DNA of 38,563 bases, taken from Paracoccaceae bacterium (GTDB taxonomy: Bacteria > Pseudomonadota > Alphaproteobacteria > Rhodobacterales > Rhodobacteraceae). A program made the position numbers and the translations under genes. Below the pieces are notes generated by a model. It had not been told where the DNA came from, searched no databases, and worked only from the letters and a program-made list of their open reading frames with translations. The stretch is from contig JAAXIY010000043.1 of the NCBI GenBank assembly GCA_012270125.1, positions 1 to 38,563 of the forward strand, in the 5' to 3' direction. Positions 1 to 38,563 of the stretch are shown in pieces (position 1 is the first letter of the stretch; the number at the start of each line of letters is the position of its first letter).

Positions 1-92
1 ACAAATTGCACAGCCACTTTTGCATTATTCGGCCAAATCACCTTTGGGCCTTTTTGGCCATAGCCAACCATATCTCTAGGATAGCTATCCAT
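1..92 (-). CDS. puuE: PuuE-type allantoinase (polysaccharide deacetylase family), N-terminal fragment
   Basis: Only the first 30 codons are in the window; the gene runs off the left edge. The start ATG is the complement of 90-92. The peptide begins MDSYPRDMVGYGQKGPKVIW and continues PNNAKVAVQF, which matches the characteristic N-terminus of the cofactor-independent allantoinases (YPRDMxGYG, then W-P-x-x-A-x-x-A-V-Q-F). These hydrolyse allantoin to allantoate. It lies 9 bases downstream of puuD in the same leftward operon, which is the expected place for the step after urate oxidation and OHCU decarboxylation. The catalytic core cannot be inspected here, so the assignment rests on the N-terminal signature and context. 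Confidence 0.85.
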   Translation of the reverse strand, partial: MDSYPRDMVGYGQKGPKVIWPNNAKVAVQF

Positions 93-101
93 GTTATAAC
101 C

Positions 102-1310
102 TCAGTTTTTTTTCAAGCTGGCATGCCATTCAGATAGTAAAACTCTTTCTTCGTCTTCCAACCATATTATGTTACCCGGTGGCATAGCCCATGATGCTGC
201 AGACTGCCAGTAAATCTCATTAGCCATCTTCAAAACCTCCTCCTCTGTTTCGAGATGAATACCTTTTGGAGCGAAAGCAAGTCCCTCCCAAAGCGGCTCC
301 CTTGCGTGACAAGAACTACATCGCTCAATAACTAATTCAACGGCAGTTTTATGGATTTCTTCTTTTGTCATGTTAAGATTGCTAACCTCATAAACATTAT
401 TATTAGGTGCCCCGGCATATGACAACAAGACAGAGCAAACAGCAAGAAGGGAGGCAACCAGCCATGTCCAATACGGGGCTGGCAATCCTTTATGCTTCGT
501 ATTGAAAAAATGCCTTATCAATGCGCCGATTATTAAAATCAATCCAAGAATTAACCAACTGTATTCTGTAGCAAATATTATTGGATAATGTCCGCCAATC
601 ATAACGAAGATAACTGGAAGCGTTAAATAGTTATTGTGCAAAGATCGTTGCTTGCCTCTAACTCCATAAATCGGATTAGGATCGTCCCCAGCTTTAAGAG
701 CTTGCACCACTTTTTTTTGGCCAGGAATAATAACCATTGCCACATTGGCCACCATCATAGTTCCTATAGTAACTCCCATCTGCATAAAGGCTCCACGATG
801 AGAAAAAACTTGTGTATAAATGAACGATAACAGGACTAAAAAAACCAACCCCGCCAGAGCTAAAATCAAGTCATTTTTTCCAAGCGGACTGCGACATAAA
901 CCGTCGTAGATAATCCAACCAATTACAATTCCACCTAAGCTCAAGAAAACGGCTTGTAACTGAGTAATATCAAGAACCTCTAAGTCAATCATGTAGAGGC
1001 TAGCTGAGCCATAATACACTAATGACATCAAAGCCATGCCAGAGATCCAAGTACTGTAAGCTTCCCACTTAAACCACGTTAACTCTTCCGGCATTTTTTT
1101 TGGTGCTACCAGATATTTAACCATATTATAAAAGCCACCACCGTGAACCTGCCATGCTTGTCCATTGGCCTCTTTAGGTAACTCTTTTCCTGGCTTCAAA
1201 CTAAGATCCAGAGCAATAAAATAAAAAGAAGATCCAATCCAAGCCACGCCCGCTATTACATGAACCCAACGAACAATCATTTCTGACCACAACCAAAAAT
1301 AATCCAACAT
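102..1310 (-). CDS. puuD: Urate hydroxylase PuuD: membrane-bound urate oxidase with C-terminal cytochrome c domain
   Basis: 402 residues, the usual family length. Residues 1-300 form the integral-membrane urate oxidase domain (several hydrophobic helices, for example about 12-34, 90-108, 121-136, 148-168, 230-262, 281-299). The C-terminal 100 residues are a cytochrome c domain with heme motif C331-S-S-C334-H335 and a probable axial Met376 in the MPPGN segment. Family knowledge: PuuD oxidises urate to 5-hydroxyisourate and passes electrons to the respiratory chain instead of making H2O2 like soluble uricase. It starts 3 bases after xdhC and is followed by puuE, so the operon orders the pathway enzymes together. 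The lack of a soluble uricase gene nearby is consistent with PuuD being the urate oxidase. Confidence 0.95.
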   Translation of the reverse strand: MLDYFWLWSEMIVRWVHVIAGVAWIGSSFYFIALDLSLKPGKELPKEANGQAWQVHGGGFYNMVKYLVAPKKMPEELTWFKWEAYSTWISGMALMSLVYYGSASLYMIDLEVLDITQLQAVFLSLGGIVIGWIIYDGLCRSPLGKNDLILALAGLVFLVLLSFIYTQVFSHRGAFMQMGVTIGTMMVANVAMVIIPGQKKVVQALKAGDDPNPIYGVRGKQRSLHNNYLTLPVIFVMIGGHYPIIFATEYSWLILGLILIIGALIRHFFNTKHKGLPAPYWTWLVASLLAVCSVLLSYAGAPNNNVYEVSNLNMTKEEIHKTAVELVIERCSSCHAREPLWEGLAFAPKGIHLETEEEVLKMANEIYWQSAASWAMPPGNIIWLEDEERVLLSEWHASLKKN

Positions 1311-1313
1311 TAT

Positions 1314-2294
1314 TTATCCTACCTTAGTTCCATTCTTTTCCTGCCATATTGCAAGCTGTGCAGCAATCGAAATAGCAACTTTCACTGGTTCTTTAGAATT
1401 AATATCATCTATGCCAATAGGACAAGTAAGCCTTTTTAACTGGGCATCGGTTACTCCCATTTTTGTCAATCGACTTCTAAATCTGGCGTTCTTTGTTTGA
1501 GAACCTATTAATCCACAAAACTCAAATTTATTTCTTGATAATAAAGCAAAACAGATAGCCTCATCCAAGGGGTGAGAATGTGTTAGTATTATATGATAAG
1601 CATCACTTGGTGCATGCGACGCAATCACCTGCGGATCTTTTGCAACAACCTTAGAATAAACAACTGTAAATTCTTTTGGAAATCGATCTTCATCAATATC
1701 AACCCAGTGAAGATCAAAATCCAAATTACTTACAATTTTCATTAACGCCCTACCAACGTGACCAGCCCCATAAACAAACAATGGGGTAAGTCTTTTTGCT
1801 GTGGGAAGAATAAAGGTATCATTTTCTAGCTTTGGGTTAGACCAACTACTGTCTTTCCCATCAAAAATTTCTATTGAGCTTCCAGTCTTCAAGGGATGCG
1901 CTAAAGTGAATACTCCTTCCGCATAACTCAACAACCCATCTATATCAGATCGGTTCAAAATTTCTAAGAGAACCTTTACCTGCCCACCACAGCACTGGCC
2001 CATATCTGGTCCAAGTGCCAAATTTAGAACCCTTCTATATGAACTTTTGGCTATATGACTGTTTTCCTTTATGAGACTTCTTGCCTGTTTCATAACCTCA
2101 AATTCCAGTGAGCCACCGCCTATTGTGTTCCATATCTGCGTCTCTGAAATTACCATATTCGCACCTACTTCCCTAGGTGACGAGCCGCGCACAAAAATGA
2201 CTACTGCATGAGCAATTGCTTTATCTTCAGAAACCAACTGATCTGCAGCAGCAATCCAATTATTTCTAGGCCTGATAAATGTGCTATCTACCAT
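1314..2294 (-). CDS. xdhC: Xanthine dehydrogenase accessory protein XdhC
   Basis: 326 residues. XdhC binds molybdenum cofactor, promotes its sulfuration and inserts it into the large subunit of xanthine dehydrogenase. The N-terminal XdhC/CoxI domain shows V-R-G-S-S-P-R-E at about 35-42, GGGSLE at 59-64 and the Cys pair C101-C102 in the DMGQCCGG segment. The C-terminal half is a Rossmann domain with GAGHVG at 176-181, followed by a THSHPLDE segment and a GLIGS motif. The gene follows xdhB by 9 bases and precedes puuD by 3 bases, consistent with translational coupling. All expected landmarks are present; no truncation is seen. Confidence 0.95.
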   Translation of the reverse strand: MVDSTFIRPRNNWIAAADQLVSEDKAIAHAVVIFVRGSSPREVGANMVISETQIWNTIGGGSLEFEVMKQARSLIKENSHIAKSSYRRVLNLALGPDMGQCCGGQVKVLLEILNRSDIDGLLSYAEGVFTLAHPLKTGSSIEIFDGKDSSWSNPKLENDTFILPTAKRLTPLFVYGAGHVGRALMKIVSNLDFDLHWVDIDEDRFPKEFTVVYSKVVAKDPQVIASHAPSDAYHIILTHSHPLDEAICFALLSRNKFEFCGLIGSQTKNARFRSRLTKMGVTDAQLKRLTCPIGIDDINSKEPVKVAISIAAQLAIWQEKNGTKVG

Positions 2295-2303
2295 TAAACA
2301 AAT

Positions 2304-4634
2304 TTACACACTGGGGCCGCCAAGTTGTAGCGATTGCATCAAAAGTCTTTCAGGCGTGGCGGGAGCGTTTAAGTTTGGATAAGCTTTCCGAGCATTCACG
2401 GCTTGTAAGGCATGTGACAAGGCCATTAAAACACTTGTTCCCAACATAAGAGGGGGCTCACCAACGGCTTTTGATCTATGGATTGTTTCCTCACAATTTT
2501 CCCCTTCAGAAAAAAGTTTTACTCTAAAGTCCAAAGGCCTATCAGAACATGCTGGGATTTTATAAGTTGAAGGAGCATGGGTAAGAAGTCTTCCTCTGTC
2601 GTCCCAGACAAGTTCTTCAGTTGTTAACCAACCAGCACCTTGAACGTAGCCTCCTTCAATTTGTCCAATATCTATTGCTGGATTTAAAGATTTGCCAACA
2701 TCATGTAATATGTCAGTCCGTAAAATCCTATTCTCGCCTGTTAACAAATCAACAACTACTTCACTGCATGCAGCTCCATAAGCAAAATAATAAAAAGGGC
2801 GCCCTTTAAGTGTTTTTGGATTCCAATGGACTTTTGGTGTAGAATAAAAACCTGTTGCTGATAAAGATATTCTGCCCATGTAGCAGCGTTTAACAGCATC
2901 TGAAAAATTGTAATCATTCGCCCCAACTAAAACTTTACCATCTTCAAAACTAACTTCATTAGGCTTGATTTGTGCCTCGGCCGCAAGATATTCAGCCATT
3001 CTAGATTTTATTTTTTCAGCTGCATTTTTTGCAGCCATCCCGTTAAGGTCGCTCCCCGAAGAAGCAGCAGTGGCAGATGTGTTGGGAACTTTTCCTGTAG
3101 AGGTGGCCGTAATCTTTATCTTATTTAGGGGCAATTTAAATTCATTAGCCACAATCTGCGCAATTTTTGTATTTAAACCTTGACCCATTTCTGTTCCGCC
3201 ATGGTTTAAGTAAACCGAACCATCGTTGTATACATGCAGCAAGGCGCCAGCTTGGTTTAAAAAACTCGCATTGAATGAAATTCCAAATTTTACGGGTGTA
3301 AGCGCTATACCACGCTTTAAAAAGTCATTATTTTTGTTGAATTTTTCAATACTTTGACGGCGTTCAAAATAGTTGCTTGTTTTCTTTAGTTCAGAAATAA
3401 TATCTTGAATTACACAGTCATGAACTGTCTGTCCGTAAGGTGTTTTCCCGTACTCAGTCGATGTTTTATGCGGATAAAAGTTTCGCTCCCGAACCAATAG
3501 AGGGTCTATGTTTAAATGATAAGCAACATGATCAATAACCCGCTCCATACCAACAATTCCTTGCGGACCTCCAAAACCTCTGAACGCTGTATTTGATTGG
3601 GTATTGGTCTTGAGACGGTGGGAAGTAATACGCATGTTCTTTATGAAATAAGAATTTTCAGCATGGCACATAGCACGAGCAGCAATAGCCTCTGATAAAT
3701 CCCAAGACATTCCACAACGCATTGCCTGATCTACAATCACGCTATTGATTAAACCGTTATCTTCAAAACCCACTTTATAGGATATTTGAAAATCATGCCG
3801 TTTTCCTGTTAAAATAAAGTCATCATCGCGATCATAAATTATTTTAGCCGGTCTACCTGTTAGTTTTGCCGCAAGTGCTGCAACTATAGCTGGTAAATTG
3901 CCTTGACTTTCTTTTCCGCCAAATCCACCACCCATTCTACGCGTTATTACTGTAACATCGTGATTGGATAGCCCCAGCGCCATTGCGACTTTATGCTGGA
4001 TTTCCGTCGGATGCTGGGTCGAGCAATGCACAACAATATCCGTATCTTCGCCAGCAAAAGCATAGGCCGCTTGGCCTTCAAGATAAAAATGTTCCTGGCC
4101 ACCTAATATGATTTTGCCTTCAAGCTTGTTTTTACTTTTATCTAATGCTTGATCTGCCTCTCCACATTCAATAACAGCCGGAGGCCCTAAGACATTTCCT
4201 GTCTCTAATGCCTGATCAATAGTTATTACAGCCGGAAGTTCTTCATACCTGATGTCGGCTAGCTCAATGGCATTACGAGCAATTTTGATATCTTCAGCTA
4301 CAACTGCAAATACAGACTGCCCCAAATAACTTACTACATTTTCAGCAAATATGGGGTCATCACCAGCAAAAGGACTACAATCATTTATTCCTGGTATATC
4401 TGCTGCAGTTAAAACTTTTATAACACCTGGAAAGTTTTCAACTTGAGATAGATCCATACTTAAAATTTTAGCATGTGCAAATTTACTTTGCCCCAATAGA
4501 ATCTGAAGAGTATTCGGCGGTACAGCTATATCATCTACATATTTTGCCGCGCCACTTACATGCTTATGGGCGCTATCATGTCGAATGGCTTTGTGAACTG
4601 TGCCTTCTTTTGCGGATCCATCTGTATCTTTCAT
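2304..4634 (-). CDS. xdhB: Xanthine dehydrogenase large (molybdopterin-binding) subunit
   Basis: 776 residues, the normal size for the separate molybdenum-cofactor subunit of bacterial xanthine dehydrogenases. It oxidises hypoxanthine to xanthine and xanthine to urate. Visible signatures are QEHFYLE at 180-186, the cofactor-binding GGGFGGKE at 235-242, the FRGFGGPQ segment, GTEMGQGL in the middle and A-V-G-E-P-P near the C-terminus, where Glu726 is the expected catalytic base. The start ATG (4634-4632) abuts the TGA of xdhA (4637-4635) with no spacer, so translation is probably coupled. Purine specificity is inferred from the surrounding xdhC-puuD-uraH context; the family also includes nicotinate and other N-heterocycle hydroxylases. 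Confidence 0.95.
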   Translation of the reverse strand: MKDTDGSAKEGTVHKAIRHDSAHKHVSGAAKYVDDIAVPPNTLQILLGQSKFAHAKILSMDLSQVENFPGVIKVLTAADIPGINDCSPFAGDDPIFAENVVSYLGQSVFAVVAEDIKIARNAIELADIRYEELPAVITIDQALETGNVLGPPAVIECGEADQALDKSKNKLEGKIILGGQEHFYLEGQAAYAFAGEDTDIVVHCSTQHPTEIQHKVAMALGLSNHDVTVITRRMGGGFGGKESQGNLPAIVAALAAKLTGRPAKIIYDRDDDFILTGKRHDFQISYKVGFEDNGLINSVIVDQAMRCGMSWDLSEAIAARAMCHAENSYFIKNMRITSHRLKTNTQSNTAFRGFGGPQGIVGMERVIDHVAYHLNIDPLLVRERNFYPHKTSTEYGKTPYGQTVHDCVIQDIISELKKTSNYFERRQSIEKFNKNNDFLKRGIALTPVKFGISFNASFLNQAGALLHVYNDGSVYLNHGGTEMGQGLNTKIAQIVANEFKLPLNKIKITATSTGKVPNTSATAASSGSDLNGMAAKNAAEKIKSRMAEYLAAEAQIKPNEVSFEDGKVLVGANDYNFSDAVKRCYMGRISLSATGFYSTPKVHWNPKTLKGRPFYYFAYGAACSEVVVDLLTGENRILRTDILHDVGKSLNPAIDIGQIEGGYVQGAGWLTTEELVWDDRGRLLTHAPSTYKIPACSDRPLDFRVKLFSEGENCEETIHRSKAVGEPPLMLGTSVLMALSHALQAVNARKAYPNLNAPATPERLLMQSLQLGGPSV

Positions 4635-6104
4635 TCAACTCACCAAATTCTCAACTTGGTTCCGGTCCGCTAAATTGGGAACAAATGAACCTGTCAGTTC
4701 ATACCCATATTTCATCACTAAATTTTGAGCCGCCTTACGTCTATAATCTGCACTACCACGAACATCCGTTAAAGGGTCGAAATCCTTATTTATATTTTTT
4801 GATGCTTTAATAAAAGACTGCGGCTCAAAAGGTTGGCCCAGAAGAGCTTTTTCTACCTCTGTCGCTCTCTTTGGAGTGCCGGCCATACCGCCAAAACAAA
4901 TTTTAGCCATGGTTATCTTTGTTTTTTCTACAATGAGATTTGCACCCATCATAACGGCGGAAATGTCCTGATCAAATCGCTTGGATAATTTATAGCACCG
5001 AAAATTATCCCCTGGTTTATTTGGCACAAATATCCCAGAGACATATTCACCGGCATGACGGTCCTGTCTTCCATATTCAATAAAAAATTCTTCTAAAGGT
5101 AATTTTCGCTTTTTATTTTTATTTGTAAGCTCAATTAATGATTCCAGTGCAATCAAAGCAGGGGGTAAATCACCAATCGGAGATCCGTTAGCGAGGTTCC
5201 CACATACTGTTCCAGAGTTTCGCACCTGCACTGATCCAAAACGCTTCCATAAAGCTTTAATTGTTGGCCATTTATTACCTAACTTTGCCATAGCTTCCTG
5301 ATGTGTTACTGCGGGTCGAATAATTATAAAATCATCTTGCTCGTCGATTTTGTTGAATTCTTTAACTCGACCAGTCCAAATCATGTTTGGTAAGTCCCGA
5401 TTTTGCTTCGTCACCCAAAGACCAATGTCTGTAGCACCAGACACTATGGTAGCGGAAGGTTGATCCGCGTAGGTTTTTGAAAAATCTTCGTGATTAGTAG
5501 GTATAGAAAATGAATTTTTTCCGTCTGTAATTTCAACTGGCTCTGAGCTATTTATTTCTAAAAGTTCTTTTTTAAGAATTTCATTGCGATCCAATTCCCA
5601 CTGAGGTTGTTTTGAATTTTTCAGCGAAAGCCCGGCTTCGACAATTGGCCTGTATCCTGTACACCTGCACAAATTCCCCGCCAAAGTATCATCTATGTCT
5701 TCTGCCATCAAACCGTGTTTATTTGACCAAGCTGTAAATAGTGACATAACAAAACCAGGCGTACAAAACCCACATTGAGATCCGTGAAAGTCTATCAGCG
5801 CTTTTTGACAGGGATGTAGTTCCCCATCAGGTCCATTTAAGCCCTCAACAGTAATAACGGCACAACCTTCAAGCATTCCCATAAAAACAATACATGCATT
5901 TACGGAACGCCAAATTAAATTTCCAGAATCATCAGTTTTAACTATAGCAACCGTGCATGCTCCACAGTCACCTTCAGCACAACCTTCTTTAGATCCGACT
6001 AAGCTTTTTTGATCTCTTAGCCATTTCAATAGAGTCATATCACCAGCGATATTATCGACTCTTTGGGTTTTACCATTTAAAATAAAAGTAAGATAATTTC
6101 TCAC
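4635..6104 (-). CDS. xdhA: Xanthine dehydrogenase small subunit (two [2Fe-2S] clusters plus FAD)
   Basis: 489 residues from a GTG start at 6104. A longer reading frame exists to an ATG at 6191, but that extension has no homology to the family and lies inside uraH. The GTG gives the canonical beginning (M)RNYLTFILNG and has a GAGGG ribosome site at 6116-6112. Plant-type ferredoxin cluster ligands are C42, C47, C50 and C71; the second cluster uses C111, C114, C146 and C148 (CRCTGYRPI). A CO-dehydrogenase-type FAD domain follows from about residue 215, including a TIVSGATD segment, and the C-terminus is the matching accessory domain. The start lies 10 bases after the uraH stop, in one operon. 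Confidence 0.93.
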   Translation of the reverse strand: MRNYLTFILNGKTQRVDNIAGDMTLLKWLRDQKSLVGSKEGCAEGDCGACTVAIVKTDDSGNLIWRSVNACIVFMGMLEGCAVITVEGLNGPDGELHPCQKALIDFHGSQCGFCTPGFVMSLFTAWSNKHGLMAEDIDDTLAGNLCRCTGYRPIVEAGLSLKNSKQPQWELDRNEILKKELLEINSSEPVEITDGKNSFSIPTNHEDFSKTYADQPSATIVSGATDIGLWVTKQNRDLPNMIWTGRVKEFNKIDEQDDFIIIRPAVTHQEAMAKLGNKWPTIKALWKRFGSVQVRNSGTVCGNLANGSPIGDLPPALIALESLIELTNKNKKRKLPLEEFFIEYGRQDRHAGEYVSGIFVPNKPGDNFRCYKLSKRFDQDISAVMMGANLIVEKTKITMAKICFGGMAGTPKRATEVEKALLGQPFEPQSFIKASKNINKDFDPLTDVRGSADYRRKAAQNLVMKYGYELTGSFVPNLADRNQVENLVS

Positions 6105-6114
6105 ATCAGCACCC

Positions 6115-6468
6115 TCAACTCCCACGATAAGTTGAGTAACCATATGCCGAAAGCAATAACGGGACGTGATAATGTTGTTCCGCATTATCAATTCCGAAGC
6201 TAATCACAACTTCATCAAGAAATGGAACCTCAGGCAATTGTTCTCCATTTGCCTTCAGGTAAGATGCTGCGTGAAAAACAAGTTTATATTTTCCAGAACT
6301 AAATGAAGCACCCTCCAAAAGAGGTTCATCACATCTACCGTCTTCATTAGTTGAAACTGATTTTAACTTTTGTTCAGAGTTTTCTACTATTTTGTAAAGA
6401 TCTATCGCCAAATTGGCTGCTGGCATGCCACGAGCAGTATCCAAAACATGGGTTGTAAGACGGCCCAT
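6115..6468 (-). CDS. uraH: 5-hydroxyisourate hydrolase (transthyretin-like)
   Basis: 117 residues from the ATG at 6468, chosen over the ATG at 6486 because an AGGAG site sits six bases upstream and the protein then begins MGRLTTHVLDT, the family start. It hydrolyses 5-hydroxyisourate, the product of PuuD, to OHCU. Catalytic-site residues are visible: His7 in THVLD, Arg45 in NEDGRCD, His99/His101 in the HYHVPLLLS segment and the diagnostic C-terminal YRGS. No signal peptide is present, so it acts in the cytoplasm. It is first gene of the leftward operon and diverges from uraD. Confidence 0.95.
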   Translation of the reverse strand: MGRLTTHVLDTARGMPAANLAIDLYKIVENSEQKLKSVSTNEDGRCDEPLLEGASFSSGKYKLVFHAASYLKANGEQLPEVPFLDEVVISFGIDNAEQHYHVPLLLSAYGYSTYRGS

Positions 6469-6579
6469 AGCGAGCTCCTGTTTCAATTCCTTTTAATTTA
6501 TTTTGCAAAACAAAATATTCAAAACTATTGTACATTTTGTACTCTTGTTTTCCAATTTAAATTCACACCAAGTGACAAA
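6469..6579. promoter_or_regulatory. Divergent promoter region between uraH-xdh-puu operon and uraD
   Basis: 111 AT-rich bases separate the two divergent starts. It contains a perfect 10-bp palindrome TTTTGCAAAA at 6501-6510 and two direct copies of TTGTAC (6528-6533 and 6537-6542) spaced nine bases apart, forming TTGTACATTTTGTAC. Position and symmetry make these candidate operators for joint control of both directions, but no regulator gene sits next to them and in AT-rich DNA short palindromes occur by chance. The weakly defined -10 and -35 elements cannot be picked with certainty. Confidence 0.4.
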
Positions 6580-7083
6580 ATGCCTTTAGAAGAATTAAAT
6601 CAAGCTGAAATTATAAATTTATTGGGTAGTATTTACGAACACTCGTCTTGGGTCGCCGAAATCTTATTTTCGCAAGGAATTACATCTCAAGATAACAATG
6701 TTGATTTTCTAGCAGAGCGAATGAAGGAAATTGTAGAAGCATCAAGTGATGAGAAGAAACTTAACCTTCTTAAGGCTCACCCAGAATTAGCGGGTAAGCT
6801 TGCCATTTCAGGCAACTTAACAAAAGACTCCACAGCCGAGCAGACTAGTGCCGGACTTGATCAATGTTCAAAAGAAGAATTTGCTGAATTCAGTAAATTA
6901 AACTTGGAATACACAAAAAAATTTGGCCACCCCTTTATAATAGCTGTTCGAGGCCTTAAAAGGTCTGAGATATTAACTTCATTTAATGACCGAGTTAACA
7001 ACGATAGTGAGAAAGAGTTTTCCACTGCAATGGAAGAGGTACATAAAATAGCAAGACTACGTTTAGAGCAGCTCTCGCTGTAA
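6580..7083 (+). CDS. uraD: 2-oxo-4-hydroxy-4-carboxy-5-ureidoimidazoline (OHCU) decarboxylase
   Basis: 167 residues from the ATG at 6580; a longer open frame extends upstream through the promoter and into antisense of uraH and was rejected. The enzyme decarboxylates OHCU to S-allantoin. The OHCU decarboxylase fold is recognisable: His67 in LLKAHPELAGK is the expected catalytic histidine, followed by SAGLDQC and FGHPFIIAVRG. Cytoplasmic, no targeting sequence. It is transcribed away from the uraH-xdh-puu operon and completes the set urate to allantoin. The upstream ribosome site is weak (AAGTG). Confidence 0.93.
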   Translation: MPLEELNQAEIINLLGSIYEHSSWVAEILFSQGITSQDNNVDFLAERMKEIVEASSDEKKLNLLKAHPELAGKLAISGNLTKDSTAEQTSAGLDQCSKEEFAEFSKLNLEYTKKFGHPFIIAVRGLKRSEILTSFNDRVNNDSEKEFSTAMEEVHKIARLRLEQLSL

Positions 7084-7131
7084 AGTGCCTTTTTCAAAAA
7101 ACATTTAAAATCCCCCAAAACTGGCGGGCAG

Positions 7132-8088
7132 TCAATTTATTGGATAGTGGCAAGAAACAGCTGACCCATTTTTAGATTCATGAAAAATAGGTGTTTCCTT
7201 AGAGCAGAGCTCCTTTGCAAAAACACACCTCTCACTAAAAGCACATCCGATGGGCGGGTTCAAAATATCAGGCAATTCATAGCCACTTTTTTCATTTAAA
7301 GTTAGAGGTTTTCCAATAACTGGAGCACTATCTGCCAAAAGCTTAGTGTAAGGATGTTTAGGTTTTGAAAAAATTTCTTTTGCTGTTCCAACTTCTACGA
7401 TTGACCCAAAATACATTACAGCCACTCTATCACTTACCGCTTCCACGACTGAAAGATCATGGCTGATAAAAAAATATGTAAGACCAAATTTCTCTTTAAG
7501 CTCTTCCAGCAAATTTAAAACTTGTGCCTGTATGGACACGTCAAGCGCAGATACAGGCTCATCTAACACTAATATTTTTGGCTCAGCTGCCAAAGCTCTT
7601 GCAATACCAATTCGCTGAGCCTGACCGCCGGAAAACTCATGAGGATATCTATCTAAAAAATCTAAGCGCAAATTAACGGCATCAAATAGCTCTTTAATTC
7701 TAGTATCCCTATTTGGTCGCTTCATTCCATGTAGGTTTTTAAGAGGCGCTTCTATAATTTGCCTAATAGTTTTTCTGGGGTTTAGGCTACTTATAGGATC
7801 CTGAAATACATATTGGATTTTTTTCCCAAAAATTTTAGGGTCTGATTTATCAAAAATTTCTCCATCAATTATTATTCTACCGGAGGTAGGTTTCAATAAT
7901 CCAACAAGCATTTTAGCCAACGTTGACTTTCCACAGCCTGATTCACCAACAAGACCAAAAGTCTCTCCCGGTTTTATTTTTAAAGAAACAGTATTAACGG
8001 CTGTTACTTCAAACTTTGATAAACTTAGCGCTCCCTTTCGGGCGGGAAATTTTTTACTAAGTTTATCAAACTCAAGGGATGAAACCAT
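7132..8088 (-). CDS. ABC importer ATP-binding protein, OppF/DppF type
   Basis: 318 residues. ATPase of a peptide/opine/nickel-type importer. Walker A GESGCGKST at 48-56, Q-loop FQDP at 95-98, signature SGGQAQR at 153-159, Walker B LVLDEP at 173-178 and switch His210 are intact. The C-terminal oligopeptide-ABC extension contains C282, C288, C295 and C313, typical of OppD/OppF proteins. It starts 3 bases after the permease-ATPase fusion and is the last gene of a four-gene leftward transporter operon. It ends convergently with uraD, 48 bases away, and I saw no convincing terminator between them. Substrate cannot be read from the ATPase. Confidence 0.92.
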   Translation of the reverse strand: MVSSLEFDKLSKKFPARKGALSLSKFEVTAVNTVSLKIKPGETFGLVGESGCGKSTLAKMLVGLLKPTSGRIIIDGEIFDKSDPKIFGKKIQYVFQDPISSLNPRKTIRQIIEAPLKNLHGMKRPNRDTRIKELFDAVNLRLDFLDRYPHEFSGGQAQRIGIARALAAEPKILVLDEPVSALDVSIQAQVLNLLEELKEKFGLTYFFISHDLSVVEAVSDRVAVMYFGSIVEVGTAKEIFSKPKHPYTKLLADSAPVIGKPLTLNEKSGYELPDILNPPIGCAFSERCVFAKELCSKETPIFHESKNGSAVSCHYPIN

Positions 8089-8091
8089 CTT

Positions 8092-9969
8092 TCAACCTGC
8101 CTTAATTTCTTCTGGAAAAAGACATCTGACACCTCTTTCCTGCCCAATATTTGTGAAATCGACTGCTGTTAAATAACAATTTTGTTTTACTTTTTGACAT
8201 CTCGAAGCAAATGCGCATCCAGATGGCATATTATCAATCATCGGTGGAAATCCCGGAATTGCTAACAAATTCCTTTTACCTTGCCCCAATTCAGGTACAC
8301 AGCTTTTGAGTCTTGCAGTATAAGGATGAGCTGGGGAGTCGAGTATTTTCGCCGTTGGTCCAATTTCGACCACCTTGCCAGCATACATAACTGCAACCTT
8401 GTCACATATCTGAGAAATTACTCCAAAATCATGAGTTATAAAAACTAGTGCTAAGCCCTTTTCACGACGAAGGTCCTGAAAAAGCTTTAAGATTTGAGCC
8501 TGAACTGTAACATCTAAAGCGGTCGTTGGTTCGTCAGCAATTATAATGTCTGGATCGTTTGCCAAAGCCATTGCTATCCCAATACGCTGTCGCATGCCAC
8601 CAGACAGTTCATGAGGATAACTATTTAGTCTTTTTTCTGGGTTTGAAATACGAACAGCTTTTAATAATTCTAAAGCCTTTTTGTTTTTTTCTGATTTACC
8701 AACATAACTATTAGATTGAATCGCTTCTGATAATTGCTGACCAACTGTATAAAGTGGGTGAAGTGTGGAAAGCGGATCTTGGAAAACATAAGAAATTTTT
8801 TTACCCCGAAAAGCTCTTAAATCTTCAGAAGAAAGCTCTAAAAGGTCTCCACCATTGAAGTCTATACTACCATTAGTAATTACGCCTGGTGGTGACGAAA
8901 CTAGGCGCATAACACTCAATGCGGTAACAGACTTTCCAGAACCACTTTCCCCAATAATGCCTAGGCATTGACCTTTATCTACCGTCAAACTAACGTCATC
9001 AACCGCTTTTAAAATTCTATCGCCTATACGAAATTCAGTTTTTAGCGCATTTATGGAAAGTAAAATTTGATTTTTTAAACCAGTATTTGATTTATTTTTA
9101 GATACTTCAGTTGTTGAGCGTGGTGTAGACAATGCCCCTGATTTCAGCCTCGGATCTAGAACATCTCTAACACCATCTCCAACAAGGTTTATTGCCATAA
9201 CTATTATTAAAATCATAATACCAGGAACAACTGAGGTGTGAGGGCTTGTAATAATCGCTGCACGGGCTTCACCTAGCATCGATCCAAGATCAGCCTGTGG
9301 TGGTTGCGACCCAAGGCCCAAAAAGCTTAGCCCTGCTGTTTCTAGTATCATCCAACCCACTGTCGTAGACATTGCAATAACGATAACTGGAAAGACATTT
9401 GGTAATATTTCGGTTATTATTATTTTTGTATTACTCATGCCTGATAAACGTGCTGCATCTACAAACTCTCGATGAACTATACCAATCGTAACTCCACGAA
9501 TATTTCTCGCGAAAAAGGGAATATTAACTATGGCAACCGCAATGAGAGCATTCATTAGTCCAGGACCTAATGCCGCAACAATGGCCAAAGCCAAAAGGAT
9601 GTATGGAAAAGCCATCAACATATCCACACCACGCATAATAAAATTATCAGCGTGACCACCATAATATCCAGCTGTAATACCAATTGCTGAGCCAATAAAC
9701 GCTGCAATAATAGCGGCACAAAGGCCAACGGCTATTGATAAGCGTGTCCCCCAAAGCAGGCGGCTCAAAAGATCACGGCCGAGGTGATCAGTACCAAGGA
9801 TAGCACCTTCCGAGAAAGGTAATTTAAATCTATTTGATGTATCTATTACATTAGGATCATTCAGAGGCAGAAAAGGGGTGAAAATAGCTAAAAGTAAAAT
9901 AAAAGAAAGAACAATTAACCCAAAAAATGCAAGCTGGCTGCGAGCAAATAAAGCTATGAATCGAGTCAT
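8092..9969 (-). CDS. Fused ABC permease (DppC type) and ATP-binding protein (DppD type)
   Basis: 625 residues, two proteins in one. Residues 1-276 are a DppC/OppC-type permease: first membrane helix at about 11-33, GTDHLGRDLLSRLLWG at 59-74, further helices through 270, and the permease motif around 171-190. Residues 277-300 form a polar linker. Residues 301-625 are a DppD-type ATPase with Walker A GESGSGKS at 340-347, Q-loop at 396-399, LSGGMRQ at 455-461 and Walker B IIIADEP at 475-481, plus the usual cysteine-rich C-terminus. Its ATG overlaps the stop of the upstream permease gene by four bases (ATGA). The continuous frame with an intact linker argues for a genuine fusion, as occurs in some alphaproteobacterial transporters, not for a sequencing error. 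Confidence 0.92.
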   Translation of the reverse strand: MTRFIALFARSQLAFFGLIVLSFILLLAIFTPFLPLNDPNVIDTSNRFKLPFSEGAILGTDHLGRDLLSRLLWGTRLSIAVGLCAAIIAAFIGSAIGITAGYYGGHADNFIMRGVDMLMAFPYILLALAIVAALGPGLMNALIAVAIVNIPFFARNIRGVTIGIVHREFVDAARLSGMSNTKIIITEILPNVFPVIVIAMSTTVGWMILETAGLSFLGLGSQPPQADLGSMLGEARAAIITSPHTSVVPGIMILIIVMAINLVGDGVRDVLDPRLKSGALSTPRSTTEVSKNKSNTGLKNQILLSINALKTEFRIGDRILKAVDDVSLTVDKGQCLGIIGESGSGKSVTALSVMRLVSSPPGVITNGSIDFNGGDLLELSSEDLRAFRGKKISYVFQDPLSTLHPLYTVGQQLSEAIQSNSYVGKSEKNKKALELLKAVRISNPEKRLNSYPHELSGGMRQRIGIAMALANDPDIIIADEPTTALDVTVQAQILKLFQDLRREKGLALVFITHDFGVISQICDKVAVMYAGKVVEIGPTAKILDSPAHPYTARLKSCVPELGQGKRNLLAIPGFPPMIDNMPSGCAFASRCQKVKQNCYLTAVDFTNIGQERGVRCLFPEEIKAG

Positions 9970-10913
9970 ATTTTTATCCGCGGATCTAGCAAGCTTTGAA
10001 TGATATCTACTATTATATTAAACATAACGTAACAGGCTGCTACGAAAACAACCCCACCCTGCACCAATAAAATGTCTCTTTTCAATATGGCCTCCACTAG
10101 CATCCTTCCCACACCTGGCCATTGAAAGACCATCTCTATGTAAACCGCTCCTGAAAGCACAAACCCCGCCTGCACACCGAGTACTGGAATAACGCTCACC
10201 ATGGCCGCCTTTAAAGCGTGCCTCCAAATCACCCTTGTCTCACTTAAGCCTTTAGCTCGGGCTGTTCTAATGAAGTCTTGTCTCAAAACCTCTAACATAG
10301 CTGAACGAGAAAGTCGGGCAATCACGCCCGTGGCTACCACTGATAATGCCACGGCTGGTAAGAATAAATGGCTGAGAAGTGCCGCGATATCCCTCGTCCC
10401 ATATATTGGCCACATCCCAGACACTGGAAACCACCTTAATTGAACTGAAAAGAATAAGATCATCATCATGCCCAGAAAAAATGACGGGATAGAAATTCCG
10501 ATCAGGACAGATAGTGTTATAAGCTTATCAGTTATAGCAAATTGTCGAGATGCAGATAATGCGCCTGCGACCACACCTAAAACTGAACAAAGAACAAAAG
10601 AAACACCAGCCAAAATAAGCGTTGCTCCAAATCTTTCGAGGATTTCATCAAGAACATCTTTGTTTAAAGAAAAACTTCGACCAAAATCGCCCTGGAGCAT
10701 ATTTCCAAGCCAAATAAAGTAGCGCTGGATCATGGGCTTATCTAAACCAAGATCTCTGTTTAATTTTTCAACATTTTCTGGCGTGGCAAATGATCCAAGA
10801 ATGGCTGTTGCAGGATCACCGGGTATCAAGGCCATTATAATGAAAACGATTATGGAAATTCCAATTAGTACTGGTATAGCTGATACAAGTCGTTTGAGGA
10901 TATAACCTATCAT
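9966..10913 (-). CDS. ABC importer permease, DppB/OppB type
   Basis: 315 residues with six probable membrane helices (about 9-31, 97-119, 130-156, 178-200, 235-258, 282-308). The cytoplasmic coupling segment E208-VLRQDFIRTARAKG-222 is the standard contact with the ATPase. It pairs with the permease half of the fusion protein encoded by the next gene, with which it overlaps by four bases. It is separated from the binding-protein gene by 59 bases containing a strong stem-loop. Family: binding-protein-dependent transport permeases for peptides, opines or nickel; the cargo is not determined. Confidence 0.92.
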   Translation of the reverse strand: MIGYILKRLVSAIPVLIGISIIVFIIMALIPGDPATAILGSFATPENVEKLNRDLGLDKPMIQRYFIWLGNMLQGDFGRSFSLNKDVLDEILERFGATLILAGVSFVLCSVLGVVAGALSASRQFAITDKLITLSVLIGISIPSFFLGMMMILFFSVQLRWFPVSGMWPIYGTRDIAALLSHLFLPAVALSVVATGVIARLSRSAMLEVLRQDFIRTARAKGLSETRVIWRHALKAAMVSVIPVLGVQAGFVLSGAVYIEMVFQWPGVGRMLVEAILKRDILLVQGGVVFVAACYVMFNIIVDIIQSLLDPRIKI

Positions 10914-10933
10914 GGTCAGCCCATATTTTTTTG

Positions 10934-10966
10934 TGCCGTAGCCAATGGGAGGTCTTGGCTACGGCA
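10934..10966 (-). other. Strong intercistronic stem-loop between binding-protein and permease genes
   Basis: A perfect 12-bp stem, TGCCGTAGCCAA at 10934-10945 paired with TTGGCTACGGCA at 10955-10966, encloses a 9-base loop. It lies directly after the stop of the substrate-binding protein. In the direction of transcription (leftward) it is followed by C and an A-run, not a T-run, so it is not a classical intrinsic terminator. Such hairpins after binding-protein genes usually protect the upstream mRNA from 3' exonucleases and raise binding protein over membrane subunits; that role is inferred. Confidence 0.75.
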
Positions 10967-10972
10967 TAGTTT

Positions 10973-12547
10973 CTAATTCTTCGTTACACCATCTAGCAAC
11001 AAGAAGAATGATGGTTGCAATGAAAAACTGCTGACTTTATCCGAAGTAACAGCGTTCTGCTTCCAATTTGCAACAAATACCCAAGGGGCATCTTCCTGAA
11101 CGATTGTTTGCATTTCTTGGTACAAACGAGCACGTTCATTTTGATCAGTCGAAGCTCGCGCGGCCTCTAAAAGCTCATCAACTTTAGGATTAGAATAATA
11201 ACCTGAATTGAAACCACCTTTATCTGGCCAAGCTCCCGTCCTAAGGGCAAGAAATGGCAATGTGTCTGGGTCGTTTGTCATCCATGCCATTTCAGCCATA
11301 TCTGCCTTTCCTTCAAGGCCTGGATTAACAACACCGAGGAAAGCATTCCACTCGTAAGTCTCTATTTTAACTTTTAAACCTACTGCTTGAAGATCAGCTT
11401 GTATAGCTGTTCCCATAGCAACTGGATCAAGCATTCCCGAACCGCCTTCTGTTACATAAAAGGTTAGCTCTGCTCCCTCTGCTCCAGCTGCAGCCAAAAG
11501 TTCACGGGCCTTATCTGGATCATAGGGGTACGGCTCAAGACTCTCATTGTATGCCCACGCAAAAGCAGGAGGTGTTGGACCAGCTGCAACTGCAGCCGTA
11601 CCTTCAAGCACATCATTTACAATGGCTTCCTTGTTTATAGCATAATTTGCAGCCTGCCTTACCCTTACGTCAGCAAAAGGACCTTCCTTGGCGTTTAGAA
11701 TTAAAAACCAAACATGGGGACCAGCTTGCTCATGGACAGTATATCCGTCTCCCTGAAACTGACTTAACGCCAATGGTGGAACCTCTACCATTAAGTCTAT
11801 TCCGCCCGCTAACATTTCTGCAGTTCTAGTATTTGCATCAGTTATAGGACGAAAGACCACTGCATTCAGCTTTGGCGCACCTTCCCAATGATCTGAATTT
11901 GCTTCTACAACGACAGCTTCATTAGATCTCCAATCAGCAAACTTAAATGCACCAGTTCCTGACGGATTTTGACCAAAGTCTTTCCCATGTTTCTTTACAG
12001 CTTCTGGTGAAACTATCAAACCTGTTGGGTATGCAAGATTAGATAGAAAGGGTGCATAGGGAGCATTTAAAGTAAACTTAACCGTCATATCATCAACCAC
12101 AGAAACATCAGTAATTGCTGAGAAGAAAAATGATAATGGAAAAGGTCCTGTATCATGATAGGGATGACCATCATCAAGCATCCTATCAAAATTAAACTTC
12201 ACTGCACTCGCGTTCAAAGCAGAACCGTCGTGGAACTTTACGCCACTTCGCAATTTGAAAGTGTATACCGTGCCATCGTCACTTATGGTCCATGAAGTTG
12301 CAAGAGATGGCTCAACTTCCAGAGTGCCATCTTTATAACGAACTAAACCATCATAAATATTCATTAATATGCGAAAATCATTTACCGCTGTCACAGTTGC
12401 TGGATCCATGGATTTTGGTTCAGCAATCTGACCTACGACAAGAACATCGTCGGGTGTTTGTGCGGTTACTGAAATTGCAGAGGTAGCAAAAGCAATTGCC
12501 GCTCCGGCAGCAATTATCGCTCTACGAGAAAACTTCAGCAGTGCCAT
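10973..12547 (-). CDS. ABC importer substrate-binding protein, family 5 (peptide/opine/nickel type)
   Basis: 524 residues from the ATG at 12547, chosen because AAAGGA lies just upstream and the product then begins with a signal peptide: MALLKFSRR, a hydrophobic Ala-rich stretch to about residue 26, and likely cleavage after V-T-A at 29. The longer frame to 12697 runs into the divergent gene and is not credible. The mature protein shows SBP_bac_5 landmarks: LVVGQIAEPKSMDPA near the start, YTFKLRSGVKFHDGS, and an NYAINKEAIV segment. It would capture a solute in the periplasm for the permease genes downstream. Binding specificity is unknown; candidates include small peptides or whatever feeds the catabolic cluster at 14-23 kb. 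Confidence 0.92.
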   Translation of the reverse strand: MALLKFSRRAIIAAGAAIAFATSAISVTAQTPDDVLVVGQIAEPKSMDPATVTAVNDFRILMNIYDGLVRYKDGTLEVEPSLATSWTISDDGTVYTFKLRSGVKFHDGSALNASAVKFNFDRMLDDGHPYHDTGPFPLSFFFSAITDVSVVDDMTVKFTLNAPYAPFLSNLAYPTGLIVSPEAVKKHGKDFGQNPSGTGAFKFADWRSNEAVVVEANSDHWEGAPKLNAVVFRPITDANTRTAEMLAGGIDLMVEVPPLALSQFQGDGYTVHEQAGPHVWFLILNAKEGPFADVRVRQAANYAINKEAIVNDVLEGTAAVAAGPTPPAFAWAYNESLEPYPYDPDKARELLAAAGAEGAELTFYVTEGGSGMLDPVAMGTAIQADLQAVGLKVKIETYEWNAFLGVVNPGLEGKADMAEMAWMTNDPDTLPFLALRTGAWPDKGGFNSGYYSNPKVDELLEAARASTDQNERARLYQEMQTIVQEDAPWVFVANWKQNAVTSDKVSSFSLQPSFFLLLDGVTKN

Positions 12548-12638
12548 TAGTAATCCTTTCCCAATAAATTTATCATAATAAATTGCATTGACGCAAATTA
12601 TCATGATAAAATCAAGAAAATTGTTATAAGGTGACAAT
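12548..12638. promoter_or_regulatory. Divergent promoter with twin 12-bp operator-like repeats
   Basis: 91 bases between the binding-protein gene (leftward) and the DUF1028 gene (rightward). TTATCATGATAA at 12598-12609 is a perfect palindrome; TTATCATAATAA at 12570-12581 matches it at 11 of 12 positions, 28 bases apart. Paired sites one near-integral number of helical turns apart between divergent genes suggest a dimeric repressor or activator. The nearest regulator gene is the GntR/FadR-type protein at 13361-14122, which is the natural candidate; binding is inferred only. Confidence 0.55.
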
Positions 12639-13322
12639 ATGACTTTTTCGGTTCTCACTTTCGACCATAAAACAGGCGTATTTGCTGGTGCGGCCACAAC
12701 CGGCAGCCTTTGCGTAGGCGGTTGGGTCTTACGAGGAGATATCGAATCAGGGATGGTTGCCTCTCAAGGAACTTCGCCCAGTACTTTCTGGCGAGATAAC
12801 GCTTTACGAGAAATGAATAAAGAGAAGTCTTCAAAAGAAACAATTGAGAAGCTTACAGGCGGAGACTCTGGTCGAGAAAAGCGCCAATTAGCGGCAATTG
12901 ATAAAAAGGGGGAACCATTTGGCTTTACTGGTGCAGATAGTGTTCCTTTTTCAGGACATTTAGTAGGAGAAGACTATATTATAGCAGGAAATATGCTTTC
13001 GAACCCATCTGTTTTAAGCGCAATGGGCGACTGTATAAATAAAAGTTACAGTTCTGAAGCTGAAAAAATGCTTGCTATATTACAAGCTGGCCAAAGAGCT
13101 GGAGGTGACAAAAGGGGCATACAATCAGCAGCAATGCTGATCCTTGACCCTGAAAAACCACCTTTAGATCTAAGAGTTGACTATGATGAAAATCCTATAT
13201 TTGCATTAGAAGAATTATGGAAAAGATCCCAAAGGCCACCGTATTCATCTTGGTTGGACGAGGTTCCTATTCTGTCAGACAAAAATAGGAGTGACATGCC
13301 GCAGAAAAATACAGGGACATAG
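12639..13322 (+). CDS. DUF1028 family protein (putative Ntn-hydrolase-like)
   Basis: 227 residues, ATG preceded by AAGGTG five bases upstream. Recognised as DUF1028 by the MTFSVLTFD start, the ATTGSLCVGG region, SQGT at about 43-46, the GHLVGEDYIIAGNML segment in the middle and AGQRAGGDKRGIQSAA near residue 155. DUF1028 proteins are of unknown function and have been compared with N-terminal nucleophile hydrolases; if so, Thr2 exposed by Met removal could be a nucleophile, which is speculation here. No signal peptide. The gene is divergent from a peptide-type ABC importer and convergent with a GntR regulator, a context that suggests intracellular processing of the imported solute. Confidence 0.8.
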   Translation: MTFSVLTFDHKTGVFAGAATTGSLCVGGWVLRGDIESGMVASQGTSPSTFWRDNALREMNKEKSSKETIEKLTGGDSGREKRQLAAIDKKGEPFGFTGADSVPFSGHLVGEDYIIAGNMLSNPSVLSAMGDCINKSYSSEAEKMLAILQAGQRAGGDKRGIQSAAMLILDPEKPPLDLRVDYDENPIFALEELWKRSQRPPYSSWLDEVPILSDKNRSDMPQKNTGT

Positions 13323-13360
13323 CGAAACATTTTAAGTAAGCTAACAAGCCAATAAGAAAG

Positions 13361-14122
13361 TTACTCAGCAATAAAGCGGCGAACTATTTCAGCCTCCTGT
13401 TTATGCATTAATGCTTCAGCGATGAGCATGTGAGACTGCATAACTTTGCGGGCTTTTTCTGAATTCCCATCCTGTAAAACCTCTAAAAGTTTTAATTGGT
13501 GCTCTCTGCCTTCTTGCCAAAGCTTCACATTAGGTGGTTCGTATAGTCGCTTATACAAAGTCAAATCAGTTAGTATTTGTGCCATAAAACCTATTATAAA
13601 ACCCAATAATTTATTTTCACCAAATTCAGATAATTTTTGATGAAAAGCTAACGATGCAATGTGCTGCTCACGCTCCTCCTCTGCAGACTTTGAGGGTTGT
13701 GGATATTTGTCGACTAATTGTTTCAGCTGCGAAAGCTGTTCTTTGCTAAGTTTTCCTGCCAAGCTTGCAGCCAGCTCAGGCTCTAAAACTTTTCTCATTT
13801 GATAAATGTCGGCTATTGAGAGATCTTGAAAATAAAAATAGTTTGCCAATAGAGCCCGTGTTCGCTCAACAGAAACCTTGGCAACTATGCTTCCTCCGCC
13901 AGGTCCTGTTTTTGTGGAAATAAGGCCCTGTGCCTCTAAAATTCTCAGCGCCTCTCTAACTGTACCTTTTGATACCCCAAAAAGGTCTATCATTTCACTC
14001 TCATTTGGGAGCTTATCGCCGCTCTTCAGATCTTTTTTAACGACCCATTCTTTGATTTCATCTGCAACCAGAACTGGCCTTGACCTCTTCGTCTTTACAG
14101 GCTCACTAATGCTGCCGTCCAT
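13361..14122 (-). CDS. GntR-family transcriptional regulator, FadR subfamily (FCD domain)
   Basis: 253 residues with GGAGG five bases upstream of the ATG. Winged helix-turn-helix at about 20-85: K37-LPNESEM then F48-GVSKGTVREALRILEAQGLI, the classic GntR recognition helix. The FCD ligand-binding domain spans about 95-245, with candidate metal ligands His161, His208 and His231. Such regulators usually respond to organic acids and control adjacent catabolic or transport genes. Neighbours suggest the ABC importer/DUF1028 promoter and perhaps the catabolic operon at 14.9 kb as targets. An AGAGTT/AACTCT inverted repeat at 14152-14172 upstream of its start could be autoregulatory, at low confidence. 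Confidence 0.92.
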   Translation of the reverse strand: MDGSISEPVKTKRSRPVLVADEIKEWVVKKDLKSGDKLPNESEMIDLFGVSKGTVREALRILEAQGLISTKTGPGGGSIVAKVSVERTRALLANYFYFQDLSIADIYQMRKVLEPELAASLAGKLSKEQLSQLKQLVDKYPQPSKSAEEEREQHIASLAFHQKLSEFGENKLLGFIIGFMAQILTDLTLYKRLYEPPNVKLWQEGREHQLKLLEVLQDGNSEKARKVMQSHMLIAEALMHKQEAEIVRRFIAE

Positions 14123-14259
14123 TGGACCTCCAAGAGTTTAGTTTTTGCTGGAGAGTTATGCTGCAGAACTCTGGGCAAAATGTAAAATATAGATTGAATG
14201 TATTCTAATTTTTTTTTGTTTTTATGTACAGCTAACTGTTCAAAAAGATTGGAATATAC

Positions 14260-14817
14260 TCAACGAAGGCTTTCTGCCATATCATTCCAAACACTCTGAA
14301 ATTTAATTTTCATATTTGAGACAATGAAGCGATCTATAAAACGGATTTCAGAAAAAGCCTCTCCGTTTAACCAGGTCCCTTCCAAGTATCCACTACAAAA
14401 GACTGTAGCCTCAAGCCCATTGAAAGATGTATCAAAACTTTCAAATGATTTTTTTACGGATTTGTATCTTTTACCAGACCATAAAATCAATTCCTCTAAC
14501 TTTTTGAATTTTACACCACCAGGAAAAACCATTGTAAAATCTTTATCTAAATACTGCTTTGCTAGCTCTAGATCTCTTTGCTCCATAGCGCTCAAGTATT
14601 CTCTAACTAAAATATCTGGTTGTTTTGGGGCTGCAGCTGGCGTTCGAGTAACACGGCCACGCATATAATTGGTAGCATGCACTTCCTTTATAGTTACAAT
14701 CACTTGATCTGGATGAGCTCCAATGGTCGAAGAGGCAGCATCCGTAACACGTTCAGCTAACAACTGACGCGTATCTTTCTCGTAGCCCTTTATTAAAGTG
14801 CATTCAATCATTGGCAT
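14260..14817 (-). CDS. Fusion of 4-oxalocrotonate tautomerase-like domain and NTF2/SnoaL-like domain
   Basis: 185 residues, GGAG upstream of the ATG. Residues 1-58 resemble 4-oxalocrotonate tautomerases: Met-Pro start (Pro2 becomes the catalytic N-terminal proline), M-I-E-C-T-L-I-K-G-Y, and the V-T-D-A helix before IGAHPDQVIVTIKEV. A short Ala/Pro linker (about 59-66) leads to an NTF2/SnoaL-type alpha-beta cone domain at 67-185 (REYLSAMEQRDLELAKQYL, DKDFTMVFPGG, then a C-terminal sheet with FIDRFIV). It is not a standard architecture that I recognise. It diverges from the catabolic operon starting at 14922, which suggests a linked keto-enol isomerisation role. The tautomerase call is secure in motif but not in substrate. 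Confidence 0.75.
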   Translation of the reverse strand: MPMIECTLIKGYEKDTRQLLAERVTDAASSTIGAHPDQVIVTIKEVHATNYMRGRVTRTPAAAPKQPDILVREYLSAMEQRDLELAKQYLDKDFTMVFPGGVKFKKLEELILWSGKRYKSVKKSFESFDTSFNGLEATVFCSGYLEGTWLNGEAFSEIRFIDRFIVSNMKIKFQSVWNDMAESLR

Positions 14818-14921
14818 TTGTTGTCTCCATGTACGAACGTAATAGGTTTGCTTAATTTTGTACTACCTCAAATATAATTGAAAGATATTTCCATTGTGTA
14901 TTTTTATGCTACGTTTATTCA
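14818..14921. promoter_or_regulatory. Divergent promoter region, tautomerase fusion versus catabolic operon
   Basis: 104 bases. It holds TACGAACGTA at 14832-14841 (four-base arms, TACG and CGTA, around AA) and ATTTTGTACT at 14855-14864, a ten-mer that also occurs in the uraH/uraD intergenic region at 6534-6543. No Shine-Dalgarno sequence is visible just before the rightward ATG at 14922, so the operon may start as a leaderless or weakly initiated message. Promoter hexamers are not distinguishable with confidence. Confidence 0.35.
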
Positions 14922-16196
14922 ATGAATACGCTTGCTCAAAAAATAATTGCTAACGCATGTAATAAGGTTTCTGTAGAGCCAGGTGAAATTGTGGTGTGCA
15001 AAGTAGATTTAGCCATGATTCATGACTCCGGCGGGCCTCGCCGGGTCAAGCCTATTCTAGAAAAACTTAATCGAAAAGTTTGGGATAAAGAGAAAGTTGT
15101 AGTTGTCACAGATCACTACGTGCCAATAGAAAGTGAAGAAACAAGAGCCATTCAAGAGCTGACACAAAAATGGGTATTGGATCAGGACATAAATAATTTT
15201 TACGACCAACAAGGTATCTGTCACGTTGTTGTTCCAGAAAAAGGGCATTTAAAGCCTGGTATGTTTTGCGTAGGTGGCGATAGCCACTCTCCAACTGGTG
15301 GAGCATTTGGGGCCTATATGTTTGGAGTTGGCGCAACTGAAATGGCTGGTGTCTTAGCAACCGGTGAAATTTGGCTAAAAGTTCCAGAAACTATATTTAT
15401 CCGTTGGAAAGGGAAGTTAGATAACCTTGTCACCGCTAAAGATATGATGCTAGCAACATGCCGTCAAATTGGCATGGGTGGGGGCCAGTATCAAGCAATT
15501 CAATATATTGGAGAAGCAATCTACAATCTTTCAATTCAAGAAAGAATGACCATGTCAAATATGGCCGCAGAACTTGGCGCTCAAACTGGATTAATAGCCC
15601 CAGACAAGAAAACCGTTGACTATATAGAAAGATCTGACGGGCAAGTTCCTAAAAATTGGATGGAATTTTGTATAGATACGCCTACTTCTAATGCAACGGT
15701 TTTTGAGTTTGACGCATCAAGCCTATCGCCTCAAATTGCAGCACCGCACTCTCCAGAAAATGCAGAAAACGCGGAAGAATTTTCAAATACCGTTTTTGAT
15801 ATAGCTTATATCGGCGCCTGTACTGGAGCTAAATATGTCGATTTAGCTGCTGCAGCTTCAGTTTTAAAAGGACGCAGAATTGCTTCAAGTGTGTCTCTCA
15901 AAGTAGCGCCTGCCAGCCTGCAAGATGAAAAGAAAGCATTGAACGATGGCACTTTAAAAATTTTACAAGATGCTGGTGCGGAATTTCTACCAAACTCATG
16001 CGGAATATGTGCAGGATATGGGAAAGATAGACTTACAGAAGGACAAGTTTGTTTATCTTCGACAGCAAGAAATTTTCAAGGCCGAATGGGGGCTCCATCT
16101 TCAAGAGTTTATCTTGCATCACCCTATACTGTTGCAGCGTCAGCAGTTGTAGGAAAAATGATAGACCCTAGGGAGCTAGATATACTAAATGGGTAG
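14922..16196 (+). CDS. Aconitase-superfamily hydro-lyase, large subunit (LeuC/DmdA-like)
   Basis: 424 residues, the size of LeuC-type large subunits of two-component hydro-lyases. [4Fe-4S] ligands are present: Cys300 in YIGACTGAK, Cys360 and Cys363 in NSCGICAGYG. DSHSPTGGAFGAYMFGVGATEM at about 120-141 and TARNFQGRMG near 382-391 are further family landmarks. The usual GSCTNGR around the first cysteine reads GACTGAK here, and the second motif is SCGICAG instead of PGCGxCLG, so it is unlikely to be the leucine-pathway enzyme. With the small subunit and the following lyase it resembles the 2,3-dimethylmalate dehydratase/lyase set of nicotinate fermenters. Probable role: hydration of an alkylated maleate-type acid; substrate unproven. 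Confidence 0.82.
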   Translation: MNTLAQKIIANACNKVSVEPGEIVVCKVDLAMIHDSGGPRRVKPILEKLNRKVWDKEKVVVVTDHYVPIESEETRAIQELTQKWVLDQDINNFYDQQGICHVVVPEKGHLKPGMFCVGGDSHSPTGGAFGAYMFGVGATEMAGVLATGEIWLKVPETIFIRWKGKLDNLVTAKDMMLATCRQIGMGGGQYQAIQYIGEAIYNLSIQERMTMSNMAAELGAQTGLIAPDKKTVDYIERSDGQVPKNWMEFCIDTPTSNATVFEFDASSLSPQIAAPHSPENAENAEEFSNTVFDIAYIGACTGAKYVDLAAAASVLKGRRIASSVSLKVAPASLQDEKKALNDGTLKILQDAGAEFLPNSCGICAGYGKDRLTEGQVCLSSTARNFQGRMGAPSSRVYLASPYTVAASAVVGKMIDPRELDILNG

Positions 16197-16683
16197 ACTT
16201 TGGCTTTTTGAGGAAACTATAAACACTGACGTTTTAGCTCCCGGTTTTTACATGAAATCTCCAATAGACGAACTTTCAAAACACTGTCTAGAAGCCATTC
16301 GACCAGAGTTTGCTTCCAATGTAAGAAAGGGAGATGTTATCTTAGCAGGTGAAAATATGGGAGTAGGTTCTTCTAGAGAGCAAGCGGCAGAGGTTTTGAA
16401 GTTTCTTGGTGTATCATGCATAATTGCAAAAAGTTTTGCAGGTATTTTTTACCGCAACGCCATAAACTTGGGTTTACCTGTTTTTACCTTACCAAGCGAA
16501 CCTAGCCTACCCAAACAATTTGTTGACGGATCATTTGTAAATTTTGACTTCGACAGCACCACACTTAATTTGGAACAGCCAAGCCTTCAGGTCAAATTAG
16601 ATCCTTTGCCAAAATTTTTGCGGGAACTTATAACTGATGGTGGCTTGGTATCACATCTTGAAAAACGTTTTAGTGAAAAGTAA
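16189..16683 (+). CDS. Aconitase-superfamily hydro-lyase, small subunit (LeuD/DmdB-like)
   Basis: 164 residues, the swivel-domain subunit. Its ATG overlaps the large-subunit stop by eight bases (ATGGGTAG), so synthesis is coupled. The family signature is clear: NTDVLAPGFYM near the start, GENMGVGSSREQAAEVL at about 54-70 (the substrate-binding GxGSSRE loop) and AKSFAGIFYRNAINLGLPVF at about 83-102. The short length and GVGSSREQA version fit the isopropylmalate/homoaconitate/dimethylmalate dehydratase group and not full-length aconitase. Works with the preceding gene product. Confidence 0.85.
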   Translation: MGRLWLFEETINTDVLAPGFYMKSPIDELSKHCLEAIRPEFASNVRKGDVILAGENMGVGSSREQAAEVLKFLGVSCIIAKSFAGIFYRNAINLGLPVFTLPSEPSLPKQFVDGSFVNFDFDSTTLNLEQPSLQVKLDPLPKFLRELITDGGLVSHLEKRFSEK

Positions 16684-16692
16684 GGGCTGATT

Positions 16693-17541
16693 ATGCTAAA
16701 ATCCATAATTTCGAGAGATATACTATTAGCTCCTGGTATCTACGATGCGCTGTCAGGGCTTATAGCCGAACAAGCAGGAGCGCGAGCTGTTTATCTTTCA
16801 GGAGCTAGCATAGCTTATACACGTTTTGGAAGATCAGATGTTGGACTTGTTTCAGCCTCAGAAGTACACGACACTCTCGCAGCAGTAACTGATAGAATAC
16901 AAATTCCTGTCATTGTTGATGCAGATACTGGGTTCGGTAATGCGTTAAATGTTCAGCGAACTATTCGTAACTTTGAGCGGGCTGGAGCTGCCGCTATTCA
17001 AATAGAAGATCAATCATTTCCAAAAAGATGTGGGCATCTTGATGGAAAAACTTTGATATCCAAAGATGAGATGGTTGGCAAAATTAAAGCTGCTATTGAT
17101 GCTCGAAAAGAGACCAACACTTTAATTATTGCAAGAACAGATGCTAGAGGTGTTGAAGGCCTTTCCGAAGCAATCGACAGAGCGCAAGCATACCAAGAGG
17201 CAGGGGCTGACATTCTATTTATCGAGGCGCCTCATTCAATTGATGAAATGAAATTAATTAGAAAATCGTTTGGTGAAGATATTCCTCTTTTGGCAAATAT
17301 GGTTGAAGGAGGAAAAACACCTATAAAAACAGCAAATGATTTGAAAAGTTTAGGATTTAATATCGTTATATTTCCTGGAGGCGCTGTCAGGGCAGCCACT
17401 TTCCAATTGCAACAATATTATGCTGGGCTAATAGAAAACGGCAGTACTTTAGAGTTTTCCGATAGCATGCATAATTTTGATAGTCTAAATTCTGTTATTG
17501 GGACACCTGAACTGCTAAAATTAGGAAAAAAATACGAATGA
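16693..17541 (+). CDS. Isocitrate lyase/PEP mutase-superfamily lyase (Dml/PrpB-like)
   Basis: 282 residues, starting 9 bases after the small subunit. TIM-barrel lyase: Mg-binding Asp76 and Asp78 in VDADTGFGN, Glu105, and the catalytic loop K111-R-C-G-H115, where Cys113 is the usual general acid-base of carbon-carbon lyases in this superfamily. IARTDAR follows at about 147-153. Members cleave 2-methylisocitrate, 2,3-dimethylmalate or related alpha-hydroxy acids to pyruvate or succinate plus a second acid. Its place right after a hydratase pair favours cleavage of the hydration product, as with 2,3-dimethylmalate lyase giving pyruvate and propionate. PrpB is an alternative, but no methylcitrate synthase is adjacent. 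Confidence 0.85.
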   Translation: MLKSIISRDILLAPGIYDALSGLIAEQAGARAVYLSGASIAYTRFGRSDVGLVSASEVHDTLAAVTDRIQIPVIVDADTGFGNALNVQRTIRNFERAGAAAIQIEDQSFPKRCGHLDGKTLISKDEMVGKIKAAIDARKETNTLIIARTDARGVEGLSEAIDRAQAYQEAGADILFIEAPHSIDEMKLIRKSFGEDIPLLANMVEGGKTPIKTANDLKSLGFNIVIFPGGAVRAATFQLQQYYAGLIENGSTLEFSDSMHNFDSLNSVIGTPELLKLGKKYE

Positions 17542-17568
17542 ATTCTGCAAAGTTTACCGGGGCTTAAT

Positions 17569-19230
17569 ATGGACGCAGTGACGCTTGCCATTCTAAAGGG
17601 CAGATTGGAGCAAATCGCCGATGAAATGGATGCCACATTATTTCGTTCGGCCTTTAATCCCATAATTGCTGAGGCCCATGATGCAAGCCATGGTATTTAT
17701 GATAGCCAAACAGGAGAAACTCTAATCCAAGGAAAGTCTGGATTGCCAATTTTTGTAGGCGTTATGGCTTTTGCAGTTAAGGCAGTAATTGAAAAAGTAT
17801 CAGCAGGAGATGATCTTAACGAAGGGGATGTTTATATATTCAACGATCCTTATGACGGGGGAACCCACCTTTCTGATTTTCGTTTGGTTAAGCCTGTTTT
17901 TAGAAATGGTGCTGTTTTTTGTTATATTGCTTCTGTAGGCCATTGGCATGATGTGGGCGGCAATGTGCCTGGAAATTATAATCCTGAGGCAACCGAGAGT
18001 TTTCAGGAGGGAATTTTAATTCCGCCAGTAAAATTATTTAAACGGGGTCAAATTAATCAAGATATAGTAGATATCCTGTCTGCAAATTCACGATTACCTA
18101 ACTCTCTATACGGAGACCTAAACGGCCAAATAAACGCTCTCGACTTAGGCGAAGAGCGATTACACTCACTTCTAGATGAATATACAGAAGAAAATATTTC
18201 AAATGCGTTGAAAGAATTATGTGAAAGAGCCGAAAAAATGATGCGGCAAAACATAAAAGCTTTACCAAACGAAACTATTTCGATCGAAGACTATCTTGAT
18301 AATGATGGTGTTACAGATGATCCACTAACCCTTGCGGTCGATTTAACCATAAAAAATGATAAAATGGTTATTGATTTTAGCAGATCAAGTAAAGCCTGTG
18401 CTGGGCCAGTCAATATCTCTAAATCAACAACAATTGCGGCAACGTATGTTGCTTTGAAACATATTTTCACAGACGTTCCCGCAAATGCTGGTGTATTAAA
18501 GCCTGTTGAATTTATCATACCTGAAGACAGCTTTTTGAGCGTACGTGCTCCAAAACCGGTTGGTGGCTATACTGAAACAATTTTAAGACTGATCGACGTA
18601 ATTTTTCAAGCTTTTCAAAACTCGGCAAGCGATAAGGTAAATGGATGTGCATATGGAACAATCAATGCATTATCACTCTCTGGATATCGAAAAAATGGAA
18701 GTAGATGGGTTATGTTTTCATTCTTTGGTGGTGGTCACGGTGGCCACCCTGATGGTGATGGATTAAATCATGGCAATGCCCCAATTTCTACCGCAACCAT
18801 TCCACCGCTTGAAATTCTTGAGGCGGCTTATCCTGTTCAATTCACCAAGTGGGGTCTGAGACCTGACTCAGGTGGAAAAGGAAAGCATCGGGGTGGTTTG
18901 GGCGCTATTTACGAAATAGAGTTGCTTGAGGAACAGGCTAATGCATTTCTGTTTGGAGAACGTGGAAAATTTGCTCCTAAAGGGGTTTTAGAAGGTGAAG
19001 CAGGTGCATTGAACCAATTCTTTTATGGTTATAAAGCGGATGATCCTCCAGAAAAACAATCGTCACCACCTTTAAAGTCTAAAATAACAGGAATTAGTTT
19101 AAAAAGAGGGCAGCGTGTAAGGCTTGAAACTCCCGGTGGTGGTGGTTTTGGCAGAGCTTCTGAAAGACCTTTGGAAAAATTAAACTACGATCTAGAGCAA
19201 GGGTATATAACGGAGACAAAAAATGACTGA
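17569..19230 (+). CDS. hyuB: Hydantoinase/oxoprolinase family subunit B (HyuB)
   Basis: 553 residues, ATG preceded by CCGGGG. Family start MDAVTLAILKGRLEQIADEMDATLFRSAFNPII and the downstream EAHDASHGIYD, FNDPYDGGTHLSDF, GHWHDVGG and GGGHGGHPDGDG segments identify the HyuB/oxoprolinase-beta family. With HyuA it forms ATP-dependent cyclic amidohydrolases (N-methylhydantoinase, 5-oxoprolinase) or, in other branches, acetone/acetophenone carboxylases. It lies 27 bases after the lyase gene and overlaps hyuA by eight bases (ATGACTGA). The true ring substrate is unknown; a hydantoin, lactam or cyclic imide is likely given the rest of the operon. Confidence 0.92.
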   Translation: MDAVTLAILKGRLEQIADEMDATLFRSAFNPIIAEAHDASHGIYDSQTGETLIQGKSGLPIFVGVMAFAVKAVIEKVSAGDDLNEGDVYIFNDPYDGGTHLSDFRLVKPVFRNGAVFCYIASVGHWHDVGGNVPGNYNPEATESFQEGILIPPVKLFKRGQINQDIVDILSANSRLPNSLYGDLNGQINALDLGEERLHSLLDEYTEENISNALKELCERAEKMMRQNIKALPNETISIEDYLDNDGVTDDPLTLAVDLTIKNDKMVIDFSRSSKACAGPVNISKSTTIAATYVALKHIFTDVPANAGVLKPVEFIIPEDSFLSVRAPKPVGGYTETILRLIDVIFQAFQNSASDKVNGCAYGTINALSLSGYRKNGSRWVMFSFFGGGHGGHPDGDGLNHGNAPISTATIPPLEILEAAYPVQFTKWGLRPDSGGKGKHRGGLGAIYEIELLEEQANAFLFGERGKFAPKGVLEGEAGALNQFFYGYKADDPPEKQSSPPLKSKITGISLKRGQRVRLETPGGGGFGRASERPLEKLNYDLEQGYITETKND

Positions 19231-21277
19231 GAAAATAGTCATTGGGGTAGATGTTGGAGGAACATTTACCGACATTTTAGCCTTTGATGAGAAAACCGGA
19301 AAGGTTTCAGTTGCGAAAACACCCTCTACCAAAGAAGATCAATCCAAAGGTTTCTTGGAGGGCATACTCAAGACCACACAAGATTTATCGTTAGTTTCTA
19401 CTATTATTCACGGAACTACCGTGGCTACCAATGCTCTTTTAGAGAGAAAGGGAGCAAAAACTGGAATTATTACAACCAAAGGTTTTCGTGACGTTCTAGA
19501 AATGCGTCGCCGCGATCGTCCCAAGACTTGGGGTCTTTGGGGAACGTTTGCCCCAGTTGTAGAACGAAAAAATAGATTAGAGGTTAGTGAAAGAACTTTA
19601 GCAGATGGAACTATTAGAGTTTCAGTTGATGAAAAAGAAGTTGAAAATTGTGCAAAAATTTTGATGGAAAATGGATGTTCTGCTGTCTGCCTGTTTTTTA
19701 TCAATGGATATGCTAACTCAGAGAATGAAAAAAGGGCAGCAAAGGTTCTTCGATCAATCTGGCCCAATAACCATGTAAGTATTGCTACTGAAATTCTGCC
19801 CGAAATTAGAGAATTTGAACGTTGCTCTACAGCAACTTTAAACGCTTATTTGCAACCACCAGTAGCGAATTATCTAGAGCGATTAGAAACTAGAATATCT
19901 AATGAAAAAAAGAAGTCTGAAATTTTAATAGTGCAATCTAATGGTGGTGTGATGTCCGTTGAAACGGCAAAATCTCTTCCCATAAGAACAGCCCTATCTG
20001 GACCAGCAGCAGGAGTTGTTGCCGCGCGCCAAATTGCCAAGGCTGCTGGTTTTGAAAATATTATAACTGGAGATATGGGCGGAACATCTTTTGATATTTC
20101 TTTAATAGCAAATAATCAAAACATGCTCACCTCACAGGCTAATATTGATTTTGGGATGACCATAAGAACACCAATGATCGAGATGACGACCATTGGCGCA
20201 GGTGGGGGTTCTATAGCTCACATAGACTCAACAGGGCTTCTTGAAATTGGTCCTGAGTCTGCTGGCTCAGATCCTGGCCCAGTATGCTATGGCTTGGGAA
20301 ACAGTCGTCCGACTGTTACCGATGCCAATTTAGTATTAGGAAGAATTGATGCAAGCAACCCTATTGGTGGAAAACAAAAATCTTTGGATTACGAAGCTGC
20401 AACTCAGGCCATAGATAATCATATCGCAAAAAAACTGGATCTTTCTATTCACGATGCAGCGGAAGCAATAATTAAAGTTGCAAATGCAAAAATGGCGGGA
20501 GCCATCAGATTAATCTCAATAGAACGCGGATATGATCCCAAAAAATTTGCCTTAATGCCTTTTGGCGGTGGCGGCGCTCTACATGCTGGAGCATTAATGA
20601 AGGATATAGGCTTATCTGCCTCTATAGTCCCTCGTTATCCAGGCGTTAATTCTGCCCTTGGATGTATTATGTCTGATCTGCGTCATGATGAGGTCAAAAC
20701 ATTAAATGTTTCTTTAGCAGAATTGGACTGTGAAAAACTGGCAAGAACCATCGAAGAAATCACATTGGAGTCAAAAAAAATAATTGATCGGTCTAAAGCT
20801 TCACTAACAAAAAAAGAGCGAATTATTGAGCTTGATATGTTGTACTTAGGGCAAACACATGCAGTTCCAGTATCTATTTCAGACAACTTAAAAAACTTAA
20901 CGAAGAAGAATATAGAAAAAGCCTTCTTAGAAAGCTACACACGTGCCTACAGTAGACCACTTGAAGGAATAAGTATTAGAATTCTAAACTTGAGAGTATC
21001 TATGGTTGGGGTGCGGCCAGACATAGATTTATCTATTTTTTCCAAAGGTGAGCGTGCAAAGGAAATTAGTAGTTGTGTGATCTCAAATCAAAAAGTTTAT
21101 TCGAATGGAGCCTGGCATCAGGCTAAAATTTTCGATCGCTTACTTTTACCCAATGGCTCTATAATTTCAGGCCCAGCTCTACTTACGCAACCTGACGCTA
21201 CAATCTTTATTGAACCCGAAATGAACGCAAAAGTTGATGTCTATGGTAATATAATTTTGAGTGAAGAGGTGTTTTAG
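19223..21277 (+). CDS. hyuA: Hydantoinase/oxoprolinase family subunit A (HyuA)
   Basis: 684 residues. N-terminal ATP-binding actin-like fold: GVDVGGTFTDILAFD at about 8-22, HGTTVATNALLERKGAKTG at about 64-82, then LSGPAAGVVAAR and GDMGGTSFDIS in the middle, and a C-terminal region with FGGGGALHAG. These are the hallmarks of hydantoinase A / oxoprolinase alpha. It supplies the ATP-dependent activation in ring opening with HyuB. The RRRDRPKTWGLWGT segment at about 93-107 is typical of the N-methylhydantoinase-like branch. The gene overlaps hyuB and is followed by a hydrolase starting immediately after its stop. Confidence 0.92.
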   Translation: MTEKIVIGVDVGGTFTDILAFDEKTGKVSVAKTPSTKEDQSKGFLEGILKTTQDLSLVSTIIHGTTVATNALLERKGAKTGIITTKGFRDVLEMRRRDRPKTWGLWGTFAPVVERKNRLEVSERTLADGTIRVSVDEKEVENCAKILMENGCSAVCLFFINGYANSENEKRAAKVLRSIWPNNHVSIATEILPEIREFERCSTATLNAYLQPPVANYLERLETRISNEKKKSEILIVQSNGGVMSVETAKSLPIRTALSGPAAGVVAARQIAKAAGFENIITGDMGGTSFDISLIANNQNMLTSQANIDFGMTIRTPMIEMTTIGAGGGSIAHIDSTGLLEIGPESAGSDPGPVCYGLGNSRPTVTDANLVLGRIDASNPIGGKQKSLDYEAATQAIDNHIAKKLDLSIHDAAEAIIKVANAKMAGAIRLISIERGYDPKKFALMPFGGGGALHAGALMKDIGLSASIVPRYPGVNSALGCIMSDLRHDEVKTLNVSLAELDCEKLARTIEEITLESKKIIDRSKASLTKKERIIELDMLYLGQTHAVPVSISDNLKNLTKKNIEKAFLESYTRAYSRPLEGISIRILNLRVSMVGVRPDIDLSIFSKGERAKEISSCVISNQKVYSNGAWHQAKIFDRLLLPNGSIISGPALLTQPDATIFIEPEMNAKVDVYGNIILSEEVF

Positions 21278-21278
21278 C

Positions 21279-21884
21279 ATGTCGTTTGATCCCAAAAAGG
21301 CAGCTGTTTTAATTGTTGATTTGCAAAATGATTTTCTTGACCCAAAAGGTGCCTATGGAAGAGCAGGACAAACAAGCCCAGAAATTGCCGCTTTGCCATC
21401 GCGTGTTTTGCCTTTGCTTAATACGATTAGAAAGGCTGGAGGGTGGGTTATATCAACACAATTTACGCTTGTGCCGGGCAAAGCCGGCGAACCGTTCATA
21501 TCACAACATCTAAAGAGACTACGTCCTTTTTTAGGAAAAGGTGATTTCGCCCCAGCGTCATGGGGAAACTCACTGGTTGATAGCCTTCAACCGGCAGACA
21601 TAACTGTGGAAAAAGTTGCCTATTCAGCATTTTACCAAACACGAATGGAATATTCACTTTCAAAAGCTGGCATTAAAACTTTGTTCATATGTGGAATCGT
21701 AACTAATGGCGGTGTTGCATCAACCGTTCGTGATGCGCACGTCAGAGATTTTCATACGATAACTTTAGAAGATGGATGCGCTGCATTTTCACAGGAAACA
21801 CACAAATTGGCCATTCAATCTCTTGAAACGGTAGGGGAAGTGATGAAAATACACGATGCTATTTCTCTAATAAACGGAAACTGA
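21279..21884 (+). CDS. Isochorismatase-fold hydrolase lacking the nucleophilic cysteine
   Basis: 201 residues from the ATG at 21279, with GAAGAGGTG upstream; a GTG at 21261 inside hyuA was rejected. The cysteine-hydrolase fold is clear: Asp14 in LIVDLQNDF and Lys112 in VEKVAYSAF are the first two members of the D-K-C triad. The third should be the Cys in a TxxCV motif, but here the segment reads C138-G-I-V-T-N-G-G145-V-A-S-T, so Gly145 occupies the nucleophile position. True isochorismatases such as PhzD also have Gly there. The position after hyuA would suit an N-carbamoyl or half-amide hydrolase, but the missing Cys argues for a different hydrolysis or for a binding role. Confidence 0.88.
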   Translation: MSFDPKKAAVLIVDLQNDFLDPKGAYGRAGQTSPEIAALPSRVLPLLNTIRKAGGWVISTQFTLVPGKAGEPFISQHLKRLRPFLGKGDFAPASWGNSLVDSLQPADITVEKVAYSAFYQTRMEYSLSKAGIKTLFICGIVTNGGVASTVRDAHVRDFHTITLEDGCAAFSQETHKLAIQSLETVGEVMKIHDAISLINGN

Positions 21885-21886
21885 TT

Positions 21887-23281
21887 TTGGCTGAAGTAAT
21901 TGTAGATGATGGCTTTTCTGCAGCAGTAGAAATTGACTGTTTAATAATAGGTGGGGGAGCAGCCGGGCTAACCGCAGCTTTAGCGGCGGCGGAAGACGGC
22001 GCTTCAGTTCTGATAGCCGAGCGCGAGAAACAATTGTCTGGATCTACAGCCCTATCATCGGGACTAATTCCAGCAGCTGAAACAAGGGCACAAAAAAGAC
22101 AAAATATCAATGATAACAAGAAAGCTTTCTTTGAAGATATTATGGGGAAAAATAATAACTCCGCTGACCCCAAGCATGTAAATAATTGCGTTGAAAATAT
22201 AAATTTAGCCCTTGATTGGTTAGAGGAAAAACATGGAATTCAATTTCACGTCCTAGAAGATTTTTTATACCCAAATCACACAAGTTTTCGTATGCATGCC
22301 GTTCCAGAAGTCACTGGGGAAGGCTTGATTAACTATCTAGAAAAAGCAGCTGCAGGACTCGATATTTATATAAGCTGTAACCTTCAAATAATTAATTTAG
22401 TCAGATCAAATTCTGGAAAAATTTTGGGTGCTGTTGGTAAAAGACCGGACGGTAAAATTGAAAACATATCTGCACAGAATACTATTTTAGCCTGTAATGG
22501 ATATGGTGGGAACCCTACATTAATATCAGAAAATATTCCTGAAATGAAAGATGCTATTTATTTTGGGCACACAGGAAACCAAGGCGAGGCGGTTATCTGG
22601 GGTCGCCAACTAGATGCAAAAATTGGACACCTATCAGGATACCAAGGGCATGGCTCTGTGGCTCACCCACATGGAGTTCTGGTAACTTGGGCTTTGATGA
22701 TGGAGGGGGGTATTCAAATAAATAAAAAAGGTGTTAGGTTTTCAAATGAACATAAGGGCTATTCAGAACAGGCCGTCAACGTATTGTCACAACCAGAGAA
22801 AATTGCTTTTAACATTTTTGATGAAAGGCTTTGTGAGCTTGGCCGGAAATTTGACGATTTTCGAAAAGCAGAAAATGCCGGTGCTCTTGTAAAAGGTTTA
22901 ACTGTTAAAGAGTTGGCAACCAATATTGGAGTGAATGAAACCTCATTGTCTGAAACTATGCTAAACATCGATGCTTTAGCAGAACAGAACGCTCGGGATA
23001 GTTTTGGGCGAGAATTCAACATCAAATCTCGTCTTAAACCACCTTATTACGCTGTCAGAGTTACAGGTGCACTGTTTCATACCCAGGGAGGCCTGTTAGT
23101 AGACAAATATGCACGGGTTATCCAGGAAAGTGGTTCAATTATTCAAGGTCTGTATGCCTGTGGCGGCGCAGCCTGCGGTGTCTCGGGACCGGATGTTTCT
23201 GGTTATCTTTCTGGCAATGGTCTTTTGACAGCCATAAGTCTGGGCTACGTAGCTGGAAAATCTATTAAAAGAATTGAATAA
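21887..23281 (+). CDS. FAD-dependent dehydrogenase, fumarate reductase/KstD/TcuA-like flavoprotein
   Basis: 464 residues from a TTG start at 21887, two bases after the previous stop; no ATG or GTG fits before the FAD motif. The dinucleotide-binding GGGAAG is at 22-27, followed by SGSTALSSG at 51-59 and a C-terminal FAD segment GLYACGGAACGVSGPDVSGYLSGNGLL. This is the FAD_binding_2 family, including fumarate reductase, ketosteroid dehydrogenase and tricarballylate dehydrogenase, which act on alpha-beta carbon bonds next to a carbonyl. No signal peptide or flavocytochrome domain is visible. It ends the operon and may create the double bond that the aconitase-like enzyme then hydrates; that order is inferred. 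Confidence 0.87.
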   Translation: MAEVIVDDGFSAAVEIDCLIIGGGAAGLTAALAAAEDGASVLIAEREKQLSGSTALSSGLIPAAETRAQKRQNINDNKKAFFEDIMGKNNNSADPKHVNNCVENINLALDWLEEKHGIQFHVLEDFLYPNHTSFRMHAVPEVTGEGLINYLEKAAAGLDIYISCNLQIINLVRSNSGKILGAVGKRPDGKIENISAQNTILACNGYGGNPTLISENIPEMKDAIYFGHTGNQGEAVIWGRQLDAKIGHLSGYQGHGSVAHPHGVLVTWALMMEGGIQINKKGVRFSNEHKGYSEQAVNVLSQPEKIAFNIFDERLCELGRKFDDFRKAENAGALVKGLTVKELATNIGVNETSLSETMLNIDALAEQNARDSFGREFNIKSRLKPPYYAVRVTGALFHTQGGLLVDKYARVIQESGSIIQGLYACGGAACGVSGPDVSGYLSGNGLLTAISLGYVAGKSIKRIE

Positions 23282-23301
23282 ATAAAGTCTTTATACTAAG
23301 A

Positions 23302-23350
23302 CGCCCTTAAATTTCGATTGGCCTTTTTAATTTTACTGGCTAAAAGGGCG
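23302..23350 (+). terminator. Weak nested stem-loop after the catabolic operon
   Basis: Outer arms CGCCCTT at 23302-23308 and AAGGGCG at 23344-23350 enclose an inner TTGGCC/GGCTAA pairing. It follows the last gene of the operon by about 20 bases. There is no T-run after the structure, so it is at best a rho-independent-like or RNA-stabilising element. Confidence 0.3.
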
Positions 23351-23387
23351 CCCAATCCTACCCACAGTTACTTTGGAAAACAAAATT

Positions 23388-25601
23388 ATGCCTGAAAATA
23401 CTAATCCTGATATATTGTATACAATTGTAGACGAAGCTCCTGAGCTAGCAAGTGCATCGCTTTTACCAATAATACGATTTTTTTCTAAAGCTGCTGGAGT
23501 TGAAATTGGCACGATGGATATATCACTTGCAGGCAGAATAATAGCTGCATTCCCAGAATATCTTACAAATGAACAGCAGCAGTCTGATGATTTGGCCAAT
23601 CTCGGCAAGATAGTAAAAACCAAAACCGCTAACGTAATAAAACTACCGAATATATCGGCATCTGTTCCACAACTATTAACAGCTATAAGCGAACTACAAA
23701 CACAGGGATATAATCTGCCAAACTATCCTGAAAGTGCCAAAACACATCAAGAAAAAGAAATTCAAGCTCGCTACGATGCAATAAAGGGTTCTGCCGTAAA
23801 TCCTGTATTACGCGAAGGTAATTCAGACAGGAGAGCTGCAAGAGCTGTTAAAAACTATGCAATGGCAAATCCTCACTCTATGGGCGTTTGGTCTCCAGAC
23901 AGCAAAACCCATGTGTCATCTATGACTGGCGATGATTTTTTCTCAAATGAAAAATCTTCAACTATTACAGCAAACCAAAAGGGTGCTGCTAAAATTGAGT
24001 TTACTGCAAAAGATGGCAAGGTCGATGTTTTTAAAGATAATATCCATTTAGACGAGGGCACTGTTGTGGATACAACATTCATGAGTGCAGACGCCTTGCG
24101 TCTCTTCTTAAGTCAACAAATTGAAGAAGCAAAAAATCAGAACGTTCTTTTTTCTTTACACCTAAAAGCTACTATGATGAAGGTTTCGGATCCTATTTTG
24201 TTCGGACATGCCGTATCCTCATTCTTTAAAAACTCGTTTCAAAAAAATAAGTCCGCACTTGAAAAGCTTGGCGCCAATCCAAACTTAGGCTTGGGTGATA
24301 TTTTAGAGAAAATTTCCGCCGAAACAGCAATTCTTGAGGACTTTAAATCTGAAATGGCTAGTGGCCCAAAGATGTATATGGTCGATAGTGACCGTGGCAT
24401 CACAAACCTTCATGTTCCATCAGATGTTATTATTGATGCATCAATGCCAGCGCTCATTCGAGCAGGAGGCAAAGGCTGGGGCCCCGACGGAAAACCATCA
24501 GACACCAAATGTGTTATTCCAGATAATTGCTATGCTCCTGTCTATGATGAAACAATAAAATATTTTAAAGAGACTGGAGCGCTTGATCCAAAAACATCAG
24601 GTGCTGTTGCCAACGTCGGGCTTATGGCTCAAAAAGCAGAAGAATATGGCTCACATCCTACTACTTTTGAAATAAAGAAGGATGGTGTTGTCCGATATAT
24701 TTTAGAAAGCGGTGATGTTCTTCATGAGCATCAAGTAAAAGCTGGTGATATTTGGAGATCTTCAACCGCAAAAAAAGCACCGATCTTGGACTGGATTAAC
24801 TTGGCTATTACAAGACAAAACGAAACAAATTCACAGGCCATATTTTGGTTAGACGAAAAAAGGCCGCACGACGCCGAACTTATCAAGTATGTAAAACACG
24901 AGCTCGAAGATAAAAATTTAACCAAGAAGTTTATAATTTTGGCTCCACGTGAAGCCACACGCCTTACTTTAGAAACCATAAGAAAAGGCAAAGACAGTAT
25001 TGCTATAACAGGAAACGTTTTAAGAGATTATTTAACTGACCTATTTCCCATATTAGAGCTGGGCACATCAGCAAAAATGCTATCAATAGTTAAATTGTTG
25101 AGTGGGGGTGGGTTATTCGAAACGGGGGCTGGAGGCTCTGCTCCTAAACACGTCCAGCAGCTAACTGAAGAAAACCACTTACGTTGGGATAGTTTGGGTG
25201 AATTTTGTGCTCTTGGTGAAAGCCTAAATTTTTTAGCAAAAACTAATAATAACCCAAAAGCAGCTGTCTTAGGTGCTGCTGCAGAATCCGCCACTCAAGA
25301 ACTTCTAAACAACAACAAATCACCATCACGAAAAGTTGGAGAGGAAGACAATCGAACCAGTCATTTTTACTTTGCACTTTACTGGGCTAAAGCTCTTGCA
25401 AAGCAAAAACAAGATCCTGAAATTGCAAAATATTTTGAGCCTATTTCTAAATCGCTAACAGAAAATGAAGACGGGATAATTAAAGAGATAATGGAACTTC
25501 AGGGGCATGAGGCTGATTTGGGTGGTTACTATCATACAGACCCAGTAAAAGTGCAGAAAATTATGAGACCAAGCAAAATTCTCAACCAGATCATATCATG
25601 A
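23388..25601 (+). CDS. icd: NADP-dependent isocitrate dehydrogenase, monomeric type
   Basis: 737 residues from the ATG at 23388; a TTG five codons earlier is less likely because family proteins begin close to the (I/L)xYTxxDEAPxLAxxSLLPII segment seen here at about residues 9-26. The protein spans the full 740-residue monomeric IDH family, unrelated in size to the 400-residue dimeric enzyme. Conserved segments include SDRRAARAVKNYA, HLKATMMKVSDPILFGHAV, the DGKPSDTKCVIPDNCYAPVYDE region and ETGAGGSAPKHVQQ near residue 575. It converts isocitrate to 2-oxoglutarate with NADP in the cytoplasm. It is set apart from the upstream operon by 106 bases and may have its own promoter. Confidence 0.95.
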   Translation: MPENTNPDILYTIVDEAPELASASLLPIIRFFSKAAGVEIGTMDISLAGRIIAAFPEYLTNEQQQSDDLANLGKIVKTKTANVIKLPNISASVPQLLTAISELQTQGYNLPNYPESAKTHQEKEIQARYDAIKGSAVNPVLREGNSDRRAARAVKNYAMANPHSMGVWSPDSKTHVSSMTGDDFFSNEKSSTITANQKGAAKIEFTAKDGKVDVFKDNIHLDEGTVVDTTFMSADALRLFLSQQIEEAKNQNVLFSLHLKATMMKVSDPILFGHAVSSFFKNSFQKNKSALEKLGANPNLGLGDILEKISAETAILEDFKSEMASGPKMYMVDSDRGITNLHVPSDVIIDASMPALIRAGGKGWGPDGKPSDTKCVIPDNCYAPVYDETIKYFKETGALDPKTSGAVANVGLMAQKAEEYGSHPTTFEIKKDGVVRYILESGDVLHEHQVKAGDIWRSSTAKKAPILDWINLAITRQNETNSQAIFWLDEKRPHDAELIKYVKHELEDKNLTKKFIILAPREATRLTLETIRKGKDSIAITGNVLRDYLTDLFPILELGTSAKMLSIVKLLSGGGLFETGAGGSAPKHVQQLTEENHLRWDSLGEFCALGESLNFLAKTNNNPKAAVLGAAAESATQELLNNNKSPSRKVGEEDNRTSHFYFALYWAKALAKQKQDPEIAKYFEPISKSLTENEDGIIKEIMELQGHEADLGGYYHTDPVKVQKIMRPSKILNQIIS

Positions 25602-25717
25602 CACACTGAGTTAAATCCTCAAACTTATCTTGTAAGAATTTTATACTAAGCATAGACATACCAACATATAAAACTACTATGCCCTTTTAATAACTTTAGT
25701 CAGTCCAGAGATTTAAA

Positions 25718-27559
25718 ATGATACCATACCGCTCAAGAACATCGACACATGGCCGCAACATGGCAGGCGCCCGAAGCCTTTGGCGAGCAACCGGCATGCA
25801 AGATGGAGACTTCGGTAAGCCGATAATAGCGATCGTAAATTCATTTACACAGTTCGTTCCTGGTCACGTTCACCTCAAAGACTTAGGGCAAATGGTGGCT
25901 AGAGAGGTTGAGGCAGCAGGAGGCGTTGCCAAAGAATTTAACACAATAGCAGTGGATGATGGTATAGCAATGGGCCATGACGGGATGTTGTATTCACTGC
26001 CGTCCAGAGAAATCATTGCTGACTCGGTTGAATACATGGTTAATGCTCATTGCGCGGATGCAATGGTATGTATTTCAAATTGTGACAAAATAACCCCTGG
26101 GATGCTCATGGCAACCATGCGCCTAAACGTTCCTACTATTTTTGTATCAGGCGGACCAATGGAAGCTGGAAAAGTAGAAATAGATGGGAAAGAAATAGCA
26201 GTAGACTTGATCGACGCAATGATCCAAGCCGCAAATCCAGACATGACAGACGACCAAGTTCAAGAGTTCGAAAGTAATGCTTGTCCAACCTGCGGTTCAT
26301 GCTCCGGGATGTTTACAGCTAACTCAATGAATTGTCTTGCTGAAGCTTTAGGGTTAGCTCTTCCCGGAAACGGTTCAACATTGGCAACGCATGCTGACCG
26401 AAAAGCTTTGTTTCTTGAGGCAGGAAGGAAGATTGTTGATCTTACCAAAAGATATTATGAGAAAGGCGATGTTTCTGCATCGCCAAGAGGGATAGCAACC
26501 CACGCGGCTTTTAATAACGCTATGGCGCTGGATATAGCTATGGGTGGATCTACAAATACTATTCTTCACCTACTTGCAATAGCCCGAGAAGCCGAAGTGG
26601 ACTATACCCTTAAAGATATGGATAAACTCAGCAGAATTACCCCATGCCTCTGTAAAGTAGCACCAGCAGTAAGCAATGTTCACATGGAAGATGTGCACCG
26701 AGCAGGGGGTATTTTTGGAATTCTAGGACAATTAGATAATGCAGGCCTAATTGAAAAAAGCACACCAACAGTTCACGCGGCATCTATAGGCGAAGCAATT
26801 GATAAGTGGGACATTTCCAGAACTCAAGACAATAAAGTTCATGAACTTTTCTCGGCTGCACCGGGAGGCGTGCGAACCACACAAGCCTTCAGCCAGGCCA
26901 GCAGATACAGAGCTCTTGATACCGACCGTGAAAATGGCGTTATACGATCTGCCGAAAATGCATTTAGTAAAGAAGGTGGGCTGGCTGTACTTTTTGGCAA
27001 TATAGCAGAAGAAGGTTGTGTTGTTAAAACTGCTGGCGTTGATGAAAGTATATGGAATTTTTCAGGACCAGCCAGAATTTGTGAAAGCCAAGAAGAAGCG
27101 GTGAACAGAATTTTATCTAAGGACATAAAATCTGGCGATGTTGTAATTATAAGATATGAAGGGCCAAGGGGAGGACCTGGAATGCAGGAAATGCTCTATC
27201 CTACTAGCTATCTTAAATCCATGAAACTTGGAGCCGCCTGCGCTCTTATTACAGATGGACGCTTTTCAGGAGGAACTTCTGGCTTATCGATAGGGCATGT
27301 ATCTCCTGAAGCAGCTGAAGGCGGTAATATCGGCCTTTTGGAAGAAGGTGATATCATAAAAATAGATATTCCAAATAGATCTATTAACGCTGAAATTTCT
27401 GAAGATGACCTTAGAAGTCGACGCAACCAAATGGAGAACCGTGGAGCCGATGCATGGCGTCCAAAAGAAGAGCGACCAAGAAAGGTCAGCCGTGCACTGA
27501 AAGCCTACGCGTCTCTTGTTGCAAATGCTTCACAGGGTGCAGTCAGGCTTGACCCATAA
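25718..27559 (+). CDS. ilvD: Dihydroxy-acid dehydratase
   Basis: 613 residues, the standard length. Iron-sulfur enzyme of valine/isoleucine synthesis that dehydrates 2,3-dihydroxy-isovalerate and its methyl homologue to 2-oxo acids. Landmarks: [26 protein letters not shown] start, the [13 protein letters not shown] signature with a cluster cysteine, [20 protein letters not shown] (second signature and cluster cysteines) and [20 protein letters not shown]-type C-terminal segment (here [20 protein letters not shown]). Single gene, separated from icd by 116 bases without obvious structure. Convergent with the EamA gene. Confidence 0.97.
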
Positions 27560-27563
27560 AACA

Positions 27564-27593
27564 AAATAGAAGTATCGGGTTAAATTTCTATTT
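27564..27593. terminator. Possible bidirectional AT-rich terminator between ilvD and EamA gene
   Basis: AAATAGAA at 27564-27571 and TTCTATTT at 27586-27593 are perfect 8-bp inverted repeats around a 14-base loop, exactly between the convergent stops and touching the EamA stop codon. All pairs but two are A-T, so the hairpin would be weak. Confidence 0.3.
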
Positions 27594-28461
27594 ACACAGT
27601 CTGACGCTTAGAAGTCTGAACTAAATATATTCCAATTGTGATTATAATTACACCAAGCCCATCCATGTAACTAATGCTTTCGCTTAAAAATAGCCAAGCT
27701 ATTAGAACACCAAAAAATGGATTTAAAAAATGATAGGTTGCTGCTTTAACAGCTCCAATTTCATTAACAAGTTTGAACCAAACCACCGTAGCCACGAGCC
27801 CTGGAAAAACGGTTGTGTATGCAAATGCCAAAATAAAGGAACTATTTAAAGAAAAGTATACATCTTCAAACAATATACAAAATACTGCCAAAACACTGGA
27901 ACCTACCAGCATTTGAAGGCCAACTATCATCATTATATTTCCACCAGAACTGGCATCTTTAAGCGTAAGAGTCGCTACTGTTAAGGCAATAGCTCCAATT
28001 ATACAAAGCAAGAGACCCAATACATCTACACCCTGAGTTAATCTGGCCCACATAATTATCATTACGCCAGAAAACCCTAAAATAAGACCTACTATTCCAG
28101 AATTTCCGAGGCGTTCCGATATAAAAAGCCAACCAGCAAGAGCCACCATAAGTGGCATAGTGGATGCAATTATTGAAGCAAGAGAAGCCTCAATAGTCTG
28201 CATAGCAAAGAAATTTAATCCCAAATATAATGCGTTCTGACACAAACCAAAAACAATTGTTGCACGCCACTGAGATCTTGTAAGCTTTAATGACTGCCCC
28301 AAAATTAGAGCTATAAATATCCCAATTAAGCCAGATATAAAAAATCTTATTGCTAGGGCAGCAATAGGTGAGGAGTATGAAACTATTATTCGAGCTGAAG
28401 TAAATGCCGATGACCAAATGATCACAAAAATTAGACCTAATAAAATTGCTCGAACGCTCAT
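27592..28461 (-). CDS. EamA/DMT-superfamily membrane transporter
   Basis: 289 residues with about ten hydrophobic helices in two EamA repeats of five (first roughly 4-135, second roughly 145-282). The start MSVRAILLGLIFVIIWSSAFTSARIIV, with a helix containing W-S-S-A-F, and the repeat of the FxxExL-type helix near the ends (FISERLGN, FLSESISY) are typical of drug/metabolite transporters of the RhaT/YdcZ-related kind. They usually export amino acids or other metabolites; nothing here fixes the substrate. It stands alone on the minus strand between ilvD and the HU gene. Confidence 0.88.
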   Translation of the reverse strand: MSVRAILLGLIFVIIWSSAFTSARIIVSYSSPIAALAIRFFISGLIGIFIALILGQSLKLTRSQWRATIVFGLCQNALYLGLNFFAMQTIEASLASIIASTMPLMVALAGWLFISERLGNSGIVGLILGFSGVMIIMWARLTQGVDVLGLLLCIIGAIALTVATLTLKDASSGGNIMMIVGLQMLVGSSVLAVFCILFEDVYFSLNSSFILAFAYTTVFPGLVATVVWFKLVNEIGAVKAATYHFLNPFFGVLIAWLFLSESISYMDGLGVIIITIGIYLVQTSKRQTV

Positions 28462-28500
28462 AGATTTTTCCAGTCTTAACTCGGTCTATTTAAATAGGCT

Positions 28501-28534
28501 AAAAAATAAAAGGGCCGCCAAAAGCGACCCTTTT
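28501..28534 (-). terminator. Intrinsic terminator of the HU gene
   Basis: Reading leftward after the HU stop (28554), AAAAGGG, one mismatch, CGC, a five-base loop, GCG, mismatch, CCCTTTT (28534-28508) forms a hairpin and is followed by A then a run of six T. Stem plus T-run is the classical rho-independent form. It separates the HU gene from the EamA gene downstream. Confidence 0.85.
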
Positions 28535-28553
28535 GTCACCAAAGATTTTAAGC

Positions 28554-28841
28554 TTAGCTGTTCACGCTATCCTTTAATGCTTTAGCTATTGTCATTTTAA
28601 CTACTTTATCTGCAGCTTTCATAAACTGCTCTCCGGTAGCGGGGTTGCGAACCATTCTTTCTGGACGCGCACGGCATTGGATTTTTCCAACCCCAGGAAG
28701 GGTAACAGCGCCACCCCCTGAAACTTCGCGAGTAATTATATTACATACCGCATCCAAAGCTGCACCTGCAGACTTTTTATCTGAGCCCATTTCATCGGCC
28801 AGAGCTGCAACCAGTTGTGTTTTTGTCATTGGTTTAGACAT
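28554..28841 (-). CDS. HU-family nucleoid-associated DNA-binding protein
   Basis: 95 residues from the ATG at 28841, which has AAGGAG seven bases upstream; a longer frame to 28865 (GSVRRSI extension) lacks a site. Begins MSKPMTKTQLVAALADEMG and has the HU core: V-T-L-P-G-V-G-K at about 46-53, the beta-arm with RPERMVRNPATGEQ at about 59-72 (the R-N-P-x-T-G DNA-intercalating tip) and the C-terminal helix. It compacts and bends DNA as a dimer. The GVGKIQCRARPE version, with Q-C-R-A-R, is the alphaproteobacterial variant. Monocistronic: own promoter and terminator. HU versus IHF: closer to HU. Confidence 0.93.
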   Translation of the reverse strand: MSKPMTKTQLVAALADEMGSDKKSAGAALDAVCNIITREVSGGGAVTLPGVGKIQCRARPERMVRNPATGEQFMKAADKVVKMTIAKALKDSVNS

Positions 28842-28886
28842 TATACTTCTCCTTACACTGCCCAAAGTTTTGGACCTCGTATCCCT

Positions 28887-28916
28887 ATTTTAACTGCATA
28901 TTGTGTTCAGACACAA
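28887..28916 (-). promoter_or_regulatory. Putative HU gene promoter with overlapping inverted repeat
   Basis: On the minus strand TAAAAT (complement of 28887-28892) is a five-of-six -10 match with TTGTGT (complement of 28911-28916) 18 bases upstream as a weak -35. The -35 forms half of a perfect inverted repeat TTGTGT-4-ACACAA at 28901-28916, a possible operator. Assigned by eye. Confidence 0.35.
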
Positions 28917-28939
28917 CTAATAGTGGCTAAAAACTACAT

Positions 28940-28954
28940 AAAAATGCCATTTTT
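28940..28954. terminator. Small AT-rich hairpin downstream of AMP nucleosidase
   Basis: AAAAATG-C-CATTTTT at 28940-28954 is a near-perfect palindrome about 17 bases past the amn stop. Leftward it is followed by ATGTAG, so it is a weak candidate for amn termination. Confidence 0.2.
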
Positions 28955-28970
28955 TACGTTTTTTTTTCAT

Positions 28971-30440
28971 TTAGAGGAAGGCTGTCTCGTTAAAACTCCT
29001 CAATTTACGGCTTTGAAGGCGCCCAAGGGGCATCTTTTGTAATATTTCCATTGTACGGACACCTATGCTTAAATGCTGTGAAACTTGAGTTTTATAGAAC
29101 TCCGAAGCCATTCCGGGTAGTTTTAGCTCACCGTGCAAAGGCTTATCTGACACACACAAGAGGGTGCCATAAGGTATTCTAAATCGGTATCCGTTTGCAG
29201 CAACTGTAGCACTTTCCATATCCAAAGCTATTGCACGAGACTGGCTTAATCTATGAACTGGCCCCATCTGTTCCCTCAATTCCCAATTTCTATTGTCCAC
29301 TGTAGCCACGGTACCAGTTCGCATTATCTGTTTTAAGTCGTAGCCTTTCAGCTGTGTAACGTCTGCAACTGCTTGCTCTAATGCGATTTGAACCTCTGCC
29401 AAAGCCGGAACAGGCACCCATGAAGGCAGATCTTCATCCAGAACTTTATCTTCCCTCAAATATGCATGAGCAAGAACAAAATCCCCTAATCGCTGACTAT
29501 TTCGCAAACCTGCACAATGACCCAACATTAACCACGCTTGAGGTCTTAAAACAGCTATATGGTCAGTAGCAGTTTTGGCATTGCTTGGGCCAACACCAAT
29601 GTTCACAAGCGTTATTCCATTACCATCTGATCTCTTAAGGTGGTAAGAAGGCATTTGGGGCAATTTGCTTGATCTGGGTATCTCAGTTTGTGAGCTAAAT
29701 ATTTCGAAGTTTTCTGGACCCACAAAGCTTTCATATCCACTATCTGGATTGTTTAGCGCCCGTCGTGCAAAATGTTCAAACTCATCGACATAAAACTGAT
29801 AATTGGTAAATAAAACAAAGTTCTGAAAATGTTTTGGATCAGTCGCCGTATAATGATCCAACCGTGCTAAGGAATAATCAACTCTTTGGGCAGTAAAAAG
29901 GCAAAGTGAATTTAAATCACTGCTGGAAGAGGGCACCGTTCCGTTTACTATATTATCGTTTGTTGTGGACAAATCAGGCACATCGAACACATCCCGAAGA
30001 GGAAATTCGTCTATATCACTTTTTGGGTTTGAAACTAGCTTACCCTTCATTGCAAAATGCAAGGGTATTGGTGTTTTTGAGGCACTGATTGTAATTGGAA
30101 CTTTATGATTTTCGATTAAAAGGGAAATCTGCTGAATCAAATAGTTTTCAAACAACTTAGGCTGTGTGACGGTTGCAGCATAAATGCCAGGCTCTGTAAC
30201 ATGCCCAAAACTGAGTCTACTATCAATTGCGGCAAAGCTTTTTACCTCTATTCGGATTTCTGGATAAAATGCTCTATATCTTTCTCCCTGATTTCCATTC
30301 TCCAGGAAATTATCAAAGCTTATCCTTAAAAACTCTATGCTTTTTGTATAATCATCGATCAGCTTTTTAACAGCTTTAGTTGCATCCCAAAACTCTTCTT
30401 CTGTTGTTTTTTTAAGGGTTATTATCTTCTGCTTTGTCAT
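28971..30440 (-). CDS. amn: AMP nucleosidase
   Basis: 489 residues from the ATG at 30440, which has GGGGA about six bases upstream and gives the usual family length; an ATG pair at 30491 adds 17 residues without a clear site and is the alternative. The enzyme hydrolyses AMP to adenine and ribose 5-phosphate. The N-terminal half is the AMP nucleosidase-specific domain; the C-terminal half is a phosphorylase-like nucleosidase fold with NIGVGPSNAKTATDHIAVLRP, MLGHCAGLRNSQRLGDFVLAHAYLREDKVLD, ALDMESATVAANGYRFRIPYGT and the catalytic-Asp segment VSDKPLHGE. It supplies adenine that could be deaminated and enter the xanthine dehydrogenase pathway encoded at the left end. Confidence 0.93.
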   Translation of the reverse strand: MTKQKIITLKKTTEEEFWDATKAVKKLIDDYTKSIEFLRISFDNFLENGNQGERYRAFYPEIRIEVKSFAAIDSRLSFGHVTEPGIYAATVTQPKLFENYLIQQISLLIENHKVPITISASKTPIPLHFAMKGKLVSNPKSDIDEFPLRDVFDVPDLSTTNDNIVNGTVPSSSSDLNSLCLFTAQRVDYSLARLDHYTATDPKHFQNFVLFTNYQFYVDEFEHFARRALNNPDSGYESFVGPENFEIFSSQTEIPRSSKLPQMPSYHLKRSDGNGITLVNIGVGPSNAKTATDHIAVLRPQAWLMLGHCAGLRNSQRLGDFVLAHAYLREDKVLDEDLPSWVPVPALAEVQIALEQAVADVTQLKGYDLKQIMRTGTVATVDNRNWELREQMGPVHRLSQSRAIALDMESATVAANGYRFRIPYGTLLCVSDKPLHGELKLPGMASEFYKTQVSQHLSIGVRTMEILQKMPLGRLQSRKLRSFNETAFL

Positions 30441-30631
30441 TCTTGTCCCCAAAGTCACCACCTTAAAGCGGTTCACAAAATCAAACATCAAAATTCATGA
30501 AATCAGAACCACCATAACACGAAAAAACTTAATTCTAAGTAATTTAAATTTTTGCTAGTTTTTTATGTCATTTAATTACTAATATCTTACTATATGTTTG
30601 CTGTTTATTTATTGTTTGATGTGGAGGAACA
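30441..30631. promoter_or_regulatory. AT-rich divergent intergenic region, amn versus class II aldolase-like gene
   Basis: 191 bases (140 if amn starts at 30491). Strongly AT-rich around 30530-30615, as expected for promoters in both directions. No palindrome or repeat stands out. The only clear element is the GGAGGA ribosome site three bases before the rightward ATG at 30632. Confidence 0.4.
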
Positions 30632-31390
30632 ATGTCTTTAGCCGAAAATAAGATCCAAAATATAAGTTACTGGAAAGAACGCGTGGATCTAGCTGCTGCA
30701 TTCAGATGGGCTGCCCGCTTCGATTTACATGAGGGCGTGGCAAACCATTTTTCATTTTCAATCAATGATGACGGTACAAAATTTTTAATGAATCCCAATC
30801 AAGCACATTTCTCTCGGATCAAAGCCTCTGATTTAATTGTTGTAGATGCCAATGATCCTAATACTCTTGATCGACCCGGTGCTCCTGACCCAACAGCTTG
30901 GGGCCTACACGGTTCAATCCATAGAAACTGTCTTCATGCCCGTTGTGCAATGCATGTTCACTCAATCTATGCAACCGTCTTGGCGAGTTTAAAAGATAGC
31001 TCACTACCACCAATAGATCAGAATTGTGCTATTTTTTATAATAGATATGTAATTGACGAAAATTATGGAGGTTTAGCGTTTGAAGAAGAAGGGGAGAGAT
31101 GCTCTGAACTATTAAAGGACCCACAAAAAAAAGTTCTTATAATGGGGAACCATGGTGTGATGATAATCGGAAGCTCTATCGCAGATACCTTCGATCGACT
31201 TTATTATTTTGAAAGAGCAGCCAAAACCTATATTAAGGCCCTGCAAACAGGGCAACCATTAAGAATTATACCTGATGATATTGCCGAGAAAACAGCTTCT
31301 GAAATTGAAAATTATTCTGATCAAGAAGGTCGACACTTAGAAGAATTAAAGAAAATTTTAGATGATGAGGGTAGTAATTATGCCAGCTAG
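30632..31390 (+). CDS. Class II aldolase/adducin-family protein lacking the usual catalytic glutamate
   Basis: 252 residues with a strong GGAGGA ribosome site. The zinc ligands of class II aldolases are kept: His108 and His110 in AMHVHSIYATVL and His174 in MGNHGVMII. In fuculose-phosphate aldolase the proton-relay Glu73 lies in a SSEWxxH motif; here the aligned segment is D-P-T-A89-W-G-L-H, so the Glu is Ala. The protein belongs to the large adducin-like branch often annotated as 'class II aldolase' without proven aldol activity. The next gene, 110 bases downstream, is deoC, which hints at aldehyde or sugar-phosphate metabolism but does not show an operon. Function is unassigned. Confidence 0.85.
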   Translation: MSLAENKIQNISYWKERVDLAAAFRWAARFDLHEGVANHFSFSINDDGTKFLMNPNQAHFSRIKASDLIVVDANDPNTLDRPGAPDPTAWGLHGSIHRNCLHARCAMHVHSIYATVLASLKDSSLPPIDQNCAIFYNRYVIDENYGGLAFEEEGERCSELLKDPQKKVLIMGNHGVMIIGSSIADTFDRLYYFERAAKTYIKALQTGQPLRIIPDDIAEKTASEIENYSDQEGRHLEELKKILDDEGSNYAS

Positions 31391-31500
31391 TAAATTACAG
31401 AATCTCTCAATGTTTGGTCCTGTTTTATTTACAAATTAAATCGTATTAATATCAAATATAAGCCCATTAATTGTTGAGGTCTAATTTTCGAAAAGATTCC

Positions 31501-32490
31501 ATGGCTACAAAAAATAGTAAAAAATTAACGCTGCTTCCCAAGGCCATTATTCCTCGCAACACAGGGATCGATTTAGATTTAGACTGGGTTTCGTCTATTC
31601 AAGCTAACACATCAGCAATTGAAAGACGTGCCGCCACTATAGCTTCAAGGAGATCTATTAAAAAGCAACATCAAGCTGCCTGGTTGATACAAGCAGTAAG
31701 ATGTATGGACCTTACAACTTTAAGTGGTGATGACACTATTGGAAGAGTTAAACGTTTGTGCGCAAAAGCTAAAAAGCCTATTTCTACGACACTTACAGAC
31801 AAACTTGGCTTAAACAGTGTAAAAGTCGGAGCTGTTTGCGTCTATCACGATATGATAGAAACAGCAGTATCAAAGCTCACAGGTTCCGGAATTCCAGTTG
31901 CAGCAGTTTCAACAGGTTTTCCTGCAGGGCTATCACCACTACCTCTCCGCATAGCAGAAATAGAATATAGCGTTTCAGCTGGCGCAAGTGAAATAGATAT
32001 CGTGATATCCCGTCGACATGTTCTGACCCAAAACTGGAGAGATTTATACGATGAAGTCCGATCCTTTCGAAAAGCTTGCGGCTCTGCTCATATAAAAACT
32101 ATATTAGCTACTGGAGAGCTGGGAACATTGCGTAATGTAGCGCGTGCATCTGCAGTCTGTATGATGGCAGGAGCTGACTTTATAAAAACTTCAACGGGCA
32201 AAGAGCCTGTAAACGCTACATTGCCAGTATCGTTAGTTATGATGAGAGCAATTCGTGAATATCATGAAAAAACAGGTTTTAAAATTGGATACAAGCCAGC
32301 AGGCGGGATCTCTAAAGCTAAAGATGCTTTGACATACCTTAGCCTAGTTAAAGAAGAATTAGGTGATCAGTGGCTTAGCCCTGATTTGTTCCGATTTGGG
32401 GCATCAAGCCTTTTGGGTGATATTGAAAGACAGTTGGAACATTACACAACGGGCGTATATTCCGCCTCTTATCGGCATGCTATGGGGTAA
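31501..32490 (+). CDS. deoC: Deoxyribose-phosphate aldolase
   Basis: 329 residues from the ATG at 31501; a TTG at 31471 in frame has no advantage. Longer than the 220-260-residue bacterial enzyme, as in the eukaryote-like/alphaproteobacterial DeoC branch. Schiff-base Lys229 lies in DFIKTSTGKEPVNATL; Asp in GASEIDIVIS and the K in GYKPAGGIS complete the active site. It splits 2-deoxyribose 5-phosphate to acetaldehyde and glyceraldehyde 3-phosphate. The aldehyde dehydrogenase gene starts two bases after its stop, so acetaldehyde oxidation is coupled by operon structure. The ribosome site is weak. Confidence 0.93.
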   Translation: MATKNSKKLTLLPKAIIPRNTGIDLDLDWVSSIQANTSAIERRAATIASRRSIKKQHQAAWLIQAVRCMDLTTLSGDDTIGRVKRLCAKAKKPISTTLTDKLGLNSVKVGAVCVYHDMIETAVSKLTGSGIPVAAVSTGFPAGLSPLPLRIAEIEYSVSAGASEIDIVISRRHVLTQNWRDLYDEVRSFRKACGSAHIKTILATGELGTLRNVARASAVCMMAGADFIKTSTGKEPVNATLPVSLVMMRAIREYHEKTGFKIGYKPAGGISKAKDALTYLSLVKEELGDQWLSPDLFRFGASSLLGDIERQLEHYTTGVYSASYRHAMG

Positions 32491-32492
32491 AA

Positions 32493-34832
32493 ATGTCTGT
32501 TAAAAAAATTCTAGATAGTATGGACTACGGGGTTGCACCCGAAAGCGCTGTTGAAGCAAAAAAGTGGTTACTTAAACATAATTCTTCTTTTGGCCATTTT
32601 ATTGGTGGTGCGTTTACCAGTCCAAAACAGGGATTTAAATCTGTCAATCCCTCTAATGGGGAAACCATAGCCAGCTTAAGTCAGGCCACTAATAGAGATG
32701 TCAATAAAGCAGTTAAAGCCGCTAAAAATGCTTTCAAAAGTTGGTCGGTTGTCAATCCTCACGAAAGAGCGAAGGTATTATACTCAATTGCGCGGCTTTT
32801 ACAGAAAAATTCTCGTCTTTTTTCTGTTCTTGAAACAATCGATAATGGCAAGCCAATAAGAGAGTCTCGTGATATTGATATACCATTAGCACAACGGCAT
32901 TTTTATTATCACGCCGGACTTGCACAAATATATATGAGCAAAATCCAAAATATGGAGCCAATAGGGGTATGTGGCCAGATAATACCTTGGAACTTCCCAT
33001 TGCTGATGTTGGCTTGGAAAATTGCACCTGCTTTAGCGGCAGGTAATACAGTAGTTCTCAAACCTGCTGAGTATACTTCTTTAACCGCTCTTTTGTTTGC
33101 CGAAATCTGCTCAGAGGCCGGTGTACCAGACGGAGTAATAAACATCATAACCGGTGACGGTTCTGTTGGGGAAATGCTTGTTAATCATCCAGATATTGCA
33201 AAAATTGCGTTTACGGGATCGACGGAAGTTGGCAGAGTTATCAGAGAAAAAACTGCTGGCTCTGGAAAATCTCTTACACTTGAATTGGGTGGAAAATCTC
33301 CATTTATTGTCTTTGAAGATGCCGATTTAGACAGCGCTGTGGAGGGCCTGGTTGATGCTATCTGGTTCAATCAAGGTCAAGTATGTTGTGCTGGATCCAG
33401 GCTTTTAATTCACGAGAGTATTGAAGATAAGTTTCACAAAAAAATTCGAAATCGGATGAATAAATTACGTGTCGGTGATCCTCTCGATAAATCGGTAGAT
33501 ATGGGGGCTATTGTAGACAAATCCCAACTAATAAGAATAAAAAATTTGGTGTCTGAATCAGAGGGGCAGGTTTATTACGCTGAATGTGAAATACCGAAAA
33601 AAGGCCTTTATTATAAACCTACTTTAATTACAGGCCTGTCTCCATCAGATAAATTGATGCAAGAAGAAATTTTTGGCCCTGTCCTAGTAAGCACAACATT
33701 TCGTACACCAAAAGAAGCCTGTGATTTAGCAAATGACACAACTTATGGATTAGCTGCGAGTATATGGAGCGAAAACATTAATTTAGCACTGGGTTTGGCG
33801 CCAAAAATAAAAGCTGGTGTCGTTTGGATAAATGGTACCAACATGTTTGATGCAGCAATTGGCTTCGGTGGAGTTAAAGAAAGCGGTTTCGGACGTGAAG
33901 GAGGATGGGACGGTTTAAAAAGCTATCTAAAACATTCGATAAATTTTTCCGCAAATAAATCTAAAATAAAACAAAGCCATTCTAATCAAGGCACCATCAA
34001 TTTAGATAGAACAGCAAAACTATACATTGGTGGAAAACAAGTAAGGCCAGATGGGGGTTACTCACAAAAAGTTCTTGATGCCGCAAACAACTATGCTGGA
34101 CATGTTCCTTCTTCAAACAGGAAGGATATTAGAAATGCTGTTGAAGCAATGAATAAAGCGTCTAACTGGTCAACATCTTCTGGGCATTTGAGAGCTCAAA
34201 TAATTTATTTTATGGCCGAAAATCTTCACGCAAGAAGAGAAGAATTTTCCAAGCGCATCGATCAAATGTCTGGTAATAAAAGTGGAAAAAAAGAAGTTGA
34301 GTTTTCAATTAGACGGCTGTTTTCCTATGCTGCTTGGGCAGACAAATTTGATGGCTCAATTAGCGGTGTTCCAGTAAGGGGTGTCGGCTTGACTATGAGA
34401 GAAGCGGTTGGAAACATAATAGTCTTTTGCCCATCAAGTGAACCTTTGCTTTCTTTAATTTCTTGTATTGCTCCAGCAATCGCAATGGGGAACAGAGTTA
34501 CAGCCATTTCACCTTTTATTGGATCACTTACAGCAACAGACTTTTATCAGGTATTAGAAACATCGGACATTCCCCCGGGTGTTATAAATATTTTAACTGG
34601 CAATCAGCTTGATCTAGCACCACACGCATCCAGTCATATGGATGTGAACGCAGTTTGGTCTTTTTCTGAAGAAGAGATAACAAAAACGATTGAGTTTGAA
34701 GCTGCAAAAAACATAAAACGCACATGGTGCCTGAAAAACATTGATTGGTTTGATACAAGAGCGGAGGGAGAAATGTTTCTTGACGCAGCGACGGAGACAA
34801 AAAGTGTCTGGATTCCTTATGGTGAGGGTTGA
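32493..34832 (+). CDS. ALDH16-type double-domain aldehyde dehydrogenase
   Basis: 779 residues, far longer than a standard 500-residue ALDH. Residues about 35-490 are a complete ALDH domain: PWNFPLLMLAWKIAPAL at 165-181, FTGS at 241-244, ELGGK with Glu264, and FNQGQVC with catalytic Cys298. From about 505 a second, shorter ALDH-like domain follows that lacks the Cys and ELGGK motifs and ends early. This matches the ALDH16 family known from animals and from a roseobacter (Loktanella) enzyme with an active first domain. It starts two bases after deoC and would oxidise the acetaldehyde released by DeoC, or another aldehyde. The last 16 bases overlap the convergent lytic transglycosylase gene. Confidence 0.92.
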   Translation: MSVKKILDSMDYGVAPESAVEAKKWLLKHNSSFGHFIGGAFTSPKQGFKSVNPSNGETIASLSQATNRDVNKAVKAAKNAFKSWSVVNPHERAKVLYSIARLLQKNSRLFSVLETIDNGKPIRESRDIDIPLAQRHFYYHAGLAQIYMSKIQNMEPIGVCGQIIPWNFPLLMLAWKIAPALAAGNTVVLKPAEYTSLTALLFAEICSEAGVPDGVINIITGDGSVGEMLVNHPDIAKIAFTGSTEVGRVIREKTAGSGKSLTLELGGKSPFIVFEDADLDSAVEGLVDAIWFNQGQVCCAGSRLLIHESIEDKFHKKIRNRMNKLRVGDPLDKSVDMGAIVDKSQLIRIKNLVSESEGQVYYAECEIPKKGLYYKPTLITGLSPSDKLMQEEIFGPVLVSTTFRTPKEACDLANDTTYGLAASIWSENINLALGLAPKIKAGVVWINGTNMFDAAIGFGGVKESGFGREGGWDGLKSYLKHSINFSANKSKIKQSHSNQGTINLDRTAKLYIGGKQVRPDGGYSQKVLDAANNYAGHVPSSNRKDIRNAVEAMNKASNWSTSSGHLRAQIIYFMAENLHARREEFSKRIDQMSGNKSGKKEVEFSIRRLFSYAAWADKFDGSISGVPVRGVGLTMREAVGNIIVFCPSSEPLLSLISCIAPAIAMGNRVTAISPFIGSLTATDFYQVLETSDIPPGVINILTGNQLDLAPHASSHMDVNAVWSFSEEEITKTIEFEAAKNIKRTWCLKNIDWFDTRAEGEMFLDAATETKSVWIPYGEG

Positions 34833-35851
34833 GAAAGCAATCTTTTAAAAATCGACCTATCCGGATGTCCGTCAGGTGTCTGCTTAATATCTTTCTGAAA
34901 ATCAATTAAGGCTTTCTTTGAATTAAAGCCGAACTTACCATCTATACCGAAAGTATTATAACCCAGAAGTGTTAATTGTTTTTGCATAAGTCTTACTTCT
35001 GATGCGCCAATTCGCTCTCGGTTCTTTGGCCATAAAATTTTCTTTGGGGCTGTTATTAGGGCAGATGACAATATCCAAACACCAAAAACATAAAGTTCTG
35101 ACCTGTTGTAGTGAAAAATTGCTGATGCATTCATATCAAATTCAAAATGAGGGCCAGAATGCCCTAAAGGGGCAATCAAGCCATTTTGGGAACCCAACGA
35201 TATTCCTGCTTCCAAATAGTCCATCTCACTTGGTTTGCTAATTTTTCTCAAAATAAAACCATCCCGCACCCAACCCATTGCATTTAAATAATGAGCTGCA
35301 GAAGCAAAAGAATCTAACGGGTTATTTTTCTTCCAGATATTCGGGGGTTTTTTATGTTCAAATGGATAAGAAAATTTCAAAAAAGTTGTTGGCATGAATT
35401 GCATATGACCAAATGCGCCGGCCCAGCTACCGAATAGGCCATCTATCTCTATTCCCTTTTTATTTTTAATTTCTTCTAACGCTGAAAGCTCGGACTTAAA
35501 TAGCGCCTTTCGTTGCTCTCCTTCTGCTCCAAAAGCAAGGGTGGCTAAAGTGTCTACAACTCGATAGGTGCCAAGTTTCTCTCCAAAGTTTGTTTCGATT
35601 CCCCAGATAGCTATTATAACTTCGGGCGGCACACCCCAAACTTTATGTATTTTTGCTAATTGGGTTTCCCAGGCTTTGAGATTTTCTTTTCCAGTTTTAA
35701 TACGCTCTTTGGTAATGATTTTATTCAGATAAATTGGTAAGCTTAATGTAAATTCAGATTGGTTTTTATCTTTTATAAGAACATCCTCTTTAAAGTTCAC
35801 TTCACCATTAAAAGATGGGAATTCGTTCTTTATAAAATCTTTAAAACTCAT
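34817..35851 (-). CDS. Lytic murein transglycosylase (MltB-like, TIGR02283 type) with peptidoglycan-binding domain
   Basis: 344 residues. The catalytic domain contains Glu86 in AIWGIETNFGEKLGTYRV, then FGSWAGAFGHMQFMPTTFL and a DSFASAAHYLNAMGW segment, typical of membrane-type SLT family-3 enzymes that cleave glycan strands of peptidoglycan to anhydro-muropeptides. Residues about 280-340 are a PG_binding_1 domain (RLMQKQLTLLGYNTFGIDGKFG). Oddly, no signal peptide is visible: the ATG at 35851 leads straight into the domain, and the frame upstream is closed within 13 codons with no earlier start. It is 7 bases from the RNase R stop, in the same leftward unit, and overlaps the ALDH gene end by 16 bases. 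Confidence 0.9.
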   Translation of the reverse strand: MSFKDFIKNEFPSFNGEVNFKEDVLIKDKNQSEFTLSLPIYLNKIITKERIKTGKENLKAWETQLAKIHKVWGVPPEVIIAIWGIETNFGEKLGTYRVVDTLATLAFGAEGEQRKALFKSELSALEEIKNKKGIEIDGLFGSWAGAFGHMQFMPTTFLKFSYPFEHKKPPNIWKKNNPLDSFASAAHYLNAMGWVRDGFILRKISKPSEMDYLEAGISLGSQNGLIAPLGHSGPHFEFDMNASAIFHYNRSELYVFGVWILSSALITAPKKILWPKNRERIGASEVRLMQKQLTLLGYNTFGIDGKFGFNSKKALIDFQKDIKQTPDGHPDRSIFKRLLSQPSP

Positions 35852-35858
35852 CTTAGCT

Positions 35859-38105
35859 TTAAGACCTTTTGGCTTTCTTCTTTCTTTTTAAGGAACCTGA
35901 TTTATTTCTGTTAACCTTTCGACGAATAGATCTTAATGAGCGCTTTTTTTGAATATTAGGTATTTTCTCACCATCTATGTTCAAAGCATCAAAAGCTATA
36001 CCACCAGCAATTGGGTCAACTTCCTTTAAACGCACTGTTGCTCTCTGTCCTAAGCCTATAATCAAACCAGTTTCGGACCCCCTTAGAGTATTTGTTCGAT
36101 CATCATAATAGTAAAAGTCTGTACCAAGTGTTCTTACGGGCACTATACCCTCCGCCCCACTTTCATTTAGCCTTACAAAAAAACCAAACTTTGCCACACC
36201 ACTTATTTTTCCTTCAAACTCATTTCCAACTTTTTCTGACAAATATGATGCAAGATAACGATCAGTGGTATCTCTTTCAGCCACCATGGACCTTCTTTCG
36301 GTGTCTGATATATGCTTCGCTGTACCTTCAAGCTTTTCAGAATCCATTTCTTTCAATCCATCACAACCAAGCCCCAAAGAGCTTATTAAAGCCCGATGGG
36401 TAATTAGATCCGAATATCTCCTAATTGGAGAAGTGAAGTGGGCGTATTTTTTGAGAGCCAAACCAAAATGACCAAAATTCTCTCTACTATAATAGGCTTG
36501 AGACATCGATCGAAGTGTAGTCATGCTAATTAACTCAGAAAGATCGCTTTGTTTTGACTTTGTCAACAAATCATTCAAATGACTTGTTTGCAAAACTTGT
36601 CCTTTTGCTAAATTAAAGCCTGCTGATTGAGCAACCTCTCTAAGAGCATTCAATTTTTCTGGTGTTGGCTCTTCATGAACCCTGTAAAGAAATTCACTTC
36701 TAGCCTTAGAAAGCTCTTCAGCTGCAGCAACATTTGCTAAAATCATAAATTCTTCTATGAGCCTATGAGAGTCAAAACGCTCCTTCAAGACAACTGCTTT
36801 TACTCTGCCATTTTTAAATAGCTCTACTTTCCGCTCAGGCAGGTCTAAATCAAGTGGTTGGCGACAATCTTTAGATTTTTTTAAACAAAAATAACACTCA
36901 TAGAGAGGTTTTATAACATTTTCAAAGTGTGGTTTCACCTTCTCATTTACTGTACCCTCAACTGATTTTTGAACTTCTTCGTAATTTAAAGACGCTACAC
37001 TTTTTATATTTGCTCGGTGGAATGTTTGTTTCAGTTTCTTGCCCGACTTATCAATTGTAATGCATACCGCTAAACAAGGCCGCTCAATGCCTTCGTGAAT
37101 ACTACATAAGTCTCCCGAAAGCCTGTCTGGCAACATTGGAACAACTCTATCAGCAAAGTATGTTGAATTACCTCGCTTTCTGGCCTCTTCATCAAGTGCA
37201 CTCCCTGGTTTAACAAAATGGGCAACATCGGCTATCGCAACCCACAAAACATGACCTCCGATATTAGAAGGGTCCTTATCAGGGTGAGAGTAAACGGCAT
37301 CATCATGATCACGGGCATCAGATGGATCAATTGTAACAAAGGGAATTTTTGTCAGATCTTCGCGCTTTGCATCGACGGAGAAGTTGCTATTCTCTGACTC
37401 ATTTAATACATCCTCTGGAAATTGATGTGGTATTCCGTGTTGATGTATCGCTATCAGAGAGACGGCCTTTGGTCCTGATGGATCACCAACTATATTGATC
37501 ACCCTGGCCGCATGTAAACCAGACGCTCTCGGTCCTTTTATTTGCTCTGCCTCGACAAGTTCACCATCCTTAGCATCAAGAGCATCACTCAATTTGACGC
37601 TCCACTCCCTTCCTGATTTTTCTATTGGAAGTATGCGGCCACCTTCTGAGGTTTCCTTGAAAATTCCTAAAGTGTTCTTTGGAGTTTTTTTCAAAACCCT
37701 AATAATCCGTCCCTCATATTGGTATTGTTCATCCTGAACTATGGAAACTTTAGCAAGAACTCTATCACCATATGCTAATGCAGGATCAGATGCGCGAAAG
37801 ACCATCAAAACAATCGGTTCGGGCTCATCACCTTTCCAATCAACTGGCCTTGCAAAAAGATCACCATCGCTAGTACTTGCCATCATTTGCAAAATACAAA
37901 CACTTGGAAGTTGGTTTGGATTCTTAAAAGACTTTTTATTTTTATCTATTTCCCCGCTTAAAGTTAATTCTTTCAAAACTTTCTTTAACTCAACACGCAT
38001 GGAGCCCTTTATTCCAAAAGCCTTAGCAATTTCACGCTTACTAGATTTTTTTGGGTTATCTTTAATCCAATCTTGGATTTGCTTTTTTGTTGGTAATTTG
38101 CTCAT
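35859..38105 (-). CDS. rnr: Ribonuclease R (3'-5' exoribonuclease)
   Basis: 748 residues from the ATG at 38105; a TTG two codons earlier is possible. Domain order: winged-helix-like N-terminus (about 5-60), cold-shock domains (about 65-240), RNB catalytic domain opening with TIDPSDARDHDDAVY, whose Asp260, Asp266, Asp268 and Asp269 bind Mg, then a C-terminal S1 domain (GNEFEGKISGVAKFGFFVRL) and a Lys/Arg-rich tail of about 30 residues. It degrades structured RNA, including rRNA and tmRNA-tagged messages. The basic tail is typical of RNase R and not of RNase II. Upstream, a DUF2064 gene ends 27 bases away, suggesting a shared transcript. Confidence 0.95.
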   Translation of the reverse strand: MSKLPTKKQIQDWIKDNPKKSSKREIAKAFGIKGSMRVELKKVLKELTLSGEIDKNKKSFKNPNQLPSVCILQMMASTSDGDLFARPVDWKGDEPEPIVLMVFRASDPALAYGDRVLAKVSIVQDEQYQYEGRIIRVLKKTPKNTLGIFKETSEGGRILPIEKSGREWSVKLSDALDAKDGELVEAEQIKGPRASGLHAARVINIVGDPSGPKAVSLIAIHQHGIPHQFPEDVLNESENSNFSVDAKREDLTKIPFVTIDPSDARDHDDAVYSHPDKDPSNIGGHVLWVAIADVAHFVKPGSALDEEARKRGNSTYFADRVVPMLPDRLSGDLCSIHEGIERPCLAVCITIDKSGKKLKQTFHRANIKSVASLNYEEVQKSVEGTVNEKVKPHFENVIKPLYECYFCLKKSKDCRQPLDLDLPERKVELFKNGRVKAVVLKERFDSHRLIEEFMILANVAAAEELSKARSEFLYRVHEEPTPEKLNALREVAQSAGFNLAKGQVLQTSHLNDLLTKSKQSDLSELISMTTLRSMSQAYYSRENFGHFGLALKKYAHFTSPIRRYSDLITHRALISSLGLGCDGLKEMDSEKLEGTAKHISDTERRSMVAERDTTDRYLASYLSEKVGNEFEGKISGVAKFGFFVRLNESGAEGIVPVRTLGTDFYYYDDRTNTLRGSETGLIIGLGQRATVRLKEVDPIAGGIAFDALNIDGEKIPNIQKKRSLRSIRRKVNRNKSGSLKRKKKAKRS

Positions 38106-38132
38106 TAACAAAAACTGTTTCTTTTCTGTAAC

Positions 38133-38563
38133 CTAACAATTGGTTTTTATTTTTACCGCTTCTAGGTCAGCCAAACTGTCAACGTCCTGCAATTTAGAAA
38201 GCGAAGAAAATGGTTGGTCTTCAAAAGTTTCAATTGTGTCTGATAATGTCCAAGGGGAAGACCACCTAACTCCTTCAAAGAGTTTTCTTGGAAGCTGTCC
38301 TTGATGGCCAATTAACCAAAACCCACCATCCTCAGCTGGGCCAACAACAAATTTTCGTGATCCAAGTTTTCTGAAAGCTTTAGAAATCTCTAACTTTGTA
38401 ATGTTTGGTATATCGCCTCCAATTATACAAATAGGGCGATTTAAATAATACATGAAAATATTTTGCATTTTCTGCCCTAAATTACCCTTGCCTTGTGGAA
38501 TACACTTTATTTTTGAAGGCCAAAATTTACTTCTTTTCACAAAGAAATCTGGGCTTAACGAAA
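38133..38563 (-). CDS. DUF2064/TIGR04282-family glycosyltransferase-like protein, C-terminal part
   Basis: The frame is open through the right edge of the window, so the N-terminus is missing; a GTG at 38540 is not a convincing start because the residues before it (S-P-D-F-F-V-K) continue the family pattern. Recognised by QGKGNLGQKM, then CIIGGDIPNI (nucleotide-sugar-type GGD/GTD motif), VVGPAEDGGFWLIG and RWSSPWTLSDT. These proteins share the GT-A fold of cofC/MobA-like nucleotidyl- or glycosyltransferases; function is not established. Cytoplasmic, no membrane segment in the visible part. First gene seen of the leftward group with rnr and the lytic transglycosylase. Confidence 0.85.
   Translation of the reverse strand, partial: SLSPDFFVKRSKFWPSKIKCIPQGKGNLGQKMQNIFMYYLNRPICIIGGDIPNITKLEISKAFRKLGSRKFVVGPAEDGGFWLIGHQGQLPRKLFEGVRWSSPWTLSDTIETFEDQPFSSLSKLQDVDSLADLEAVKIKTNC

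Follow-up and report, generated by a model that had tools for sequence, protein, structure and literature searches.

What compound is broken down by an operon in which a putative ATP-dependent cyclic-amide hydrolase is encoded together with a LeuCD-type hydratase, a lyase and a flavoprotein? The window, i.e., the whole stretch of 38,563 nucleotides of Paracoccaceae bacterium DNA analyzed here, carries at positions 14922-23281 seven intact ORFs on the same strand in the order LeuC, LeuD, lyase, HyuB, HyuA, isochorismatase-fold protein and flavoprotein, spaced by -8, +9, +27, -8, -17 (or +1 with ATG) and +2 bases. The alternative spacing concerns the isochorismatase-fold gene, for which the listed start is GTG while close orthologues begin at the place of ATG 21279. 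The first-pass annotation had described seven co-directional genes with short gaps or overlaps, which was confirmed by the ORF coordinates and by Pfam and NCBIfam, both of which back the family assignments of all seven products. We propose, with moderate confidence, that these genes specify a catabolic pathway in two parts: opening of a cyclic amide, most likely an imide, followed by desaturation, hydration and cleavage of an acid.

The grouping of these genes recurs in relatives. Among 71 loci anchored on the isochorismatase-fold gene, 50 had enough flank, and in 30 of these, from Alphaproteobacteria, all seven genes were present together on one strand. The non-bait neighbours in the 50 loci were HyuB and HyuA (47 each), the lyase (46), the flavoprotein (44) and LeuC plus LeuD (34); at least one gene was missing in 20 loci, namely only LeuCD in 11 and only the flavoprotein in four. 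Since the gene order is repeated in distant genera, often with 4-base overlaps, the grouping is more than chance. In a sample of 289 genomes the probes detected HyuB in 23, the isochorismatase-fold protein in 22, the flavoprotein in 30 and the lyase in 36 genomes, each pair among the four being enriched (Fisher p 3e-18 to 2e-29, relatedness ignored) and all four occurring in 19 genomes. Conservation of the seven families' neighbourhood was the check put forward at the outset, and a recurring operon with co-occurrence was found rather than genes scattered in relatives. Carriers are marine Rhodobacteraceae, other Alphaproteobacteria, a few beta- and gammaproteobacterial genomes and large plasmids, and the same set is reassembled in other orders and on plasmids. 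It divides into two halves, HyuB-HyuA-isochorismatase for ring opening and LeuCD-lyase-flavoprotein for the acid: in one genome (G262) HyuB-HyuA-isochorismatase and LeuC-LeuD-lyase-flavoprotein lie on separate contigs (L130 and L154). A replacement of flavoprotein and lyase by acyl-CoA dehydrogenase and CoA-transferase (genus g35, Tistrella) was considered and dropped, as both are encoded elsewhere in those genomes.

Within the acid half, the LeuC/DmdA-type large hydratase subunit (14922..16196) scored above the NCBIfam cut-offs of hacA_fam and PRK00402 and below the listed LeuC, LEU2 and HacA equivalog cut-offs (253.9 bits for leuC, cut-off 560.25; 369.3 bits for LEU2, cut-off 610.65). Its Fe-S cysteines C300, C360 and C363 were kept in 44/44 aligned rows. 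The protein shows 34% to the leuC product of the same genome, which belongs to a housekeeping leuCDB set encoded elsewhere and scores 799.9. The LeuD/DmdB-type small subunit (16189..16683) exceeded the cut-off of the LeuD/DmdB family TIGR02087 (157.7 bits, cut-off 108.95) and carries the substrate loop YMKS, of which YMK is common across loci and the third residue varies; the loop lysine was dropped as proof of an extra carboxylate, as it is not invariant. The position of the hydratase is taken across loci by one of two LeuCD subfamilies distant from each other, and MmgE/PrpD is found in addition or instead; a step of hydration or dehydration therefore seems to be integral. The third protein, a lyase of the isocitrate-lyase/PEP-mutase superfamily (16693..17541, PF13714), retained D76, D78, C113, H115, E178 and N202 in 60/60 aligned rows. 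It has the signature of 2-alkylmalate lyases, i.e., KRCGH (residues 111-115) together with EGGxTP instead of EFGxTP: its ANMVEGGKTP stretch, as in petal death protein, compares with ANMIEGGKTP in 1zlp, presumably an enzyme cleaving 2-alkylmalates, and with ANITEFGATP in PrpB (1o5q/1ujq). The Dml structure 3fa3 was matched at 165 bits, a comparison by score only. In Eubacterium barkeri, nicotinate fermentation involves 2,3-dimethylmaleate hydratase DmdAB and 2,3-dimethylmalate lyase Dml, and the hydratase and lyase families are the same here and adjacent. However, the present operon lacks the B12 mutase, enamidase and methylitaconate isomerase and has HyuAB as ring opener. The ending of DmdAB/Dml type that had been claimed is probably right, judging from the families and the separate housekeeping leuCDB.

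In the ring-opening half, HyuB (17569..19230; PF02538, 561 bits) belongs to the ATP-dependent hydantoinase/oxoprolinase/caprolactamase group, and HyuA (19223..21277; PF05378, PF01968, PF19278) is its ATP-binding subunit. Caprolactamase CapAB is a two-subunit ATP-dependent lactam hydrolase with known metal and ATP-site residues (PMC8453981), and matching by motif equates D38, H100, D103 and H125 of HyuB (60/60 rows) with CapB D41, H99, D102 and H124, and HyuA D10 (59/59 filled rows) and D284 (61/61) with CapA D11 and D295. The pair thus possesses the metal tetrad and the ATP-site Asp pair of ATP-dependent HyuAB amidohydrolases. Unlike CapAB, it scored far under the CapA and CapB equivalog cut-offs (505.3 and 294.6, cut-off 1000), and the pathway differs.

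Further support for ring opening comes from genomes with the acid half and without HyuAB, which mostly encode two PuuE-type hydrolases (allantoinase/cyclic-imidase relatives) and a cysteine isochorismatase (module B) instead of the HyuAB ring-opening set (module A). In one locus (L164) the order is GntR-Liv transporter-LeuC-LeuD-lyase-isochorismatase-PuuE-PuuE-flavoprotein, so that module B takes the operon place of module A. The best PDB match of the module-B hydrolase is PuuE allantoinase; at 133.4 bits against a cut-off of 424.6 for the PuuE equivalog it is PuuE-like only, and the module-B proteins examined are nearer PuuE than any imidase among the matches. With analyst-chosen E-value cut-offs and only the top candidates per genome scored, the 30 flavoprotein genomes comprised 21 with module A, nine with module B and none with both or neither, and the 36 lyase genomes 21, 13, none with both and two with neither (17 A, 10 B and two neither by genus, n = 29), while genomes without the lyase had module B proteins in eight cases and module A proteins in four. 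One genome has an adjacent flavoprotein that fell under the cut-off. In six of the 13 lyase genomes with module B, this module lies within about 5 kb of the lyase; up to a distance of 20.4 kb along one contig the number is nine, and in the other four it is on other contigs. One family holds both modules, in different genera. The exclusion of A and B has a p of about 0.2 over 289 genomes and reaches 5e-8 only among the lyase-bearing, partly related genomes, and because of this relatedness a tree test is useful support. With the A label assigned by locus rather than from the B status of each genome, the label changes seven times on the lyase tree (four forced by supported branches) and six times on the flavoprotein tree (three forced). 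The B label is somewhat clustered on the lyase tree (3/500 shuffles as low), and repeated changes would also be expected from lateral transfer of lyase or flavoprotein. The two modules would be expected to have the same ring, or a similar one, as substrate. A cyclic imide is opened by HxnM in nicotinate breakdown of Aspergillus, and its nearest structural homologue is HpPgdA, for which PuuE is the closest characterised relative, which places HxnM in the same wider family as the PuuE-type hydrolases (PMC9304392). The replacement of HyuAB by unrelated PuuE-type hydrolases in other genomes argues for the ring opening by HyuAB that had been suggested.

The isochorismatase-fold protein (21261..21884, PF00857) fits less easily. 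While the catalytic residues of the other operon enzymes are kept, alignment to RutB and triuret hydrolase places Gly151 at the nucleophile: Gly151 and K118 were found in 69/69 aligned rows and D20 in 68/68 filled rows, and the amidase cysteine is missing without exception. The protein is therefore not a cysteine amidohydrolase of the type of RutB, BiuH, NicF or N-carbamoylsarcosine amidase, and shows the signature of true isochorismatases (D20, K118, G151), the Asp being what we take to be a signature residue of the PhzD/EntB-type site. It shares with PhzD/EntB the Gly at the cysteine position and the retained Asp and Lys, but differs from them in that sequence and fold are closer to biuret/triuret hydrolase and RutB (VIA Z 20.8-22.0 as compared to 17.5 for PhzD; AlphaFold model with pLDDT 91.4) and in that no link to aromatic biosynthesis was seen in the loci. 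The step in which this hydrolase was supposed to remove the nitrogen fails as written, since Gly replaces the amidase cysteine in all aligned rows, and the lack of this residue for nitrogen release in module A speaks against our own explanation.

For the FAD_binding_2 flavoprotein (21887..23281, PF00890), which has a urocanate-reductase/flavocytochrome-c/3-ketosteroid-dehydrogenase fold, the AlphaFold model (pLDDT 92.2) gave 6t86 as best VIA match (Z 45.0, rmsd 1.9, 442 aligned). Tyr292 takes the place of Arg402 of Fcc3, which is the catalytic arginine in fumarate reductase, and its partner in the alignment with mutant 1jrz (R402Y) is the introduced Tyr; this residue and Tyr440 are Tyr in 58/58 filled rows. 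Due to this replacement, the enzyme is not a plain succinate/fumarate-type enzyme, and the equivalog of the tricarballylate dehydrogenase TcuA was matched at 154.3 bits only (cut-off 369). Tyr128, Tyr292 and Tyr440 are conserved and may correspond to the active-site tyrosines of KstD, and the 3-ketosteroid-dehydrogenase fold was matched with Z of about 40-41. Without the catalytic arginine, the flavoprotein may act on the neutral ring before opening rather than on a diacid.

Upstream, a divergent gene on the reverse strand (14260..14817; PF01361, PF14534) encodes a fusion of 4-oxalocrotonate tautomerase and a SnoaL-like (DUF4440) domain, on which, as on the absent cysteine of the isochorismatase, the first-pass annotation was silent. 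It is probably a pathway accessory: orthologues occur somewhere in the locus in 14/71 isochorismatase-anchored loci, and in two Sulfitobacter plasmids an orthologue immediately precedes HyuB. The intergenic region between the divergent genes (14818..14921) is the presumed operon promoter from gene layout only, as promoter- and terminator-like sites matched no better than shuffles; Rfam and tRNA scans returned nothing. A possible GntR/FCD regulator (13361..14122, reverse strand; PF00392, PF07729) has a close orthologue next to the operon in just a single further genome, which is from the same genus (L018 and L136, with identical lyase rows, being the same genome); the regulator in many other lineages is another one, of the GntR-UTRA type. 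Transporters at the locus vary by lineage (Liv-type ABC, TRAP, TctC, other ABC, Opp/Dpp), and substrate inference from them was dropped for this reason.

Following this, we propose that a small cyclic amide, and most likely an imide of the succinimide/maleimide type, would be hydrolyzed by HyuAB at the expense of ATP, and that the isochorismatase-fold protein would work on the opened product. The resulting substituted C4 dicarboxylic acid would enter the second part, in which the flavoprotein may set or rearrange a double bond, the LeuCD-type hydratase would form a 2- or 3-alkylmalate by hydration and retro-aldol cleavage by the lyase would yield a shorter carboxylic acid together with a 2-oxo acid, most likely pyruvate; the tautomerase/SnoaL protein may help with isomers, as may a PrpD-type enzyme or racemase-like protein in other lineages. 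The originally suggested core sequence of ring opening, desaturation, hydration and retro-aldol cleavage is thus supported by co-occurrence and module exchange, but not its nitrogen removal by the hydrolase. A dialkylmaleimide may be one substrate option. More speculatively, and in our estimation unlikely, the cysteine-less isochorismatase might be a vinyl- or enamide-type hydrolase, or use the carboxylate of the substrate itself, once a cyclic imide, for example a dialkylmaleimide derived from tetrapyrroles, has been opened with ATP in a route ending in pyruvate, the ATP-dependent and ATP-free modules being evolutionary alternatives for one substrate class. Microbial cyclic-imide metabolism proceeds via imidase and half-amidase to a dicarboxylate. 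The present system would resemble it in the order of imide opening and nitrogen release and resembles it in the PuuE-type hydrolases and isochorismatase-family amidase relative of module B; it differs in that module A has HyuAB in place of the imidase and in the added putative desaturation-hydration-cleavage half. An example of such metabolism is HxnM/HxnN of Aspergillus (PMC9304392). An operon of the present kind was not found described in the open-access literature searched on the gene set, dimethylmaleate/hydantoinase, maleimide/hematinic acid degradation or imidase/half-amidase.

A 5-substituted hydantoin or other cyclic ureide is a doubtful alternative: HyuAB would open it to a ureido acid, from which carbamoyl or urea would be removed by the isochorismatase-fold protein or by its counterpart with cysteine, and the carbon skeleton would pass to the acid half. 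In both sequence and fold, the isochorismatase-fold protein is nearest to enzymes for ureido compounds (triuret, biuret, ureidoacrylate), the module-B cysteine isochorismatase is nearest to N-carbamoylsarcosine amidohydrolase (113.5 bits), ahead of maleamate amidase (97.5), PuuE is an allantoinase, and N-methylhydantoinase 7hk5 is the best PDB match of HyuA (406.8 bits). The PuuE-type and N-carbamoylsarcosine-type relatives would fit a hydantoin as well as an imide, which counts against our preferred reading. The N-methylhydantoin (creatinine) pathway combines ATP-dependent HyuAB with N-carbamoylsarcosine amidohydrolase, and HyuA, HyuB and an isochorismatase-fold protein likewise occur together here; however, the cysteine is absent, and hydratase, lyase and flavoprotein follow instead of sarcosine oxidation. 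Moreover, hydantoins give amino acids, and a conserved deaminating enzyme feeding LeuCD and lyase was not found in the operon. Some loci carry hydantoin-racemase-like proteins, but in the single one examined both cysteine positions, presumably catalytic, are occupied by different residues.

Quite unlikely is the opening of a 5-oxoproline-, oxindole- or piperidone-like lactam to an amino acid or enamine, with the Gly-type isochorismatase protonating a C=C bond and hydrolyzing an enamine or enol ether. Caprolactamase and oxoprolinase are among the HyuAB relatives, and PhzD isochorismatase likewise carries Gly at the position of the RutB Cys (PMC10213629); the allantoinase/imidase-type enzymes and cysteine amidase relative of module B nevertheless fit an amide or ureide left after opening. 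It is highly improbable that the neighbourhood is a loose one, in which LeuCD and lyase would belong to the metabolism of leucine or methylcitrate and the Hyu genes would have an unrelated role: the best NCBIfam match of the lyase is indeed prpB (300.3 bits, under the equivalog cut-off of 354.4), the lyase is the sole match of its kind in the genome at E <= 1e-40 and PrpD-family genes are present elsewhere, but the genome has its separate leuCDB, co-occurrence across genomes is strong and the set is reassembled in different orders and on plasmids. We likewise give very little credence to HyuAB as an ATP-dependent carboxylase of the acetone/acetophenone carboxylase type in a pathway building a carboxylic acid, since, despite the shared superfamily and identical metal-ligand positions, the operon has no extra carboxylase subunit, scores were far under the acetophenone carboxylase equivalogs and PuuE-type hydrolases substitute for HyuAB.

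Taken all together, the two-part pathway starting from a cyclic amide, most likely an imide, remains our preferred reading. The occurrence of an ATP-consuming and an ATP-free opener beside the same acid half offers a direct handle on the substrate class, and the operon points to a nitrogen-containing compound that is widespread. Moreover, the analysis brought to light an isochorismatase-fold family that lacks the cysteine and has a constant metabolic setting.

All seven open reading frames of the operon (14922-23281) lie intact at the positions given by the first-pass annotation, and the gene families that it had proposed for LeuC, LeuD, the lyase, HyuB, HyuA, the isochorismatase-fold protein and the flavoprotein were borne out by Pfam and NCBIfam, which place the lyase, carrying KRCGH, in the isocitrate-lyase/PEP-mutase type and the flavoprotein in FAD_binding_2. 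The genes follow each other at spacings of -8, +9, +27, -8, -17 and +2 bases, with the HyuA-isochorismatase spacing of -17 becoming +1 if the ATG start of close orthologues is used. The window represents bases 1-38563 of contig C49 in a genome of 2.16 Mb and 85 contigs. A divergent tautomerase-SnoaL fusion gene adjoins the operon; farther away, one flank holds genes for a GntR/FCD regulator, DUF1028 (12639-13322), an Opp/Dpp-type ABC transporter (7132-12697), OHCU decarboxylase and xanthine dehydrogenase, and the opposite flank monomeric isocitrate dehydrogenase. Permease and ATPase of the transporter are fused in one gene (8092-9969). The window and locus L136 share the DUF1028-transporter set; no other examined operon copy was found to have the complete set beside it.

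Conservation was analyzed in two samples. A scan for the isochorismatase-fold protein, using one genome per species, reduced 92 pattern matches to 71 loci, for the most part from Alphaproteobacteria. Among the 50 loci with room for all genes, 30 carry all seven on a single strand; per gene, the counts are 47 for HyuB and for HyuA, 46 for the lyase, 44 for the flavoprotein and 34 each for LeuC and LeuD, with only LeuCD absent from 11 loci and only the flavoprotein from 4. Many of the genes in the compared loci overlap by 4 bases. The copies in assemblies titled Oceanobacillus (L043) and Mesoflavibacter (L070) group with alphaproteobacterial ones, and these assemblies are possibly mislabelled or contaminated. 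The second sample comprised 289 genomes of the class, for which cut-offs chosen in this analysis were applied and the top candidates per genome were scored. HyuB orthologues (E <= 1e-180) were found in 23 of them; in the 22 other genomes, HyuA (22), the isochorismatase (19), the lyase (15), LeuD (11), LeuC (10) and the flavoprotein (10) lie near HyuB. Where the adjacent copy is missing, the flavoprotein is encoded elsewhere in 10 of 12 genomes and the lyase in 4 of 7. The probes for HyuB (23 genomes), isochorismatase (22), flavoprotein (30) and lyase (36) co-occur (Fisher p 3e-18 to 2e-29, relatedness ignored), and 19 genomes carry all four.

The set is also found on plasmids and in rearranged form. 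The isochorismatase is present on 30 plasmid records, and six of the eight examined carry HyuB, HyuA, isochorismatase, lyase and flavoprotein together with LeuCD or PrpD in altered orders. Within the stretches examined, no flavoprotein match was found on the Paraburkholderia plasmid, and neither flavoprotein nor lyase on the Tistrella plasmid. In Tistrella mobilis pTM2 (L144:9663-14202), HyuB-HyuA-isochorismatase are followed by acyl-CoA dehydrogenase, CaiB-type CoA-transferase and LeuC'-LeuD'; three genomes of genus g35 have this layout, with flavoprotein and lyase sited elsewhere. Genome G262 holds the set in two pieces on two contigs, HyuB-HyuA-isochorismatase (L130) and LeuC-LeuD-lyase-flavoprotein (L154).

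Some genomes possessing the lyase or flavoprotein without HyuAB were examined for alternative genes. In G073 (L164), GntR-Liv transporter-LeuC-LeuD-lyase are followed by three other genes and then the flavoprotein, the three encoding a second isochorismatase-family protein and two polysaccharide-deacetylase/PuuE family proteins; L168, L177 and L169 also have this trio, or parts of it, close to the lyase or flavoprotein. In the PDB, the first PuuE-type protein matches PuuE allantoinase best, at 110.5 bits. In an account of Aspergillus nicotinate breakdown (PMC9304392), HxnM is a cyclic imidase whose nearest structural homologue has PuuE as its closest characterised relative, which places HxnM and the PuuE-type proteins in the same wider family. 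The accompanying isochorismatase retains the cysteine (TSGCVRA, 4/4 aligned) and is nearest to N-carbamoylsarcosine amidohydrolase and maleamate amidase. The first PuuE-type protein was found in 19 of the 289 genomes, the cysteine-containing isochorismatase in 17 and both in 15. When HyuB or the cysteine-less isochorismatase was scored as module A, and the PuuE-type protein or the cysteine-containing isochorismatase as module B, each of the 30 flavoprotein genomes held exactly one module (21 A, 9 B), and the 36 lyase genomes comprised 21 with A, 13 with B, none with both and two with neither (G033, G040). Counted by genus (n = 29), the lyase accompanies A in 17, B in 10 and neither in 2, and only family f80 has both modules, in different genera. 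Culturable carriers of module A include Stappia indica, Sulfitobacter pontiacus and Nisaea denitrificans. Of the 13 lyase genomes with module B, 9 have it on the lyase contig, 6 of them at a distance of about 5 kb or less. The lyase tree (80 A and 10 B rows) requires seven changes of module label, at least four of them forced by supported branches, and the flavoprotein tree (82 A, 9 B) six, at least three of them forced; unrelated ring-opening modules therefore seem to have been exchanged beside one acid half (LeuCD, lyase and flavoprotein). This exchange appears to have taken place several times, through replacement or through transfer of the acid half, and no other evidence speaks as strongly for cyclic amide opening by HyuAB in this operon.

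Residues were counted in the window and in called genes from the 71 loci exceeding 75% of its gene length. HyuB D38, H100, D103 and H125 (60/60) and HyuA D10 (59/59 filled rows) and D284 (61/61) are conserved and correspond, matched by motif, to the metal and ATP residues required by caprolactamase (PMC8453981). The three cysteines of LeuC (44/44 rows) and C113 and H115 of the lyase (60/60) are likewise kept; the lyase motif ANMVEGGKTP is like that of petal death protein (1zlp) and unlike the EFGxTP of PrpB. The isochorismatase-fold protein retains D20 and K118, whereas the cysteine position of RutB and relatives is occupied by Gly151 in 69/69 rows, and PhzD also has Gly there, as stated in PMC10213629. 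For the model of the isochorismatase-fold protein (pLDDT 91.4), the closest structure was that of biuret hydrolase, at Z 22.0 (rmsd 2.9, 193 aligned); RutB and triuret hydrolase score just below it, and PhzD reaches Z 17.5 (rmsd 3.3, 179 aligned). Urocanate reductase 6t86 gave the best match to the flavoprotein model (pLDDT 92.2), at Z 45.0 (rmsd 1.9, 442 aligned), followed by flavocytochrome c and 3-ketosteroid dehydrogenases (Z about 40-42); Tyr292 of the flavoprotein occupies the position of Fcc3 Arg402 in an alignment with the R402Y mutant 1jrz.

The occupant of the hydratase slot varies. The window LeuC, archaeal/DmdB-like, shares 32-35% identity with the bacterial-type LeuC' that accompanies this pathway in Sulfitobacter, Azospirillum, Tistrella and L123, and MmgE/PrpD replaces or adjoins the slot in other loci. 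The LeuC' proteins are 62-73% identical among themselves and 54-57% to the housekeeping leuC of the window genome, which lies on C77 with leuD and leuB. Given such distant occupants of the slot and the separate leuCDB, the operon LeuCD is unlikely to be the leucine enzyme. Contig C7 of this genome carries a second, complete pair of leuC/leuD type (L147:2393-4418), separate from leuCDB and next to genes for an alpha/beta hydrolase and a LysR regulator.

Other gene sets were seen alongside. Contig C39 of the same genome carries a second HyuAB cluster (L148:4392-11299), about 30-33% identical, which is another uncharacterised set and includes a HisC-like aminotransferase, an EutA/arylmalonate-decarboxylase-like protein and a 448-aa protein with an MmgE/PrpD match. 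An Asp/Glu/hydantoin-racemase family protein (L024:1793-2557) has other residues at both hydantoin racemase cysteine positions; relatives lie near the operon in L023, L025, L026 and L080, and two in Neorhizobium L140. In some lineages the lyase, or the pair of lyase and flavoprotein, has extra PEP-mutase/lyase paralogues next to it (L162:10881-11723 and L076:4265-5170); an AtuA-like gene accompanies one of these sets.

The operon parts are members of known families, and its logic resembles the known pathways of DmdAB/Dml, N-methylhydantoin breakdown and imidase/half-amidase; full-text searches of open-access literature, for the gene combination and for candidate substrates, found no description. 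Context lends good support to ring opening via HyuAB, or via PuuE-type hydrolases. The cysteine-less protein may, speculatively, act like isochorismatase and hydrolyse a product of enamine or enol type, or may assist a half-amide cleaved by its own neighbouring carboxylate. On the basis of the enzyme families, and because no conserved deaminating enzyme was found in the operon, the diacid would be processed by desaturation, then hydration, then retro-aldol cleavage. The nearest relatives of the two isochorismatase types are also compatible with a hydantoin substrate, but the same lack of a deaminating enzyme leads us to favour a cyclic imide; tetrapyrrole-derived dialkylmaleimides would fit the pathway as hypothetical candidates.
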